A stretch of 64,000 nucleotides of DNA, from positions 1,426,001-1,490,000 of the forward strand of contig NZ_CP032762.1 in assembly GCF_003641205.1 (NCBI RefSeq). Direction: 5' to 3'. The position numbers and the translations under genes are program-made. The notes under the pieces are model-generated. The model had not been told where the DNA came from. It saw nothing but the letters and a program-made list of their open reading frames with translations, and ran no database searches. The stretch comes from Rhodococcus sp. P1Y (lineage in GTDB: Bacteria > Actinomycetota > Actinomycetes > Mycobacteriales > Mycobacteriaceae). Below, in pieces: positions 1 to 64,000 of the stretch (position 1 is its first letter; every line of letters starts with the position of its first letter).

Positions 1-1266
1 TTTCTCGATGAACCGAAACGTGAGGCTTGCCAGCACGAGTGTGATCAGCGAGATGGCGACGAAGCCCCACACGAGGCCCAGGAGCGAATTCTGAACCGGC
101 AGATGGAGTCGTTCGGCCATGATCATGACCGGGTAGTGCCAGAGGTACATCGACAATGAGACGGTGCCGGCGTATTTCAGTGGCCGCCAATCGGTTGCTT
201 TGGCCAGTACGGATTCCTCCCCGCGAGCCAGCGGAGCGATGATCAGCAGGATGAGCGACGCTGCTGCGACCGAGAAGAACGTCGGTAGATAGCGTGAACC
301 GAGAACGAACGCAGCGAGACTGGCGAACGTGAAGGCGAACATCGAGGCAGCGAGCGTCCATTGCAATCGGACAGTAGACCATGCCTGTTTCGCCCCGTGG
401 CCGAGGGCGACGTAGACGACGGCAGCGATCATTCCGATGGCGAAATTGTCGGCAAGCGCCAGGAAGCTGCGCGAGAGTACGGCGATCCAATTGGGGCCCC
501 AATAGGCTTCCAGCGGTGTGTATTCGGGGTGTGCGGCCTGCAGAACGCCGACGAGATAGTTGGTGACCACGCCGATCACGATCAGCACGCCCGGCCCGAT
601 CAGTGCCAGGCGATACGGCGACATCTTCAGCCGCCCGCGCATCGCGAACGTCGCCAAGCCGACGATCGGGAGCACGAGATAGAAGCCCCACTCGGTGGTG
701 AGCGACCAGGCCGGATTCAGTCCGGTCTGCAGCGTCGACGGGAACAGCGACTGCGTGAGTGTGAACTGCGCGAGCAGGTCGAGAGGATCGGTGATCATTC
801 CGGTGCCCTCGTCACCGTCCGCCCATCCCACGGTCACCGGACTGACGAGGTAGGAGGCCTGGAGTACGAAGTTGCTGATGACGAAGATGAACAAGTAGGC
901 GGGGAAGACGCGTCGAATCCGACTGACGAAGTACTTTCCGGTCGCGGGGGCATTCGACCCGGTGACGAGCTTCTTCACGAACGGCAGGTACAGCAAGAAC
1001 CCCGACAGCACGAAGAAGAAGGTCAGCGCCTGCCCGAGGAAGTCCAGACGCGTCGCGTCGAGAATTCCCGGCGTGTAGTGCACAGTGACGTGCACGAGAA
1101 TGACGGAGAGGCAAGCAACTCCACGCGGACCCTCCAAACCTGCCAGCCACATGCGTTTCGGGCCCGCTGCAGTGGTGGGTGCGGCCGTGGCACCGCCGGC
1201 GATACCACCGGCGGCTTCGGGCTCGGGGACCTCGGCGATGTCGTCGGGCTTGCGATGTCTAGACAT
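1..1266 (-). CDS. Membrane acyltransferase (acyltransferase-3 / OafA family), 3' end outside window
   Basis: This is probably an integral-membrane O-acyltransferase that decorates the polysaccharide made by the upstream genes, using an acyl donor at the membrane. The visible 422 codons start with about 35 Pro/Ala/Gly-rich cytoplasmic residues and then the family signature: LEGLRGVACLSVILVH at about residues 43-58, with a likely catalytic His in the VHVTVHYT stretch, followed by about ten hydrophobic segments (for example around ALTFFFVLSGFLLYLP and VSLSMYLWHYPVMIMAE). The reading frame is open to base 1, so the C-terminus lies outside the window. The ATG at 1264-1266 overlaps the stop of the polymerase gene (1259-1261) by 8 bases, indicating translational coupling as the last visible gene of the operon. 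The acyl group and sugar acceptor cannot be read from sequence. Confidence 0.9.
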   Translation of the reverse strand, partial: MSRHRKPDDIAEVPEPEAAGGIAGGATAAPTTAAGPKRMWLAGLEGPRGVACLSVILVHVTVHYTPGILDATRLDFLGQALTFFFVLSGFLLYLPFVKKLVTGSNAPATGKYFVSRIRRVFPAYLFIFVISNFVLQASYLVSPVTVGWADGDEGTGMITDPLDLLAQFTLTQSLFPSTLQTGLNPAWSLTTEWGFYLVLPIVGLATFAMRGRLKMSPYRLALIGPGVLIVIGVVTNYLVGVLQAAHPEYTPLEAYWGPNWIAVLSRSFLALADNFAIGMIAAVVYVALGHGAKQAWSTVRLQWTLAASMFAFTFASLAAFVLGSRYLPTFFSVAAASLILLIIAPLARGEESVLAKATDWRPLKYAGTVSLSMYLWHYPVMIMAERLHLPVQNSLLGLVWGFVAISLITLVLASLTFRFIEK

Positions 1267-2641
1267 GCTCCACCTTCTGATCCGTCACGGAGGCTCCGTT
1301 CTTTTCGGGCACTAACCCGTCGGCTGCCACGAACACCAGCAACACGACGAAAGCCATCGTGACGGGCGCGTGAGTGACGACGGGGAAGTCCAATTGCAGT
1401 GCGACGAGGGAGAACCCGACCAAGGCCGCGCCCGTGATGCCGGACTCCCACGCAGGCTTTCGCGCGTTTCGGTGCGCGACGACAAAGCCTGCGGCGAGCA
1501 CCAACACGAATGCGATCCCGACGAGGATGCCTCCTCGATAGATCGACACCAGGGGAGAGTTGGCCACGTAGTTGGCGTTGTATCCCGCGACCTCGTCGGT
1601 GAACTCCGCTATGCCCCAACCCTTGCCGAACAGCCAATGGCCGCTCATGGACGCGGGGAAGTCGCTCAGTGCGGCAGCGCGGTCGGTGGTGCCCTTGTCG
1701 TCGGATCCGAACGAGTTCAGGATGCGATCGGCGACGGCGGGTACCGATAGTGCTGCTGCGCCGAGCGCGATGCCGCCGGCGAGAATGCCGAGGCGTGCAT
1801 CGGTGCGCAGGCGCTGGAACACCAGGTACACCAGCGCAGCGACAACAACCGAGAACAGCGCACTCCGGCTCAACGTCACCAACAGCGCGCTGGCGAGCAG
1901 GCCGGAGAAGATCAGCCGCGGCCAACCGCGAAGCAGGGTGATGGCAAGCGCGAGTCCGACGAACGTGAAGATGCCTGCGACGTTCGGGTCGACGTAGGTT
2001 CCGGTGAGTCGAACCACCTGCGTCAGACCGTCGGTGTAGAAGCGGAGGTGGGTTCCGATCGTGCCGACTGTGCCGTACCCGATCGCCGACAGGTAGTTCA
2101 TCCACGACCCCGACTTGTCGAGGAAGAACATGGCGAGGGCGAAGGCGGACCCTCCTCCGACGCCGTAGACGAATACTCGGCCGAACCGCTGAAGATCCGG
2201 GCGTGGCAGTCGGAGCAACGGGAAGATGATCGACGTTGCCATGACCCAGCGGATGAACTCGGTGATGTCCGATACTCCGACGGCGGTCGCGATGACCGAC
2301 ACCAACGAGGTTCCCATCAACGCGTAGACGGCGAGCTCGACGGGATCGGTCCGTCCGAGTTCGATGGGGTGGAGCAGGGTGGACATCCACACGAGAATGA
2401 CGAGCACCAACACGATCGGCAGAGGAAGACCGGGAACGACGGCGAAGGGCGCCGCGCCGAGGACGAACGCGAGTGCGAGGAACGACCACTGCGGCGACGA
2501 GACGGCGACGGCCAGGGCACCGAGACCGCCGATGAGCAGAATGCCGACGAGCATCAACGGTGCCTGGCCACTACCGAACGCGATGCCGACGACGAGGGGC
2601 AGTACGAGGAGCGTCAGGACCGGAACGACGACGCGGTTCAT
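1259..2641 (-). CDS. O-antigen ligase/polymerase-like membrane protein (Wzy type)
   Basis: A probable polysaccharide polymerase that joins undecaprenyl-linked repeat units on the outer face of the plasma membrane. The 460-residue product is almost wholly hydrophobic with ten or more predicted helices. It carries the polymerase/ligase-type core in which a loop with R-L-T-G-T-Y-V-D-P-N-V-A-G (about residues 188-200) precedes helices and an S-R-S-A stretch. The start at 2639-2641 is preferred because its ATG overlaps the TGA of the upstream glycosyltransferase as ATGA, the coupling style of this operon. An in-frame ATG at 2690-2692 would add 17 basic residues but give a 55-base overlap. It lies between a glycosyltransferase and an acyltransferase. 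Wzy proteins are poorly conserved, so the assignment rests on topology, the core loop and context. Confidence 0.85.
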   Translation of the reverse strand: MNRVVVPVLTLLVLPLVVGIAFGSGQAPLMLVGILLIGGLGALAVAVSSPQWSFLALAFVLGAAPFAVVPGLPLPIVLVLVILVWMSTLLHPIELGRTDPVELAVYALMGTSLVSVIATAVGVSDITEFIRWVMATSIIFPLLRLPRPDLQRFGRVFVYGVGGGSAFALAMFFLDKSGSWMNYLSAIGYGTVGTIGTHLRFYTDGLTQVVRLTGTYVDPNVAGIFTFVGLALAITLLRGWPRLIFSGLLASALLVTLSRSALFSVVVAALVYLVFQRLRTDARLGILAGGIALGAAALSVPAVADRILNSFGSDDKGTTDRAAALSDFPASMSGHWLFGKGWGIAEFTDEVAGYNANYVANSPLVSIYRGGILVGIAFVLVLAAGFVVAHRNARKPAWESGITGAALVGFSLVALQLDFPVVTHAPVTMAFVVLLVFVAADGLVPEKNGASVTDQKVEHV

Positions 2642-3744
2642 GCCGGCGCCAGCCATTCTGCGACGGACGTGTGTGGTTTTCTTCTCAGCCATCTCGACGA
2701 GTTGGTCTCGAACAGTCTGTCGCCGAGCGTCGTTGCCTTGTCGCGGTCGAGGAGTAGCTCACGGCAGGCGTCGACGATGGCCGTCTTCTCCGGCAGCCCA
2801 GCAATCCCCAATACCGACTCGAGCGATCCGACGGCGGCGGGGGTGGCGACGACTGGCAGGCCCCGGCTGGCGGCGTCGAGAATCTTCACCCGAACTCCTC
2901 CGCCGGTCATGATGGGCGCGACGAGGGCGCGGCAGGTGTCCAGGAACGCGTCGAGGTCGTCGACGAAGCCGAGATCGCGGACGCCATCCGGAAGCTCGAT
3001 GGGCTTCGCCGACGGGTCGGGGCTTCCGACGATGCACAGCTCCGCGTCGTCGATTCCGCGGGCGATGTCCGGCCACCAACCGAGCAGGATTTCGAATGCT
3101 TCTTGGTTCGGCGGCCACTGGCGGTCTCCGAAGAACACCAGTCGCCTGGTCGATCCCGCGACGTTCACCTGTTTCTTCGGCGGGAGGGTGAGGTCGAGCC
3201 AGTGCGCGCGGTCGATTCCGGCGTCGCGATAGAACCCGGCTTCGTCCTCGTCGTAGGTGCCCACGGTGTATGCGGAACGCGCCACACGCAACTCGTCGCG
3301 CAGGATTCGATTCGAATCGAGTTTGCCGACGACGCCGCGAGTCGCCTTCCATACGAGCGTCTCCGACACGACGGTGTTGACGGCGAGCGGAACCGTTCCG
3401 GCCTTCTCGGAGCGGAGAAACGGTTCGCCGAGGTAGGTGTGATCTGCGACGAAGACGTCCGATTCGGTCTCGTCTATCGCGGAGACGAGGCCGTCCAGGT
3501 CGAAGCGGGTGTGCACCAGCGACCGTCGTCCCTTGACGCTGCGGAATGCGAGTTCGGCGAGTTCGACGTCGCGTTTGGCGACGCGTCGGTGGCCGTCCTT
3601 CGTGGACTCCGGGGTGTTGGACAGGCAGATGACTCGGACGTCGAAAGATGCTCTGGCCATGTCCATTACGAGCTTGGCCATCGTCAGGTCGCCCGTGGAC
3701 TCGTGGCTGGGGTCCTTCGCCAACAAGAAGGTTGCTTTCTTCAC
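2638..3744 (-). CDS. Glycosyltransferase, GT4/GT-B type
   Basis: A probable cytoplasmic sugar transferase adding one residue to the lipid-linked repeat unit. The 368-residue product has a GT-B layout. The N-terminal half begins KKATFLLAKDPSHESTGD. The C-terminal Rossmann half contains RLVFFGDRQWPPNQEA, then GVRDLGFVDDLDAFLDTC, then the donor-binding segment PIMTGGGVRVKILDAASRGLPVVAT typical of family-1/4 enzymes, split here between the glycine-rich turn and the helix. The start is the GTG at 3742-3744, whose last two bases begin the TGA of the flippase gene (GTGA overlap). Longer upstream reading in this frame is only the flippase gene read in another frame. Donor and acceptor sugars are unknown. 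Confidence 0.88.
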   Translation of the reverse strand: MKKATFLLAKDPSHESTGDLTMAKLVMDMARASFDVRVICLSNTPESTKDGHRRVAKRDVELAELAFRSVKGRRSLVHTRFDLDGLVSAIDETESDVFVADHTYLGEPFLRSEKAGTVPLAVNTVVSETLVWKATRGVVGKLDSNRILRDELRVARSAYTVGTYDEDEAGFYRDAGIDRAHWLDLTLPPKKQVNVAGSTRRLVFFGDRQWPPNQEAFEILLGWWPDIARGIDDAELCIVGSPDPSAKPIELPDGVRDLGFVDDLDAFLDTCRALVAPIMTGGGVRVKILDAASRGLPVVATPAAVGSLESVLGIAGLPEKTAIVDACRELLLDRDKATTLGDRLFETNSSRWLRRKPHTSVAEWLAPA

Positions 3745-4919
3745 AGTGACGCCTTCTTCCTGGGGAACTTCCGGTGCCGGCCGACGGGGTCGTACAGGGC
3801 ATGTCGGTATACGAACACCATGGTGAACTCGCAGTAGACACAGGCCACGGCCGCGCCGTATCCACCGAACTTGTAGGCGAGCAGGAACACCGAAATGACC
3901 TTGACGACGGCAATGGCCGCGGTTGCCTGCACCCGAAGCGCGTCGCGGTGCTGCAGCGAGAGGATGACGGTGTAGATGTAGGTGATCGAACGGGCGAATA
4001 CGAACAGCGCGAGAATCAGGGCGACGTAACCGACGTCGTCGGCGCCTCCCCACACCAGGATACCGACGCCGACCAGTGCCATGACCGTCGACGTCGTCAG
4101 CGCCACCCGCAGGATGTGCTTGGCCGGAGGTGCGGAGTCGATGTGCCCGCCGGCCGCTCGGAGGGTGTCGATGAAGGTGTTGGCGTAGTTCTGGCCGATC
4201 GATGCGATGGCGAGCGCGGTGACGCTCGCGACCGAGTAGTACCCCGCCACGTCGCTACCCGCGACGGCACCGATGATCAGGACGTCTCCCGACGCGTAGG
4301 CGGCCGCCGCGAATGCCTCCGACGACAGCAGCAGGAACTCACGTCGAGGCCCGGGGAACTTGGGCCCCCGGCCCGGAACGAATCGCAACGTGCTGGCCCA
4401 GATGACCAGATACGGAAGCAAGTACAAGCTGCTGGAGACGAACAAGCTCGGCGACTGCGCGAGGTAGAGGTACGAACCGCCGAGCCCGATGGCCACCAGT
4501 TGGCGGAACGCGTCGAAGCGCATGGTGATGTCCGGTCTGCTCTGACGCAGATAGACGGACTTGAACGTGTTGAACAACAGCTCTCCGGCAGCGACGATCA
4601 GCGCGAAACCTGCCACATACCAGTGGAAATAAACGAGGACACCCACGGCGCCGACGAGAGTGCCGAAGAGAACGCGGGCGCACCTCTCGCGCTGGTAGTC
4701 CTCCTCCGAGATACGCATCGACCGTATGTAGAAGGCATTGTCGAGTGGTGCGTTGAGCAGTGCTGCTGCTGCGAATCCCATTGCGTAGATGCCGTATTGA
4801 TCGATCCCGAGAGAGTGGATCATGGCGGCAGTCCACACGAGCCCGAAAACGCGGCCGCCGTAGCTCCAGAAGGAGGCCAGGCCGGCTCGCACGATATTGC
4901 TGTCGGGCAGAAGTTTCAT
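3741..4919 (-). CDS. Polysaccharide flippase (Wzx/MATE-like)
   Basis: A probable exporter that flips lipid-linked repeat units across the membrane. The 392-residue protein has about ten to twelve hydrophobic segments, for example around IYAMGFAAAALLNAPLDNAF, GVLVYFHWYVAGFALIVAAG and VGYVALILALFVFARS, with the charged N-terminus MKLLPDSNIVRAGLASF common in Wzx proteins. It is slightly shorter than many Wzx proteins (400-480 residues) but has no visible break. It starts 6 bases after the stop of the upstream glycosyltransferase and overlaps the next gene by 4 bases. This operon therefore has its own flippase and polymerase, separate from the pair at 28634-32673. Confidence 0.87.
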   Translation of the reverse strand: MKLLPDSNIVRAGLASFWSYGGRVFGLVWTAAMIHSLGIDQYGIYAMGFAAAALLNAPLDNAFYIRSMRISEEDYQRERCARVLFGTLVGAVGVLVYFHWYVAGFALIVAAGELLFNTFKSVYLRQSRPDITMRFDAFRQLVAIGLGGSYLYLAQSPSLFVSSSLYLLPYLVIWASTLRFVPGRGPKFPGPRREFLLLSSEAFAAAAYASGDVLIIGAVAGSDVAGYYSVASVTALAIASIGQNYANTFIDTLRAAGGHIDSAPPAKHILRVALTTSTVMALVGVGILVWGGADDVGYVALILALFVFARSITYIYTVILSLQHRDALRVQATAAIAVVKVISVFLLAYKFGGYGAAVACVYCEFTMVFVYRHALYDPVGRHRKFPRKKASL

Positions 4920-4925
4920 GGTCGC

Positions 4926-6005
4926 TTACAGCTTCGCCCATGCGGAGACGAACGGCTCGACGCACTTGTCGATGGTCCTGGCGCGACGCAGTTCGCGAAC
5001 CTCGTCCTCGATCTTGTTCTGGGCCGGCTCGTCGCGCAGCACCGAATTGGCCTCGGCAGCAATGGCATCGATGCCGCCGCCTACCCCGATTGCTCCACCC
5101 TCGATTGCCATCTCCGCAAGTGACCCGTCGAGAATGCAGATGATGGGCGTGTTGTATGCGTAGGAGCGGGAGACCGCGCTCGATGCGGCGAATGCCTTGC
5201 CGTACGGATTGTCCTTCGAGTAGGGCACGACGAGAAACCGGATGGATGCGAAGAACGCATCTTCGTCCTCGTCGTTCACTTCGCCGAGAACACGCACTCC
5301 GTCGATGGGATCCAGCGCATCGGTGCCGCGTCCGGCGACGACGATGTCGATGTCGTCGTCCAGTTGTTCGCGAAGCCGACCGATGAGGTCGAACCCCTTG
5401 CCCTTGTAGACGTGTCCGAACATGCCGACGGCCAGGGGACGTTCGATCAGCGGAGGTAGCTCGCCGCGTTCGGGGACGAAGATGCGCGACGCAACAGCCG
5501 TCGAATCCTTCATCCTGATCTGCACGTTGTCGGCGCCGATCGAGGTGAGCGCGAAGAGTGTGCGTCCCTTGGTGACTCGTCGTTGCAGCCGCGAAGTCAA
5601 CGGACGCGTCGGATAGTGCACCGCGTGGTGCAGGAGTCGGTAGCGGTAGAGCAGCTTGGTCTTGAACGGCCACCAGACCGGGTACGGCGCGTCGTGAATG
5701 GTCGAGGTGACCGGAATCCGCGCCGGCAACCATGAACCCCAGAACGTCGCCTGTGATCCGGCGCTCTGTTCGAAGTGGACCAGGATCGGTCCATTCTTCT
5801 CCAGGTCGAGGATGACGCGACGAATTTCGCGGACGGCAGCGATCACTTCCAGCACCGACTCGTTGCCGTCGGTGGTGATGCGGTAGTCGGTGACCGATTT
5901 GAAGTGAGGCGCGACGGCCGCGAGGAAGTCGTCGGCGTAGTCGCCTACGCCGCTCCTGCCGGCGGCGGGAGCGATGTAGACGAGATGCGTTGTGCTGAGA
6001 TCCAC
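4926..6005 (-). CDS. Glycosyltransferase family 4 protein
   Basis: A probable GT-B sugar transferase of the polysaccharide pathway. The 359-residue product starts VDLSTTHLVYIAPAAGRSGVGDYADDF, where the GRSGVGDYA loop is the usual N-terminal glycine-rich loop. The C-terminal half has ERPLAVGMFGHVYKGKGFDLI, DIDIVVAGRGTDAL and the segment RFLVVPYSKDNPYGKAFAASSAVSRS that replaces the usual E-x7-E helix region. The GTG at 6003-6005 is chosen because AGGAG stands 8 bases upstream of it. The longer in-frame reading upstream has no ribosome site and runs into the preceding gene. It lies 19 bases downstream of the acetyltransferase gene. The sugar is unknown. Confidence 0.87.
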   Translation of the reverse strand: MDLSTTHLVYIAPAAGRSGVGDYADDFLAAVAPHFKSVTDYRITTDGNESVLEVIAAVREIRRVILDLEKNGPILVHFEQSAGSQATFWGSWLPARIPVTSTIHDAPYPVWWPFKTKLLYRYRLLHHAVHYPTRPLTSRLQRRVTKGRTLFALTSIGADNVQIRMKDSTAVASRIFVPERGELPPLIERPLAVGMFGHVYKGKGFDLIGRLREQLDDDIDIVVAGRGTDALDPIDGVRVLGEVNDEDEDAFFASIRFLVVPYSKDNPYGKAFAASSAVSRSYAYNTPIICILDGSLAEMAIEGGAIGVGGGIDAIAAEANSVLRDEPAQNKIEDEVRELRRARTIDKCVEPFVSAWAKL

Positions 6006-6024
6006 GATGTGTTCTCCTGCCCTG

Positions 6025-6570
6025 TCAGTAGAGCATCGGGCGGAAGATCGGATGGTAGTCGAGCGTCGATACACGCTGTCCCACAACCTTCGCCGGTATG
6101 CCTGCCACGATGTCCATGTCCTTCACCGAGTCCCGCAGCAGCGAAGACGCCCCGACGACGGCTCCGGCGCCGATGGTCAGACCCTGCAGCACGGTGGACC
6201 GGCTTGCGACCCAGACGTGGTGTTCGATGTGCGTCGGCTCGAGCTTGATGGCGAAGTCGTCACTGTGTACGAGGTGGTGCCCGGTGATGATCTGCACGTC
6301 ACTGGCCAGTACGACGTCGTCGTCGATGGTCAATCCGCCTCGGCTGTCGAGAACGCAGTCGAATCCGATGGAACAGTTGTTGCCGATGACCAGACGGTTG
6401 AGCCCCAGGATCGTGGTGCCCATCATGATCGAGGTGTTGGTCCCGATGGTCGCGCCGAACGTGCGCAGAAACTTCTGTCGTACCCAGTGCGACGGGACAT
6501 GAGTGATGGCCCAGTTGAAGATGCGCTCACCGAACTGCAGGCGGCGACTGGTGGTGTAGCCGTCGATCAT
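6025..6570 (-). CDS. Hexapeptide-repeat acetyltransferase (WbbJ/LbH type), copy A
   Basis: A probable cytoplasmic O-acetyltransferase of the left-handed beta-helix family, using acetyl-CoA on a sugar of the repeat unit. The 181-residue protein shows imperfect hexapeptide turns from about residue 45 (IGTNTSIMMGTTI, VIGNNCSIGFDCVLDSRGGLTIDDDV), the loop histidine region ITGHHLVHSDDF, and GAGAVVGASSLL-type turns, ending in GIPAKVVG, the normal C-terminal signature. The last residues STLDYHPIFRPMLY are shared almost exactly with the gene at 13936-14532, so the two are paralogues. The gene begins inside the stop of the previous gene (ATGA overlap at 6567-6570). Confidence 0.92.
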   Translation of the reverse strand: MIDGYTTSRRLQFGERIFNWAITHVPSHWVRQKFLRTFGATIGTNTSIMMGTTILGLNRLVIGNNCSIGFDCVLDSRGGLTIDDDVVLASDVQIITGHHLVHSDDFAIKLEPTHIEHHVWVASRSTVLQGLTIGAGAVVGASSLLRDSVKDMDIVAGIPAKVVGQRVSTLDYHPIFRPMLY

Positions 6571-7547
6571 CGAAGTATCTTCCCTTCCAACAGAGCCAAA
6601 TCGTGTTCGACCATTGCTTCCACCACGTCGTGGAAACGCTTGGTCGGACTCCAGCCCAACTCATGTGCTGCCTTGCTTGCGTCGCCGACCATTTCTGCGG
6701 AGTCGGCGGGACGGTGGAGCGATTCGGCGCTGGTGACGAGTCCGTCCCACTCCTCGATGCCCGCGGCGCGGAAGGCGGTGTCGACGAAATCCCGTACCGA
6801 ATGCGCTTCCCCGGTGGCAACGACGTAGTCGCCGGCAACCTCCTGCTGGGACATGCGGTAGGCGGCGTCGACGTAATCCGGGGCCCATCCCCAGTCGCGC
6901 CTGGCGTCGAGATTGCCCAGCTCCAGGGTCTTCTGGTGACCGGCCCTGATGGCAGCAACCCCGGAGGTGATCTTGCGTGTGACGAAACGCTGTGGCCGTA
7001 GCGGTGATTCGTGGTTGTAGAAGATCGCGTTGCTCGCGTGTACTCCGCGGGATCGGTATACCTGCACCATGTGATGGCTGAAGGCCTTGGTCGCACCGTA
7101 TGGCGACGTCGGGCTCACCGGGGTCAGCTCGTTCTGTGGCGAAACCGAAGACCCTGCGAAGATCTCCGCACTGGACGCGTTGACCAGCACGCGCCGACGG
7201 CCGGTCTTCTCCTGCAACTCCTGGATGGCGTCGAGAATGGCCACGACCGAGATACCGTTGACCGCAGCTGTTTCCAAAGGTTCGTCCCACGAATACGCAA
7301 CGGACGATATTCCGGCGAAATGAAACACGAAGTCGGGTTCGAGTTCGTGAACAATACGACTACTTGCTTCGGCGTCGGACAATTCGACCGTCCGCAGTTC
7401 CAATCCGTCGATCGCGGCGAGATCGGAATTGAAATGCGAGCCCGGCTGAACTGTTCCCGTCACTCGATACCCGTCGGCGATGAGGCGTCGAGCCAAGTAC
7501 GTCCCGTCCTGGCCACCTACGCCGGTGATCAGTACCTTTGCTGTCAC
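6567..7547 (-). CDS. NAD-dependent epimerase/dehydratase, second Gmd-family protein
   Basis: A short-chain dehydrogenase/reductase of the extended family, acting on a nucleotide sugar in the cytoplasm. The 326-residue protein has the dinucleotide motif [12 protein letters not shown] at residues 8-19, a catalytic S-S-x-E region ([10 protein letters not shown]) and the Y-x3-K pair in [13 protein letters not shown], plus [16 protein letters not shown] and [12 protein letters not shown] blocks shared with GDP-mannose 4,6-dehydratase. It is clearly a divergent duplicate of the gene upstream and overlaps it by 4 bases. Having two Gmd-family genes side by side suggests that this one performs the next step, for example reducing the GDP-4-keto-6-deoxymannose product, but the motif set is closer to Gmd than to typical Rmd reductases, so the exact reaction is open. 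Confidence 0.88.
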
Positions 7548-8533
7548 CGGCCGGCCGCCAGTTTGCTCTGCTCGTCGACGTCAGTGCGGACCATCATCTG
7601 CACCAGCTCGGGGAATTCGACCTTTGGCTTCCACCCGAGCACGTCACGTGCCTTCGAGGCATCGCCGATGAGTAGATCGACCTCGGCCGGACGCATGAAC
7701 GCCGGGTCGATGTAGACGTAGTCACTCCAGTCGGCGATACCGACCTCGGCGAACGCGATATCGAGCAACTCCCGAATCGAATGCGTCTCACCGGTGGAGA
7801 TGACGTAGTCGTCTGCCTGCTCCTGCTGCAACATCAACCACATCGCCTCGACGTAGTCACCGGCGAAACCCCAGTCACGTTTGGCATCGAGGTTGCCCAA
7901 CGCGATCTTGTCCTGCAGACCCAACGAGATCCGCGCCACAGCTTGGGAGACCTTGCGGGTGACGAATTCCGGGCCGCGACGCGGAGACTCGTGATTGAAC
8001 AAGATGCCCGACGAGGCATGCAGGTCGTAGGACTCGCGGTAGTTGATGGTCATGTAATGCCCGTACACCTTGGCCACCCCGTACGGAGAACGCGGCCACA
8101 GCAGCGTCGACTCCGACTGCGGTACCTGCTGAACTTTGCCGAACATTTCACTGCTCGACGCCTGATAGAAACGCACTCGTTTCCCGGAGGTGTCCTGGTA
8201 GAAACGAAGCGCCTCCAACACGTTGAGGACACCGCCTCCGGTGACATCGGTGGTCAACCGAGCGTTCTCCCACGAATATGCGACGAAGGACACAGCACCG
8301 AGGTTGTAGACCTCGTCCGGCTGAGCCGCGGAGAACGCGCGCATCAACGACGACAGGTCCAACAGGTTGCCCGAGAGGATCTCCACGAAGGGATGCGTCT
8401 TCTCCAACAATGCACGCTTCGGGTTGTTCTGCCCACGCACCAACCCGTACACCTTGTAGCCCTTGTCATGCAGCAACTCGGACAAGTACAACCCGTCCTG
8501 CCCGGTAATACCCGTAATCAACGCGCTTTTCAT
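7544..8533 (-). CDS. gmd: GDP-mannose 4,6-dehydratase
   Basis: It converts GDP-D-mannose to GDP-4-keto-6-deoxy-D-mannose, the entry to GDP-fucose, GDP-rhamnose and related deoxy sugars. The 329-residue product has every family landmark: [18 protein letters not shown] at residues 4-21, [13 protein letters not shown], the catalytic Ser/Glu region [12 protein letters not shown], the Y-x3-K pair in [30 protein letters not shown], and [19 protein letters not shown]. It is the first gene of the minus-strand operon. A GAAGAG element lies just upstream of its ATG, and a 336-base divergent intergenic region separates it from the co-polymerase gene. The product of this pathway is therefore expected to contain a 6-deoxyhexose. 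Confidence 0.96.
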
Positions 8534-8869
8534 GTCGCTCTTCTTCCGTCGAGTCCGGTGATGGAATACGGGCCGTCAGCCCCCGGCCGTGTGCCCGTGA
8601 GTGTCCGCCGCGCAGGAGTGTCCTAGTCGGATTCGAATTATTGCAGAGTTCCGGTAGTTTGCAGTGCATCGCAAAAATGGTGTGACGAAGGCGAAAAACT
8701 TTTATCGGCGGAAGTTCGAGAACTGTTACGAGAAACCGGTGAATGGTCCAAGCCGGCGTCGTCGTGCTGCGAGCGTGTCGGACTTCCACTTACTATTCAA
8801 TCGTTCGCACACAAGGGGCGGATCGCCGATCGGCCGTGATGGCCGGGTAATCGACAGGAGACCGTGTAG
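8534..8869. promoter_or_regulatory. Divergent intergenic region between gmd operon and co-polymerase/lipase operon
   Basis: This 336-base stretch holds no credible gene. It separates two operons transcribed away from each other and so must contain both promoters. It is richer in A/T than its flanks, especially around 8630-8720 (runs such as AAAAACTTTTAT). The right end carries AGGAG at 8856-8860, 9 bases before the GTG at 8870. I see no unambiguous -35/-10 pair or clear operator palindrome. Confidence 0.5.
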
Positions 8870-10189
8870 GTGGACATACGTGAATACCTGGGGATTTGGC
8901 GGACCAGGTGGGTTTCGATCCTGGCGACGCTGATCGTAGCCGTCGGAGGTGCCGCCCTGGTCAGCGCCGTGACGACGCCGGAGTACAAGGCGTCATCGCA
9001 ACTCTTCGTGACCACGACCGGTGGTGCATCGGTAGCCGAGGCGTACCAGGGCAACTTGTTCTCCAAGGAACGCGTCACCTCGTACGCATCGCTGGCGGCT
9101 GGAAAACAGGTCGCGCAGAGAACAATCGATTCGCTGGGTATCGACATCACTGCCGAGGAACTCATCGGAAAGGTGACGGCGACGCCGCAGCCGGAGTCGG
9201 TTCTGCTCGACATCTCGGTGCTCGACCCCGATCCGGAGTTCGCCCGTGATCTCGCGAATACGGTTGCGGCTCAAACAAGTCAGCTCGTATCCGAACTCGA
9301 GACGTCGGCGCGCGGCGGCTCACCTGCTGCGTCCGCGACTCTGGTGGAACTCGCCGACACACCGGCATCCCCGGCGACCCCGCAGTGGACTCGCAACCTC
9401 ATGCTGGGCGCAGTGGCTGGTCTGTTGCTCGGGCTCGTAGTAGCTGTGCTGCGCGACCGCCTCGACGTCTCGGTCAAGACTCCGCACAGTCTGACCGAAC
9501 GTGCAGACGCGCCGGTGGTCGGCGTGATCCCGCGCGAGAAGATCCCCAAGGACACCCGTCCGGTTCTCTTCGGTACCGATCGTCCGGTCGCGTCGGAGGC
9601 GTTCCGAGAGCTTCGGACCAATCTCTCGTTCGTCGGCGCCACCAAGGAAGCTCGTGTTCTGGTGTTCACGAGCCCGCGAGCTGGCGCCGGGACAACCAGC
9701 GCGGTTGCGGCCCTCGGCGTCGCACTGGGCGAAGTGGGCCACAGTGTGATTCTCGTCGATGCAGATCTTCGAGCCCCATCGTTGGCGACGTTCTTCGGTG
9801 CGTCCAGCGACTCGGGAACATCGACGGTCCTGGCGGGCCAGACTCCGCTCGACGAGGCAGTGCAGCCCACGTCCCATCTCGGCCTGTCGATCCTGGCCGC
9901 CGGGCCGTTGCCGCCCAACCCGAGTGAATTGCTCAGCATGGTGATTCTCACGGATCTCGTGAAAGAGCTTCGTGCGACGTACGATTTCGTGTTGATCGAC
10001 GCGTCACCGGTGTTGCAGTACACCGATGCAGCCTTGCTGGCCAAGTCTGCCGACGGTGCGGTGCTGCTCGCGCGGTACGGCAGTACCGGGCGTACCGATG
10101 TGACCGAGGCGGCCGACAAGCTGCGTCTGGTCGGAGCGAATGTAGTGGGAACAGTGTTGTCAGCAGCGAGGACGAAGAGCGGTTCGTGA
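8870..10189 (+). CDS. Wzz/BY-kinase-like co-polymerase with defective Walker A
   Basis: It resembles the polysaccharide co-polymerase/tyrosine-kinase proteins that control chain length at the membrane. Residues 1-40 hold the Wzz start (DIREYLGIWRTRW) and the first helix. A second helix follows at about residues 178-195 (LMLGAVAGLLLGLVVAVLRDRL), then a cytoplasmic P-loop ATPase-like domain. That domain keeps Walker A' (VILVDADLRAP) and Walker B (FVLIDASP), but the Walker A reads SPRAGAGTTS: the lysine is replaced by Thr275 (bases 9692-9694). There is also no C-terminal tyrosine cluster; the protein ends AARTKSGS. The paralogue at 60820 has Lys275 and a Tyr cluster at the equivalent places. I infer a scaffold or regulatory pseudokinase. 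AGGAG precedes the GTG start. The stop overlaps the next GTG (GTGA). Confidence 0.9.
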   Translation: MDIREYLGIWRTRWVSILATLIVAVGGAALVSAVTTPEYKASSQLFVTTTGGASVAEAYQGNLFSKERVTSYASLAAGKQVAQRTIDSLGIDITAEELIGKVTATPQPESVLLDISVLDPDPEFARDLANTVAAQTSQLVSELETSARGGSPAASATLVELADTPASPATPQWTRNLMLGAVAGLLLGLVVAVLRDRLDVSVKTPHSLTERADAPVVGVIPREKIPKDTRPVLFGTDRPVASEAFRELRTNLSFVGATKEARVLVFTSPRAGAGTTSAVAALGVALGEVGHSVILVDADLRAPSLATFFGASSDSGTSTVLAGQTPLDEAVQPTSHLGLSILAAGPLPPNPSELLSMVILTDLVKELRATYDFVLIDASPVLQYTDAALLAKSADGAVLLARYGSTGRTDVTEAADKLRLVGANVVGTVLSAARTKSGS

Positions 10190-11442
10190 CGAAATTCAGG
10201 GGCATCCGCCGCATAGGTTCTGTGGTGCTGGCGGTTGCGTTGCTCGCGTCGTGCGCACCGGATACGCCGACGGCGCGTAATGCCGTTACTGCGACGACCA
10301 ATCCGGTCGCGAGACCCGACCGGTCGGTAGCGCCGACAGCACCTGCACAACTGGGCGGCTCGGAGCCCGGATCGCTTCTGTCGGCGGAGAGGTTCACCAC
10401 CGTCGTTCCGCGTATTTCCGAGACCGGCGCCCAGGTGTCGCGGATCAGGTACGTGTCCACCGCCTCCGACGGGGTGAGCCGAACCGAGGTCACCGGAACG
10501 GTGTTCGTGCCCAACGGGATTGCTCCCGAGGGCGGTTGGCGCGTGGTGTCGTACGGTCACGGCAACACCGGCATCAACTTCGACTGCGGTCCGTCGATGT
10601 ACGACGATCTGCTCAATCAGTGGTTGCCCATCACCGCGTTGCTGCTCAACGGCTACATGGTGGTCATGTCGGACTACGAGGGCCTCGGGAGCGGCGGCAA
10701 CACCATCGAGCATCCGTTCCTCGACGCAGACACTCTGGGCTACAACGTGATCGATGCGGTCCGTGCTGCGCGACACCTGACTCCTGACGCCGGTTCACAG
10801 TGGGCTGCGTTCGGCGGGTCGCTCGGCGGACTCGCGACGTGGGCGGCACATGACGTCGAGCCTCGGTACGGCCAGGGGCTGGATCTCGTCGGTGCTGCTG
10901 CGTGGGTTCCTGTTGCCGACGTGTCGGATCTGCCGGCCAAGGCTGCGGCCGGCTTGCTCACCCGCGATCAAGTTCACCTGTATTTTCTTGCCATCATGGG
11001 CCTGAAGGCGACCACTGCGCCCGACTTGAATCTCGACGACTACATGCGCGGAAGTATCGCTGCCAACAAGGATCTGCTCGTCCTCTGCAACGGGCCGCGG
11101 GTGCCCGAAGCGATCGACGTTCTGGCCAACGCGGACAAGGCCGATCTGGTGCCGGCGTCCCCGGCCGCGCAGGCGTTGATGGAGTCGTTGCTGAAGCAGC
11201 GCTCGTTGGACGCACATACAGCGGGTGCACCCCTGCTGGTGATGTACGCCGACCAGGACGAACTGGTGGACCAGGCGTGGACGAAGCGCGTGCTGTCCGA
11301 AGCATGTGCCAGCGGAGGCTCCATCGAGTGGGAACTGCGTATCGGCGAAGGACACGGGACCATCGATGCCTCGCGGGCATTCTCGTGGATCGGTGCACGA
11401 TTCGACGGCCAGGAAGCTGTCGGCCAATGTCCTTCCGTATGA
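10186..11442 (+). CDS. Lipoprotein lipase/esterase, LIP family, tandem copy 1
   Basis: A probable cell-envelope esterase of the secretory lipase (LIP) family, an alpha/beta hydrolase. The 418-residue protein has a signal peptide ending in the lipobox LLASC (Cys23), so it should be lipid-anchored outside the membrane. The nucleophile elbow is GGSLG with Ser212, the acid is probably in YADQDELV, and the His is in GEGHG near the C-terminus. YGHGNTG is the expected oxyanion-region motif. Its GTG start overlaps the stop of the co-polymerase gene (GTGA), coupling it to polysaccharide control. Two paralogues follow directly. The substrate is unknown; an acylated polysaccharide or glycolipid would suit the location. 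Confidence 0.88.
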   Translation: MTKFRGIRRIGSVVLAVALLASCAPDTPTARNAVTATTNPVARPDRSVAPTAPAQLGGSEPGSLLSAERFTTVVPRISETGAQVSRIRYVSTASDGVSRTEVTGTVFVPNGIAPEGGWRVVSYGHGNTGINFDCGPSMYDDLLNQWLPITALLLNGYMVVMSDYEGLGSGGNTIEHPFLDADTLGYNVIDAVRAARHLTPDAGSQWAAFGGSLGGLATWAAHDVEPRYGQGLDLVGAAAWVPVADVSDLPAKAAAGLLTRDQVHLYFLAIMGLKATTAPDLNLDDYMRGSIAANKDLLVLCNGPRVPEAIDVLANADKADLVPASPAAQALMESLLKQRSLDAHTAGAPLLVMYADQDELVDQAWTKRVLSEACASGGSIEWELRIGEGHGTIDASRAFSWIGARFDGQEAVGQCPSV

Positions 11443-12707
11443 CGTTCGCCGGTTCGTGGCGGTTGTGCGCTCTAGCGCTCGCACTGGCCATCACCGTGTC
11501 GGCATGCAGTTCGGGCGAGAGCGAGACACCGTCGTCCGGTCCGCAGTACACGGGCACCGCCCCTGGCTCCTTGGTCGATTCCTCCAACTTCACCACCGCT
11601 GACATGCGCATCGGCAAGCTCGGTGGAACGTCGCACAAGATCACGTATCGATCCACGTCCGGTGTCGACGGATCATCCACCGAGGTAACCGGTTCGGTGT
11701 TCGTCCCGCCCGGGCTCGCGCCGGAGGGCGGATGGGACGTGGTCGCCTACGGCCACGGAACGACCGGGGTTCTCGAGGACTGCGCGCCGTCGATGTATCC
11801 GCATCTGATCGGCAACGCGGGCCCGGTTGCTGCGTTGGTGAACAACGGCTACGTCGTGGTCATGCCGGATTACCAAGGCCTGGGAAGCGACGGCCCCCAC
11901 CCGTATCTCGAGCCGCGGACCGTCGGATTCAACATGATCGACGCTGTCCGAGCGGCCCGGGAACTCGTTCCCGAGGCCAGTTCGCGGTGGGCCGCGTTCG
12001 GAGGCTCGCAAGGCGGGCAGGCGTCGTGGGCGGCCAACGAGCTCGACGGAAGTTACGGCGACGGACTCGATCTCGTCGGCGTGGTGGCGCTTGCTCCAGC
12101 CGCGGACATGTCAGGACTGGCAGCCGACGCCGCTGCCCGAACGCTGACCCCAGACCAACTACCGTTAATGCAGTTCGCCGTCAACAGCCTGTCCCACGTC
12201 TTTCCCGAGGTCGCACTCACCGATTACCTGCACGGGCAGGTTCTCGACAACAATGACGCGTTGCTGCAGTGCGCGGGCGCCGCGTTGGAGGAACGAAATC
12301 GATTGGCCGTAGCCATCGTTGCGGACGACGTGGCACCGTCTTCGCCGGAATCGACGCAGGTGCTCACCGACCGGTTGAAGCAATGGTCGATGCCGCTCGC
12401 CGCGGGTGGCCCAGGAACCGAAGGTGGTCCGGGCAGGGCCGCCGCGCCGATGTTGGTGGTGCAGGGCGACAACGACACTTTGGTGCGATGGCCGTGGACG
12501 CTCGACGCCGTTCGACGAGGATGCGAGCTCGGCGACGTGATCGAGTGGCAGCTCCGAACCGGTGAAGGACACGGTGACCTGGACACGGTGTCGGCGTTCG
12601 CATGGATGGCAGATCGTTTTGCAGCAGTGCCGCCGATAAACAGCTGCCCAGCGCTCCTGGACCCGCCCGCAGAGAACGCCGATGTCGAAGAGCAGAACGC
12701 AGAATGA
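11427..12707 (+). CDS. Lipoprotein lipase/esterase, LIP family, tandem copy 2
   Basis: A second envelope-anchored LIP-family hydrolase. The 426-residue product has a signal peptide with lipobox VSAC (Cys27), then a Ser/Gly-rich linker, the YGHGTTG motif, the nucleophile elbow GGSQG within WAAFGGSQGGQASWAANE, the acid region VVQGDNDTLV, and GEGHG near the end. The first ATG (11427) is preferred because AGGAAG lies 10 bases upstream. The ATG at 11439 also fits and would give an ATGA overlap with the upstream stop. Compared with copy 1 it has a Gly-rich insert (GGPGTEGGPG) before the acid motif and an acidic tail (ENADVEEQNAE). Confidence 0.87.
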   Translation: MSFRMTFAGSWRLCALALALAITVSACSSGESETPSSGPQYTGTAPGSLVDSSNFTTADMRIGKLGGTSHKITYRSTSGVDGSSTEVTGSVFVPPGLAPEGGWDVVAYGHGTTGVLEDCAPSMYPHLIGNAGPVAALVNNGYVVVMPDYQGLGSDGPHPYLEPRTVGFNMIDAVRAARELVPEASSRWAAFGGSQGGQASWAANELDGSYGDGLDLVGVVALAPAADMSGLAADAAARTLTPDQLPLMQFAVNSLSHVFPEVALTDYLHGQVLDNNDALLQCAGAALEERNRLAVAIVADDVAPSSPESTQVLTDRLKQWSMPLAAGGPGTEGGPGRAAAPMLVVQGDNDTLVRWPWTLDAVRRGCELGDVIEWQLRTGEGHGDLDTVSAFAWMADRFAAVPPINSCPALLDPPAENADVEEQNAE

Positions 12708-12728
12708 GAAAGAGCCTGAGGTGGTGTG

Positions 12729-13931
12729 ATGCGGTTGCCGGTTCGCAGTAGAGCTGGGGCGTGGGTTGCAGCGCTTGGAGTATCCGTAGCGCTCGTCGTC
12801 GGATGTTCTTCGCCGACACCGACTGCCGTGCGCGAGCCGGAATCCATTCCCACGGCCGATCTCGACGACACCGGCCCAGGCTCCCTCGTCGAGGCGAAAA
12901 CGATCCCGAGTTTCGACCGTTCGGTTGCCGCTACGGGAGCCACCACCGCCAAGGTTCTCTATCGGTCCACCTCGGGAATCGACGGATCGCCGACGGTTGT
13001 GTCGGGCACACTGTTCGTCCCGCCTGGTGGACCACCTGCAGGCGGGTGGCCGATCATTGCATTCGCACACGGAACCAGTGGGATCCGGCAGGAGTGTGCT
13101 CCGTCGGCGTCGTCCGATCTACTGGGTTCCTCGGCGTTGGTGAAAAGCTACCTGGATCTTGGTTTCGCGGTGGCCGCAGCCGACTACCAGGGGCTCGGTA
13201 CCGACGGCAATCACCCGTACCTCGACAATCGCACGGCAGGACTGAACGTCATCGATTCGGTTCGGGCGCTACGCAAACTGTCGTCGTCGGTTTCCGATCG
13301 ATGGGCCGCGTTCGGTGGTTCACAGGGCGGTGGCGCGACGTGGGCGGCGAACGAGCAGTCGGCCACCTACGCACCCGAGCTGGATCTGGTGGGAACCGTC
13401 AGCCTCGTGCCGGCTGCCGACATGTCGGGAATGGCTGCGAAGGCTGCTGCTGGCACGCTCACCGGCGATCAGGCCGCGGCCTACATCTGGATGCTGATGG
13501 GCCTGGAGAAGTCCTACCCGGACTTCGACGTCGATCAGTATGCGTCGGGCGCGATTCGCGAGAACTGGGACGTTCTGGGGGCTTGTTCGGGGCCGGAAGG
13601 CGAGGAGCGCGGAAAGGTTTTGAGCCAGTTCGACCCGAGCGACCTCGAGCCTGCCTCCGCTGAGGCCGAGGCGAAGGTGACGTCGTTGCTCGCGCTGTCG
13701 CGGCTACCTGCCGGTCCTGCGTCGGCGCCGATGATCGTGGTCTACGGCGGCCAGGACGAATTCATCGACACTCAGTGGACCGAGAACGCCATCGCGGATG
13801 GTTGCGCCAAGGGTGACGTCATCGAGGCGATCTTCCAACCCGACAAGGGGCACGGCGATGTCGACGGGAGCGCGACCGTGCAGTGGCTGGGCGAACGATT
13901 CGGGGATGTACCGCCGCCCAGCACCTGCTGA
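12729..13931 (+). CDS. Lipoprotein lipase/esterase, LIP family, tandem copy 3
   Basis: The third tandem paralogue, 400 residues. The signal peptide ends in lipobox LVVGC (Cys26). It contains FAHGTSG, the elbow GGSQG in WAAFGGSQGGGATWAANE, the acid region VYGGQDEFI and the His in DKGHGD, so the catalytic triad looks complete. It begins 21 bases after copy 2; GAGG lies 7 bases before the ATG, and a GTG directly in front (12726) is an alternative start. It ends 4 bases before the convergent acetyltransferase gene. Three intact copies diverging in sequence suggest different substrates rather than recent amplification. Confidence 0.87.
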   Translation: MRLPVRSRAGAWVAALGVSVALVVGCSSPTPTAVREPESIPTADLDDTGPGSLVEAKTIPSFDRSVAATGATTAKVLYRSTSGIDGSPTVVSGTLFVPPGGPPAGGWPIIAFAHGTSGIRQECAPSASSDLLGSSALVKSYLDLGFAVAAADYQGLGTDGNHPYLDNRTAGLNVIDSVRALRKLSSSVSDRWAAFGGSQGGGATWAANEQSATYAPELDLVGTVSLVPAADMSGMAAKAAAGTLTGDQAAAYIWMLMGLEKSYPDFDVDQYASGAIRENWDVLGACSGPEGEERGKVLSQFDPSDLEPASAEAEAKVTSLLALSRLPAGPASAPMIVVYGGQDEFIDTQWTENAIADGCAKGDVIEAIFQPDKGHGDVDGSATVQWLGERFGDVPPPSTC

Positions 13932-13935
13932 AACG

Positions 13936-14532
13936 TCAGTAGAACAGCGGACGGAAGATCGGGTGGTAGTCGAGCGTCGAGCGCCTGGTGCCAACGGGCT
14001 TGGCGGGAACACCGGCCACGATCTCCATGTCCGCGACGTCCTTTCGGACCAACGAACACGCTCCGACGACTGATCCGACGCCGAGTTCGACTCCGGCCAG
14101 AATGGTCGAGCGGCTGGCGACCCAGGCGTGATGCTTGATGTGGATCGGCGACAGGAAGCGGCCGAAGTCGTCGGAGTTGACCAGGTGATGGCCTGCCACG
14201 ATGTGTACGTCGCTGGCCAGTACGACGTCGTCGTCGATGGTCAGTTCTCCGCGGGCATCGAGTAGGCACCGGAAACCGATGGAGCAGTTGTTGCCCACGG
14301 TGAGCTGCTGGATGCCATGGACGCGGGTGCCCATCATGATCGAGGTGTTCTTGCCGATCTTCATTCCGAAGAACCTGAGCCAGTTCTGTCGGATCCAGTG
14401 CGACGGAACGTGCGTGACAACGTAATTGAACAAACGTTCACCAATTTGTTCGCGAGCGTTGGTCGGGATTTGATCCGTCGTACGCTTTTCGCGTTCGGGG
14501 GTCGCCTGCTCGGATATGGGCTCGGTACTCAT
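13936..14532 (-). CDS. Hexapeptide-repeat acetyltransferase (WbbJ/LbH type), copy B
   Basis: A paralogue of the acetyltransferase at 6025-6570, with the same core (NYVVTHVPSHWIRQNWLRFFG, IGKNTSIMMGTRV, GNNCSIGFRCLLDARGELTIDDDVVL split by the turns, AGHHLVNSDDF) and the same ending STLDYHPIFRPLFY. The 198-residue version from the ATG at 14530-14532 is chosen because AGGA lies 7 bases upstream. A further ATG at 14551-14553 is possible. It has about 25 extra polar N-terminal residues compared with copy A. It is monocistronic, convergent with the lipase operon, and probably O-acetylates a sugar of one of the polymers made here. Confidence 0.9.
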   Translation of the reverse strand: MSTEPISEQATPEREKRTTDQIPTNAREQIGERLFNYVVTHVPSHWIRQNWLRFFGMKIGKNTSIMMGTRVHGIQQLTVGNNCSIGFRCLLDARGELTIDDDVVLASDVHIVAGHHLVNSDDFGRFLSPIHIKHHAWVASRSTILAGVELGVGSVVGACSLVRKDVADMEIVAGVPAKPVGTRRSTLDYHPIFRPLFY

Positions 14533-14875
14533 GCGACATTCCTGTTCGGTCATCGTGCACTTCGAGCGCTCATCATATCCGAGACGCAGCGATACGGATG
14601 GCTCAGCGAGACGGTCTCGAAGAAGCAGAACTCAACTATTGAATGCAAAATAATCCAAACCGACCGGCATGAGTTTTCAGGAAATACGCATTTAACAAAT
14701 AGATCGACGAACGGTATGCAGGCAAAACGCCGCGAAGATTGTTTTGACGCGCTTATACCAACCAGAATCATGTCTACTGCAGTATTCGAATGTCGAATGC
14801 GCCACAAGCGGTGTCGAAATCCCTTCGGCGGGTAATAATAAATTCTGCGGCGGGTTTTTCCGAAGGAGCACGAAT
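14533..14875. promoter_or_regulatory. A/T-rich divergent intergenic region
   Basis: This 343-base region lies between the minus-strand acetyltransferase and the plus-strand glycosyltransferase. It is conspicuously A/T-rich from about 14620 to 14860 compared with flanking genes, suggesting promoters, and I see no credible gene in it. TTGACG at 14744-14749 followed 16 bases later by AATCAT is a weak promoter-like pair for the glycosyltransferase. Confidence 0.4.
14863..14868 (+). promoter_or_regulatory. Ribosome binding site deciding a TTG start
   Basis: AAGGAG stands 7 bases before TTG at 14876. No ATG or GTG lies at a proper distance, and the protein read from this TTG starts exactly where the glycosyltransferase fold begins. 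A longer open frame from 14744 has no comparable site. Confidence 0.75.
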
Positions 14876-15934
14876 TTGGTCCCCAAGAAGCTCAAGGTTC
14901 TCCACGTCTCCGAGGCATTCGGAGGCGGGGTCCGTAGTGCAATTATTCACTACATCACCGGGACCGATCAGTACGAGCACAGTCTGTTCGCCCGCGTCCG
15001 CGTCGGGCACGAAACGCTCGACGTGCCCGAGGGTGTCGAGGTCCACCAGGTCGATTCGGGTTTGAAGGCTTTCTTCCTCGAGGCCAGGCGGGTCGTGCGC
15101 GAGGGTGACTACGACATAGTTCATCTGCACTCCAGTTACGCGGGTGCGCTTCGTGCGATCCTGCCGCGAGGGACGCGAATCGTGTATTCGCCGCACTGCT
15201 ACGTCATGGAGGCGGGCCACGGCGCGGTGAAGAACGGTGTGTACTTCACCGTCGAGAAGGTGCTTGCCCAGCGCCGGCAGATGCTCGTCGCGGTGTCGCC
15301 GCACGAGGAGCAGATCGGTCACGGTCTGCGAGACGACATGCCGTCGGCCGTGGTCGAGAACATCGTCATGCCTGCGAAAGTACGAGTCGGGTCCTCGAAT
15401 TCCGACAGCAATGCTCACCGCGCCGACGACAAGCCCGTCATATCGATGATCGGCCGGATCATGGCGCAGAAGGATCCCGAGTTCTTCGCGCACGTGTGCT
15501 CCGAGCTCGGAACCTCGCGCTATCGGTACCGGTGGATCGGGGAAGGGGATGCGGACAGTCGCGCCCTGCTGGAGCGGGCGGGTGTCGAGATCACCGGGTG
15601 GATTCCGCCGAATCGGGTTCGTGAACTGCTCCGCTCGTCGGATCTCTACCTCCACACTGCGGCATGGGAGGGCGGTCCACTGGCGACGTTGGAAGCCGCC
15701 GATGTCGGCTGCCCGGTCTTGGCTCGGTCCATTCCCAGCATGGAATCGCTCGGTTATGCCCTCGCCGGAACCCAGCCGCACGATGCCGCACAGGCGGTGG
15801 ACCAGTTCTTCGCCGATCCCGAGTACCGAGAATCCGTGAGGCTCGCAACCAAAGCGATCGCTCAGGCCGGAACACTCGACCGTATGTCACGAAATCTGGT
15901 CGACGCCTACGACGAAGCCATGCGCGTTCTGTAG
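14876..15934 (+). CDS. Glycosyltransferase family 4 protein, TTG start
   Basis: A probable GT-B sugar transferase, 352 residues. It opens LVPKKLKVLHVSEAFGGGVRSAIIHYI, where SEAFGGGV is the N-terminal glycine loop. The C-terminal half has PVISMIGRIMAQKDPEFF, YRWIGEGDADSRAL, ITGWIPPNRVRELLRSSDLYLHTA split over two strands, and the donor-site segment WEGGPLATLEAADVGCPVLA with the two acidic residues of the E-x7-E motif region. It stands alone between two minus-strand genes, with an A/T-rich promoter region in front, and ends 8 bases before the convergent oxidoreductase gene. Acceptor and donor are unknown. Confidence 0.88.
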   Translation: MVPKKLKVLHVSEAFGGGVRSAIIHYITGTDQYEHSLFARVRVGHETLDVPEGVEVHQVDSGLKAFFLEARRVVREGDYDIVHLHSSYAGALRAILPRGTRIVYSPHCYVMEAGHGAVKNGVYFTVEKVLAQRRQMLVAVSPHEEQIGHGLRDDMPSAVVENIVMPAKVRVGSSNSDSNAHRADDKPVISMIGRIMAQKDPEFFAHVCSELGTSRYRYRWIGEGDADSRALLERAGVEITGWIPPNRVRELLRSSDLYLHTAAWEGGPLATLEAADVGCPVLARSIPSMESLGYALAGTQPHDAAQAVDQFFADPEYRESVRLATKAIAQAGTLDRMSRNLVDAYDEAMRVL

Positions 15935-15942
15935 CCGGGTAC

Positions 15943-18900
15943 CTACAGACCCAGTTCGCCGAGCTTGGCGTAGTACTTGTCTACGTTGTCGAGCTTGATG
16001 CCCTCGTATCCGCGGACCAGCTGCGCTGCCTCAGCCGCCTCGACCGCCCTGGCGTAGTTGTCGGTCGACAGCGCAGCTGCGAGGTCGGTCATCAATGTCC
16101 GATACTGTTCGACGAGTTGGCGCTCCACCCGCCGTACGTGGGCGTACCCGAACGGGTCGAGCGGTGTTCCGCGCAGAACTCGGCCTCGTGCAAGCACTTT
16201 CAGAGGAATGCGCGACGACGGGCCGAGGCCGATCTTCTTCTTTCGGCCCAGTGCGCGCAGTGCGGGCGGATGTAGTTTGAACTGCATGTTCTTCGCGCCC
16301 GGCACCTCGACGCGTACCAGCTCGATGAACTGGGGGTCGGTGAGCATTCGCGCCACCTCGTACTCGTCCTTGTACGCCGTGAGCTTGAACAGTCCTCGTG
16401 CGACGGCATCGGAGAATTCGGTCTGATCGGTCACCGATCGCTCTGCACGCCAAATGTTCTCGACGGACGCCACGTATTTCTGTGCGACACGGAGGTTCTG
16501 GAACGCAATCAACTCACCTGCGCGTCTACGAGTAAGTTCGAGGACCTCGCCTTCGAGGGGCGAGTCTGCGAACATCTCGGCCGGGGCCACGGTGTGCGTC
16601 GGGAAGACCTTCTGGGCGACGGCGTCGGCGAATGCGTCGGAATCGGCTACCGCCACCTGGCCCCATCGGAACGCTGCGATGTTGTCGTCGACTGCGACAC
16701 CGTTGATGGTGATGCCCTTTTCGATTGCCCATCCCGGAATAGGCAGTCCACCAGCCTGATACGCCGCACCGACGAGAAGGAAGTTCGCTGCCTCGGTGCT
16801 GCCGAGTACGGCCTTGGCTGCCTTCATCGCGTCGATCGAGGTGAGGATCTTCGACGCGGACTCGAGCCGCTCCACCATGACCGACTCTTCGGGGTAGGAG
16901 ACCGAGGCGTCGTACACCATGTCGCCGGTCGGTGTCTTGGACGTCGAGGCAGCGGTCACCGTTCGCCCGCGGTGGCCGAAGCCGACGTATTTGCTGTCGG
17001 CTGCGACGAGGAGGTCGAAAGCGAGAATGCAGTCGGCGTTCCCGGGGGTGATGCGGTTGGACGGTTCCACCACTGTCGAGCTGATGCGAAGGTGTGAGGT
17101 GACCGGACCTGCCTTCTGGCTCAGGCCGGTTTGATCGAGGCCTTCCACGTGTAGTCCGGCGAGCATCGCCGCGGTGGCGAGCACCTGATTGACTGTGACG
17201 ATGCCCGTTCCGCCGACGCCTGCGAGAAAGATGTTGTGTGTGCCGACGATCGTATCGAGTTCCGGTGCAGTCACTTCCGGTGGATCGATTCTGGCGTTCG
17301 GAGGTTTCGACGGGACCACCGCGTTGTCCGGCACCTCGACGGTGACGAATGACGGGCAGTCACCGTCGAGGCAGGTGTAGTCGGTGTTGCAGCTCGACTG
17401 GTCGATGCGAGTCTTGCGTCCGAACTCGGTGTCGATCGGCTGAACGGAGAGGCAGTTGCTCTTGACGCCGCAGTCGCCGCAGCCCTCGCACACCAGCTCG
17501 TTGATGACGACGCGGGTACTGCGGGCCGGGATCTTTCCGCGCTTACGTTGGCGCCTTGCATCGGCTGCGCAGCGCTGGTCGTAGATGAGCACGGTCACTC
17601 CGGGGATATCGCGGAGTTCCTTCTGTGCATCGTCGAGACGATCGCGGTGTAGAAGTGAGGTACCCGGTGCAAGTGAGGATTTGGAGTGGCGTTCGGGTTC
17701 GTCGGCGCAGATGATGATGCGTGCGACGCCCTCCGACTTCAGTTTGTGAGTCAGGGCAGGCACCGACAGTCCGCCTTCGGCGTCCTGTGCACCGGTCATG
17801 GCCACGGCCGAGTTGAACAGGATCTTGTAGGTGATGTTGACGCCTGCCGCGATGCACGCTTGGACGGCGAGCTGGCCGGAGTGGAAGAAGGTGCCGTCGC
17901 CGACGTTCTGGAAGGTGTGTGGCACGTCGGCGAATTCGGCTTGGCCGATCCACTGTGCGCCTTCGCCGCCCATCTGGGTGAGCGCGTTGACCGCACTGTC
18001 GGTGCGGCTCGACATGGTGACCAACGTGTGGCAGCCGATTCCGCCGCCCGCGATGGATCCTTCGGGCACGGCCGTCGACCTGTTGTGTGGGCAGCCGCTG
18101 CAGAAGTATGCGGTGCGCTTGGCTTCGAGCGGAGTGAGCGTCAGCGGTAGGGGGAGTGGTCGACGCAGATCGACGAACGGTGCGAGTGCGGTGCGGATGG
18201 GTCCGGCGAGGCGAGCGGCAGTCAGTTCACCGTCGACGGGAATCAGCCGCGAGCCGTCGGATGCCTTCTTGCCCTGCACTCGCGGTGCGCCGTCGATGCC
18301 GTACAGAATTTCGCGCAGCTGCGATTCGAGGAACGGCACCTTGTCTTCGACGACGAGGATGTCGGAGAGACCGTCGGCGAATTCCTTGACGCGTGTGGCG
18401 GAGAGTGGGTAGAGCATGCCGACGCGGAGGATGCGGATGCCGTGTCGGTGGAGGTCGTCGTCGGTCAGGCCGAGGTCGACGAGTGCTTGCCGCATGGAGT
18501 CGTAGGCACCTCCGGCGGCGACGATGCCGAAATGTGCCGTGTCCGGGGCGACCTCGATGGTGTCGATTCGGTTCGCGGCAGCGTAGGCCTCGACCATCGC
18601 CCATCGGGGTCCGAGGAGGTCGGCTTCGGCGAGGACGCTGTCCGGCGGCGCCATGAAGAATCGCTGACGGTAGGTCCACGGCTTGCCGTCCCATTCGATG
18701 TCGGGGACGGTGATGTCGACGTCGGCTGCGCTTCCGTCGATGGTCCACAGGCCGTCGGCGACGTCGGCGATGATCTTCAATGCGACGAAGCATCCCGATG
18801 CGCGCGACAGTGCGATGGCGTGCAGCCCGAACTTCACCATCTCTTCGCCGTTGCGTGGGTAGAGGGTGGGAATGCTCATCGCGGCGAGGGAACGCTCGCT

Positions 18901-19434
18901 GACGCACGGGACGGACGAGGATTTTGCGCCGGGGTCGTCGCCCACCAGCAGCAGGGCTCCGCCAGTGGGGTGAGCTCCGTACATATTGCCGTGGCGGAGT
19001 GCGTCGGTTGCGCGGTCCAGTCCTGGACCTTTGCCGTACCAGACACCGACGACCGAGTCGTGGGACCGAGTTCCGACGGGCAATTCGGTCTGGCTGCCCC
19101 ATACTGAGGTTGCAGCAAGTTCTTCGTTGAGTCCCGGTACGAGCCGAATGTCGTAGTCGCGACGCAGAGTTGGTGTGCCGGCGAGCAGTCGGTCGAATCC
19201 GGCTAGAGGGCTGCCTTGGTATCCGGAGACGAAGGTGCCCGTGCGAATTCCGTGGGCTGCGTCTCTGACCTGCTGCTCGACGAGCATCCGGGCGATCGCT
19301 TGGACGCCGGTTACGAGTACTGGGCCTGACCCAGGGCGGTAGCGGTCGCCGATGTCGTAAGCGATACCGGAGGAGTCCGCCGCGTCCGTCCCACACGAAG
19401 AATGGAGGTCGGAACGTTCGGCCTGTTCGGTCAC
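15943..19434 (-). CDS. Indolepyruvate ferredoxin oxidoreductase, fused form
   Basis: It probably oxidatively decarboxylates aryl-pyruvates such as indolepyruvate to the acyl-CoA with reduction of ferredoxin, in the cytoplasm. The 1163-residue length matches the fused actinobacterial/proteobacterial type. The N-terminal part (about 35-420) is the transketolase-like pyrimidine domain with FVSGYQGSPLAGFDRLL. A thiamine-diphosphate-binding block follows at about residues 505-545 (GDGTFFHSG ... ITYKILFN). A 4Fe-4S region follows at about 645-700 (LVCEGCGDCGVKSNC and CNTDYTCLDGDCPSF). A gamma-type domain starts near 735 (FLAGVGGTGIVTVNQVLA, GLSQKAGPVTSHLRI). It stands apart from the polysaccharide genes in strand and function and is probably a housekeeping amino-acid degradation gene. 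Confidence 0.93.
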   Translation of the reverse strand: MTEQAERSDLHSSCGTDAADSSGIAYDIGDRYRPGSGPVLVTGVQAIARMLVEQQVRDAAHGIRTGTFVSGYQGSPLAGFDRLLAGTPTLRRDYDIRLVPGLNEELAATSVWGSQTELPVGTRSHDSVVGVWYGKGPGLDRATDALRHGNMYGAHPTGGALLLVGDDPGAKSSSVPCVSERSLAAMSIPTLYPRNGEEMVKFGLHAIALSRASGCFVALKIIADVADGLWTIDGSAADVDITVPDIEWDGKPWTYRQRFFMAPPDSVLAEADLLGPRWAMVEAYAAANRIDTIEVAPDTAHFGIVAAGGAYDSMRQALVDLGLTDDDLHRHGIRILRVGMLYPLSATRVKEFADGLSDILVVEDKVPFLESQLREILYGIDGAPRVQGKKASDGSRLIPVDGELTAARLAGPIRTALAPFVDLRRPLPLPLTLTPLEAKRTAYFCSGCPHNRSTAVPEGSIAGGGIGCHTLVTMSSRTDSAVNALTQMGGEGAQWIGQAEFADVPHTFQNVGDGTFFHSGQLAVQACIAAGVNITYKILFNSAVAMTGAQDAEGGLSVPALTHKLKSEGVARIIICADEPERHSKSSLAPGTSLLHRDRLDDAQKELRDIPGVTVLIYDQRCAADARRQRKRGKIPARSTRVVINELVCEGCGDCGVKSNCLSVQPIDTEFGRKTRIDQSSCNTDYTCLDGDCPSFVTVEVPDNAVVPSKPPNARIDPPEVTAPELDTIVGTHNIFLAGVGGTGIVTVNQVLATAAMLAGLHVEGLDQTGLSQKAGPVTSHLRISSTVVEPSNRITPGNADCILAFDLLVAADSKYVGFGHRGRTVTAASTSKTPTGDMVYDASVSYPEESVMVERLESASKILTSIDAMKAAKAVLGSTEAANFLLVGAAYQAGGLPIPGWAIEKGITINGVAVDDNIAAFRWGQVAVADSDAFADAVAQKVFPTHTVAPAEMFADSPLEGEVLELTRRRAGELIAFQNLRVAQKYVASVENIWRAERSVTDQTEFSDAVARGLFKLTAYKDEYEVARMLTDPQFIELVRVEVPGAKNMQFKLHPPALRALGRKKKIGLGPSSRIPLKVLARGRVLRGTPLDPFGYAHVRRVERQLVEQYRTLMTDLAAALSTDNYARAVEAAEAAQLVRGYEGIKLDNVDKYYAKLGELGL

Positions 19435-19648
19435 GCCTCACCCTTTGTGTTCATGTGTGCGCGCCCGTCGGCGGCGACATCAGACCCCACGGTATTCCGA
19501 GGTCGAGCGGGCTGCAACCGCTGGCCGATCGCATCACAGTGTCGCCCAGTAGGTTTGGGAGGAGAACAAGTCTTCGGGATTGTTTCGTTCATGTGACGCA
19601 ACATCAGTGGAGTAACAGCACCAAAACTGGGCGACGGGTTGGTCGGCG

Positions 19649-19909
19649 TCAGGCAGCCAACGCGTCGGACCGATTCTCGGAACTACGCAGAATTTCGCGC
19701 CACCGGCGACGGTTGTCAGCGACCGCGTCTCTTGCCAACGACGCAGTCTCCTCCAGAACCTCGAGCGCCCGCGTGGCCGGAATCAGCCCTGCTTTCTCTC
19801 GGTGCGAAAAGGCTGTCAGTTGGGCGCGCGCGTGCTCGGGTGAGAAGCCACAGAGCCGAACGAGGGTACTGACGTCGTCATCGATGATGCGGTACTGGGC
19901 ATCGGACAT
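19649..19909 (-). CDS. Small hypothetical protein
   Basis: An 86-residue soluble, charged protein that I do not recognise. It begins MSDAQYRIIDDDVSTLVRLCGF and is probably mostly helical, with an Arg/Glu-rich second half (NRRRWREILRSSENR). AGAGG stands 8 bases before the ATG, and the codon use has the normal third-position G/C bias, so it looks like a true gene. It lies 214 bases downstream of the oxidoreductase start, on the same strand but with its own start region. Confidence 0.6.
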   Translation of the reverse strand: MSDAQYRIIDDDVSTLVRLCGFSPEHARAQLTAFSHREKAGLIPATRALEVLEETASLARDAVADNRRRWREILRSSENRSDALAA

Positions 19910-20174
19910 GGTGTCACCTCTTTCGGCTGGGAGATTTCATAGTCCACCGGGCGGCAGTGAAAGTACACAGTTGCGATCGCCATGATTCGTACCGCCAAGC
20001 GTGTCGTTCGCACGAATGACCCGAGAAAAAGTGGTCCATGCTTGGTTCACCTTCTGTTCGACTCCTGTTGCCCTGATTGACGTCTCGTGAGCTGGCGCGG
20101 TGCGCGCAGGCGGGGCGTAGTGCGTGCTGCGGCCGCATTTTGTCCGAAATGCCGGGCCTGTAGTGTCCACTTCT

Positions 20175-20651
20175 GTGATCAGAACAGCGGTAATGAGGGT
20201 GGCGGTCGTCGCAAGCGCGGCCATTGCGTCGATTGTCGGCGCGCCAGCGTTGGCCCACGCGCATCACCCGGAGATCACTCCGCTCCCGGTGGCTTACTCG
20301 CTGGGAGAGAACTTCTCGGTCCCGTGCAGTGGCCAACTGACCGGCGCTGTTCGTACACCTCATGACCGCCCGGGGCAGGTGACGGTCTCGGTGTCATGGC
20401 TGCCGTTCTTCACTGGACCGTGTCACAACGCGATCTTCGTGAACTATTCGTCTGCCTCGGGAACTGACGGGATCGGCAGCGGCACTCGACTCATCGTGCT
20501 TCCCTTTGCATCGCGAGCCTTCGAACCCCTGACAGGGGAGATCACATTCCCGATGCCCTCGGGTGGGGCTTCGATGACGGTCACGCCCAACGCAGTGAGC
20601 ACTACGTACCTCGCTCCACTGGCAAACACCGTGAGGTTTCCTGTCGCCTGA
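20175..20651 (+). CDS. Secreted hypothetical protein
   Basis: A probable exported protein of unknown role, 158 residues from the GTG at 20175. It starts with a signal peptide (RVAVVASAAIASIVGAPALAHA followed by HHPEI), with cleavage expected after AHA near residue 29. The mature part is about 130 residues, contains two cysteines (PCSG and GPCHN) that could form a disulfide, and is rich in beta-forming residues, suggesting a small beta-sandwich. An ATG at 20193 is an alternative start. No lipobox or membrane anchor is visible. It precedes the second polysaccharide region but has no evident link to it. Confidence 0.65.
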   Translation: MIRTAVMRVAVVASAAIASIVGAPALAHAHHPEITPLPVAYSLGENFSVPCSGQLTGAVRTPHDRPGQVTVSVSWLPFFTGPCHNAIFVNYSSASGTDGIGSGTRLIVLPFASRAFEPLTGEITFPMPSGGASMTVTPNAVSTTYLAPLANTVRFPVA

Positions 20652-20925
20652 CACGTCACTATCAGCCGCCCGAGTGGTTCGCCCTCTTGCTCAGAGCCTC
20701 GGTTCATCTCGTGTTCGGGATCTGTTGGCTCGGCCGTGGCCAGTCGATGTGAGTCTTGGCAGGCGTTCACGGACGATCCCAGTGGGCTCGGATCATGCAA
20801 CGCGGTGGGTCTTGACCAACGGATAGGGGCTTGGTGGTGAGGGCAGGCCATTCACTGCGAGGTAGCCGGGTTCGCTGCCACCAGCAAATTGTGTCAACGA
20901 TGTTGGAACCGGGAAGACAGGCGCT

Positions 20926-22245
20926 ATGAGGATTACTGTGTTCGGGACTGGCTACCTGGGAACAACCCACGCTGCCTGCATGGCTGAGTTAGGCCACGAT
21001 GTCTTGGGGGTCGATGTCGATCCAGCCAAGCTTGCCAAGCTCGAAGCTGGTGAGGTGCCGTTCTACGAGCCGGGACTGGAAGAAGTTCTTCAGCGCAACA
21101 TTGCGTCCGGCCGACTCCGTTTCACTTCTTCGTACGAGGAGGCCGCCGAGTTCGGCGAAGCCCACTTTCTCGGTGTGGGCACACCTCAGAAGAGGGGCGA
21201 GTTCGCAGCCGACTTGATTTACGTCGACTCGGTGATCAAGACGCTTGCCCCGCTGCTGACCAAGCCGGCCGTCATCTTCGGTAAGTCGACTGTGCCAGTA
21301 GGTACCGCGCAGCGTCTCGGGATCCTCGCCCGCGAGCTCGCTCCGGCGGGAGACGACGTTGAGATTGCCTGGAACCCCGAGTTTCTTCGTGAGGGTTTCG
21401 CAGTCAAGGACACTCTCCACCCGGACAGGTTGGTCCTCGGTGTCGATCGGGACCGCCCGGGCCGCGCAGAGGCTCTCGCTCGCGACGTCTATGCGCAGTT
21501 GCTCGACGAGGAGATCCCGTTCCTGGTGACGGACCTGGCGACGGCCGAGCTGGTCAAGGCGTCTGCCAATGCATTTCTGGCGACGAAGATTTCATTCATC
21601 AACGCCATCGCCGAGGTGTGTGAAGCGTCCGGCGCCGACGTGAAGATCCTCGCCGACGCCATCGGTCACGACGATCGCATCGGTCGCAAGTTTCTCAACG
21701 CCGGTATCGGTTTCGGTGGCGGTTGCCTGCCGAAGGACATCCGTGCGTTCATGGCCCGTGCAGGTGAGCTCGGTGCTGACCAGGCGCTGACGTTCCTCCG
21801 CGAGGTGGACAACATCAATATGCGACGACGGACCCGCATGGTCGAACTGGCTCGAGAAGCCTGTGGTTCGCTGTTGGGCGCCCGCGTCGGCGTTCTGGGA
21901 GCAGCCTTCAAGCCGGACTCGGACGACGTCCGTGACTCGCCGGCTCTCAATGTTGCTGGTCAGATCCAGCTTCAGGGCGCTGCCGTGAGCGTGTACGACC
22001 CGAAGGCCATGGACAACTCGAGGGCGCTCTTTCCGACTCTCAGTTACAGCTCTTCCGCACTCGAAGCGTGCGAGGGCGCGGATGTCGTTCTCCTGCTCAC
22101 CGAGTGGAAGGAGTTCAGGGCCCTGAAGCCTGCGGATCTCGACGGTGTGGTCCGGGCGAAAACCTTGATCGACGGTCGTAACTGTCTCGATCCCGAGGAG
22201 TGGCGAGCAGCTGGGTGGATCTACCGAGGGTTAGGGCGCCCGTAA
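20926..22245 (+). CDS. UDP-glucose 6-dehydrogenase
   Basis: It oxidises UDP-glucose (or a related UDP-sugar) to the uronic acid with NAD, supplying UDP-glucuronate for polysaccharide. The 439-residue protein has the NAD motif TVFGTGYLGTTHAACMAELGH at residues 4-24 (GxGxxG), the conserved GKSTVPVGT, WNPEFLREGFAV, the catalytic cysteine in GFGGGCLPKD at about residue 267, and the C-terminal block GAAFKPDSDDVRDSPAL. It precedes the initiating transferase gene by about 600 bases and probably opens the second polysaccharide region. Its stop codon lies inside a terminator-like hairpin, so it may be transcribed alone. Confidence 0.95.
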   Translation: MRITVFGTGYLGTTHAACMAELGHDVLGVDVDPAKLAKLEAGEVPFYEPGLEEVLQRNIASGRLRFTSSYEEAAEFGEAHFLGVGTPQKRGEFAADLIYVDSVIKTLAPLLTKPAVIFGKSTVPVGTAQRLGILARELAPAGDDVEIAWNPEFLREGFAVKDTLHPDRLVLGVDRDRPGRAEALARDVYAQLLDEEIPFLVTDLATAELVKASANAFLATKISFINAIAEVCEASGADVKILADAIGHDDRIGRKFLNAGIGFGGGCLPKDIRAFMARAGELGADQALTFLREVDNINMRRRTRMVELAREACGSLLGARVGVLGAAFKPDSDDVRDSPALNVAGQIQLQGAAVSVYDPKAMDNSRALFPTLSYSSSALEACEGADVVLLLTEWKEFRALKPADLDGVVRAKTLIDGRNCLDPEEWRAAGWIYRGLGRP

Positions 22246-22250
22246 CCCTC
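22226..22250 (+). terminator. Hairpin overlapping the end of the UDP-glucose dehydrogenase gene
   Basis: GAGGGTTA (22226-22233) and TAACCCTC (22243-22250) form a perfect 8-base stem with a G/C-rich loop that is itself partly palindromic (GGGCGCCC). The stop codon TAA lies in the right arm. Only two T residues follow, so this is a candidate intrinsic terminator of the weak, U-poor actinobacterial kind. Confidence 0.5.
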
Positions 22251-22495
22251 TTGCGCCTCGTTTCACAGGCCAACTGTCGCAGAATCGGGGGTAGAGCGAT
22301 TGAGTAAGAACTCGGGTCATTCAGTCGAATTACATTCGGTTCACCTGCGTTTGTGTCGGCCGCAGAAAGCGGGCAAAATGCCTCTTTGCTGCGGCAACAT
22401 GGCCACACAGTTGGTTTTAGGGAAAGAGCGCAAGTGAAAAGTAAATATCAATCGCGCATGCATGTTTCCATAGCGTTACGCGATCGCTACTGTGC

Positions 22496-22525
22496 TTGAC
22501 CCGTTGGTGAACCAGCTTGCATAAC
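22496..22525 (+). promoter_or_regulatory. Candidate promoter for the second polysaccharide operon
   Basis: TTGACC at 22496-22501 and CATAAC at 22520-22525 are separated by 18 bases and lie in the A/T-rich leader. They resemble a housekeeping sigma promoter, though the -10 element is imperfect. If used, the leader would be over 300 bases. Confidence 0.3.
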
Positions 22526-22837
22526 AATGCTATTCGCAGTAGGCAGTGCCCGGGCAGGGCCGGGGTAACGACAGTCGACGTCGTAGCGATGCACACTGCG
22601 TTGGGATTTCTCACAAACAATCACCACGGGCGTGATCGTGGATGTGGTAAACCAGTCAAGTCGAACGTAATAGTCCTGTGATGTGAACCACTCGGGGAGT
22701 CGCATTCCAGATTGCGTGCGAAAATTTTGAATGCCCCAGCAGCGGGCTAAGCGACCGGACTCCTCACGTCAGTGTTGATGTGTCGTGATCGGGTTCATTG
22801 ACCATAGGCCGACGGCGCATCGCTGCGGGGCACGGTG

Positions 22838-22843
22838 AGGAGG
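22838..22843 (+). promoter_or_regulatory. Strong ribosome binding site deciding a GTG start
   Basis: AGGAGG stands 8 bases before GTG at 22852-22854. It fixes the start of the initiating sugar transferase there rather than at 22798, where no such site exists. Confidence 0.75.
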
Positions 22844-22851
22844 GGGAGTCG

Positions 22852-24369
22852 GTGGCAACACTCGGATCGGTGCAGCGGACTCCGCGCGGCGGGGCTACTC
22901 AGAAAGCTCCCAAGCCCGCGAAGAGAGTCAGGCGTCTGACATCTAGGCGGGTATGGGAGCACCAGTACGTCGACAGGTTGAGGGTCTCGGACGTTGCTGT
23001 GGTCATCGGAGCGGTCGCGATCGCTCAACTCATTCGCTTCGGCGAACTTCAGACCGAAGGCGCAAGGGCGTTCGCGAGCGTTACCAGCGTCTCGATTGCA
23101 CTCGCGGCGATCTGGATTGCCTTCCTCGCAATCTTTCGGACCCGCTCGCCTCGTGTGATCGGAAACGGCGCGGAGGAGTACCGCCGCATCGTGTCCGCCA
23201 CCTTCCGGCTCTTCGGCCTAGTAGCCATCGTCTCCCTGTTGTTCAAGGTCGACTTTGCACGCCTGTATCTCGCGATCGCACTTCCCGTTGGTCTGCTCGG
23301 TTTGCTCGTGAGTCGGTGGTTGTGGCGCCAGGGTGTTACCGCGCAGCGGAACAAGGGCAAATATCAGACGGCTGTCTTGATCGTTGGTAGCCGCAAGGCA
23401 GCTGTGTCGATGGCCAAGCAATTCGAGCGTTCCCCAGGGTCGGGCTACAGCGTTGTCGGCATGTGCCTGCCGGGATATGAGCCCGAGCGTGATGCCGTAT
23501 CGCTCGACGGATTCGAGATCCCGATTCTTGGTGACGAGTACAGCGTGGTCGAAGCGATCGAAGCTTCGGGCGCTGACACGGTTGCTGTGACTGCCACAGA
23601 GCATCTTGGTACCAAGGGCATCCGCAAGATGGTGTGGGATCTCGAGAAGAAGAACGTCGACCTCGTTGTCGCCCCTGGTGTTGTCGACGTAGCGGGTCCG
23701 CGCCTAGTCATGCGCCCGGTTGCAGGGTTCCCGCTGATTCACGTAGAGAAGCCGCAGTACAACGGCGCAACCAGGTTCAGCAAGACTGCATTCGACATTG
23801 TCTTCGCACTCGCCGTCCTCCTTGTCATCTCGCCGGTCCTTCTCATCGCGGCCCTTGCTGTGAAGTTCTCGAGTCGGGGGCCGATCTTCTACAAGTCGGA
23901 GCGGATGGGTATCGACGGCAAGCCGTTCGAGATGATCAAGTTCCGCAGCATGGTGCAGGACGCCGATAAGAAGGTTGAGGCCCTTCTTGCGCAGAACGAC
24001 AGTGAAGGTGGCGTGCTGTTCAAGATGCGCGACGACCCGCGTGTCACGAAGGCCGGCAAGTTCATGCGGCGCTTCAGCATCGATGAACTCCCACAGTTCC
24101 TCAACGTCCTCAGGCGCGAGATGAGCGTGGTTGGTCCACGCCCGCCGCTTCGCCGCGAGGTCGAGACATACGACGGTGACGTTCGACGCCGACTATTGGT
24201 CAAGCCCGGAATCACGGGCCTGTGGCAAGTGAGTGGACGGTCGGATTTGTCATGGGAAGAAACAGTGCGGCTTGATCTTTCGTACGTGGAGAACTGGTCG
24301 ATGGTCGGCGACCTGCTCATCATCGCGAAGACGGTAAAGGCAGTGGCTGGTAGCGACGGCGCGTACTGA
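22852..24369 (+). CDS. Polyprenyl-phosphate glycosyl-1-phosphate transferase (WbaP/WcaJ/CpsE type)
   Basis: It starts repeat-unit synthesis by moving a sugar-1-phosphate from a UDP-sugar to decaprenyl/undecaprenyl phosphate at the inner membrane face. The 505-residue product has a basic N-terminus, four hydrophobic segments between about residues 48 and 160, a CoA-binding-like central domain (VLIVGSRKAA), a re-entrant helix near 325-350, and the catalytic domain with KFRSM, the Asp411-Glu412 pair in SIDELPQ, MSVVGPRPPL, and KPGITGLWQVSGR. It is the only transferase of this type in the window with an intact active site, so it may serve more than one polymer. It leads the cassette ending at 33931. 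Confidence 0.95.
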   Translation: MATLGSVQRTPRGGATQKAPKPAKRVRRLTSRRVWEHQYVDRLRVSDVAVVIGAVAIAQLIRFGELQTEGARAFASVTSVSIALAAIWIAFLAIFRTRSPRVIGNGAEEYRRIVSATFRLFGLVAIVSLLFKVDFARLYLAIALPVGLLGLLVSRWLWRQGVTAQRNKGKYQTAVLIVGSRKAAVSMAKQFERSPGSGYSVVGMCLPGYEPERDAVSLDGFEIPILGDEYSVVEAIEASGADTVAVTATEHLGTKGIRKMVWDLEKKNVDLVVAPGVVDVAGPRLVMRPVAGFPLIHVEKPQYNGATRFSKTAFDIVFALAVLLVISPVLLIAALAVKFSSRGPIFYKSERMGIDGKPFEMIKFRSMVQDADKKVEALLAQNDSEGGVLFKMRDDPRVTKAGKFMRRFSIDELPQFLNVLRREMSVVGPRPPLRREVETYDGDVRRRLLVKPGITGLWQVSGRSDLSWEETVRLDLSYVENWSMVGDLLIIAKTVKAVAGSDGAY

Positions 24370-24564
24370 CGTGCGCCCCTTCGTAAGACTGTCAACCGTT
24401 CACCCCGACAACCGCGCCGTTCAGGGCATCACGCCACAGCAGTCAGTTCGGTCTGATTCCGAGCCTTGGCATTGCGGGTTCAGGGAAGCGAGCGTACTGG
24501 GGTGAACCTGGGACGGGCGCAATCGCATACGCAGTTTAAAGATACTAAGTAGGGGTAGCAGCTT

Positions 24565-25704
24565 GTGAATGGTCTTTCCGTGGCGATAATCGGTACCAGG
24601 GGTTATCCGAGCTTCTACGGCGGATTTGAGACGCTGGTTAGAAGGCTTGCTCCATATCTCGCGGATGATGGTTGGGACACCACGGTATACGGACGCGGGC
24701 GAACGATCGATGCGGGTACCGCCGGCGGCGATCCGAGGGTACGAAGCATCAACACATGGGGTGTGGAGTCGCGCTCGCTAAGCACACTCTCATACGGATT
24801 GACATCTTCACTTCACTGCGCTCGTTCTCGCCCCGATGTTGCACTGCTGATGAACGTCGCCAACGGCTTCTGGCTTCCCTTCTTACGCGCGCGCGGCATC
24901 CCGACACTGGTCAACGTGGATGGAATCGAGTGGGAGCGCGCGAAGTGGGGCCCTGCGGCTCGGGCGCTGTTTCGCTCGGGTGCGTCGGCGACTGCCAGCC
25001 AAGCAGACGATCTTGTCTTCGATTCAAAAGCCCTCGGCACACGTTGGGGTCAAGAATTTGGCAGAACCGGAGAGTTCATTCCCTACGGAGGTACATTTCG
25101 AGCTCGCAGCGCAACGCCCGATGGCCTGACATCGCGACAGTACGTGTTAATGGTGGCTCGCTTCGTTCCGGAGAACACGATCGACGAATTCCTAGACGCA
25201 GCTGCGCGCCTCAGTAAAAGGTGGGATGTGGTAGTCGTGGGATCATCCGGATATGGTGGCGACACCGAGGAGAATCTGCGTCGACTTGCGAACACGAACG
25301 AACGGATCAAGTGGTTCGGACACGTGAGTGACGACGATCGACTCTTCGCTTTGTGGGAAAACGCAGGCGCATACTTCCACGGACACAGCGTCGGAGGGAC
25401 CAATCCTGCCCTCGTTCAAGCCATGGCGTGTGGAGCCCCCACAGTCGCCCGCGATACCGTGTTCAATCGTGAGGTCCTTGAGGATGCAGGCATATTCGTC
25501 GCACCTACGCCGGACGCAATCTACGAAGGCCTAAGCAGGGTAATGAACGACCCCGTCTTGCAGGAAAAGTTGAGTGAGCGGAGCGCGGCGCGAGCCAAGG
25601 AGGCTTACACGTGGGAAGGGGTGTGCCGGCGCTACAGCGCAGTGCTTCACGATCTCGCGACATCGGGGCCGTCATCCACACGCGTCCGAGCGCAAATGAA
25701 CTGA
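24565..25704 (+). CDS. Rhamnosyltransferase-like glycosyltransferase with DUF1972 domain
   Basis: A probable second-step sugar transferase, often a rhamnosyltransferase in this family. The 379-residue protein opens with the DUF1972 signature AIIGTRGYPSFYGGFETLVRRL (split by the loop), followed by a GT4 C-terminal half with YVLMVARFVPENTIDEFL, IKWFGHVSDDDRLFALW, and the donor segment HSVGGTNPALVQAMACGAPTVA. The start is the GTG at 24565, preceded by an AGGGGT element. It lies 195 bases after the initiating transferase, which fits adding the next sugar. Codon choice begins to shift to A/T-rich triplets within this gene. Confidence 0.88.
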   Translation: MNGLSVAIIGTRGYPSFYGGFETLVRRLAPYLADDGWDTTVYGRGRTIDAGTAGGDPRVRSINTWGVESRSLSTLSYGLTSSLHCARSRPDVALLMNVANGFWLPFLRARGIPTLVNVDGIEWERAKWGPAARALFRSGASATASQADDLVFDSKALGTRWGQEFGRTGEFIPYGGTFRARSATPDGLTSRQYVLMVARFVPENTIDEFLDAAARLSKRWDVVVVGSSGYGGDTEENLRRLANTNERIKWFGHVSDDDRLFALWENAGAYFHGHSVGGTNPALVQAMACGAPTVARDTVFNREVLEDAGIFVAPTPDAIYEGLSRVMNDPVLQEKLSERSAARAKEAYTWEGVCRRYSAVLHDLATSGPSSTRVRAQMN

Positions 25705-25815
25705 CGAAACTCCTTAGGCAGTCCTAATCCTGTGAGCATCACAAACCGATTCGGCGTCTACCGCAATAACCCCTCCAGAGCCTACTCTACGAATAGCGAC
25801 AAATTGAAGGAAAAA

Positions 25816-27330
25816 GTGAACCCTCAGACCGGCGCGGGACGCGAGAATCTGCCCAGGCAGAACATGTCAACCATCCGTCTCGTGCTGGAAAATGATGCCT
25901 GCGTTGGATGTGGCGCATGCGCTGTTGCACTGCCAGACGTAATTTCTATGGTCGATACGGGAAATGGATTTCAGACGGCAAAGATCAGCGATACTAGCAC
26001 ACGTTCACTGGAAGTCGCTTCACGTATCTGCCCCTTTGCGGACGAATCACCCTCCGAAGATGAACACGCGCAGAACGAATTTCCCGAACTCGAGACCGTT
26101 GATTCGGTGCTCGGTCGCTACGAATCTGTGCACTACGGACGCGTCGCAAATGATCTCGATGTAAGCAAAAGCAGTTCGGGAGGGTTGACCACTTACGTAA
26201 CAAATTGGTTGCTGGAGAACGGCGACATAGATGCTGTAATTCATGTCGGAGCGTCAACTGATGGACAACTGTTCGATTACAAACTATCCACTAGTGGCGA
26301 GTCAGAAAAGACTCGCAAATCTAACTACTATTCTTGCTCGATGGACCGAGCGATCGAGCGGGTGCGAGAAACTCCAGGTACGTATGCATTTATCGGCGTG
26401 CCGTGCTATGTGACTGCTGTCAGAAATCTTATGCGAGCAGATCCAATACTCCGCGAACGGGTGAAATATTGTTTCGCCCTCGTATGCGGACATATGAAAT
26501 CAAGTCTCTTCGCCGAATCTCTGGCCTGGCAATTGGGTATAATACCGCCGGACCTGGCTGGTGTAGATTTTAGGGTGAAGTCCGGATCCGGAACCGCGAG
26601 CGGTTACGGGTTTTCGGCTTGGACGGCCACAGGACGGACTGAGATTGCGGACAGGTCCTCGGACCTATTCGGGGCAAATTGGGGCTACGGCTCTTTTCAG
26701 CTTAATGCATGTAACTATTGCGATGACATCTTCGGAGAAACAGCGGATGCCACATTCGGAGATGCTTGGCTTCCTGAGTTCGAACAAAATTGGCGAGGAA
26801 CAAACATCGTTGTCACTCGAGATCCAAAAATTGCACGAATTATTGACGAAGGCGTAAGAAACCACGAATTAGACGGTGGGCGCATGGACACCGAATCCGC
26901 CCGTGCAACCCAACTGGGAAATATACGACATAGACGCGAGGGACTGGCTGTACGCTTGAGGGACGACGCTGCCTCGGGCAGGTGGGCACCTAAGAAACGA
27001 GTGTCAACGGCCGATGCAGACCAACCAAGCGAAAAACGTCGTCGAATAGCGCGACAGCGACGCAGGCTGAGCCAGTACAGCTTCAAAGCGTTTGCTCAGG
27101 CGAAAGCAAGCGGCAGGCTGACCGACTACACCGTTCTAATAGCGCCCTCTCTCTTGAAATACGAAATGGCCTACGCCTTTGAGTTGGATTGGCGTCCGCG
27201 TATTCGCAAGATCGCCTCAGCTGCGATTCGCATGGCGGGTGTCATCAGGAGGGCCGCTGTTGTCGATCTGCAGCAGGCGAGCCATAGACGTATGGTACGC
27301 CATGTTCGCGCGGACGAGGAGGGCAAATGA
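25816..27330 (+). CDS. FrhB/FdhB-type iron-sulfur oxidoreductase of polysaccharide clusters
   Basis: A member of the coenzyme F420 hydrogenase/dehydrogenase beta-subunit family, whose role in polysaccharide loci is not established. The 504-residue protein has an N-terminal ferredoxin-like 4Fe-4S motif (CVGCGACAVALP then ICPF), the FrhB N domain near KSSSGGLTTYVTNWLLENG, and the FrhB C domain with FIGVPCYVTAVRNL, CFALVCGHMKS and NACNYCDDIFGETADATFGDAW, giving further conserved cysteines. A basic C-terminal third (KRRRIARQRRRL) is unusual. The GTG at 25816 has GAAGG 5 bases upstream; GTG 25732 and ATG 25864 are alternatives. It overlaps the pyruvyl transferase gene by 4 bases, a recurring pairing, so it may supply or tune a redox step for that modification. 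The DNA is markedly A/T-rich for this genome. Confidence 0.82.
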   Translation: MNPQTGAGRENLPRQNMSTIRLVLENDACVGCGACAVALPDVISMVDTGNGFQTAKISDTSTRSLEVASRICPFADESPSEDEHAQNEFPELETVDSVLGRYESVHYGRVANDLDVSKSSSGGLTTYVTNWLLENGDIDAVIHVGASTDGQLFDYKLSTSGESEKTRKSNYYSCSMDRAIERVRETPGTYAFIGVPCYVTAVRNLMRADPILRERVKYCFALVCGHMKSSLFAESLAWQLGIIPPDLAGVDFRVKSGSGTASGYGFSAWTATGRTEIADRSSDLFGANWGYGSFQLNACNYCDDIFGETADATFGDAWLPEFEQNWRGTNIVVTRDPKIARIIDEGVRNHELDGGRMDTESARATQLGNIRHRREGLAVRLRDDAASGRWAPKKRVSTADADQPSEKRRRIARQRRRLSQYSFKAFAQAKASGRLTDYTVLIAPSLLKYEMAYAFELDWRPRIRKIASAAIRMAGVIRRAAVVDLQQASHRRMVRHVRADEEGK

Positions 27331-28646
27331 CTGGGTCAATAAAATCGGCAGCTCGGAAGCGCGTAGGTACCGTCTTAGGTAAAATGCGAACAAGACCAGC
27401 ATATGCTCGACTCTTTCTGATCGAAGACACCATTCTAAGGTGGGGGGCCGCCCTGTTGCGCAATGATTTGCATGATCCGTCCTTCAGCTCCGGTGACTCA
27501 CAACTCGTTGTCATAGCAACCGCAGGCAGCGGGAACATCGGAGATCACGCGATGCTAGCGACCGTGCTCCAGAAGGCAGAATGCCGGACTACTGTGATTT
27601 GCAATTCAGCCGCAGCGTTTTCTCAATCTTTAGAAAGCACACCACAGGTGACTTGGATTGAACTGCCTGGACTGCTTGACAGAGGTTTGCTGACCAGGAT
27701 TCCCGATGCCTGGAAATTTCACAGAATAGCGCGACGGGCCAGTCAGATTGGTGTGATTGGCGCTGACGTGATGGACGGGCGCTATTTCCCAACCAGTTCG
27801 ATCGCACGTTGCTCAATACTTGCGGCAAGTCAACGTGCCGGACAGACGACCGCCGTCTTTGGCTTCAGCTGGTCGGCAGAACCAGTGACTTCCGCGGTCA
27901 CCGCGATGAGGTACCTCGGCAAGAGCCAATCAACCTTGTACGTGCGGGATCCAATTTCACGAGATCGGCTCGTTTCGCTGGGTGTTGAGAACACTGTAGG
28001 CGTCGCGGACCTAGTGTTCTCGCTACAAAGTGCGAAACATTCTGATGAAGAACAAGGTTCAACGGTGGTCGTGAACGTAAGCGGCTTGGTAAGTGGAGCC
28101 GGAGTTGAGGCGACCGTGTACGTAAAACTAGTCGACGAATTAGTTGAGCGAGGCTATACCGTTCTTGTCCTCCCACACGTGATCCGCCCGGGGGACTCCG
28201 ACTTGGACGCGCAAGCCGCGCTCAGGTCTCTCAGGCCGCCGAACGCAAGCGTCGACTATATCGATCGCTTATTGGACCCCCTAGATGTCAAAGCAATTGT
28301 TCGAAAATGTAGGTTCGTCGTGACTGGACGTATGCATCTTGGAATACTCTCGCTCTCCGAGGGCGTTCCGGCTGCAATAATAAATACCAACGGGAAGGCA
28401 GAAGGCCTATATTCACTTTTCGAACTACCCAACTTGAGTATTGAGTTAGACGAGCTGCACGACAGTTCACGTCTGGTGAGCGTTGTGTCACAAATTGAGA
28501 ACTACGGACTTGATTCGCTAGTTGAAACTATAAAATCCAACCTGCCAAAAGTGACTTCGTTGTCCGCCCAGAACTTTACTTGGATGGAATACGATAGTGG
28601 GGATAAAATTGCGCGAACCGACCGAGGTGTGCAATGTCCTCGGTAG
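27327..28646 (+). CDS. Polysaccharide pyruvyl transferase family protein
   Basis: It probably transfers pyruvate from phosphoenolpyruvate to a sugar as a ketal, adding negative charge to the polymer. The 439-residue product has the family's N-terminal GSGNIGDHAML, GVIGADVMDGRYFP, the domain-2 start GSTVVVNVSGLVSGAG, VLPHVIRPGDSDLDA, and the C-terminal R-M-H block TGRMHLGILSLSEGVPAAII. ATG overlaps the preceding stop (ATGA at 27327-27330). Some family members act as other transferases, so pyruvate is inferred. A/T-rich codons (AAA, ATA, TTA) are common. Confidence 0.85.
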   Translation: MTGSIKSAARKRVGTVLGKMRTRPAYARLFLIEDTILRWGAALLRNDLHDPSFSSGDSQLVVIATAGSGNIGDHAMLATVLQKAECRTTVICNSAAAFSQSLESTPQVTWIELPGLLDRGLLTRIPDAWKFHRIARRASQIGVIGADVMDGRYFPTSSIARCSILAASQRAGQTTAVFGFSWSAEPVTSAVTAMRYLGKSQSTLYVRDPISRDRLVSLGVENTVGVADLVFSLQSAKHSDEEQGSTVVVNVSGLVSGAGVEATVYVKLVDELVERGYTVLVLPHVIRPGDSDLDAQAALRSLRPPNASVDYIDRLLDPLDVKAIVRKCRFVVTGRMHLGILSLSEGVPAAIINTNGKAEGLYSLFELPNLSIELDELHDSSRLVSVVSQIENYGLDSLVETIKSNLPKVTSLSAQNFTWMEYDSGDKIARTDRGVQCPR

Positions 28647-30004
28647 AAATGGCGCTTATAGCATTCGCGTTGGCGGTAGGATTCTACGCATTCTCACCTC
28701 TGTTTTCGGTGCGTGCATTGTTGCCTCTGCTCGGAATGTTGACGCTTTTCACTATATCGCGCCCGATTTACTATTTCGCGGATGGCGGAGCGAGTATTCA
28801 CGTGGGGATTGCGGGATCAGCGGCGCGCCTGACTACTGCAGGGGCAGTAATCGCGGGACTTGCGATGTGGTTCTTTTTTAATCGCTCTGTGGGCGCCGTG
28901 AACGGTCGACTCTTGGTTCCTGTCGTTGTCTATCTTGGTGTGGCTCTGCTAGTCGTGTGGGACAGAACATTATTACAGTACGCGGGTGCCCTTGCGCTCC
29001 TGACAGCTGTTGGCGCTTGGTACGTCGGGGCAAAGACTGCTCATCAGTTTGCATCAAACCTGCAAATGAGCCGTTTGATTGCCTGGTCCGTATTCCTGGT
29101 GGTCGTGGCGCAGAGTGCAATCTCGATACTTCAAGAAATGCAAATCGCGATCTTCGTGCCAACAATTGTTGACGACGATACCGTTACCGGTAGGGCAAAC
29201 GGAACTTTTGATCACCCGGCGTCTTTGGGCAAGATGATTCTCCTCTTATGCATCGTCGCCCTACCTTTCACTTTTAGCCTGGACTCCAAGACGCGGATTC
29301 TTTCGCGGGCCAGCATCGTCGGTAGTACAGTGCCCTTAGCTTTGAGTGCTGGACGCGCGAACATACTAGCGTACGTTGTTTTGATCGCGCTCTGGCTCGC
29401 GATCAGCGCATTGCGCGGGAGGTTGCGCTTCAAGCTGACTCCAAGTTTTTTTGTGTTGGTGCCCCTCCTCGCGTTTATCGCTGTTATCGGCTATACCCGT
29501 GTTTCTGAACGCAACGAATCCGACCCATTCGGCGGTAGTCGGGCTCGATTTCTTGATGTCGCACTGTCGCAGTTGGATAACATCTGGTTGTTCGGTGTCG
29601 GTCCGAACACGTACGTCGCGTACTTCGGCCAGTTTGACCGACTCACTGGAGTCGGTTGGCCAGTACACAACGCCCCGCTGCTGCTTCTGACTGAGATCGG
29701 CGCCGCCGGACTCATTCTGCTCGCGATCCCGTTCGCGTACGGGACGGTTCGTGCGGTGCAGCGGTTTCGAGGAGCCGGTCTTGGCAATGACGCGGCGGCC
29801 GTCTGGGTGTGCAGCATGATCGCGCTGTACCCAGTCGTCACGACAGGATGGGGTCTAGTAAATGAGTGGACGTTTCCGGCACTGATGTGGACGTTCGGGT
29901 TTCTGTTCCAGACTATGGACGAGGGTTTGCACACTCAGTTTGGCACTAAGGACCAGCCCGGTCGTACCCGAACCGGAACGCGCGGGAGTCAGAGTGTCAA
30001 CTGA
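28634..30004 (+). CDS. O-antigen ligase/polymerase-like membrane protein (Wzy type), second copy
   Basis: A probable repeat-unit polymerase for the second polymer. It has 456 residues with about twelve hydrophobic segments, the internal loop TGRANGTFDHPASLGKMI followed by LSAGRANILAY, and the periplasmic-loop region NIWLFGVGPNTYV ... HNAPLLLLTEIGAAG that characterises the O-antigen ligase/polymerase superfamily. GAGG lies shortly upstream of its ATG, and it overlaps the pyruvyl transferase gene by 13 bases. It shares no obvious identity with the polymerase at 1259-2641 beyond the fold. Confidence 0.87.
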   Translation: MSSVEMALIAFALAVGFYAFSPLFSVRALLPLLGMLTLFTISRPIYYFADGGASIHVGIAGSAARLTTAGAVIAGLAMWFFFNRSVGAVNGRLLVPVVVYLGVALLVVWDRTLLQYAGALALLTAVGAWYVGAKTAHQFASNLQMSRLIAWSVFLVVVAQSAISILQEMQIAIFVPTIVDDDTVTGRANGTFDHPASLGKMILLLCIVALPFTFSLDSKTRILSRASIVGSTVPLALSAGRANILAYVVLIALWLAISALRGRLRFKLTPSFFVLVPLLAFIAVIGYTRVSERNESDPFGGSRARFLDVALSQLDNIWLFGVGPNTYVAYFGQFDRLTGVGWPVHNAPLLLLTEIGAAGLILLAIPFAYGTVRAVQRFRGAGLGNDAAAVWVCSMIALYPVVTTGWGLVNEWTFPALMWTFGFLFQTMDEGLHTQFGTKDQPGRTRTGTRGSQSVN

Positions 30005-31166
30005 CGTCTCCTCCCGGCAGCTTTTCGTGGTGACATTCACCGGCGACTCCGGACTCACCGACTATGCAGTATCTTTCTGCCGCAAGTCTGGCTTGCGACG
30101 CGCTACAACGCTTGTGACGTCTTCCGCGATCGATCCTCAACTGGCGTCGGGACCCTTCGCAGTGTTGCAGTTGTTCAGGAGAAGTAGGCACTACCCGATC
30201 GACATTGTGAAATTCACGCGTCTGTGGTTCAGATACCGTCTTAGCTCAGACTTTATATTTCAGGGTCCGTTGAAGTTTCCGCTTTTAGAATCGCTTCTAG
30301 TCCGGTTCATGCGGCAGTTAGGCGCGCGATGTGCTGTTGTTGTTCACGATGTCGTGCCACATTATCGCCGTCCGTTCGGGCCGTTTATCTATAAAATCTA
30401 CTATCGATCCTTTAGTGCTCGCGTGTTCCATACAGGAAGTGCAAAATCGGCAATTGACGCGTCCAATTCGAAATTCGCCGAGAATAGCGTTGTTGTACCA
30501 CACGGGAACTATGACATTTTCAATACCAAGAGCCTCACACGCGAGACCGCCCGTGCAGTCTTAAACCTTCCGGCTGGGTCGAACCGTCTCGTGGTCTTGT
30601 CTTTCGGGAATATTGAAGATAGGAAGGGTATCCATGAGTTGCTGGACGCTCACGTAGAGCTGACTAACAGTGGTGTTGACCCAATCACTATTATTGCCGG
30701 GAAGCGCATGTTCGATAGCTCGTCCAGACTTGCAATAACGTTGAAAAGTGATCATCTCCCGGACGACGTGGTTTTGGCTGACTACCGTATTCCGTTTGAT
30801 CAGGTACAAAACTACTTTTCGGCGTGCGACGTTGTAGTGCTGCCATACCGGGAGGGGTCGACTAGCGGAGTGTTGAAACTTGCTATGGCTTTTGGAAAGC
30901 CTGTAGTCGCGGCACCGGTAGGCGATCTACGTTTCGAAGTGAACGGGGACCTTGGGATCCTCATGAAGGAGAATTGGGATGCGTCAGAGCTTGCGCAGTC
31001 GATTGCGACAATCAACGAGCGGCTGGGCACGTTCTCCGAACTGGTGAGGGTCGAGTCAGCGAAATATGGGTGGACGGAAATCGTTGACAAAGTTGTATCG
31101 CTACTTGACAGTGGAGTGGTAGGCGATAAGCCAGCAGATGGGGATGGCGCTAGTGCCACGCGTTAA
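29994..31166 (+). CDS. Glycosyltransferase family 4 protein
   Basis: A probable GT-B sugar transferase, 390 residues. The N-terminal half begins QLFVVTFTGDSGLTDYAVSF and contains CAVVVHDVVPHYRRPFGP. The C-terminal half has RLVVLSFGNIEDRKGIHELLDAH split over two elements, DVVLADYRIPFDQVQNYFSACDVVVLPY, and the donor segment YREGSTSGVLKLAMAFGKPV. The GTG at 29994 is preceded by GGGAG 5 bases away and overlaps the end of the polymerase gene by 11 bases. A longer in-frame reading from 29940 lies inside the polymerase gene and is not favoured. Confidence 0.86.
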   Translation: MSTDVSSRQLFVVTFTGDSGLTDYAVSFCRKSGLRRATTLVTSSAIDPQLASGPFAVLQLFRRSRHYPIDIVKFTRLWFRYRLSSDFIFQGPLKFPLLESLLVRFMRQLGARCAVVVHDVVPHYRRPFGPFIYKIYYRSFSARVFHTGSAKSAIDASNSKFAENSVVVPHGNYDIFNTKSLTRETARAVLNLPAGSNRLVVLSFGNIEDRKGIHELLDAHVELTNSGVDPITIIAGKRMFDSSSRLAITLKSDHLPDDVVLADYRIPFDQVQNYFSACDVVVLPYREGSTSGVLKLAMAFGKPVVAAPVGDLRFEVNGDLGILMKENWDASELAQSIATINERLGTFSELVRVESAKYGWTEIVDKVVSLLDSGVVGDKPADGDGASATR

Positions 31167-32673
31167 AGCCAGCTCGTCGGCCTCCTCGGCTTTGGTGACA
31201 GTAGCTGGGCAGGTTTGCAAGTTATTCCTTCTAATGGTCAATCTGGTTGTTCTAGGTAGACTGCTGACTCCAGCAGAGTTTGGCGTTGTCGCCGTCGCGA
31301 CTGCTTTGGTTGGAGTCGCAGAACTCTTAAGAGACTTCGGTCTTTCTGCGGCTTCTATTCAAGCGAAGAGCTTAAGCGATAAGCAGCAAGGGAACCTGTT
31401 TTGGGCAAGCGTAGTTCTTGGGCTTGCGCTTCTGTTAGTCTCTCTGGCTATCGCGTTCCCTGCCGAGATATTGCTGGGCATTCCGGGTCTGGGTGGTGTC
31501 GTATGTGGCCTAGGTGGAGTGTTTTTCCTCAACGCAGTTCAGACGCAGTTTCAGGTAAGGCTAAGTCGCGAGCATCGATTTGGTGCAGTTGCGGCAACCG
31601 ATGTGACGGGCCAGTGCGTTGGACTAATTGTGGGATGCGTTCTTGCGTTGGAAGGGGCCGGGCCGTGGTCCTTGGTAGGTCTTCAGGTGTCGGCATCTTT
31701 TGTGGTGTTGATACTCCGTGTCTTTTCGACGCGCTGGATTCCGCCGGCTGTAGATCGGTCAGTTTCGATACGGTCGTTTATCTCGTTTGGTGCCAACCTG
31801 GGGTTGGCGCAAGTTCTAAGCTATTCGGTCAACGCACTGCCGGCCATTCTGATCGGAAAATTTTCCGGTGTAGTACAAGCGGGTGAGTTCGGTCGTGCGT
31901 TTCAGATCTATTCCTTGCCGATCAATCAGATCTTGTCGCCGTTGACTAATGTCGTGCTTGCGAATTTCGCCAATCGCGACAGTACAGCCGAGTATTCATC
32001 CTTCTCTGCTAAAGTCCTGAAGTCCGTTGGGCTAGTTGGTGCTTTTTGCGGTTCATTCATCTTTGTCTTTTCTTCAGAAATTGTTGCAATTTTGCTCGGT
32101 AGTCAATGGTCTGGTGCAGCGAACATGCTGCAGGTGGTTTCGATAGGTATACCTGCGCAGGCTTTGGCGCTGGTCTATTTTTGGAACTTCGTGTCGTTGG
32201 GTAGTACTGCTTCTCTTCTCCGATACAATATGTTGACAAAATCGGTACTTGGTGTTTCTCTCATTATCGCAGCTTTCTTTGGCACTTTTGCCATACTGGT
32301 CGTGTTGGTGTCGGGTTTATGGCTATCGTGGCTAGTGTGTGCATTTTGGTTTAAAACAGAGGAGAAAGTGAATCTCTCGGTCGTGTGGTCGGTGGGCAGC
32401 AGGGTAGCTGGCCTGACCTTAGGCAGCGGTTGCTTTGGGTTTCAGATGAAGTTGTATTTTGAGCATCTTAACGTTGGATTTCTATCCGTTGTATATAGCG
32501 CAATCGCCTATTTGGTGGCATTTTGTCTCATTGCAATGTTGCTGAGGATGGCCGATCCTGGTGTATTTTTTCTCAGGCGAATATTGAAAAGTCTTAATCT
32601 CGTAGGTGTTAAACGATCAGCTCGACCAAGGTCTCGGAGGCGATCAGACGATGCGAATATTGGTAGTCAATAA
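31138..32673 (+). CDS. Polysaccharide flippase (Wzx/MATE-like), second copy
   Basis: A probable flippase for the second polymer. The 511-residue protein has about fourteen hydrophobic segments and the typical opening (LVTVAGQVCKLFLLMVNLVVLG then RLLTPAEFGVVAVATALVG), which matches the RfbX/Wzx or oligosaccharide flippase family. It ends in a basic tail (KRSARPRSRRRS). It overlaps the upstream glycosyltransferase by 29 bases and the downstream one by 23 bases. Another in-frame ATG lies two codons downstream at 31144. The gene is rich in T at third positions, unlike the first flippase at 3741-4919. Confidence 0.88.
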   Translation: MGMALVPRVKASSSASSALVTVAGQVCKLFLLMVNLVVLGRLLTPAEFGVVAVATALVGVAELLRDFGLSAASIQAKSLSDKQQGNLFWASVVLGLALLLVSLAIAFPAEILLGIPGLGGVVCGLGGVFFLNAVQTQFQVRLSREHRFGAVAATDVTGQCVGLIVGCVLALEGAGPWSLVGLQVSASFVVLILRVFSTRWIPPAVDRSVSIRSFISFGANLGLAQVLSYSVNALPAILIGKFSGVVQAGEFGRAFQIYSLPINQILSPLTNVVLANFANRDSTAEYSSFSAKVLKSVGLVGAFCGSFIFVFSSEIVAILLGSQWSGAANMLQVVSIGIPAQALALVYFWNFVSLGSTASLLRYNMLTKSVLGVSLIIAAFFGTFAILVVLVSGLWLSWLVCAFWFKTEEKVNLSVVWSVGSRVAGLTLGSGCFGFQMKLYFEHLNVGFLSVVYSAIAYLVAFCLIAMLLRMADPGVFFLRRILKSLNLVGVKRSARPRSRRRSDDANIGSQ

Positions 32674-33931
32674 GTTCCTGCACCACGTAGGTGGTGTTGA
32701 GACGTACATGGCGTGGTTAGCCACACATCTACGAGAACATGGCCACACGCTTCATTTTTTTGGAATGTCGCCTCCAGAAGGTGAGCATTCGATGCATGTA
32801 TTGGGAGACGAGGTCTCCATGTCACCGTTCAGGTCGTATTCATCGACGCCATTGCACACTGCCCAGAGTGCAATGGCTTCGGTATACTCGCCAAAGGTCG
32901 GCCGGCTTTTTTCGGCGTGTATCGACGAATTTCGTCCTGATGTAGTCCATTTCAATATGACGTGTCGCCAGCTTACTCCGAGCCTAGCTCGTGTGGTGTC
33001 TAAAAAGCGTCTTCCATCGATCACGACTGCGCATGAATACAAGTTCGTGTGTGCGAATCAACGGCTTTGGGACGACGCAAAGAATCAGGAGTGCACCGCA
33101 TGCATCGGCGCCTCTATGGGACGTAGAATGGGCGCAATCCTGTCGCGGAAGTGCATAAAGGGGTCGTTGGGTAGTTCGGTTCTCGGCGCTGTCGAGCTCC
33201 CAATCTCTGATTACTTTTGGTCGCGGTCGCGATCTGTGATACACGCCCCATCTAGATATATGGCGGGATTGCTCGAAGAGTCGCCTGCTGTTGCTGCGCC
33301 AGTAAGATATCTTGATTTGTCTTGGGGAGTTCGAAAGGCTGGCACCGTGGGTAGTGACGTTGCTGAAAAGCGCCCTAGGGTGTTGTACATTGGGCGGCTT
33401 TCGGAAGAGAAGGGTGTTGACGTGTTGCTTAAGGGTTGGCCATCTGTGTCGGCTGCTTACCCGGGTGCTCGTCTGGATATATACGGTAGCGGCAGCGCGA
33501 GTGATTCTCTCGTGGAACTTGCAGCTAGTCTCAACTTACGAAATGTGTCCTTTTTCGGTCGGTATGAAGTAAATAGTCTTGAGCGGATTTTGTCGGATGC
33601 TAGTTTGACTGTGCACCCTTCTCGGTGGGCAGAGAACAGTCCGTATACGGTTCGCGAAAGCCTTCAGCACGGCGTGCCTGTGGTGGTAAGCGATCGTGGT
33701 GGTTTGCCAGAAATGGTTGAACCGGGGACAGGGCGTGTTTACGGCGACGACTCTCCTGATTTGCTGGCGTCTGCGATTCTGCAGACTTTGGAGGAAAATG
33801 CGGCGCGAAGCCAGCGGTTTTGGTCGGCATTGGAAAGTCGAGTTGTTTCGGACGATCACCACTATGGCGGGTTAATGGATCTCTATGGTTTGGCTATGGG
33901 CGGGGTTGCTCAGTCTTCTCCGAGTGCATAG
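32651..33931 (+). CDS. Glycosyltransferase family 4 protein with Cys-rich loop
   Basis: A probable sugar transferase, the last gene of the second cassette. The 426-residue protein starts MRILVVNKFLHHVGGVETYMAWLA (glycine loop HHVGGVET) and has an internal C-rich loop (FVCANQRLWDD ... ECTACIGAS ... SRKCIKGS) found in a subset of GT4 enzymes. The C-terminal half carries RVLYIGRLSEEKGVDVLLKGW, LDIYGSGSASDSL, FFGRYEVNSLERIL and the donor-site block SRWAENSPYTVRESLQHGVPVV, which has the acidic pair. GGAGG lies about 10 bases before the ATG. The gene overlaps the flippase gene and ends 22 bases before the convergent DUF4188 gene. Confidence 0.88.
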   Translation: MRILVVNKFLHHVGGVETYMAWLATHLREHGHTLHFFGMSPPEGEHSMHVLGDEVSMSPFRSYSSTPLHTAQSAMASVYSPKVGRLFSACIDEFRPDVVHFNMTCRQLTPSLARVVSKKRLPSITTAHEYKFVCANQRLWDDAKNQECTACIGASMGRRMGAILSRKCIKGSLGSSVLGAVELPISDYFWSRSRSVIHAPSRYMAGLLEESPAVAAPVRYLDLSWGVRKAGTVGSDVAEKRPRVLYIGRLSEEKGVDVLLKGWPSVSAAYPGARLDIYGSGSASDSLVELAASLNLRNVSFFGRYEVNSLERILSDASLTVHPSRWAENSPYTVRESLQHGVPVVVSDRGGLPEMVEPGTGRVYGDDSPDLLASAILQTLEENAARSQRFWSALESRVVSDDHHYGGLMDLYGLAMGGVAQSSPSA

Positions 33932-33953
33932 ATCAGTTTCTCGGGTTTTAGGG

Positions 33954-34430
33954 CTAGTTCGTCGAAATCCTCTTCCGTGCAGTCTCTGTACGCTTCCCGA
34001 CGGCCACGGAGCTGCCGGCTTCGGCCAATCCCATGACGGGCATGTTGGAGTAGATGGACTCGTGCTGTCCGGCCCCGACGCGGTACGTCTCGTGATAAAC
34101 ACCCACGTCACCACTGACGCCGACCTTCTTGTTGAACGCTCTCCAGTTGGGCAGGTGCGGATCGTTCGGGTTCTTCGCGAACGCTTCCAGGTCGTCGAAA
34201 CTGCGCCAGTACTGGACCACGGTGATGGTCCGTCCGCCGATTGACATGCGTGCGCCCAACAATCCCTTGTCGGGATGTGTGCGCAGTTCGCGAAGCATCC
34301 GCGGCATGGCAGCGAACGGTCCGAACCACTTGTGGACCTTCCGAAGCTTGTTGATGCGCATCCCGATGATGAAGACGACGAAATCTTCGTCCATCTGCGC
34401 GGTGTAGCGGCCAGGCTGAACTGCGCTCAT
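33954..34430 (-). CDS. DUF4188 domain protein
   Basis: A 158-residue protein of the DUF4188 family, which has a dimeric alpha-beta barrel-like fold and is sometimes called monooxygenase-like; no reaction is established. The family pattern is clear throughout: DFVVFIIGMRINKLRKVHKWFGPF, MPRMLRELRTHPDKGLLGAR, QYWRSFDDLEAFAKNP, HLPNWRAFNK, GVYHETYRVGAGQHESIYSN and MPVMGLAEAG, each within 30 residues of the next. It is divergent from a MerR-type regulator across an 80-base gap carrying repeated operator-like sites, so it is probably the regulator's target. Confidence 0.88.
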   Translation of the reverse strand: MSAVQPGRYTAQMDEDFVVFIIGMRINKLRKVHKWFGPFAAMPRMLRELRTHPDKGLLGARMSIGGRTITVVQYWRSFDDLEAFAKNPNDPHLPNWRAFNKKVGVSGDVGVYHETYRVGAGQHESIYSNMPVMGLAEAGSSVAVGKRTETARKRISTN

Positions 34431-34447
34431 GTCGATACCTCCAGTTT

Positions 34448-34485
34448 GGATAGTGACTCTATCTATTATGGATAGTGCTACTGTC
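34448..34485. promoter_or_regulatory. Operator-like repeats between DUF4188 and MerR genes
   Basis: GGATAGTG occurs twice, at 34448-34455 and 34470-34477, exactly 22 bases apart (two helical turns). The first copy is part of the inverted repeat GATAG-5-CTATC (34449-34463). The second forms the near-palindrome GATAGT-3-ACTGTC (34471-34485). The position in the short divergent gap suggests binding sites for the MerR-type protein and autoregulation. Confidence 0.6.
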
Positions 34486-34510
34486 TGCTGGTGATGTCAA
34501 GGGTCGGCCG

Positions 34511-35137
34511 GTGAAGGTCTCGGAGCTGAGCAGGCGCAGTGGCGTCTCCGTCGCGTCGATCAAGTACTACCTACGCGAGGGACTACTGCCTGCCGGGCAG
34601 CAGACGGCGACCAATCAAGCGGACTACGGCGAACTGCACGTTCGGCGCCTTCAGCTGATCCGGTCACTCATAGACGTTGGCGGACTTCCGATTTCGCGCG
34701 TCCGTGCCACACTCGCAGCGGTCGACGACGAGGCGACGCCCATGCACGACGCCTTCGGTGCTGTGATGCACGGCCTCGACGAAGTACCCGCCGATGACCG
34801 TCCGGACGACGTCGACGCCGCTTTCGACGAAGTGCAGACCTGGATGGCATCACGGAAGTGGCACGTCGCTCCGAACGCTCCGGCGCCGCACCGGCTTGCC
34901 GAACTGATCGCCACGCTCCGCAGGTTCGACTTCCCGATCTCGATGTCCTACTTCGATGCAATCAGCGACTTTGTCGAAGGCGTCGTCGAGCCGGAGGTGG
35001 AGTACGCACGTGCCATGCCGGACCGCACGGCGGCGGTCGAGACCATGCTCATCGGAACCGTCGTCATCGGGCAAGTGATCGTCGAGATCCGGCGACTTGC
35101 CTTGGAGGCGGTCAGCTATCGATCGGACGGCTCCTAG
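34511..35137 (+). CDS. MerR-family transcriptional regulator
   Basis: A DNA-binding regulator, 208 residues. The N-terminal winged helix is plain: KVSELSRRSGVSVASIKYYLREGLLP at residues 2-27 and the wing region QADYGELHVRRLQLIRSLIDVGGL, followed by a long helix. The C-terminal ~120 residues have no metal-binding cysteines, so the effector is probably organic. The GTG at 34511 is chosen because AAGGG stands 7 bases upstream and the fold begins at once. An upstream in-frame GTG at 34475 lies in the operator. It is divergent from the DUF4188 gene and convergent with the DUF2071 gene. Confidence 0.9.
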   Translation: MKVSELSRRSGVSVASIKYYLREGLLPAGQQTATNQADYGELHVRRLQLIRSLIDVGGLPISRVRATLAAVDDEATPMHDAFGAVMHGLDEVPADDRPDDVDAAFDEVQTWMASRKWHVAPNAPAPHRLAELIATLRRFDFPISMSYFDAISDFVEGVVEPEVEYARAMPDRTAAVETMLIGTVVIGQVIVEIRRLALEAVSYRSDGS

Positions 35138-35156
35138 GGCGTCCGGCGACGACGCC
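35138..35156. terminator. Hairpin between convergent MerR and DUF2071 genes
   Basis: GGCGTC (35138-35143) pairs with GACGCC (35151-35156) around a 7-base loop, directly after the MerR stop codon and just before the end of the convergent gene at 35172. No U-run follows, so it is only a candidate bidirectional terminator. Confidence 0.35.
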
Positions 35157-35171
35157 TGGGTTAGTCTTCAG

Positions 35172-35990
35172 TCAGCGCTGCACGGTGTACGGCCGGCCGA
35201 ATTGCGTGGAGACACCAGATGCGTACAGCACCGAGTCCGGTGGCCGGCCTGAGACATTCGGAAGTCCCGCAGCTCCGACGAGTTGGTCGTTGCAGTGAGT
35301 GACCGAGGCGTCCGACAGTTGCCATCGCCGGTGCACGTTCGGCACGTAGAGAAGTCGTCCTGCCATAGACGTGTGCAGACCCCAACGCGCCGTGAGGAAT
35401 ACAGCAAGTGGGTCGTCGGACATGTCGCGTGAGCCACGAACCACCCCGAAATCCGTTGTGACGCCGCGGTGCGGCGGTGCCAATCGCGTGCTTCGGTAGG
35501 CGATCTTCGATGAGTCGTCATCGATGGACATGGACGCCCATCGATAGGGAACGCGGGCGAGGTTGGTTCCCGCCACCACCGCGAGACGGCTCGCTTCGAG
35601 AGATCGGAACACGACTCCCCGTCGGCCTTCTGCGTCCACCGAATACAGCCGGACGTTGATCTCTGGAAACGTGCCCAAGTAGGGGACGGGACGCCGGTAC
35701 CCCAACCCCGCACCCACCATGTGAAACCCGATCAGGCCAACCCACGACGAACCGTCGAACTCGTCGGGGACACACCCACGAGGCAGTAGCGGAGCGACCC
35801 GGTGACTGGGGACGCGCCAATGCAAGAACACGAGTCGTTCCCAGCGTTGGTCCATCAGAATCGGGCGCGGCAGAAGAGGAGGCCTCGGCCAGAGTCGTCG
35901 TCCACCATCGCGGTCCACACCGCCCACAGTAGGCGTGGGTCTGCAGTCGTCGTCAACGCCGAGCGTCACAACGCTCACCAACGTCGGCAT
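35172..35990 (-). CDS. DUF2071 (YqjF-like) protein
   Basis: A conserved protein of unknown function, about 270 residues. The family landmarks are LPRPILMDQRWERLVFLHWRVP near the start, LPRGCVPDEFDGSSWVGLIGF, then GLGYRRPVPYLGTFPEINVRLYS split by the strand turn, and the C-terminal FLTARWGLHTS. The start is uncertain: an ATG at 35990 is used, but the family usually begins close to the LPRP motif, so a GTG further in is possible. It is convergent with the MerR gene and lies before a phage-like remnant. Nothing nearby suggests a pathway. Confidence 0.75.
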   Translation of the reverse strand: MPTLVSVVTLGVDDDCRPTPTVGGVDRDGGRRLWPRPPLLPRPILMDQRWERLVFLHWRVPSHRVAPLLPRGCVPDEFDGSSWVGLIGFHMVGAGLGYRRPVPYLGTFPEINVRLYSVDAEGRRGVVFRSLEASRLAVVAGTNLARVPYRWASMSIDDDSSKIAYRSTRLAPPHRGVTTDFGVVRGSRDMSDDPLAVFLTARWGLHTSMAGRLLYVPNVHRRWQLSDASVTHCNDQLVGAAGLPNVSGRPPDSVLYASGVSTQFGRPYTVQR

Positions 35991-36322
35991 GCCAGCGGCC
36001 GGCCTCATGCTCGGGCAAATGAAGTACGCTGGCACCGTCTCGGATGGCCTGTGGACTTACGTCATTCATGCAGATAACGGAGTCCAGGCTTTTTGCGTTC
36101 GGGGACGTATCTGAATATCAGATCTCAGTCTTCGCATTGGGCGCCGCGACGCAAACTGCAGCCAGAATGAGGTTCCCAGAACCACCTGCGTCTCATGCCA
36201 GGAATTTGAATTGCTAGTCCGACACCAGCTATTAGCTTGGTTGTCGTTATCGCCTTTGGTGTGCTGGCGCCATGTTCTTCTCCTCGGCATCAAGGGTTCC
36301 TGCTCGTTCGTGTTGATCGGAA
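35991..36322. other. Intergenic region, no gene seen
   Basis: About 330 bases between the DUF2071 gene and the phage-like open frame. It is A/T-richer than its neighbours and has no open frame with codon bias or a ribosome site. It may mark the left boundary of inserted phage-derived DNA, but I see no tRNA gene or obvious attachment repeat. Confidence 0.4.
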
Positions 36323-36634
36323 TTGAGACGAACGTACTTTCGAATTCATGCTTGCGCACCCTCTCAACATCGCGCCGTAAACAGCCTGAACTGGGAAAAG
36401 GCTCACGGCAAACATTATGCGCCCGTTTGGCGACCCCTCACCGCATACGCAACGGGCGACACTGTCATCCTTCCGGCTCCCATATCCGATGCCGGCAAGC
36501 GCACATTTGCTGGCACGTCCCGCGCGAGCTTCGACGCCACCGAGCAAGCCCTCCGGACCGTCTCGGGCGGCGGCAGCGGCGGAGTGACCATCACCGACAA
36601 CGGAAACGGCACCGCGACTATCGCGGCGTCCTGA
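36323..36634 (+). CDS. Phage-tail-like small protein (possible remnant)
   Basis: A 103-residue open frame whose second half reads like a piece of an actinophage tail or baseplate protein: WRPLTAYATGDTVILP, then FAGTSRASFDATEQAL, a Gly-rich linker and GVTITDNGNGTATIAAS, a low-complexity beta-rich ending common to such proteins. The N-terminal 25 residues look random, so the true start may lie further in or be lost. It ends 13 bases before the ATG of the pseudogene at 36648, which fits neighbouring tail genes. Whether it is expressed is unknown. Confidence 0.45.
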   Translation: MRRTYFRIHACAPSQHRAVNSLNWEKAHGKHYAPVWRPLTAYATGDTVILPAPISDAGKRTFAGTSRASFDATEQALRTVSGGGSGGVTITDNGNGTATIAAS

Positions 36635-36647
36635 CGGGAGCGAATAG

Positions 36648-38347
36648 ATGATGGTCAACGTACTCACCCCGCTCGGCGCAACCGCCGCACTCACGACCAC
36701 AGTCGCACCCGGGGCAGGCAAGATCAACTGATACAACGCCAACGGTGGCGCACTATCCGTGGCGCTCCCAGTACTCTCCGGTGTCGCAGACGGCGCGGTC
36801 ATCGAAGTCCAGAAGGACGACCTCGACACCAGCGTCAACACGGTCACCGTGACGTGCGCGAGCTGCGACACCATCGATACAGGAAGCGCGACAGCGGCCA
36901 TCCTCCGCATTGCAGGATCGGCCCGCATATTCCAAGCCGTCACCATCGGCGCGAACCGTCGCTGGAAAGTCATCAAATCACGTCGAACCCCTGTCCGCGC
37001 TCGATCAACGGTTCATCGGCAAGTGGGCCGCGAACACCACCTATGCAGTCGGGCAATCGGTCGTCTCGCCCGCAGGCGACGTCGTCAAAGCAAGCAGCGC
37101 ACACACCTCCACCGGTTCGTACGACAGCACCAAATGGGATCTGACGATCACATTTGCGTCGAACCGTGACGCCCTCGGCTCTGCCTCACCGCGCATGACG
37201 AAGCCACAGGGCCCTGATTAGCCGCTTCGAGGCCGGTCACGGATGGACCGCGGGCGGAAACCTCGTCAACCCGAATCTCAACGACACCACGGACGGTGCC
37301 TGGGGATCGCAGTGCGTCAGCGGTGAGACCAAGAACGACGGCAGCGGCGCATCGACCACCAAGTCGGGTGGCATCACACCGTTCAACCCAGCAGGCAAGG
37401 TCGCATGTATCGCGATCAAGGTCGGTGACCCGACCAAGATCTCGTCGGTAGTTCCTACGCTTCGTCCGAATCGAGCCTCGGCGCAAACTACGCGATCTAC
37501 GACGTCATCGTGGACTCCGTCCCGAAGCAGGTCGGCGCGGACCAGTGGACCGTCTTGCAGGTCTCGCTCGACAACCCATCGAGCGTTGTCGGAACGGGAG
37601 CCGGCAGCGCGGTGCAGACGGCGCGCGTGGCTATCGCGGGAGTCGGAGGTCAGACGACACCGACCAAGTTTGGCGAAGTGTCGTTCTTCGCCCGACAGAA
37701 GTACCCGAAGGGTTGCATCGCGTTCACGTTCGACGACTCGTGGGCGACGACCAAGACGGCCGCTCTCGCAACGATGAATCAATACCGATTCCGGGGGACG
37801 ATCTTCCCGTGGATCAGCCTGCTCGGCGCGAACGCGAGCTACCTCACCCTCGCAGACCTCCGTACGTTCCAGGATCTACATGGCTGGGAGATCGGCGCGC
37901 ACTGCACCACCGAGCACGTCAGCTTTTCGACGTACGGCTCTGAGACGCTGGAAGCCACGCTGCAATACATGAAGCGGTTCCTTGTGACGGACGGGTTCCG
38001 CTCTGAGTGCATCGCGTACCCGGGCAGCAATTCGAGTCCGGCTGTGCGTTATGCGGCAGCGCAGTACTTCCGTTAAGCCAGGACGACGGGCGGACAAGGG
38101 ACAACCGCAACGCCTGCCGATCCACTGCGGATCTCCGCTCCCGGCTTCGCTTGCGTCTGCGCATGCGATGGTCGACAAGGCCTACGCGGCAGGGCTCGTG
38201 GTGATCTTCACCTTCCACGACATCGTCGCGTCTGGGGGCACCTCGTATGCGTGGACCGTGGCGAACTTCAATGCCCTTGTCGACTACATCGCCGCGAAGG
38301 GCGACGTGCCGGTGCTGCCTATGGGTGAGGCGCTGGCCGCTTTGTGA
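36648..38347 (+). pseudogene. Decayed phage-tail-like polysaccharide deacetylase
   Basis: The coding sense can be followed through three frames. It starts at ATG 36648 with a beta-rich tail-like region and meets TGA at 36729-36731 where a Trp codon would fit (KIN-stop-YNANGG). It shifts frame in an A-run near 36975, giving a carbohydrate-binding-like segment (KWAANTTYAVGQSVVSP), again in a C-run near 37213 (then LISRFEAGHGWTAGGNLV), and again near 37440. The NodB-type deacetylase domain follows (GCIAFTFDDSWATT, the likely metal His in GAHCTTEHV). A TAA stands at 38074 (YFR-stop-ARTTGG), and a shift near 38150 leads to the end HDIVASGGTSYAWTV ... MGEALAAL. Two stops and four shifts in one gene show decay. 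Such fusions occur in phage tail spikes that act on capsules. Confidence 0.8.
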
Positions 38348-38349
38348 GT

Positions 38350-38382
38350 AGTGGGAAGCGATCTACTTGATCGCTTCCCACT
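38350..38382. terminator. Perfect 14-base hairpin, probable bidirectional terminator
   Basis: AGTGGGAAGCGATC (38350-38363) is perfectly repeated in inverse at 38369-38382 around the loop TACTT. It starts 3 bases after the end of the deacetylase pseudogene and covers the last codons and stop of the convergent small membrane protein gene. Its strength and position between converging genes support a bidirectional terminator, though no T-run follows on either side. Confidence 0.7.
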
Positions 38383-38650
38383 CTCGCCACTCGTCCAGGC
38401 ACTCATCAGAGCAGAATCCGTGGTCCAGGCCGCGGTTTTGGAGGCACTGCCGCTCCTCGACCTGGACGCGTGTGCCATCGATATAGATGCGCACCGCAGC
38501 CAATGCCGCGAGGACGAACGCGAACGCGACGAGCATAATGACGGTGTCACGGCTGCCGTTGGCGCTGATCACCAGGAACATCGCAGTTATAGTGAGAATC
38601 GCTGCGCCGACGAAGTAGAACGGCAATCTGCGAACCAGGGACTGTGGCAT
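38363..38650 (-). CDS. Small membrane protein with Cys-rich C-terminus
   Basis: A 95-residue protein I do not recognise by name. Two hydrophobic segments (about residues 10-29, FYFVGAAILTITAMFLVISA, and 36-58) are followed by a short soluble tail with the pattern C-x10-FCSDEC, resembling a small treble-clef zinc site of the kind seen at protein ends in phages and mobile elements. The stop codon lies inside the perfect hairpin at 38350-38382. It is convergent with the phage-like pseudogene and may be part of the same acquired segment. Confidence 0.55.
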   Translation of the reverse strand: MPQSLVRRLPFYFVGAAILTITAMFLVISANGSRDTVIMLVAFAFVLAALAAVRIYIDGTRVQVEERQCLQNRGLDHGFCSDECLDEWREWEAIK

Positions 38651-38713
38651 GGTCGAATGGTGCCGTACTGCGCGGTCGGTTGCAGCACCATTCGTTTGCC
38701 CGAATGACTTTGC

Positions 38714-38989
38714 TTACGAGTGGGGGTTCGGCACCCTGAACGTTGCCGCGTAAAACTCCAGCTTGTCGGTCGTGTCGATCTTTTCGGCATCGGCAAGATG
38801 ATCTTCCAGCTGCGACTTGGTGAGGATGTCGGGGTTGTACGGGTCAGCAGTGGACCCCCGAAGGAATGGCGACTTCAAACTGTCGGGAACGTACTGACCT
38901 TCCTCGATACGGCGAGTGATTTCTGCAAGCACCGCGGCTTTCCAGTTCTCCTCGGCCATCGTCCATGCGTTCTCGTCTTGTGTGCTCAT
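38714..38989 (-). CDS. Hypothetical protein
   Basis: A 91-residue acidic soluble protein from the ATG at 38989 (MSTQDENAWTMAEENWKAAVLAEITRRIEE), with an amphipathic helix in the first half and a second helical part (LTKSQLEDHLADAEKI). An upstream ATG at 39040 would add 17 residues. I do not recognise the family. It lies 64 bases upstream of the small membrane protein on the same strand. Confidence 0.5.
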   Translation of the reverse strand: MSTQDENAWTMAEENWKAAVLAEITRRIEEGQYVPDSLKSPFLRGSTADPYNPDILTKSQLEDHLADAEKIDTTDKLEFYAATFRVPNPHS

Positions 38990-39187
38990 GTTCCGAGACG
39001 CTACCGAAGAACGAATGTCGCGTGCAGTCGCGTCAGTCATCCGAATGACTCACCGAAGCGGGCGCATAACGCGAGCAGCGGGCGGCGTTCCAGGTGGATG
39101 TGCGTCACTGCTGGCGACCCCGGTACATGGAAGGCAATGGCCGCTCTAGCGGCGTAGCACCAGGCGCGCTTCTGCTACGTTCCTCCG

Positions 39188-39772
39188 ATGACCGAGGTTC
39201 CCGCGTGGTGTCCGAACTGCGACCGATTCGTCGACCATGTCGGCCTCCTCTCCGCCAGCGGCAACATCACCGTCGAAGTCTCGAACGTGTCCGTCGAGTG
39301 TCCGCACTGCGGAGGGATCTCGCACGTACTCGACGGCACGTTCAGGTTTTCGGAGGGATTGGTCCACGCCGTAACGGCGTCAGCGTGGACGCGTGACAAG
39401 CTGGCGAAATATCAAAAGGCTCTACGGTGGGCGGCGGAAAACTACGAAGACCGGCCTCGCGCAGCCATACGGCGGGTTGAGAAGGTCAGCCCAGAGACTG
39501 CGTCCTTCCTTCGCCGAATGAAGGAACCTTTCGACCGCAAGGAAATGCTCACGATTCTGTTCGGACTAGTGACCCTTGCGGGCGTGATACTGGCAAACAT
39601 GCCGAAAGATGATGCGACTCACGAGATCCCGCCGACCATCGTCGAAAAGACGATCATCAACGTGATTCCAGGTGAGCTTCTGGACCGACACGTTCCGCCC
39701 GTGAGTCCAGAACCATCGCCGTCACAAATCCAACCGACACCGCCGCCAGGAGTATTTGAGACAGGCCACTGA
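39188..39772 (+). CDS. Zinc-ribbon protein with one membrane segment
   Basis: A 194-residue protein of unknown function. The first 50 residues form a zinc ribbon (WCPNC ... VECPHCGG). A charged middle follows (SAWTRDKLAKYQKALRWAAENYEDRPRAAIRRVEK split by turns), then one hydrophobic segment near residues 120-139 (MLTILFGLVTLAGVILANM) and a Pro-rich tail (PPVSPEPSPSQIQPTPPPG). The topology suggests a membrane-tethered zinc-ribbon adaptor. Codon bias supports a real gene, but no good ribosome site precedes the ATG, so it may be leaderless. Confidence 0.6.
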   Translation: MTEVPAWCPNCDRFVDHVGLLSASGNITVEVSNVSVECPHCGGISHVLDGTFRFSEGLVHAVTASAWTRDKLAKYQKALRWAAENYEDRPRAAIRRVEKVSPETASFLRRMKEPFDRKEMLTILFGLVTLAGVILANMPKDDATHEIPPTIVEKTIINVIPGELLDRHVPPVSPEPSPSQIQPTPPPGVFETGH

Positions 39773-40347
39773 CGCCGAGGGACAGAATAGCCACGCTGAT
39801 GGCCCCGGTTGGCAAGTACGGTCGTCTCATGTTGTCCAGTGTTGCATCTGATGGCGCATCCTGACGAGCGTCAGCCCCTGGTCCAGTTGCAGGCGGCGCA
39901 CGTGCACTCTCGGGTGTCCTTGGGCCGACCTGTGGCGGTGGCGAGGAGACTGCGAATCACGGTGATCACGCCGACTATTCGTGACCGATCACAACATGGA
40001 TGGGTCCGACTTCACCCAGCCCGAACGGGAACATAACCCGAGAAATGCACCTCCGAAAATGACTCAAATCCTAACCGAAGGTGGGTTTGATGCGTCTGGT
40101 GGCGTCAGCGGGTCAGTCGGCACAGCCAACGGAGCTCTGGGGTCGAGCGGGCATCTTGGGTCTGATGCCCCGTCGAGTCTTAGTGAGTAAATCGAAGCCC
40201 CACCACCGCAGGGCGGCTGACGTCGACAAGTCTCCGCGGCCTGGTCGAGCCTGAGACCCGGGTGCGGTTCGCGGAGCATACGTCCTCTCCAAGCTATGCT
40301 TGGCCCCGTCGCCCTGGGGAGTGCGACGAGGGAGCATCGGGGGGATT
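39773..40347. other. Intergenic region before type VII toxin island, no gene seen
   Basis: About 575 bases without a supported gene. Short open frames here lack ribosome sites and codon bias. A small palindrome CTGACG-AG-CGTCAG lies at 39861-39874. The region separates the zinc-ribbon gene from the type VII island and probably holds that island's promoter. Confidence 0.4.
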
Positions 40348-40785
40348 GTGGCGAACTGGCGTCAGCAGACGAGTGTCGAGTGTCAGGCGGATTTCGACGA
40401 CCTGCTCGACGTCGGCATCGACATCGCGGCCGAGCGGTTGAGCCAGAACTGGGGTCTCGACCCGATCGCGGTGCTCAACGATCGCGATGGTGGCCGTCGA
40501 GTGGTGTCGGCAGTCCAATCCGATTCCGACGAGTACTCGTCGTCGGCGTCGCCTCTCAAAGACAGATTGGTCGACGGAGTGCGTGCCGAAGCCGATGGGC
40601 TTCGTTCGGTTGCAATCGTGTCCAACGTCGTAGTCGACGGCGCAACGAAGCCTCGCCTGGAGATCCTGCTGGAACACCGCGAGTACGCGCTGCAGATCCT
40701 CGTCCCGTACGACATGCCTGATCCGCAGACATTCGACCTCGGCCCGATGAAGGCCGCGAAAGGTACACCGCTCGTGTGGGCGTGA
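40348..40785 (+). CDS. Hypothetical protein at the head of the type VII toxin island
   Basis: A 145-residue soluble protein that I do not recognise. It starts VANWRQQTSVECQADFDDLLDVGIDIAAERL at a GTG preceded by a G-rich site (GGGGGG). The predicted alternating helix/strand pattern ends in RLEILLEHREYALQILVPYDMP. It lies 29 bases upstream of the first WXG100 gene in the same direction, so it may be an accessory or chaperone-like factor for that system, in the position where EspG-like proteins sit in other loci, although I see no EspG motif. Confidence 0.6.
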   Translation: MANWRQQTSVECQADFDDLLDVGIDIAAERLSQNWGLDPIAVLNDRDGGRRVVSAVQSDSDEYSSSASPLKDRLVDGVRAEADGLRSVAIVSNVVVDGATKPRLEILLEHREYALQILVPYDMPDPQTFDLGPMKAAKGTPLVWA

Positions 40786-40814
40786 TCCGCATTCGCTGAA
40801 CTTGGGGGGACAGC

Positions 40815-41126
40815 ATGGGGGATGAGATGTACACCGAGACAGCGGTGCAGATCGATGCGGCTGTCAGTGCACGCAAGTACTCGTCGGACATGGTCGACGA
40901 TCTCGCGCGTTTGGGCCGCGACGTCGAGGACCTGCTCCAGGTGTGGACCGGTGGAGCTGCCGATTCCTACGGGCAGAGCTGGGCCGAATTGAAGTCGGCC
41001 ATCGAAGTCATCGCGGGCGACCTCGAGCAGATCGGCGATCTCGTCGGAGAATCGGCACGCGACTACGAGCGGGCCGAATCGGACAACGCCACCACCTTCT
41101 CGTCGACGAAGATGCTGCGGCTGTGA
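40815..41126 (+). CDS. WXG100-family (ESAT-6-like) protein 1
   Basis: A 103-residue helical-hairpin protein of the type VII secretion family, expected to be secreted as a dimer or to act as a partner for the toxin. The central turn has the WXG motif (VWTGGAADSYGQSWAEL, W at about residue 44), between two long amphipathic helices. Its stop overlaps the GTG of the next WXG100 gene (GTGA at 41123-41126), so the pair is probably co-translated as a heterodimer. Confidence 0.85.
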   Translation: MGDEMYTETAVQIDAAVSARKYSSDMVDDLARLGRDVEDLLQVWTGGAADSYGQSWAELKSAIEVIAGDLEQIGDLVGESARDYERAESDNATTFSSTKMLRL

Positions 41127-41428
41127 CCACCCCGCCCCACGGATACACCGTCGACCTGGCGTTGCTCGACCAGACGACCGAACGGATCGCGCAGTACGTT
41201 CGCTCGCTCACCGACACCATGGCCGGCATCGACGCCGACGTCACCCAGCGCTGCGCCGCGGTATGGGGTGGAGAGGGATCGGCCGCCTACCAGGAACGTC
41301 AGGCGCGCTGGAACGCCGCTATCGCCCGCGCCAACGGCGAGGTCGAAGAGATGCGGTTGGCGGCGCGGATCGCGCACGGCAACTATTCGTCGGCGAGATC
41401 GACCAACATCTCGATGCTCGGACGCTGA
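41123..41428 (+). CDS. WXG100-family (ESAT-6-like) protein 2
   Basis: A 101-residue WXG100 protein with the motif VWGGEGSAAYQERQARWNAAI at about residues 46-66 between two helices. The GTG start lies in the stop of the first WXG100 gene, and its own stop shares a base with the toxin gene's ATG (TGATG). No C-terminal YxxxD/E export signal is obvious. It probably pairs with protein 1 and escorts the downstream toxin. Confidence 0.85.
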   Translation: MTTPPHGYTVDLALLDQTTERIAQYVRSLTDTMAGIDADVTQRCAAVWGGEGSAAYQERQARWNAAIARANGEVEEMRLAARIAHGNYSSARSTNISMLGR

Positions 41429-42720
41429 TGGCAGAGACGATCAGGCCGCAGAACTACTACGACGCCGCGAACTCGGTGCTTACCGTCGCTGCCGCAGTGT
41501 CGAAGATCCACACCGACACCATGGCGGCGTTGGCCGACACCGGCCAGATGGCCGGAACAGACGACGCCGGAACAGAATTCGCCGAAGCGTACGACGCGCA
41601 AGCCGCAGCGTTCGAATCGATGGGCCGCAACCTCGGTCCCGCGATCCATCATTACGGCCGAGTCTTGATTCAGATGGGCGCGAACCACGCTCAGGCCGAG
41701 GCAGATTCGAACGTCGGTGGTGGTGCGCCGCTGGCCCCGCCTGCAGATCCGGGCGACGGTCAGCTCGGAATGTGCGTCGCATTGCCGGCTTCTGCGGGCG
41801 CAGAAGGCGAGGGGCTCGTCGAGGTCATCGGCCTCCTGCAGAACATCGGGGTTCCGGTTCCCAACGGCGACACCGACAAACTGACCACCGCATCCACTGC
41901 CTGGGCAAAGGTCGCGAGCGACAGCGACGGTTCCTTCCTCGGAAAGCTTCAGGCGACCTGCGCGACTCTCGACCAGATGAACGGCGAAGAAGTAGACATC
42001 GTCGTCGAGGACCTCGAAGAGCTGGGCTCGCTCGTCGACGAGTATGCCGCTCTCGCAGGAGCTCTGCGCGACAGCGTCGAAGCACACAAGAGTTACCTTG
42101 CCGACGTTCGCGCGAAGATGGCCGATCTGCTGAACGATCTCGCCGTCGAACTGGCCATCACCGCTGCAGCAGGAATTCTGTCGTCGTTCGTCACTTTTGG
42201 TGCGGGCGCGGCCGTGGCGACGGCGAAGGCCACGAGCACCATTGCACGCTACGGAACCAAGATCAGTGGCCTCATCTCGAGTGTGAAGAGCATGAGAGCG
42301 GCCATCAAGATCGCCGACTTCTTCAGCGCTAGTTCGGCGGCGAAGAGCAACGCCAGGTTGGTCCGCTTCCTGCAGATGGAGCTCAAGCAGGCCACCACAC
42401 AGGGGCAGAAGAACAACCTCGCCGGACGCATCGGTGAACTCAAGGCCGGAATCGACCCCAACATTCCCAAGAGGCCCATCGAGATCAACGGCCGCACCAG
42501 GATTCCCGACGAGATCGACGACACCGCTGCGATCGTCCGCGAAGTCAAGAACACCAACAGTATCGGTGCAACCCAGCAAGTCAAGGACATGGCACAGTTC
42601 GCATCCGAGCGCGGCTATACTTTCGAGCTGATAGTCGATGAGAGGACCATCATTTCCGGTCCACTGCAGACAATGATCGACAACGGTGAAATAGTCCTCA
42701 AGAGAATGGCTTTGAACTAG
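41428..42720 (+). CDS. Type VII-associated polymorphic toxin with REase-like C-terminal domain
   Basis: A probable secreted antibacterial toxin of 430 residues. The N-terminal ~290 residues are helical and Ala-rich, with a WXG/LXG-like beginning (AETIRPQNYYDAANSVLTVAAAVSKI) and a hydrophobic segment near 240-265. The C-terminal ~85 residues form a PD-(D/E)XK-like nuclease: Asp361 in RIPDEIDD, then Glu372-Val-Lys374 in VREVKN, then QQVKDMAQFASERGYTFELIV and a closing strand, the pattern of the Tox-REase toxin domains. It is coupled to the WXG100 pair upstream and followed after one base by a likely immunity gene. The nuclease role is inferred from motif and context. Confidence 0.82.
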   Translation: MAETIRPQNYYDAANSVLTVAAAVSKIHTDTMAALADTGQMAGTDDAGTEFAEAYDAQAAAFESMGRNLGPAIHHYGRVLIQMGANHAQAEADSNVGGGAPLAPPADPGDGQLGMCVALPASAGAEGEGLVEVIGLLQNIGVPVPNGDTDKLTTASTAWAKVASDSDGSFLGKLQATCATLDQMNGEEVDIVVEDLEELGSLVDEYAALAGALRDSVEAHKSYLADVRAKMADLLNDLAVELAITAAAGILSSFVTFGAGAAVATAKATSTIARYGTKISGLISSVKSMRAAIKIADFFSASSAAKSNARLVRFLQMELKQATTQGQKNNLAGRIGELKAGIDPNIPKRPIEINGRTRIPDEIDDTAAIVREVKNTNSIGATQQVKDMAQFASERGYTFELIVDERTIISGPLQTMIDNGEIVLKRMALN

Positions 42721-42721
42721 C

Positions 42722-43366
42722 ATGGCTCCCTCTCCTCAACATCAGCGCGCTCACGAGCTGCTCACAGCTGACATCACCAAGGCCAGCCGCAAGGCCAAGC
42801 TCAGGTTTCGTACGCTGACGGACCTGGTGAACACCAACGAGCGGTATCCGGACCTCATTCCGCTGCTCATCGATTGGCTGAAGAACGTCGAAGCGCGCAG
42901 TGAAGCCACGGACCCCCAGGTCATCGGCAATCTTCGCGACGGACTTGCCCGCGCACTCACCACCGTGGATGCGATGGGAACCGAGGCGGTTCCGGTGCTG
43001 TTCGATCAGTTCTACCTCGATCCTCCCTTGCCTCCGATCAACAGCTTCGCAGTGGGAAATGCATTGCTGCAGCTTGCTGTCCCGTCGGATTACGACCGAA
43101 TGGCTGCGGTCGCGGCGGACCGGACATTGGGCTCGGGTCGGGCGGCGATTCTGGAGTGGCTGATCAAGCAGGGACGCCCCGATGGTCTCGACATCGTCGT
43201 CGGCGAGGTCGAGGATCCATCCGTCCGCGCGTTGGGCATCAAGTACATCCGTCAGTACAAGCCTCTGCCTTCCGGCCTGCGGCCGAAGATCGAGCCTTAC
43301 GCGGATGATCCGGACAGCGAAGTGCGTAAGCAGGTCAAGCTGACGCTGGCGAAGCTTCCGGAGTAG
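42722..43366 (+). CDS. Probable immunity protein for the adjacent toxin
   Basis: A 214-residue soluble protein built of helical pairs resembling HEAT-like repeats (for example YPDLIPLLIDWLKNVE, VEDPSVRALGIKYIRQY and DDPDSEVRKQVKLTLAKLPE), with many acidic residues. Its ATG lies one base after the toxin stop, the normal arrangement for a cognate immunity gene. HEAT-like folds are known among nuclease immunity proteins. I see no enzyme motif. The role is inferred from position and fold. Confidence 0.65.
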   Translation: MAPSPQHQRAHELLTADITKASRKAKLRFRTLTDLVNTNERYPDLIPLLIDWLKNVEARSEATDPQVIGNLRDGLARALTTVDAMGTEAVPVLFDQFYLDPPLPPINSFAVGNALLQLAVPSDYDRMAAVAADRTLGSGRAAILEWLIKQGRPDGLDIVVGEVEDPSVRALGIKYIRQYKPLPSGLRPKIEPYADDPDSEVRKQVKLTLAKLPE

Positions 43367-43400
43367 TACTGCCCTACGCAGCGTGTGAATAGTGGCCCGT

Positions 43401-43928
43401 TTATGGAAGACAGTTAAGCGCGTACACGCGGGTTTGGCCCTCTGCCGTGAGTCCAGCAAGCTTGGTTGCGACTTGTTCCACGGCCTTGTCGACGGATACT
43501 CGTAGAATTCGTCCGGAGGCCTCGGTGCTGTTGTTCGAAGGCAACACGACGTTTGCGGTGATGCGACGTTCCCACTCGTCCACGTCGCCGGTGGCCTTGT
43601 TGTACTGGTTCAACGTGACGCACACTGCTCGCTTGACCAGCTTCTCGCCGTCGTTTCCGTAGACAAAATCAACAAGCTTCCGTGTCAGCAAATATTCCAG
43701 CGAGGCTCCGGAAACAGGGATGCCAGGTGGCTTTGGTAACTGCGGTATGCGAGGTACGCGTGGAACGGCGGGCGCCGGGATAACAGGCTTGGGCACTGGT
43801 AGATTCGCGGGAGCCTCGCGCGGAATTCTTGGAATCGTCCGGGCTGCGTCGTCTGCTGTAGAGCATGCGACCGCCAGGAGGAAGACAGCTACGAGGAAGT
43901 ACCAGAAGGGTGTTTTCGACAGCTTCAT
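43401..43928 (-). CDS. Proline-rich lipoprotein
   Basis: A probable envelope lipoprotein of 175 residues. The signal peptide (KLSKTPFWYFLVAVFLLAVAC) ends in lipobox AVAC with Cys22. A Pro-rich linker follows (VPKPVIPAPAVPRVPRIPQL), then a soluble domain of about 100 residues with two cysteines (AVCVTLNQ and ALNCLP). The ATG at 43928 follows GGGGGT by a few bases. It is convergent with the immunity gene. The function is unknown; a link to the toxin island is only positional. Confidence 0.65.
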   Translation of the reverse strand: MKLSKTPFWYFLVAVFLLAVACSTADDAARTIPRIPREAPANLPVPKPVIPAPAVPRVPRIPQLPKPPGIPVSGASLEYLLTRKLVDFVYGNDGEKLVKRAVCVTLNQYNKATGDVDEWERRITANVVLPSNNSTEASGRILRVSVDKAVEQVATKLAGLTAEGQTRVYALNCLP

Positions 43929-44180
43929 TTTGACCCCCGGAGTTATACGGCCCACCGCTGGATACCGGAACACGAGCTTCCGGCAAGCCTATGCCTGAAT
44001 TGCGGAAATGGAGTCAAGATCGGAAGTGGAATGCACCGCAAACGCTGGCATTGTCGTTTCCTTTCGTAACTAAACTATCCACGGCGGTCGTATCTCGTAA
44101 CTCGGAAATTGGAAATACGCATATGGACAAACTTTATTCGGGGTAATTTCTGTCGATACTTCGACAAGGGCGGCTCAGTG

Positions 44181-46889
44181 ATGACAGTGAATGAGAACGT
44201 GCCTGGACGTACTGCCGATGGCTTTCTGGTCGTCGAGCTACGCACCCATGGTGTCAGCGGTACTCCGCCCGCCTCCATCCTCGGCGCCAAATCCGTCGTC
44301 CAGATCAACCCCGGACGTCACGGACGGTTCTTTCAGGAAGCCGAGCCCACTAATCCGGAGGAAGCCAATCCATACCAACATCCGATAACCTTCGGCGAAG
44401 TTCCGCATGACCGGCTTCGTGAGGCCTACCACTGGGGGAGCATGACTTCCGGTGGATTCATGCAGGCGATGTGGGCACTGCTGCTGCCATTCGCTTTGGT
44501 GAACGTGGCGCAGTGGATGCTGCCTGCACCGACCGGCACGAAAACGGCCAAGTTGGTAACCATGGCGCGAGCGCTCATTCGCATCATCGGATTGTTGCTG
44601 ACTGCGTTGATCTCAGCGCAGTTGACGGTGATCGTCGCCGACCTGTTCTTTGCACAATGTTTGTCGGCCACGGTTCCCAGTCCGCAATCGTCAGCGTGCT
44701 GGAGTTCCGAGTCGATCGCAGGGCACCTGCCGTCATGGCTGGAGCGGTGGACCCCCGCCAAACTGGTTATCGCCGATATTCCCGACGCGCTGCGCGCCCA
44801 CCCCCTTGCGGGCGCCCTCGTCATCGCTGCTGTCGTAACCGCAGCGGTGGTTGTGTGTGGAACGATGACCGGAGCAAAGTACGCAAAGACGCTTGGATTC
44901 GAGGAAGATCCGACGGCGGACGTAGCCGCATCCGCCGAACCATTGCCGGCGGTAGACGCACCAGATGCGATCGGGCGAGCAGAATTTCGTGCCACGTCGA
45001 GCGAGTCGGAGACTGCGCCCGCACTGAGGACGCTGCATACCGTCGCAGCATTCTGTTCCGCTGCACTCCTCTTGCTCGGTATGTGGCGGTGGTCGGGCCA
45101 CAACGCAGAGACGTATCTCTGGGGCGCGGCCGTTGCGCTGTCGCTGCTGGCGCTTGTTTGCGGTGCCGCACTCGACGATCCGACGCTGTCCGGCGGCCGG
45201 TATTCCGGTTACCACCAACTTGCACAGAAGTTCCTGAGTGGCAAACCTGGCTGGATTCTCAGTGCCCTCGCCTTCGGTGTGTTCGTCGGAGTGTGCGCCC
45301 TTGTGGTGCCCGGCAGGCTCGACCGATCCGAATTCGGTGTTTCGCTGGCTGGCGTCAACGACGGTGTCTCACTCCTCATGATCACCCTGTGCGGAGCTTG
45401 CTTGCTTTTGTTGGTCTTGGTTCTTCCCGCTGGAGTCGGACAGTGGAGATTCCAGAAGGAAGTGATCTGGGAATCCGATCCGGAGTCGGGTGATCGGGTG
45501 CCGGTCAAATTCAGAGCAATGCTGTTCGGTGTCCACGCGCCGTTCGTCGCCAGCCTGGCTTGTCTGCTGGGAGCGGGTCTGGGCGCAGGACTGGCCGAGA
45601 TCGTCGCCCACTTCCTGGTACAGAACGATGAAAAGGTGCGGCTTCCGGGTATCTATCAGGCGGTTGCTTTGCTCTGGGGGGTGATGGCGTGCGGTTTGGC
45701 GATCTTGGCCATCTGTGCGCTTGTGGTGCTGAACTTAAGGCTGGAGTTCAGCAGGTTGTACCGAGACGCCCAGATTCTTCAGTTCGGAGATACGCCTCTG
45801 AGTCTCGGCGAGACAGTGAAATTCGGGTCCAGATGGTTCCTTTCCCGCATCAATCAATCACTGCATCGGATCGTTGCGTACATGGTTGTGTTGGGTGTAC
45901 TCGGCGGCATCGTCTCGATCTACACCGCGGACAACCTGCCTGCGTGGCTGTATTCGTTACGGGACAGACTAATTGGCTGGTTTGTCGAGCCTGCGGCAGA
46001 GCTTGCCCGTCACTGGGATCGACTCGGCGATGCGGACTGGGCGAAATGGCAGGGAGTCCTTGAGGGCGTCGGGCTCGCGGTGATCGGATTCCTCGTCGTG
46101 ACGCTGCTACGGTCGATAATGAATGCCCGGAAGAACCCGGACAAGAGCGGCAGAAACTTGGGTGTCATCTGGGACATTGTGTCGTTCTGGCCGCGCGAAG
46201 CACATCCTGTGACGCCAATGTCGTATGCGCCTCGGGCACTCGATGACCTCGTCGGCCGGATCTACCACCATCTGGAGTGGAATCCGAAAAGCGAGACGTT
46301 CAGCAACGGAACGGCTCCCAATACCCGCATCGTGCTCTGCGGACACAGTCAGGGTTCACTGCTGATGTACGCAGCCGTACTCCAGATCGACCGCGAGCTG
46401 GTGGAGCACGAGAACCGAGCGGCGATCCTCGAGCGGATTGGGCTGATGACATACGGCTCTCAACTGCAATGGGCCTTTGCCCGCGGGTTTCCCAGCATGC
46501 TCAGCTTTGAATCACATGCGCGCGTGATGAAGTCGCTGGGAGGCAAGTGGCACAACCTGATTCGGTTCACAGACTTCGTGGGTGGCCCCGTGCTCTCCTG
46601 GAAGCGTGTGCCGGAAGGGGCGACGTCGATGAGAGCGACTGTTCTTGTGGACGGCGACGACAGTACCCCACCAAATAATCCCGTCTACCAAAAATGCGCC
46701 CCGAAATCCCCCGAAAACGGCCACCTGAGGCTCGGCAACGAGCACTGGTTCGCGGATCCTGCGCCCAGTAGTACAGAGATGCTGGGCCACTCGAACTACA
46801 TGGCAAGTGCGCACTGGGACAGCGTCTTGGGAGAGTGTGTGAGGCGCACCATCCCAACTGCTGCCGAGGTGCAAAACTCCGAGGCGTAA
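44181..46889 (+). CDS. Multi-spanning membrane protein with alpha/beta-hydrolase domain
   Basis: A 902-residue protein that I do not recognise by name. The N-terminus carries ELRTHGVSGTPPAS, resembling the HG oxyanion motif of alpha/beta hydrolases. Residues ~95-640 contain about eleven hydrophobic segments (for example ALVIAAVVTAAVVVCG and LLMITLCGACLLLLVLVL). The last ~200 residues hold RIVLCGHSQGSLLMYAAVLQ, a typical lipase nucleophile elbow at about residue 720, and a late His in LGHSNYMASAHWD. A membrane-embedded lipase or thioesterase is therefore likely. ATG 44181 follows AAGGG by 10 bases; a longer reading from 44109 is possible. It stands alone and is convergent with the DUF4012 gene. 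Confidence 0.7.
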   Translation: MTVNENVPGRTADGFLVVELRTHGVSGTPPASILGAKSVVQINPGRHGRFFQEAEPTNPEEANPYQHPITFGEVPHDRLREAYHWGSMTSGGFMQAMWALLLPFALVNVAQWMLPAPTGTKTAKLVTMARALIRIIGLLLTALISAQLTVIVADLFFAQCLSATVPSPQSSACWSSESIAGHLPSWLERWTPAKLVIADIPDALRAHPLAGALVIAAVVTAAVVVCGTMTGAKYAKTLGFEEDPTADVAASAEPLPAVDAPDAIGRAEFRATSSESETAPALRTLHTVAAFCSAALLLLGMWRWSGHNAETYLWGAAVALSLLALVCGAALDDPTLSGGRYSGYHQLAQKFLSGKPGWILSALAFGVFVGVCALVVPGRLDRSEFGVSLAGVNDGVSLLMITLCGACLLLLVLVLPAGVGQWRFQKEVIWESDPESGDRVPVKFRAMLFGVHAPFVASLACLLGAGLGAGLAEIVAHFLVQNDEKVRLPGIYQAVALLWGVMACGLAILAICALVVLNLRLEFSRLYRDAQILQFGDTPLSLGETVKFGSRWFLSRINQSLHRIVAYMVVLGVLGGIVSIYTADNLPAWLYSLRDRLIGWFVEPAAELARHWDRLGDADWAKWQGVLEGVGLAVIGFLVVTLLRSIMNARKNPDKSGRNLGVIWDIVSFWPREAHPVTPMSYAPRALDDLVGRIYHHLEWNPKSETFSNGTAPNTRIVLCGHSQGSLLMYAAVLQIDRELVEHENRAAILERIGLMTYGSQLQWAFARGFPSMLSFESHARVMKSLGGKWHNLIRFTDFVGGPVLSWKRVPEGATSMRATVLVDGDDSTPPNNPVYQKCAPKSPENGHLRLGNEHWFADPAPSSTEMLGHSNYMASAHWDSVLGECVRRTIPTAAEVQNSEA

Positions 46890-46930
46890 CGCGTTGTTCT
46901 GCCGACTCCGTTCCAGGAGTAAGCACCCAT

Positions 46931-46986
46931 TTTGCCGACCTGGACACCCTGCTATGACGAGAACAGAGGTGCCAGCTCGGCAAAAA
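46931..46986. repeat. Long imperfect inverted repeat between convergent genes
   Basis: The left arm at 46931-46949 (TTTTGCCGACCTGGACACC) matches the inverse of 46969-46986 with one mismatch and one bulge, around a loop of about 19 bases. The outer ends are T4 and A4. It lies between the convergent hydrolase and DUF4012 genes and may stop transcription from both sides, but it lacks a U-run after the stem. Confidence 0.6.
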
Positions 46987-47093
46987 CAGTGCTAGCCCTC
47001 GGATCGCAGTTGACGTTCGCAACCGCGCTACAGATCGACCGCGACCTGAATGCTTGCGAAACCGAGAAGCTACCCTCGAACGCCTAGCCAACA

Positions 47094-47114
47094 CCTAATT
47101 ACGCCAAAATTAGG
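47094..47114. repeat. Small perfect inverted repeat near the DUF4012 gene end
   Basis: CCTAATT (47094-47100) and AATTAGG (47108-47114) flank the loop ACGCCAA. It lies 33 bases beyond the DUF4012 stop codon and is A/T-rich, so it may be part of that gene's terminator. Confidence 0.4.
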
Positions 47115-47147
47115 CGATAGAGGACCGGCTTCGAGCGCGAACTCAGC

Positions 47148-48923
47148 TCAGCACTGCGGAACGTCGACGGTGATGCTGGGGTCGTCGACGAGTGGTTGCT
47201 TCGGAACCACGGCCTCACCCGGCACCGAGGGCTCTTCGAGCTCCCACACGACCGTCGAGGACTCCCCGGGTGGAACGGTGAGGTACGCCGCCTGCACGGG
47301 ATGCCCCAGTTCGGTTCCACCCTGAACCGAGAACGCGCTGACGCCGTCGACCTTCGTCGACACGATTTTCGCGCCCTGCGTGCCGTAGAGATAGACGATC
47401 GACTCGTTGGTGCCGTAAGGGACGCCGGGCTGGAACGTACTCGCCACGTAGGAAGTGAGACCGTTCGGATCGACGTTGTTGGTCAACGTGGCGGTCACTG
47501 TCGACTTCCGCGTCGGGCCGGTGCATGATTCCGCGGTGTAGCTGATGTCGCGAGCAAGGTAGTAGTCGAGCTTGTTGCCGCCCGCATTGTTGACGACGAC
47601 GTTGGCGTACGGGGCGGGATCATCGGGCAACGTGTGGCCGATCTTGGTGCCGGACAGAACATCCTGCTCGGCGGGATCCGCACTCCAGATCTGAATGCGG
47701 CCCTCGCTGCCCGCGCGGCCCACGGCGTCGAGCAGCTTTCTGGTCGGTGCGACACCGGTGGTCATCTTGCCCACTACGGCCGCCGCGATCTCCTGTAGAT
47801 ACGCCTTGCGGGCGATCTGATCGTCACCGAAACGCGAGTACGCCGTCGACAACGTGACCTCGACGACGTTGTCGCCGGAGATGACCTCGCCGTCGGCCAA
47901 CGTGATGGGGCCCGTCGCGTCGAGGATGTAGCCGAGTGCGATGGGATCGGTGCCGATCGCCCCGTTCAACTGCTCGCCGGTCTGCTCGGCCCACATCGAC
48001 GACCAGATCTGACCTGCGTACGGAAAGTTCGGGCTCGCATTGGAATTGCGGAAATCAGTGGTGGTGTTTCGGGGACCCCACAGCGCGTTGTACTCGGGAC
48101 CCAGATCGATGGGTCGTTCGGCGAACTCGAGCTCGTTGTTGCTACCGAGTGTGTCGACGCGTGCGGTCCCGTCCTCTGCGCGCAGAATGCCGAAGCCGCC
48201 GAGCAGACCGCCGGTGCCGCGCGCCTCGGCGTTCGTCTGAAACGCCAGGAAGTACGAGCGCGGGCCGCTCGCGCCCATCATCGTCGGGACGAGCTTGCTT
48301 GCCGTATAGGTGTTGGTGAGCAAGCCGGCAAGATCGTGAGTCTGATTCTCCAACTGGACCCGTGCGTCCTGCACGACCCCGAGGTAGGCCGGATCCTCGA
48401 TGGCCTGTGCCCTGGCGTAGAGGTCTTCGGCAGCTGCCGACGTCGACGCGAGGACGGGTTCGGCGTCGATCAGGGCCTGGAGGTTCACCCGCCCACCACC
48501 TTCGACGATGCTGTCCGGTGAGATGCTCGCACTCGCATCCGATGCAGGCTCGAGCACATCGACCGCCAAGCCGTGGACCACGTCGGCGATCTCGGTGATC
48601 GTGGCGATGGGACTGCCGAGATACGGAACGGCGCCTGCGACGGTGAACGGAAGTGAGGACGCGGCATTTTGTGCCTTCGCGGCAGAATTCGACGCATCTG
48701 CGGCTGCCGCCTTCGCGCCCTGCACGTCGCCGTCGAGAAGCGCATCCTTGGCCGAATTGGCAGCAGTACGAGTCGCTTCGAGATTCGATTTGGCGCTGAC
48801 GGCCTCGTAGGCAAGCCACGCGACGAAGGCGACGACGATCAAAACCACAACTCCGACCCCGATGAGGACGGGCCGTTTCTTGCTCGTGCTCGATCTCGGT
48901 GCTGACTCGGTGCTGTGGGTCAT
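47148..48923 (-). CDS. DUF4012 domain envelope protein
   Basis: A 591-residue protein of the DUF4012 family, found near actinobacterial polysaccharide loci but without an assigned function. It has a short Ser/Lys-rich cytoplasmic start, one hydrophobic segment at about residues 18-40 (VLIGVGVVVLIVVAFVAWLAY), an Ala-rich coiled region (~45-90), and a large extracellular DUF4012 domain with YFLAFQTNAEARGTGGLLGGFG and FPYAGQIWSSMWAEQTGE. Near the C-terminus is a beta-rich part with YYLARDISYTAESC. The ATG at 48923 has GAGGAG about 10 bases upstream. It is transcribed away from the sugar transferase gene and may organise or anchor surface polymer. Confidence 0.88.
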   Translation of the reverse strand: MTHSTESAPRSSTSKKRPVLIGVGVVVLIVVAFVAWLAYEAVSAKSNLEATRTAANSAKDALLDGDVQGAKAAAADASNSAAKAQNAASSLPFTVAGAVPYLGSPIATITEIADVVHGLAVDVLEPASDASASISPDSIVEGGGRVNLQALIDAEPVLASTSAAAEDLYARAQAIEDPAYLGVVQDARVQLENQTHDLAGLLTNTYTASKLVPTMMGASGPRSYFLAFQTNAEARGTGGLLGGFGILRAEDGTARVDTLGSNNELEFAERPIDLGPEYNALWGPRNTTTDFRNSNASPNFPYAGQIWSSMWAEQTGEQLNGAIGTDPIALGYILDATGPITLADGEVISGDNVVEVTLSTAYSRFGDDQIARKAYLQEIAAAVVGKMTTGVAPTRKLLDAVGRAGSEGRIQIWSADPAEQDVLSGTKIGHTLPDDPAPYANVVVNNAGGNKLDYYLARDISYTAESCTGPTRKSTVTATLTNNVDPNGLTSYVASTFQPGVPYGTNESIVYLYGTQGAKIVSTKVDGVSAFSVQGGTELGHPVQAAYLTVPPGESSTVVWELEEPSVPGEAVVPKQPLVDDPSITVDVPQC

Positions 48924-49164
48924 CGTTCTTTTGCTCCTCGTGGCCTTCAGTTCGGATGACTGGTGCACCGGGAAGAGTAGTGCTTAGGCGACGAGAACGT
49001 GCGAGCGAGCTGAATGTCCTTCAGGCAAATAACACATTAACGAACTTCGCAAAGTGCAATGTGACGGAAATGACAGAGCGTTACTGAAATCGTAACGTAA
49101 TAGTGGTGCAATACGACGTCTGTTGTGTTGTTCAGAGGGCTCACGATCGAGCGCGAATGTTTCG

Positions 49165-49755
49165 ATGGAAGGGAAGCGGTTGGGCCAGGCGCCGAGCTCG
49201 AAGGGTCGAGACGGATTCGGCGAGGCTCGGCTGAAGCCGTGGGACGCCGCCGTCAAAGCTGTGTTCGACCGCGTCGTGGCGTCGGCGATGCTCCTACTGC
49301 TGACCCCGGTTCTGGTGACGTGCGCCCTCGTCGTCAAATGCGTGGACCCACGTAGCCCCGCGATCGACAGGTTGCCCAGGTTCGATCGGGAGGGCAGAGA
49401 ATTCGAACTGCACAACTTCCGCGTACCGACGTTGCCGCCGGTGAGGTGGGCTATCGAGCGCCTCGGCTTACGACACCTGCCCGAGCTCGTCAACGTGATG
49501 AGAGGCGAGATGAGCCTCGTCGGGCCACGCCCGCTAGCGGTGCAGTCGGCTCCGCTCGTCGGGTCGACCATTCGGCCGGGCATGACCGGGCTGTGGGTCC
49601 TGGAGCCGGCCGCCGAGCGCACGCCGCAGCAGATCGCCGAACTCACTCACTCGTACGCATCGTCATGGTCCCTCGCGACCGACATCGACATCTTGGTGAG
49701 GTCTGCCGGCGCGGTCCGATACGGGCCCAATTCGTCCTTGCGCGATCGGCATTGA
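49165..49755 (+). CDS. Sugar transferase-like protein lacking the catalytic Asp-Glu pair
   Basis: A 196-residue relative of the monotopic phosphoglycosyl transferases that start polysaccharide chains. It keeps a membrane helix (VVASAMLLLLTPVLVTCALVV), HNFRVP in place of KFRSM, LPELVNVMRGEMSLVGPRPL and RPGMTGLWVLEP, and the closing WSLATDIDILVRSAG. However, the catalytic pair found as Asp411-Glu412 in the protein at 22852 is Arg103-His104 here (49471-49476), and the usual Gln/Gly-rich loop before FR is shortened. It is probably not an active transferase. ATG 49165 has no good ribosome site. It is upstream of the NRPS gene and divergent from DUF4012. Confidence 0.8.
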   Translation: MEGKRLGQAPSSKGRDGFGEARLKPWDAAVKAVFDRVVASAMLLLLTPVLVTCALVVKCVDPRSPAIDRLPRFDREGREFELHNFRVPTLPPVRWAIERLGLRHLPELVNVMRGEMSLVGPRPLAVQSAPLVGSTIRPGMTGLWVLEPAAERTPQQIAELTHSYASSWSLATDIDILVRSAGAVRYGPNSSLRDRH

Positions 49756-49965
49756 CCGCCGAAACAATCATTTCGAACTTTTTCTATGACATTTCCGTAA
49801 TCAAGCCGAGATGAGCCTTCCAGGCCGTCCAGAAACTTTCTTGGACTTATCCGAGAAGTGGAGCAATGGCCGCCGGTCCACTACTTTGACGGAAGGTGTC
49901 TGTAGATCAACGTCGATTCGATGATGTTCGGTGGATCCATTGCCAAGCAGTCGGCACTGACGGTT

Positions 49966-49971
49966 GAGGAG
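49966..49971 (+). promoter_or_regulatory. Ribosome binding site fixing the NRPS start
   Basis: AGGAGG, extended by three further G bases, stands 7 bases before GTG at 49979-49981. It excludes the upstream in-frame TTG at 49964, which would overlap this site. Confidence 0.75.
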
Positions 49972-49978
49972 GGGGCAC

Positions 49979-52900
49979 GTGTCTGCAGTAGAAAGCGCAT
50001 CGACTGACGATGGCCGCTTTCCGCTGTCCGCAGCCCAACTGAACATCTACTTCGCCCAGAAGATCGCACCCGACGTTCCGTTCACCGTCGCGCAATACGT
50101 CGAGATTCGCGGGGAGATCGATCCCGCAGTACTGATCCGAGCGACGGACATCGCCTGCCGCGATCTCGAGTCACCCGGTGTCCGGCTCACCGAGGTCGAC
50201 GGTCGCCCATTGCAGTGGTTCGACACCAACGTTCCGTACGCGATGATCTACAAGGACCTGCGCCACCAGTCGGACCCAGTCGCGTACGCACAGCAGTACA
50301 TGGACGAGCACCACCGACAACCTGTCGATCTGGTTCACGATCAACTGATCGTTTCCGAGATCATCCAGGTCGGTGACGCACATTACTTCTGGTACAGCCG
50401 CGCTCATCACGTCGTCATGGACGGCCTCGGTGCCATCTCCGTGCAGGAACGCACTGCAGCCGCATACACGGCGCTAATTACCGACACTGACATCCCGAAG
50501 ACAAGGGCCGTCGGAGTACGCGAGATCTACGACTACGAGGCTTCCTACGTCGACTCCTCCCGCCAAGAGACGGACCGCCGGTATTGGCAGGGTCGACTCG
50601 AAGGCCACGCCGACGCACCTCGCTTGGCGCGGTCGTCCTCGCTTCCGAGTGGAGTATCGGTCAGCGTCGGAGCCGTGCTGGACAACGACATCGCCGACGC
50701 CATGGCCGACGTTGCCCGTCGGTACAACTCGTCCGACGTGCCCGTCGTGCTCGCGGCCTTCTCGTTGTACCTCGCTCGGATGACCGACACCGAAGACGTG
50801 ATGCTCAGCCTGCCCGTGTCCGGCCGAGCGACGACCAAGCTGCGCGACTCCTCGGGCATGATGTCCAACATCGTGCCCCTGCGCGTAGGAGTCGACGCCG
50901 ACATCACCGTCGAGGAGCTTCTCCGGCGGATTCAGGTCGAGCTCACCGGCGCCCTCCGGCATCAGCGCTTCCGCGTCGAGGACATGCAGCGTTCGGTGGG
51001 TGCGGGGTTGAGGGGAGACCTGGGGAGGCGGGAGCGCAGCCTGCGGAGTGACCTTGGTAGGCCGGGCGCTTTCGGTCCGACGGTGAATATCATGATGTAC
51101 GACAGCACGATTCGGCTCGGTGACGTCGTCGGCGAGTACCGCGTGCTCTCGAGCGGCCCGATCGACGACATGATGGTCAACGTGTACCCGGGTGTGGCTG
51201 GGTCCAGTACCCGCGTCGACTTCCTCGGCAATCCTGCGGTGTACACCACGGACGAGCTCGCGGTGCATCACGCGCGGTTCCTCGAGGTCCTCACATCGCT
51301 GGTTGCTGCACCGGATGGTTTGTTGCTCAGCAATATTCGACTGTCCTACGACGCAAACCTGGCGTACGTCGAGGACACTACGACTGTCGAGCCTGTGGTG
51401 CTGCCGACGCTTCTGTGCGGCGGTGTCACCCTGCACGCCCACGGCGTCGAACTCGGGCCTGCGGATTTCGTCGAACGCACGGAACACGTTGCGGCCCAGC
51501 TCATCGCGCTGGGCGCAGGTCAGGAAACGCGAGTAGCTTCGGCGCTCGAACGTTCTGAGCTGTCGGTGCTCGTCCTTGCTGCGATCGCGGCAGCGGGAGC
51601 GTCCTACGTTCCGATCGATCCGCGCGAACCTGCCCAGCGACTCGACGGGTTACTCGTCGATGCGGGCGTGTCCTTCGGGATCGCGTCGCGGGCGTCCATC
51701 GCCGAACTTCCCGGCGCTGTCGACTGGCTCGCGATCGAGGATCTGCTAGACGCCAACGACGGCGCCGATGCCCCCACCTACCGGGCGCCGCCCCAACACC
51801 TCGACAACGAAGCCTACGTCATCCACACCTCGGGATCGACGGGAAAACCGAAGGCTGTCAGCGTCACTCATCGTGGACTCGCACAGTTGGCTGCCACTGT
51901 GGTTGACCGATATCACGTGACGAGTTCGTCGCGCGTGCTCCATCTTGCGTCCCCGGTGTTCGACGCCTCCATTCAGGAGATTCTCGCCGCGTTCGCCGCG
52001 CGCGCGTCCCTCGTGGTGGCTCCCGCCGATGTCTACGCGGGTCGACCGCTGGCCGAGTTGACCACCCGCACCCGAATCACCCACCTGATCACGTCGCCGT
52101 CAGTTCTCGCGACGCTGCAGCCTGAGGACCTGCGCGGCGTCGAGGTGTTCGATGTCGGCGGTGAGGATTGCCCGCCGGCGCTGCGTGACCGGTTCGCCGA
52201 ATCCGGTGTCATGCTCAATGCTTACGGACCCACCGAGACCACTGTTCTCGCAACACTGTCCGATCCGATGACCGCCGGGGGCCGGATCACCATCGGCACC
52301 GCGCTGCCGGGGGTCCGCGCGCTCGTGCTCGATACTGCCCTACGACCCACCCCTCACGGTGGAACCGGCGAACTGTACCTCGGCGGCGAGGGCGTCGCCC
52401 GCGGATACGTGGGTCGACCCGGTCTGACTGCCGCGCGGTTCGTCGCCGATCCCGGTGCGCCGGGCCAACGGCTCTACCGCACCGGAGACATCGTCCGCTC
52501 AGCGGTGGACGGATCCGATCTCGAGTACGTCGGCAGGCGCGACGGCCAAATTCAGCTGCACGGTCGACGCCTCGAACTCGGCGAGGTCGAGGCGGTCGCC
52601 ACCACGTCGGCTGGCGTCACCGCTGCCGTCGCCGACGTACGAGACGACCGAATCACTCTCTACGTCACCGGCACCGATGTCGGCCTCGATTCGGTACTCC
52701 GCACTCGACTGCCCGGATGGATGGTGCCGCAGCGGATCGTGGTGCTCGACGCTCTGCCGCTGACGGCGAGCGGCAAGGTCGACCGCCGAGCGCTTCCGAG
52801 CCCGACCGCAGTCTCGTTGTCTGATTACGTTGCACCGCAGAGCGATACGGAGAAGGTGGTTGCCGGCGTCTTCGCCGACGTGCTCGGTGTTGCGGATGTG

Positions 52901-55900
52901 GGGCGCGATCACACGTTCTTCGAGCTGGGCGGAGACTCGCTCAGCGCGACTCGGGTGATCGCCCGGCTGGGTTCCGGATTGACGTTGCCCACGCTGTTCG
53001 ACACGCCGAGCGTGACAGCCGTCGCGGCAGCCCTCGATGCCGCCGTCGACCGGGAGGTATCGCTGGACTTGCTCGATACTGTTCTTCCCGAACGGGTTCC
53101 GTTGTCGTATTCCCAGCAGCGGCTGTGGTTCCTCAACCAGTTCGATTCGAGCTCGCCTGCCTACAACATGCCCGTCGGGATTCGGTTGGCACCCGGCACT
53201 GATGTGGCGCTCGTCGTCGCTGCACTGCGCGACGTGCTGGAACGGCACGAGTCGCTGCGAACCTACTTCCCGGACGACGGCGACGGCCCGCGTCAGGTGG
53301 TGTTGGCAACAAGCACTGTGCTCACCGACATCGCTGCGCGTCAGGTAGCAGCGGCGGACCTGAACGAGACGATCGAGAAGATCGCATCGACGGGATTCGA
53401 TGTTGCCCAGGGCCTTCCTCTTCGCGCCGAAGTGCTGGAGACCGCCGATTCTGTGGTAGCGGTGATCGTGTTGCACCACATAGCGGTCGACGGATGGTCC
53501 GTCGACCCGCTCGTGAAAGATTTCGCGGTCGCCCACGCCGCGCGCACCGCCGGGCATGCACCGACGTGGGGCCGTCTTCCCGCGCAGTACAGCCATTACG
53601 CCGTGTGGAACCGAGCCGTCGTCGATGCCGTCGCGGATGACCGACTGCGCTATTGGACTTCGGTGCTGGACGTCTCGGATGCGGGTGAGCACGACCTGCT
53701 CGCAGCGCTGCCCACCGATCGGCCCAGGCCTGCCGTGCAGTCGATGGTGATTGAAGGACTGCCGTTGGTCCTCGACGCGGACCTGGTGACACGACTCCAC
53801 CGCCGTGCCCAGTCGGCAGGCGCGACCACGTTCATGATCGTGCACGCCGCGCTCGCAGCAACGTTGAGCCGGTTCACCGGATCGACGCGAACCGTCATCG
53901 GCTCACCGACGGCTGGGCGGGGACACCCGGCGCTGGACGACATGGTGGGGATGTTCGTCGGCACCGTTCCGCTCGCCGTGACGGTCGACCCAGACGGGAG
54001 TGTCGACGATCTTGTCACCGCAGTGAGACGCGCCGACCTCGACGCGTTCGCGCATGCCGAGTTGCCGTTCGAACGAATCGTCGACGCAGTGGCCACCGAC
54101 CGTTCCCTCGACCGCCACCCGCTGTTCCAGGTGATGTTGGCCTTCGACAACGCTCACCACGAGTCGCTGGACGATCTACCGATCTCGTTGCATCCCATCG
54201 AGACTCGTACGTCGGAGTTCGACCTCAACGTGGTTCTCGCCGAATCGGAAGCAGGCATCTCAGGCCGTATCGAGTACGCCGTCGACCTGTACGACGAGCC
54301 CACCGTCGCCGAGTTCGCGTCGGTCTTTCTGACCGTCCTTCGAGCCGTCGTCACCGAACCGACCGCAATCGTCGGCGACCTGCAGTTGGCTGCGAGGAGC
54401 ACCGAGGCAGGTCCGGCACCGGTCGGAACCCTGCTCGACGTCCTGGCAACAGTTGGGACCGCGATCGACGGTGATACCCGGATCGAGTACGACGAGTTGG
54501 ACCGCCGGTCGAACAGGTTGGCGCGTTTACTGATTGCGCACGGTGTCGGCCCAGAATCCGTCGTTGCCCTGTCTCTGGAACGGTCGGCAGAGTACGTGCT
54601 TGCACTGTGGGCGATCGTGAAATCCGGCGCGGCGTTTGCCCCGATCGACCCTCACTATCCGGCTGCGCGGCGCGAGAAGATGCTCGACGGCATCGTGATC
54701 GGCGTCGGCGGTGACGAGACCGGAGTGACGTGGGTCGACGAATCCGAGGCGCTGATGCTCGCGGACGGCCCGATCGCAGACGGCGAGCGCACTGCGGCTC
54801 TGCGTCCCGACCACCCTGCATACGTCATCCATACCTCCGGATCTACCGGCACCCCCAAGCCGGTCACCGTGACCCACGCGAGCGTGTACGCGCTGGCCGG
54901 TCAGGTTGTTCCTCACTATGCTGTGACAGCGCAATCACGTGTGCTGCAGGGCTATTCGGTCAACTTCGACGCCGCGGTGCTGGAACTGGTGTTGGCGTTC
55001 GGTGCAGGTGCAACGCTGGTGATCGCGCCGCGCGACCTGGTCGACGGTGACGAAATCAGCCGATTCCTGACGTTGCACGGCGTCACGCACTACCTGTCGA
55101 CCCCCGCCGTGTTGGCGACGGTACCCGCCACTGCGGGGCTGACGACCGTTGCCGTCGGGGGTGATGTGCTCGGCTCCGACGTCGTTCGGCAATGGGCGCC
55201 CGGCCACCGAATGCTCAACGCGTACGGACCGACCGAGGCCACCGTCGTCGCTACGCTCACCGGACCGATGAAGGTCGACGGCACGGTCACCATCGGTAGA
55301 CCACTCGATTACGTCACTGCCCACGTGCTGGACCGCAGGCTGACGGCAGTTCCGGTAGGCGGCGTGGGCGAGCTGTACCTGGGAGGTGCCGGCCTTGCCC
55401 GCGGTTACGGAACACGCGCGGCGCTGACCGCCGAGCGCTTCGTCGCCGGCCGCGGCGGAACTCGGTTGTACCGCACCGGCGATCTCGTGCGTGTGGACCC
55501 CGCAGGCGAGCTTCAGCATCGCGGACGCATCGACTCCCAGGTGCAGTTGCGGGGCGTCCGCGTCGAACTGGGCGATATCGAGTCGACGTTGGCGTCGCAT
55601 CCTGACGTGCGAGGCGCGGTCGCAGCAGTGCGAGAGGACAGAATCCTCGCTTGGGTCGTCGGTATCGACGAGCTCGCGGCGAAACAGTGGCTGTTCGAGC
55701 GACTTCCGCTCGCCTTGGTACCCGCGACCGTGACCACGCTCGACCGTATTCCGTTGACCGGCAATGGAAAAGTGGACCTTGCCGCGCTGGAGACCCCAGT
55801 TCCGCCAGTTGTCGACGCCGCCGCAACGACATCGCTGTCCGAGGACGTCGTTCTCGGAATCTTCGCCGACAGCCTCGGAGTACTCGACCCTGCCGTCGAT

Positions 55901-58900
55901 GCGAACTTCTTTGCCCTGGGCGGGGATTCGCTGGCCGCGACGCGCGTCGCGAATCGCATCGGGGCAGCGCTCGGCACGCACGTCCCCGTACGGACGGTAT
56001 TCGAAGCACCGACCGCCCGACTGCTCGCGGCCGCCGTCGAGAAGGCGTCCGAGGACCACACTCCGCTTCCGGTGTTGGCACACCACCCGGATGCTCACGA
56101 TTTCGCTGGCCTCGCGCCCGCCGAACAACGGATCTGGTGGCAGAACCGGTACGACCCAAACTCTGCCGCGTACAACATCGCGTTCGAAGTGCAAGTGCCA
56201 CCGGAGGTTGACCTCGGTGTTCTGCGCGAGGCCGTCGGAGATGTACTGCGTCGGCACCTACCGCTGCGCACGGTGTATCCAGGAACTCCGGACGGTCCGA
56301 CGACGACCGTTCTCGAGCCCGACGTGGTTCTCTCGTCGCTCGACGAGCGTCACGCCGACGCCCAGGCATTGGCGACCGACGGATTCGATCTCACGGTCGA
56401 GCCTCCCGTCCGGTTTGCGGTGACCCATGACTCCGGCACGGCAAAGCTGACGGTCGCGGCCCACCACATCGCCGTCGACGGACTGTCCCTCGCCCCGCTC
56501 GCCCGCGACGTCGAGACGGCGTTGAGGGCGCGCATCGCAGGTACCGTTCCCCAATTCGATCCCCTTGCAGTCGATTACGCGGACTACCGGCGATGGCAGC
56601 GGGACGTACTGAGCGCGGTGTCGGACCGTCAACTCGACCACTGGCGTCGCACGCTCGCGTCGATGCCCGGCTACCTCGACCTGCCCACCGGCAATCCGGA
56701 TCCGAACGCCGACGCCGAACCGATCGAATTCGGACTCGACTCCGACACTCTCGACGAACTCCGCACTCTCGCACACAGACTCGGGGCGACAGTGTTCGTG
56801 CTGGTCCACGCGGCACTGGCGGTGGTTCTGGCAGAAGCATCGGGAACCACCGACATTGCCGTCGGGACACCGGTGTCGGGGCGCTCGGACCCGCAACTCG
56901 ACGCGCTCGTCGGAATGTTCGTCGGGACGGTCGTGCTGCGCACCGAGGTGGACCCGTCGAAGACGTTCGAGCAGTTCGTACTCGACGTGCGAGAAGTGGA
57001 CCTCGACGCGTTCGGCAATGCGGACGTGCCGTTCGAACGGGTTGTGGACGCGGTGAGCCCGACGCGGTCCGTCGACGTTCACCCTCTGTTCCAGGTGCTG
57101 CTCGCCTTCGGTGACCTGCACGCTCCCGCATTCGCGTTCGGCTCCGAGACGGCGACTCCGCGTCGAATCGACGTCGCCTCCACTCAGTTCGATCTCGAAT
57201 TCGTCGTCGAGGAGACCGCCGACGGCCTCGCCGGACGATTGACCTACTCGGCGGCGAGATTCGCGAGGTCGGTGACCGAGAACCTGGCGACGCGCCTGCT
57301 GGCGGTGCTGACATCCGTCGCCGCGCAGCCAGGGATCGAACTGGGGAGCGCGCAGTTCCGGGGTCGCGGCAGCACCATCGACATGGTGCACGCCGACGAG
57401 GCACCGGAGAGTTACTCGTTGGGGGCTGTGTTCGCCGGCGCGGCCGAGAAGTGGTCCGATCGCATTGCGGTGGTGGACGGCGATGTGGCACTGACCTACC
57501 GCGAGCTCGACGAGCGTTCGAACATGCTGGCTCATGCACTTGTCGGTGCTGGAGTAGCTCCGGGGGATCTGGTGGCCGTCGTGCTGCCACGGTCGATCGA
57601 GTTCGACATCGCCGTGTGGGCAGTTGCGAAAGTCGGGGCGGCCTACCTTCCGATCGATCCGCAGCAGCCGGCTGCACGCATCGACGAGGTGCTGGTTCAG
57701 GCACTTCCGGTGATCGGAATTTCCGGACCGAACTTCGACGCGGACGCCCGGTGGCTGAAAGTCACCGACGAACGCCGGTCCGAGTTCGATGCTCGCGAAG
57801 TACCGATCGACGCAGCTGCCTACGTCGTCTACACCTCGGGATCGACCGGTACTCCAAAGGGAGTGCGGGTGACTCAGCGTGGAATCGCCGATCTGGTGCA
57901 GAGTCAACGTGACCTGTTCGGGGTTCGTCCGGATTCTCGCGTGCTGCGGTTCGCATCGCCGAGCTTCGATGCCGCCGTGTTCGAGATGCTGCTGGCGGTC
58001 GGAGCGGGCGCGGCGAGCGTCATCGTTGCCCCTGGCGTGTACGGCGGCCGAGAACTCGAAGCTCTCGTCGAGCAGCACGAGGTGACCCATGCCTGCCTGA
58101 CGCCGACGGTACTGCAGGTGACCGACGCGAAGGCGATGCCGACGCTCGCCGTCGTCGTCATCGCAGGTGAAGCCGTCAACTCCGAACTTCTGCACCGGTG
58201 GTCGCATGGTCGCTCGGTGTTCAACGCGTACGGACCGACCGAGGCCACCGTGATGAGCACGTGCACGCCGTCGTGGCCAGAGCCGTTGCTACGCAATGAA
58301 ACCAACTTGCCCGACGTCACGATCGGTGGCCCGACGCGAGGATTCGACGCCGTGGTACTCGACGCTCGGCTGCGCCCGGTCGGAGACAGCGTGGTGGGTG
58401 AGCTCTATCTGGGCGGTAGGGGTCTCGCGGAGGGGTACATCGGCCAGGCAGGTGCGACGTCGAGTTCGTTCGTGGCCGACCCGTTCGTACCGGGTCGACG
58501 GCTCTATCGCACAGGGGATCTGGCGCGGTGGACACCGTTCGGCGGACACCGCCAGCTCGAGTACGTCGGTCGCGTCGACTCTCAGGTGAAGATCCGAGGA
58601 CACCGAGTCGAACTCTTCGAGGTGGAGGCAGCTGTGCTGCGGCATCCGAATGTGGAGCAGGCAAGCGTCGTCGGTCGGGGTGACGCGCTCGCGGCGTATG
58701 TCGTCGGATCGGCCGGCCCGCGGGATGTGCGTGCATTCGTAGCCGAAGCCGTGCCAGGGTTCATGGTTCCGAACACGGTGACCGTCGTCGATTCGCTGCC
58801 GACGACGCTTTCCGGCAAAGTGGATGTGCGTCGACTTCCGGAACCGACTGCTGTCCCCGGCGGCATTGTGCTCCCGACAACGGCACTGGAGTTCCTCGTG

Positions 58901-59860
58901 CGGACGGTGTTCGCCGACGTGCTGGAGATGCCGGAGGACCACATAGGCATCGAAGACAACTTCTTCGACCTCGGCGGGCATTCGCTGCAGGTCGTCCGGG
59001 TGATGGATTCGCTGGCCGATCGACTGGGACAGCAGATTCCGGTGACTGCCATGTTCGTACGCCCCACGGTGGCCGGTTTGGCCAGGCACGTCGAGTCCGA
59101 CACCGCGAGCGGTAGCAGTGGTGTGTTCGACGTGCTTCTGCCGCTTCGCGCCGAGGGCATCGGAATGCCGCTGTTCTGCATCCATCCCGCCGTCGGCATC
59201 GCGTGGAGTTACCTCTCGCTCCTCGCCGAGACCGACCGGCCCGTCTACGGACTGCAGGTTCCCGGAATCGCTGACGGAGATGCCATTCCGTCGACGATCG
59301 ACGGTTTCGCGACGCGGTACGTCCGCGAGATTCGCAGCGTGCAGCAGGAGGGCCCGTACCATCTGCTCGGCTGGTCACTCGGTGGTGTGATCGCCCACGC
59401 TGTTGCCGCTCGGCTGCAAGAAGACGGCGAGGATGTCGCTCTTCTGGCACTCGTCGACGCTCGATTGACCGCACCGGACGACGCGGAGGAATTCGGTGTC
59501 GAGGACCTTGCGTCGCAGCTCGGGGTTCAGGGCTCATCGTTCGACGGCATCGCCGCCGAGTTGCACCGCACCCGTAGCGAACTGTCCTTCGTCACCGCCG
59601 ACCATCTGCGGCGGGTGTATCGGCCGGTGACATCTGCAGCCGGTTGGGTTGCAGCGCATAGAGTTCCCGTGTTCAAGGGTGATGTGGACTACCTCGCGTC
59701 GCGGAACTCGAGGGGCGCGGACCAATGGAAAGACTTCGTCGGGGGTGTCGTCTCGGTACACCGAGTGGACGCCGATCACGAACACATGCTGGGTGAAGCA
59801 GGCGCCCGCGCGATAGGTCGGGTACTCGGTACCCCTTCGGTGACGGAAGGTGTGGCGTGA
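49979..59860 (+). CDS. Trimodular non-ribosomal peptide synthetase (C-A-T, C-A-T, C-A-T-TE)
   Basis: A 3293-residue assembly line expected to link three residues and release them. C1 (about 10-445, HHVVMDG near 142) resembles the first domain of EntF and so probably accepts a starter from another carrier protein or an acyl group. A1 has HTSGSTGKPK near 616, NAYGPTE near 748 and GKVD near 930; its first core motif is degenerate. T1 is GGDS near 984. C2 has HHIAVDG near 1165, A2 TSGSTG near 1618, T2 GGDS near 1981, C3 HHIAVDG near 2161, A3 TSGSTG near 2618 and T3 GGHS near 2999. TE has GWSLGG near 3130. No epimerase or methyltransferase domain is seen. Hand alignment gives pocket residues D-A-Q-I-F-V-A-V-L (A1), D-A-L-L-V-V-A-V-V (A2) and D-A-F-C-V-A-A-V-M (A3), all hydrophobic; the substrates are not assigned. 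Confidence 0.95.
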   Translation: MSAVESASTDDGRFPLSAAQLNIYFAQKIAPDVPFTVAQYVEIRGEIDPAVLIRATDIACRDLESPGVRLTEVDGRPLQWFDTNVPYAMIYKDLRHQSDPVAYAQQYMDEHHRQPVDLVHDQLIVSEIIQVGDAHYFWYSRAHHVVMDGLGAISVQERTAAAYTALITDTDIPKTRAVGVREIYDYEASYVDSSRQETDRRYWQGRLEGHADAPRLARSSSLPSGVSVSVGAVLDNDIADAMADVARRYNSSDVPVVLAAFSLYLARMTDTEDVMLSLPVSGRATTKLRDSSGMMSNIVPLRVGVDADITVEELLRRIQVELTGALRHQRFRVEDMQRSVGAGLRGDLGRRERSLRSDLGRPGAFGPTVNIMMYDSTIRLGDVVGEYRVLSSGPIDDMMVNVYPGVAGSSTRVDFLGNPAVYTTDELAVHHARFLEVLTSLVAAPDGLLLSNIRLSYDANLAYVEDTTTVEPVVLPTLLCGGVTLHAHGVELGPADFVERTEHVAAQLIALGAGQETRVASALERSELSVLVLAAIAAAGASYVPIDPREPAQRLDGLLVDAGVSFGIASRASIAELPGAVDWLAIEDLLDANDGADAPTYRAPPQHLDNEAYVIHTSGSTGKPKAVSVTHRGLAQLAATVVDRYHVTSSSRVLHLASPVFDASIQEILAAFAARASLVVAPADVYAGRPLAELTTRTRITHLITSPSVLATLQPEDLRGVEVFDVGGEDCPPALRDRFAESGVMLNAYGPTETTVLATLSDPMTAGGRITIGTALPGVRALVLDTALRPTPHGGTGELYLGGEGVARGYVGRPGLTAARFVADPGAPGQRLYRTGDIVRSAVDGSDLEYVGRRDGQIQLHGRRLELGEVEAVATTSAGVTAAVADVRDDRITLYVTGTDVGLDSVLRTRLPGWMVPQRIVVLDALPLTASGKVDRRALPSPTAVSLSDYVAPQSDTEKVVAGVFADVLGVADVGRDHTFFELGGDSLSATRVIARLGSGLTLPTLFDTPSVTAVAAALDAAVDREVSLDLLDTVLPERVPLSYSQQRLWFLNQFDSSSPAYNMPVGIRLAPGTDVALVVAALRDVLERHESLRTYFPDDGDGPRQVVLATSTVLTDIAARQVAAADLNETIEKIASTGFDVAQGLPLRAEVLETADSVVAVIVLHHIAVDGWSVDPLVKDFAVAHAARTAGHAPTWGRLPAQYSHYAVWNRAVVDAVADDRLRYWTSVLDVSDAGEHDLLAALPTDRPRPAVQSMVIEGLPLVLDADLVTRLHRRAQSAGATTFMIVHAALAATLSRFTGSTRTVIGSPTAGRGHPALDDMVGMFVGTVPLAVTVDPDGSVDDLVTAVRRADLDAFAHAELPFERIVDAVATDRSLDRHPLFQVMLAFDNAHHESLDDLPISLHPIETRTSEFDLNVVLAESEAGISGRIEYAVDLYDEPTVAEFASVFLTVLRAVVTEPTAIVGDLQLAARSTEAGPAPVGTLLDVLATVGTAIDGDTRIEYDELDRRSNRLARLLIAHGVGPESVVALSLERSAEYVLALWAIVKSGAAFAPIDPHYPAARREKMLDGIVIGVGGDETGVTWVDESEALMLADGPIADGERTAALRPDHPAYVIHTSGSTGTPKPVTVTHASVYALAGQVVPHYAVTAQSRVLQGYSVNFDAAVLELVLAFGAGATLVIAPRDLVDGDEISRFLTLHGVTHYLSTPAVLATVPATAGLTTVAVGGDVLGSDVVRQWAPGHRMLNAYGPTEATVVATLTGPMKVDGTVTIGRPLDYVTAHVLDRRLTAVPVGGVGELYLGGAGLARGYGTRAALTAERFVAGRGGTRLYRTGDLVRVDPAGELQHRGRIDSQVQLRGVRVELGDIESTLASHPDVRGAVAAVREDRILAWVVGIDELAAKQWLFERLPLALVPATVTTLDRIPLTGNGKVDLAALETPVPPVVDAAATTSLSEDVVLGIFADSLGVLDPAVDANFFALGGDSLAATRVANRIGAALGTHVPVRTVFEAPTARLLAAAVEKASEDHTPLPVLAHHPDAHDFAGLAPAEQRIWWQNRYDPNSAAYNIAFEVQVPPEVDLGVLREAVGDVLRRHLPLRTVYPGTPDGPTTTVLEPDVVLSSLDERHADAQALATDGFDLTVEPPVRFAVTHDSGTAKLTVAAHHIAVDGLSLAPLARDVETALRARIAGTVPQFDPLAVDYADYRRWQRDVLSAVSDRQLDHWRRTLASMPGYLDLPTGNPDPNADAEPIEFGLDSDTLDELRTLAHRLGATVFVLVHAALAVVLAEASGTTDIAVGTPVSGRSDPQLDALVGMFVGTVVLRTEVDPSKTFEQFVLDVREVDLDAFGNADVPFERVVDAVSPTRSVDVHPLFQVLLAFGDLHAPAFAFGSETATPRRIDVASTQFDLEFVVEETADGLAGRLTYSAARFARSVTENLATRLLAVLTSVAAQPGIELGSAQFRGRGSTIDMVHADEAPESYSLGAVFAGAAEKWSDRIAVVDGDVALTYRELDERSNMLAHALVGAGVAPGDLVAVVLPRSIEFDIAVWAVAKVGAAYLPIDPQQPAARIDEVLVQALPVIGISGPNFDADARWLKVTDERRSEFDAREVPIDAAAYVVYTSGSTGTPKGVRVTQRGIADLVQSQRDLFGVRPDSRVLRFASPSFDAAVFEMLLAVGAGAASVIVAPGVYGGRELEALVEQHEVTHACLTPTVLQVTDAKAMPTLAVVVIAGEAVNSELLHRWSHGRSVFNAYGPTEATVMSTCTPSWPEPLLRNETNLPDVTIGGPTRGFDAVVLDARLRPVGDSVVGELYLGGRGLAEGYIGQAGATSSSFVADPFVPGRRLYRTGDLARWTPFGGHRQLEYVGRVDSQVKIRGHRVELFEVEAAVLRHPNVEQASVVGRGDALAAYVVGSAGPRDVRAFVAEAVPGFMVPNTVTVVDSLPTTLSGKVDVRRLPEPTAVPGGIVLPTTALEFLVRTVFADVLEMPEDHIGIEDNFFDLGGHSLQVVRVMDSLADRLGQQIPVTAMFVRPTVAGLARHVESDTASGSSGVFDVLLPLRAEGIGMPLFCIHPAVGIAWSYLSLLAETDRPVYGLQVPGIADGDAIPSTIDGFATRYVREIRSVQQEGPYHLLGWSLGGVIAHAVAARLQEDGEDVALLALVDARLTAPDDAEEFGVEDLASQLGVQGSSFDGIAAELHRTRSELSFVTADHLRRVYRPVTSAAGWVAAHRVPVFKGDVDYLASRNSRGADQWKDFVGGVVSVHRVDADHEHMLGEAGARAIGRVLGTPSVTEGVA

Positions 59861-60750
59861 TGAATCAGCAGGGCGCGACTACCAGGAGACTGGAACCGTA
59901 CGTCGACAACGTGCGAGCTCACTACGATCTGTCGGACGAGTTCTTCGAACTGTTCCTCGACGACAGCATGACTTACAGCTGCGCCTACTTCGAGCGTGAG
60001 AACATGACGCTCGAAGAGGCCCAAACCGCGAAGATCGATCTCGCACTCGGCAAGCTGGATCTGCAGCCGGGTATGAGGCTGCTCGACATCGGTTGCGGCT
60101 GGGGCGCTCTGGCCAAGCGAGCGGTGGAGCAGTACGGCGTCGACGTCGTCGGCCTGACCTTGAGCCGCAATCAGTACGAACACGCGAGTGATGTCGTCCG
60201 AGACCTACCCGGCGCGGAGATCCGACTGCAGGGCTGGGAGGAATTCGACGAGCCCGTCGATCGGATCGTCAGCATCGGTGCGTTCGAACATTTCCGGCGC
60301 CAGCGTTACGCGGCGTTCTTCGACAGGTGCCGCGCTGTTCTCCCGTCGGACGGCCGAATGTTGTTGCACACGATCGTCATGCGGCCCATCGCCGAGGTCC
60401 TCGCACGCGGAGTCGTCTTCACTCGCGAAGACGCGCACTTCGTGCGGTTCATCATGCGGGAGATCTTCCCGGGCGGACAGCTGGCTCAGTCGGACATGGT
60501 GGTGTCCAGAGCGTCCGAGGCCGGGTTCGGGCTCACGCGTGAGCATGCTCTCGGTCCGCACTACGCGCGAACCCTGGACGAATGGACCGATCGCCTGGTG
60601 GCCTCGCGCGATCAGGCGATTGCATTGTCCAGCAAAGAAATCTACGACCGCTACATCCGTTACCTCACAGGATGTTCGGCACGTTTCAAAGACGGTCGCA
60701 TCGACGTCGTGCAGTTCACTTTGTATCCGAAGTCTCCGTCACCACGTTGA
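59860..60750 (+). CDS. Cyclopropane mycolic acid synthase-like SAM methyltransferase
   Basis: A 296-residue enzyme of the CmaA/PcaA/MmaA family, which adds a methylene or methyl group to double bonds of long acyl chains using S-adenosylmethionine. The whole family pattern is present: VRAHYDLSDEFFELFLDDSMTYSCAYFE split by the turn, MTLEEAQTAKIDLALGKL, the SAM motif LLDIGCGWGALAKRAV, VVGLTLSRNQYEH, VSIGAFEHF, LHTIVM, and FIMREIFPGGQL. It shares one base with the NRPS stop (TGATG), so the two are co-translated; a GTG at 59857 is an alternative start. The coupling suggests that it modifies the lipid part of the peptide product or its starter, rather than bulk mycolate. Confidence 0.93.
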   Translation: MNQQGATTRRLEPYVDNVRAHYDLSDEFFELFLDDSMTYSCAYFERENMTLEEAQTAKIDLALGKLDLQPGMRLLDIGCGWGALAKRAVEQYGVDVVGLTLSRNQYEHASDVVRDLPGAEIRLQGWEEFDEPVDRIVSIGAFEHFRRQRYAAFFDRCRAVLPSDGRMLLHTIVMRPIAEVLARGVVFTREDAHFVRFIMREIFPGGQLAQSDMVVSRASEAGFGLTREHALGPHYARTLDEWTDRLVASRDQAIALSSKEIYDRYIRYLTGCSARFKDGRIDVVQFTLYPKSPSPR

Positions 60751-60819
60751 ACAGCAGCATGTGCCCCAGGCACGACACCATCTAGTACTCGCTGTGCGAA
60801 TAGAAATTAGGGAGCCCAA

Positions 60820-62439
60820 GTGGAAATCCAGGACTACCTCCGAATCCTGAGAACGCGGTGGATGATCATCGTGGTCACCGTCGCGGTCGCAGTTCTGGGC
60901 GCGCTGGCGGTCTCGCTGCTCACGACGCCGACCTACCAGTCGTGCAGTCGGGTGTTCGTCTCCACGTCCGGTGGGTCGACGGTGAGCGAGAGTTACCAGG
61001 GCAACCTGTTCTCGCAGCAGCGCGTTGCGTCGTACTCCGAATTGGTGACGGGCGAGACGCTCGCGTCGCGGACGATCGACGAGTTGGGCTTGTCCATGAC
61101 GCCCGCACAGCTGGCGGCCAAAGTCACTGCCACCTCGACCCCCGACACCGTTCTCCTCGACATCTGCGTCGTGGACACAGCTCCCGAGACAGCTCGTAAC
61201 GTCGCGAATTCGCTCGCCTCGCAGCTGACCACGCTCGTACGGGAACTCGAAACCCCCGAAGACGGCGGATCGGCCGCTGCCGGAGTTCGTTCGGTGGAGC
61301 AGGCACAGGCGTCGTCGAGCCCGATCAGTCCCAAGACGACCCGCAATCTGGCCCTGGGCGCGGCAGTCGGGCTACTGCTCGGAATCGCGCTCGCAGTACT
61401 GCGCGACCGTCTCGACAACACCATCAAGACGCGCTCTCGCCTCGAAGCCGCCGCGAAGACTTCCCTCGTCGGAACGATCCCGTTCGACAAGGATCTGAAG
61501 GAGACCTCCGTGGTGTCGTTCGGTGCCGCGAGGTCGTCGAGCGCAGAAGCGTTCCGTGAGTTGCGCACCAACTTGCAGTTCCTCGAGGTCGACCATCCGC
61601 CGCGCGTCATCGTCGTCACGAGCGCCGTGCCGACCGAGGGCAAAACCACCGTCGCGGTCAACCTGGCCCTCGCGCTCGCCGAGGCCGGCCATCACGTCGC
61701 GCTCGTCGAAGGCGATCTACGACGCCCACGCGTGTCGAAGTACCTGAATCTGATCGGGTCGGTCGGGCTCTCGACGGTACTGGCCGGTCAGGCTGAACTG
61801 TCCGACGTGCTCCAGCCGAGTAGCTACGAGGGACTCGAGGTTCTCGCGTCGGGTCCGCTGCCGCCCAACCCGTCGGAACTGCTCGGATCCGAAGCCTCAC
61901 GTCGTGTGATCGAGGAACTGCGTGGTCGATTCGATTACGTCATCCTCGACGGCGCGCCCTTGCTCCCGGTGACCGACTCCGCGCTGCTGACCACGCACAG
62001 TGACGGCGCACTCGTCGTCGCACGATTCGGCCACACCAGCGAGAGCGAGGTGACGAGGGCGGTGGAGAACCTGGAGAAGATCGGCGCACACATCCTCGGT
62101 GCCGTGTTCACGATGATGCCGCAGGGCCGTAAGGGTGGGGAGAACTACTCGTACTACTACGAGACGGACAAGTCGATTCCGCACCAGGTGCCGAACCCGG
62201 TGACCCCAGGATCGGTCGCCACCCAGTGGGACAGCAAGCCGGCAGAACCACCTGCGTCGCCGTCGCCCACTGCGTACGACAACCGGCCCCCCGCAGTGCC
62301 GTCGGCGCCGGAGACCACCGAGAGCGTTCGTTCGACGGCCCGGCCCTCGGGTCCGGCGATCACTCCGACCTCGACACCCGGGTCCGGAGCGGCTCCGCAG
62401 AACGGTGTGACTCCGCCATCGCGAAGGTACAAGGACTGA
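60820..62439 (+). CDS. Wzz/BY-kinase polysaccharide co-polymerase, intact
   Basis: A 539-residue membrane tyrosine autokinase controlling polysaccharide chain length. The Wzz part starts EIQDYLRILRTRW with helix 1 (residues ~15-35), and helix 2 lies near 175-195 (LALGAAVGLLLGIALAVLRDRL). The P-loop kinase domain has Walker A SAVPTEGKTT with Lys275, Walker A' VALVEGDLRRP and Walker B YVILDGAP. The C-terminus has a Tyr cluster (Tyr443 and Tyr445-447) and then a Pro/Ser-rich tail of about 90 residues. An AGGGAG element precedes the GTG. It resembles the protein at 8870 along its length (YQGNLFS, GPLPPNPSELL) but with the active residues in place. It is 69 bases after the methyltransferase gene. 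Confidence 0.94.
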   Translation: MEIQDYLRILRTRWMIIVVTVAVAVLGALAVSLLTTPTYQSCSRVFVSTSGGSTVSESYQGNLFSQQRVASYSELVTGETLASRTIDELGLSMTPAQLAAKVTATSTPDTVLLDICVVDTAPETARNVANSLASQLTTLVRELETPEDGGSAAAGVRSVEQAQASSSPISPKTTRNLALGAAVGLLLGIALAVLRDRLDNTIKTRSRLEAAAKTSLVGTIPFDKDLKETSVVSFGAARSSSAEAFRELRTNLQFLEVDHPPRVIVVTSAVPTEGKTTVAVNLALALAEAGHHVALVEGDLRRPRVSKYLNLIGSVGLSTVLAGQAELSDVLQPSSYEGLEVLASGPLPPNPSELLGSEASRRVIEELRGRFDYVILDGAPLLPVTDSALLTTHSDGALVVARFGHTSESEVTRAVENLEKIGAHILGAVFTMMPQGRKGGENYSYYYETDKSIPHQVPNPVTPGSVATQWDSKPAEPPASPSPTAYDNRPPAVPSAPETTESVRSTARPSGPAITPTSTPGSGAAPQNGVTPPSRRYKD

Positions 62440-62456
62440 GCCGTCTCTGTACGTCT

Positions 62457-62675
62457 TCAGAATTCGGGCGTTTCGTCGTTGGCGACGGCCTCGATCCAGT
62501 CGACGGTTCGGTCGGTCAACATAGGTTCCCCGACCACCCAGGTGGGTGCGGTGTCGCCGCCGGTTATCGAGAGGATATCGGCGCGGACACCCTCGTCGAC
62601 CGGTTCGCCGTTGTGTTCGACGAGCCACTCTCGGGATTCCTGCGTGATCTCGGGCCACCACTGTTCGACGTTCAT
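62457..62675 (-). CDS. Small hypothetical protein
   Basis: A 72-residue acidic protein (MNVEQWWPEITQESREWLVEHNG ... DWIEAVANDETPEF). The WWP-x-I ... WL-x-x-NG pattern recalls a family of small uncharacterised actinobacterial proteins, but I cannot name it. It is convergent with the co-polymerase gene, with a 17-base gap. A longer reading from a TTG at 62705 is possible, but the ATG at 62675 is favoured. Confidence 0.6.
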   Translation of the reverse strand: MNVEQWWPEITQESREWLVEHNGEPVDEGVRADILSITGGDTAPTWVVGEPMLTDRTVDWIEAVANDETPEF

Positions 62676-62861
62676 GAAGGCCAGTGTTGTCTCTCGGCAC
62701 CCCAACGCGCATCAGGGTGAACCCTGAGCCCGCCCGCGGCGACCCTCCGACACATCACCGAAAAATCGACGGAACCGGACGCGCCCCCGCTGCGTCCAAG
62801 AGAGTGTAGGGATAGTGCGGTCGGCGAGCGCTAGGGCGTTTGCCTGAGCGGGGGTGCAGGA

Positions 62862-63158
62862 ATGCTCGAATTCGAGTCGGACTCGTTGCGTGCGTTGTCG
62901 TCATCGCTCGTCGACACGGCTGATGCCGTCGCCTTGCTCGACCCGTCACCACCCGTCGACGTAGGGGTAGCCGCGATGCCTCACTCGGCATTCGGTATGG
63001 CAGCGGGACCCTCTGCCGAACCGATCCTCGCCGCCTACCGGGCCACCGCCGACCGACTCAGACACATCGCCGACGCCGCGTCCGCGAGTGCCGACGGATA
63101 CGACGAGGCCGAAGCCACCTTCCGTCATCAACTGCTCGACCTGCGTGGTGAGCTGTGA
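62862..63158 (+). CDS. EspC-like / WXG100-like type VII secretion protein
   Basis: A 98-residue helical protein. The beginning (LEFESDSLRALSSSLVDTADAVALLDP) and the later helix (AAYRATADRLRHIADAASASADGYDEAEATF) match the pattern of small type VII substrates related to EspC, although it has no clear WXG. Its stop shares a base with the next gene's ATG (TGATG). It is separate in position from the type VII island at 40815 but of the same general system. Confidence 0.65.
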   Translation: MLEFESDSLRALSSSLVDTADAVALLDPSPPVDVGVAAMPHSAFGMAAGPSAEPILAAYRATADRLRHIADAASASADGYDEAEATFRHQLLDLRGEL

Positions 63159-64000
63159 TGCCCGCGTCCATCTCCCAGCTTCGGGGCTGGAATCCAACGG
63201 TTTTGGCAGGCGTCGCCGAGGACATCGCGCGGGTCAACAGCATGTTCGACGTGCGGGTTCACCACTCACAACGCGCTATCGACGACGCACTCGTCCATTG
63301 GGAAGGCGATGCGGCAGCGGCAGCGCAGGCCCGTGCGCTCGCCGATCACCTGTCCGGGAGCGAACTCGCCACCGCCGTCGACGCCTACTCCGACGCCTTC
63401 GGAATCGCGGCGCGAGAACTCGATGCCGTGCGCACCTCCGCGCTCACGGTCGTGGACTCCGCTGTGGCCAGGGGCTTCGAGGTGCTCGACGACGGCAGCG
63501 TTGTCGCTCCCACCAGCGCCACCGGAGACGGCGTCGTCGATCTTCTTCTGCAGTCGGACTTCGAGCAGAAGGCCCGCGAGATCGAGGACCAGCTCACACC
63601 GCTTCTCGTTGCCGCAGCCGACACCGACGAGTCCTGCGCAGCGAGGTTGCGAAAAGCCGTCGAGACCGTCCTCGGGCTTCAGCGCGACCCAGGAGCAGCC
63701 CCGCAGCCGGACAGTCCGCAGGTGCGCGCCATCGTCGACGGACACTCCGCCCTCCCCGACGATCCCGCCGCGCTCGCCGATTTCTGGGGCGAGCTGACCC
63801 AGGCCGACAAGGATGGACTCGCCGCGTGGGATCCGACGATCGGCAACCGGGACGGTCTCCCCGCCGTCGACAAGTCTCGGTACAACGCCCTCCTGCTCGC
63901 GACCCTGACCAGCGACGCACGAGACCTGCTCGGCGCAGTCGAGGCCCGTCACCCCGATTGGATGGAAGACCGCAATCTGCCACTCGAAAGCCGCAGCTAC
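63158..64000 (+). CDS. DUF1023-type alpha/beta-hydrolase with WXG-like N-terminus, 3' end outside window
   Basis: The first 281 codons of a larger protein, open to the end of the window. The N-terminal ~120 residues are helical (LRGWNPTVLAGVAEDIARVNSMF, WEGDAAAAAQARAL), like a WXG100 region. The stretch ADFWGELTQADKDGLAAWDP then TIGNRDGLPAVDKSRYNALLL is the typical lead-in to the DUF1023 hydrolase domain found in actinobacterial proteins next to type VII genes. The catalytic part is not in the window. It is co-translated with the EspC-like gene, so both are probably one secreted set. Confidence 0.8.
   Translation, partial: MPASISQLRGWNPTVLAGVAEDIARVNSMFDVRVHHSQRAIDDALVHWEGDAAAAAQARALADHLSGSELATAVDAYSDAFGIAARELDAVRTSALTVVDSAVARGFEVLDDGSVVAPTSATGDGVVDLLLQSDFEQKAREIEDQLTPLLVAAADTDESCAARLRKAVETVLGLQRDPGAAPQPDSPQVRAIVDGHSALPDDPAALADFWGELTQADKDGLAAWDPTIGNRDGLPAVDKSRYNALLLATLTSDARDLLGAVEARHPDWMEDRNLPLESRSY

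Follow-up and report, generated by a model that had tools for sequence, protein, structure and literature searches.

The whole stretch of DNA that we analyzed, hereafter the window, is 64 kb long and contains an NRPS gene followed on the same strand by genes for a CmaA-type transferase (CMAS) and a Wzz/BY-kinase. A DUF4012 gene runs divergently from the NRPS, and an exopolysaccharide (EPS) locus lies farther upstream. The features are as follows:

20926..33931, + strand: EPS locus (Pfam)
47148..48968, - strand: DUF4012 protein (PF13196, E=8.3e-44), divergent from the NRPS
49123..49755, + strand: small Bac_transf sugar-phosphate transferase, catalytic part only (PF02397, E=1.2e-26)
49979..59860, + strand: NRPS, 3,293 aa, C(starter)-A-T-C-A-T-C-A-T-TE (ORF and Pfam)
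50018..51316, + strand: C1, starter-type condensation domain, HHVVMDG, Ala at the acyl-length gate (nearest solved chains)
53093..54394, + strand: C2, ordinary elongation-type condensation domain (best solved chains 5u89, 7kvw, Txo1/Txo2)
56090..57420, + strand: C3 region (query range used), ordinary elongation-type condensation domain (nearest chains as for C2)
59168..59797, + strand: C-terminal thioesterase, motif GWSLGG (PF00975, E=8.6e-27)
59857..60750, + strand: CMAS, CmaA-type S-adenosylmethionine-dependent cyclopropane/methyl transferase (PF02353, NF040660; 1kp9, E=3e-105)
60820..62439, + strand: Wzz/BY-kinase polysaccharide co-polymerase with a Tyr-rich stretch, YSYYYET (ORF, Pfam, TIGR01007)

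By Pfam, the EPS locus encodes a UDP-glucose dehydrogenase, an initiating sugar transferase, glycosyltransferases, an FrhB-like protein, a pyruvyl transferase, and a polysaccharide flippase-type protein. The first-pass annotation of this DNA left the DUF4012 gene and the small sugar transferase unnamed. It described a trimodular NRPS joined by a stop/start overlap to a CmaA-type methyltransferase, with a complete co-polymerase 69 bases farther on, and this arrangement was borne out: Pfam identified three Condensation, three AMP-binding, and three PP-binding domains and one Thioesterase domain in the NRPS, and the ORFs and Pfam confirmed the 69-base gap between CMAS and kinase. The NRPS starts at the GTG at 49979, immediately 3' of GGAGGGGG, and stops at the TGA at 59858-59860. 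CMAS starts at the GTG at 59857 or the ATG at 59860, giving an overlap of 4 or 1 bases, rather than a fusion.

A check for a terminator or RNA structure between CMAS and the kinase gave an unremarkable fold (z=0.66), Rfam gave no match anywhere in the window, and a scan covering sigma-70-type sites found no promoter upstream of the NRPS. The reported absence of an MbtH-like gene held for the window, since a regular expression for its signature matched in none of the six frames. None of the proteins assigned next to the NRPS was recognized as an exporter.

Our genus set comprised 37 genomes, apparently of Rhodococcoides (the R. fascians group), of which 25 bear this NRPS and 12 lack it. At 19 of the 22 NRPS-CMAS junctions, the NRPS was read to a stop of its own; 18 of these overlap (the window included) and 1 has a single base between the genes, which argues that the overlap is not due to chance. 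For the junction at L027, which had no anchor in the junction script, an overlap is given by the gene calls of L059. The remaining two junctions read through, with a single frame spanning both genes in L041 (G032) and L048 (G011). We considered these as proof of coupling by a clean fusion and rejected them because of frame changes, which lie in the last TE codons of L041 and put the TE itself out of frame in L048; sequencing error is possible in both.

We typed C1 by its similarity to solved chains, taking C2 and C3 for contrast. The chains closest to C1 were, in order, RzmA-Cs (7c1k, E=9.6e-53), ObiF1, CDA-C1, and EntF, and the similarity to RzmA-Cs extends across the whole domain; in contrast, the chains nearest to C2 and C3 were elongation domains. 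C1 had at first been likened to EntF, with an acyl group as one possible start. EntF is indeed among the best chains, but RzmA-Cs, ObiF1, and CDA rank ahead of it, and an acyl starter appears likely given that C1 is closest to the starter domain RzmA-Cs. The residue that aligns to R148 of RzmA, the acyl-length gate, is Ala in the window, as it is in 25 of the 26 C1 domains read in the genus (Ser in the other). In a published series, shortening the gate side chain to Ala or Gly took acyl acceptance from C2 up to C8 or C10, and HolA, with Ala at the gate, takes a C8 chain (Zhong et al. 2021, PMC7804268). As judged from this one series, the gate of C1 would be compatible with a medium or long acyl chain. 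The window NRPS resembles RzmA and HolA (rhizomide and holrhizin; PMC7804268) in the sequence of C1 and, like HolA, in its small gate residue. The modules differ, and the RzmA and HolA hosts belong to a different phylum from the organism of the window.

Complete downstream modules and a TE follow C1 (Pfam and motifs). At positions following GrsA numbering, each of the 26 aligned NRPSs, which extend to as little as ∼50% identity, carries the adenylation codes DAQTDGAV[LV], DALSAGA[VI][VL], and DAFL[VI]AA[VI]M, and thus the tripeptide should be the same across these NRPSs. The codes matched no specificity that the analysis could name.

Our best explanation, which we hold with moderate confidence, is that this locus makes, together with EPS, an N-acyl tripeptide bearing an unsaturated acyl chain that undergoes cyclopropanation or methylation. 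The starter C domain of the NRPS would acylate the first amino acid with a chain of medium or long length, the two ordinary modules would add two further L-amino acids, and the thioesterase would release the N-acylated tripeptide. With no acyl ligase adjoining the NRPS, the donor of this chain would probably be an acyl-CoA or acyl-ACP, and CMAS may add a methylene or methyl group to a C=C bond of the chain prior to or following loading. Because the NRPS gene lies between the DUF4012 gene and the chain-length kinase of EPS synthesis, the lipopeptide would be made alongside EPS, with the cell surface or matrix as its most likely site. The earlier suggestion of a modified acyl chain fits this reading; NRPS and CMAS form a coupled unit, and an acyl starter is likely. 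The domain order, the starter type of C1, the near-invariant adenylation codes, the CMAS catalytic-site residues, the conservation of gene order, and the excess change in C1 without CMAS were computed; we infer which acyl substrate is used, what reaction CMAS carries out, that the lipopeptide is released free, and that it has a surface role.

CMAS lies directly behind this NRPS in 21 of the 37 genus genomes. By hand count, 11 of the 25 NRPS-bearing genomes have the order NRPS-CMAS-kinase, and another 4 have the kinase after the NRPS but no CMAS; in the remaining 10, CMAS follows the NRPS and the kinase lies apart from them, within ∼6 kb of DUF4012. Thus, the three-gene unit of the first-pass annotation stands for the coupling of NRPS and CMAS, but the three-gene order is not fixed. 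The kinase, which combines a Wzz domain (PF02706) with a P-loop domain (PF13614) and passes TIGR01007 (168 bits; cut-off, 108), with a GNVR match marginally below its cut-off (26.2 versus 27.7 bits), is present in all 37 genomes. Because these include all 12 NRPS-less genomes (58 to 90% identity), the kinase belongs to EPS synthesis first and is not specific to the NRPS. The initiating EPS sugar transferase is found in 36 of the 37 genomes, and the main EPS sugar transferase lies 11 to 42 kb from the NRPS in the 15 of the 25 NRPS-bearing genomes that have both on one contig.

The DUF4012 gene is the most constant partner of this NRPS: DUF4012 proteins of at least 66% identity occur in exactly the 25 genus genomes that carry it. 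The protein has a hydrophobic N-terminal segment, as read off the sequence, and its predicted structure, of middling confidence (mean pLDDT, 72.4; pTM, 0.63), had no Foldseek match in the PDB at E<=0.001. Divergent pairs of DUF4012 and a starter-type NRPS occur in at least four genera. In three of these, the kinase lies directly behind the NRPS in most genomes examined, and the NRPSs have 3 to ∼8 modules, as estimated from frame length. Judged from gene content and order, the locus is built in two layers, an old one of DUF4012 and NRPS, mostly with the kinase, and a young one of CMAS.

A possible, though considerably less probable, alternative is that the product is a free secreted surfactant or signal lipopeptide and that the EPS locus is merely where its genes lie, with no functional tie. 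NRPSs with a starter C domain are frequent in Rhodococcus, where 69 of 79 cluster families are described as lipopeptide-like (PMC5550956), and G010 and G018, two genomes without the NRPS, retain the kinase with the small sugar transferase directly upstream of it, which indicates that EPS synthesis needs no NRPS. In genus g23, 5 of 20 resolvable genomes have the kinase far away from the NRPS, and at E<=1e-100 no separate kinase accompanies any of the eight second DUF4012-NRPS copies. However, the NRPS-kinase neighborhood recurs in three genera, with touching frames in genus g27 (L148, L150, and L153), and DUF4012 is paired with the NRPS at 31 of 32 places in g23.

It is unlikely that CMAS was captured beside the NRPS as an ordinary cyclopropane synthase for mycolates or phospholipids and does not act on the NRPS product. 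Such a role would agree with its best solved relatives, the mycolate enzymes CmaA1, MmaA2, and UmaA, which it matches over the full length, and with its scores against the family models (PF02353, E=1.7e-106; the mycolic-methyltransferase model NF040660, 416.7 bits; cut-off, 390). It is also the single match in its own genome at E<=1e-60. Of the 12 NRPS-less genus genomes, 6 have relatives at 58 to 60% identity, and other genera have relatives at 58 to 63%; none of those looked at lies beside this NRPS type, and thus CMAS could act on other lipids. The residues C, E, H, I, and Y, which we take to be the bicarbonate-site (catalytic-site) residues at CmaA1 positions, are retained in all 22 CMAS orthologues; they are not specific to NRPS-linked enzymes, being found in 18 of 20 other family members read (the other two, both from one genome, read SEQMY). 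In contrast to CmaA1, MmaA2, and UmaA, CMAS is coupled to an NRPS: each of the 22 CMAS genes at or above 66% identity lies directly behind one, which in one case is a fragment where the contig ends. Stop and start overlap at nearly every junction, and the 12 NRPS-less genus genomes have no CMAS gene of that identity. The CMAS reaction requires a C=C bond, and its substrate is probably the acyl chain of the NRPS.

Change in C1 where CMAS is missing also argues against a captured enzyme. The CMAS-less pair L099/L100 is nested among CMAS carriers and has 23 changes in C1, versus 8 in its three CMAS-bearing sisters, compared with 86 versus 198 in the other domains (Fisher p=3e-6). A second lineage was compared at sites that do not vary in the other CMAS carriers; there, the CMAS-less L102/L103 changed at a mean of 72.5 sites in C1, versus 31 in the CMAS-bearing L059, compared with 145.5 versus 138 in the other domains (p=0.001). 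It is important to note that these are two contrasts only and that Fisher tests take related sequences as independent. In the second contrast, C2 (44.5 versus 49.8%) and TE (52.3 versus 57.1%) are also somewhat less conserved in the CMAS-less pair, and A2 is more conserved. Synonymous change is normal in L099, where replacement of C1 by recombination is unlikely, but is higher in the N half of C1 in L100, which could reflect recombination. The disproportionate change of C1 in both CMAS-less lineages ties CMAS to the acyl chain.

A more elaborate role, which we regard as doubtful, is that DUF4012, NRPS, and BY-kinase form a surface decoration system, in which the lipopeptide would be joined to or anchor the growing EPS outside the membrane with the help of DUF4012, the module number (3 to ∼8) would vary the decoration by lineage, and CMAS would tune the lipid anchor in Rhodococcoides. 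Aryl-starter NRPSs such as EntF and ObiF1, which take dihydroxybenzoate, also have starter-like C domains. Although both rank among the chains that C1 matches best, a siderophore of catechol or hydroxamate type with an EntF-like aryl start is very improbable, as the full NRPS scored 991.9 bits against the EntF model (cut-off, 2400, not passed), no siderophore gene set (aryl-activating, transporter, or reductase genes) was found among the six proteins assigned around the NRPS in 47148-62439, the C1 gate is a small Ala, and CMAS needs its C=C bond.

The lipopeptide that we favor would be akin to those of the Rhodococcus starter-C NRPSs (Ceniceros et al. 2017, PMC5550956), which share the N-terminal starter C domain and a predicted lipopeptide product. 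The words "polysaccharide" and "cyclopropane" do not occur in the main text of that paper, and, unlike those NRPSs, the one here is tied to DUF4012, to an EPS kinase, and, in this genus, to CMAS. The kinase resembles Wzc-type BY-kinases in its fusion of Wzz to a P-loop kinase and its Tyr-rich tail but differs in its place directly behind an NRPS. A DUF4012 gene also lies between the priming transferase and wzz in the Bifidobacterium longum EPS locus (PMC5412050), whereas here one DUF4012 subtype stands head-to-head with an NRPS. A 2025 survey of Rhodococcus EPS reported that, among the strains it covered, no polysaccharide genes were linked to biosynthetic gene clusters (PMC12298843); in a strain named there, R. 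ruber IEGM 1391 (L096), this NRPS lies ∼23 kb from an EPS sugar transferase.

If NRPS products decorate polysaccharides, this would link two classes of surface molecules, a link that we have not found in print. Many rhodococcal NRPS clusters are without a known product, and this one has a testable site of action, the EPS or capsule. With a constant DUF4012 partner and natural relatives that lack CMAS, the product, its lipid tailoring, and its role in the capsule can each be tested. Strains sp. BP22 and sp. 1168 naturally lack CMAS, and sp. 1163 and sp. H36-A4 are close strains that bear it. Beside their surface-polysaccharide genes, Rhodococcus-type bacteria carry a conserved assembly line that probably produces a small fatty peptide, whose tail is probably reshaped in this branch by the added CMAS.

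The first-pass annotation had placed a nonribosomal peptide synthetase (NRPS), a cyclopropane/methyl transferase (CMAS), and a BY-kinase in one operon, with a lipopeptide or a peptide joined to envelope polysaccharide as a possible product. The arrangement is real and is one late version of a wider conserved neighbourhood. The genes concerned lie in a 5.87-Mb single-contig genome, of which the window covers positions 1426001 to 1490000:

20926-33931, exopolysaccharide (EPS) locus
47148-48968, minus strand, DUF4012 gene upstream of the NRPS
49123-49755, plus strand, Bac_transf sugar transferase (210 aa) upstream of the NRPS
49979-59860, plus strand, NRPS (3293 aa), C-A-T-C-A-T-C-A-T-TE
start overlapped by the NRPS stop, CMAS, CmaA-type methyltransferase (297 aa)
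beginning 69 bases after the CMAS, Wzz/BY-kinase (539 aa)

Also interleaved with the EPS locus are a Tox-REase-7 (PF15649) polymorphic-toxin-like ORF with its neighbours (in the window and at L114, L115, and L116) and a small protein without a Pfam match followed by an Abhydrolase_8 (PF06259) protein. These ORF sets span window positions 41263-42720, 42722-43366, 44109-46889, and 62862-64000. The NRPS-less genome G010 has relatives of both 44109-46889 and the Abhydrolase_8 protein, and G018 has relatives of the latter. The window also contains another kinase of the Wzz/P-loop type, shorter and 49% identical, with two secretory-lipase-type ORFs after it (8870-10189, 10186-11442, and 12726-13931).

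We examined 37 genomes of the genus, including the window's own. The NRPS was present in 25, and a DUF4012 gene of the window's type (66 to 84% identity, its own apart) was found in exactly the same 25; the 12 NRPS-less genomes carried only a DUF4012 relative of 45 to 50%. The first condensation domain (C1) scored at least 875 bits in 23 of the 25 and near 500 bits in G006 and G007, whose NRPSs are ∼50% identical to that of the window. An alignment scan of named genomes with C1 gave 23 loci, 21 of them in Rhodococcus/Rhodococcoides at 62 to 79% identity (including R. fascians A44A, R. fascians NBRC 12155, R. yunnanensis, and R. trifolii); the others were in R. kyotonense (48%) and, weakly, in a Legionella MAG (24%). 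A CMAS of at least 66% identity was found in 21 genomes, all NRPS-bearing, and numbered 22 genes because G011 has two. All 22 come after an NRPS, which in G030 is a fragment at a contig end. CMAS relatives of 58 to 60% occur in 6 of the 12 NRPS-less genomes. Two NRPS copies are present in G011 (L048/L104), where the TE of one is out of frame, and in G030 (L046/L101), where one is truncated and lacks a CMAS.

The kinase was found in all 37 genomes, the main EPS sugar transferase in all but one (36). Of the 25 NRPS genomes, 15 have this transferase and the NRPS on a single contig, separated by 11 to 42 kb (best matches). By hand count, as for these distances, the three-gene order of the annotated operon holds in 11 of the 25 NRPS genomes, but in 4 (G006, G007, G020, and G029) the kinase lies directly 3' of the NRPS, with no CMAS elsewhere in the genome at an E value of ≤1e-60. 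In the other 10, NRPS and CMAS adjoin and the kinase lies across the DUF4012 gene, within about 6 kb of it.

The DUF4012-NRPS pairing extends beyond the genus. We compared 125 DUF4012 places with 150 C1-type NRPS starts among the matches listed, scoring the best four candidates per genome. At least 59 of the 125 places had an NRPS start within 1 kb, all 59 divergent, and nine more pairs, all in this genus, were 1.03 to 1.19 kb apart; in eight of them the gene calls place the small sugar transferase between the two. The other 57 places, unpaired among the matches listed, comprised 18 in this genus (a second DUF4012 type, 45 to 53%), 3 in genus g23, 5 in g27, and 31 elsewhere; on inspection, an NRPS adjoins DUF4012 at five of these 57 (L139, L140, and L158 to L160) and not at L141 or L161. 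Across 28 g23 genomes, an NRPS start stands beside 31 of 32 DUF4012 places (the exception being G261:C6), and the pair was present in 3/3 regions fetched from g9 and 0/1 from g29.

The kinase is often part of this arrangement. Among 21 g23 genomes with a first DUF4012-NRPS pair, G289 was left out as broken by a contig end; coordinates resolved the remaining 20, and in 15 of them the kinase directly follows the NRPS (positions calculated by hand from the frame lengths, with L107 seen directly). The exceptions are G115, G128, G151, G181, and G261; for four of these, the sequence beyond the NRPS was retrieved. Eight second DUF4012-NRPS copies in g23 had no kinase of their own at an E value of ≤1e-100. 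In g27, the kinase directly follows the NRPS in 10 of 11 fetched regions, the frames touching in three. Wherever the kinase directly follows the NRPS, a CMAS could not fit between them. The g27 genomes have a longer relative of this block (L144 to L153), in which the NRPS beside DUF4012 is mostly ∼6,200 to 6,360 aa and precedes a BY-kinase. Around DUF4012, eight g23 loci (L106, L124, L126, L129, L130, L135, L137, and L139) and one in g9 (L159) carry UDP-glucose dehydrogenase or pyruvyl-transferase relatives, so the EPS link crosses genera too.

Two genomes with neither the NRPS nor the window-type DUF4012, G010 and G018, have the small sugar transferase and then the kinase directly; by BLAST, homology to the window begins 29 bases before the kinase start. 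Because the NRPS-kinase neighbourhood also occurs outside the genus, this empty site looks like a loss. It also shows that the kinase is a gene of the EPS locus rather than one tied solely to the NRPS.

The best solved chains for C1 were the RzmA starter C domain (7c1k and relatives), ObiF1, CDA-C1, and EntF; for C2 and C3 they were 5u89, 7kvw-type PCP-C chains, and Txo1/Txo2, which we take to be elongation domains. The five residues of the CMAS that we take to be its catalytic site (C42, E144, H171, I173, and Y236) align to C35, E140, H167, I169, and Y232 of CmaA1 and are kept in 22/22 orthologues. Of 20 further family members read, 18 share all five, and two, both of the same genome, have SEQMY instead. 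Judged from this alignment, the enzyme has the site of an active family member, but the site alone does not point to an NRPS substrate. The window's own genome has, at ∼3.11 Mb, tandem CFA-synthase-like genes (L003 and L004) with S, E, Q, M, and Y replacing C, E, H, I, and Y. Adenylation codes were near-invariant across 26 aligned NRPSs. According to Zhong et al. (PMC7804268), acyl length is determined by one C-domain residue: R148 in RzmA (C2), M165 in CDA (C6), and A149 in HolA (C8). The window C1 has Ala at the position aligned to RzmA R148, as do 25/26 C1 domains of the genus (Ser in 1/26); Gly occurs in g23.

No domain is better conserved between CMAS-bearing genomes than C1 (81.7% versus 67.6 to 70.9% for the others; 190 pairs). 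Its rate of change was compared with CMAS presence in two contrasts only. In the first, L102/L103, which lack a CMAS, group with the CMAS-bearing L059 (support 1.0, unrooted tree), and C1 identity to other CMAS carriers is 54.6% for L102/L103 versus 67.5% for L059. A1, A3, and C3 are equal (55, 55, and 52%); L102/L103 have lower values for C2 and TE (44.5 versus 49.8% and 52.3 versus 57.1%) and a higher one for A2 (61.6 versus 56.0%). In the second, L099/L100 represent a younger CMAS loss, placed by the tree inside a clade of carriers. Here 23 C1 sites changed on the L099/L100 side only, all within the first 247 residues, versus 8 within three CMAS-bearing sisters, the counts for other domains being 86 versus 198 (Fisher P = 3e-6 for the C1 excess, relatedness ignored). 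A1 deviates the opposite way (P = 0.008, relatedness ignored), and none of the remaining five domains deviates. In the changed half of C1, synonymous change in L099 is normal (22 to 31 versus 21 to 33 among sisters) and nonsynonymous change is raised (16 to 20 versus 4 to 7); in L100, synonymous change is raised too (45 to 51). We read the C1 change in CMAS-less lineages as a sign that the CMAS alters the acyl donor that C1 handles.

We found no paper joining a Rhodococcus NRPS to exopolysaccharide and cyclopropane or to tyrosine kinase and exopolysaccharide, and none joining NRPS, capsular polysaccharide, lipopeptide, and cyclopropane fatty acid synthase. The gene order is absent from the available parts of PMC7504157, PMC5550956, PMC11433410, PMC5412050, PMC12298843, PMC2947987, and PMC7804268; the literature searched was mostly outside subscription journals. 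The neighbourhood is real, conserved, and made of known parts, and is undescribed within that literature. The NRPS product is likely a lipopeptide, the two rate contrasts support a link between the CMAS and its acyl chain, and a functional tie of the block to EPS is plausible.
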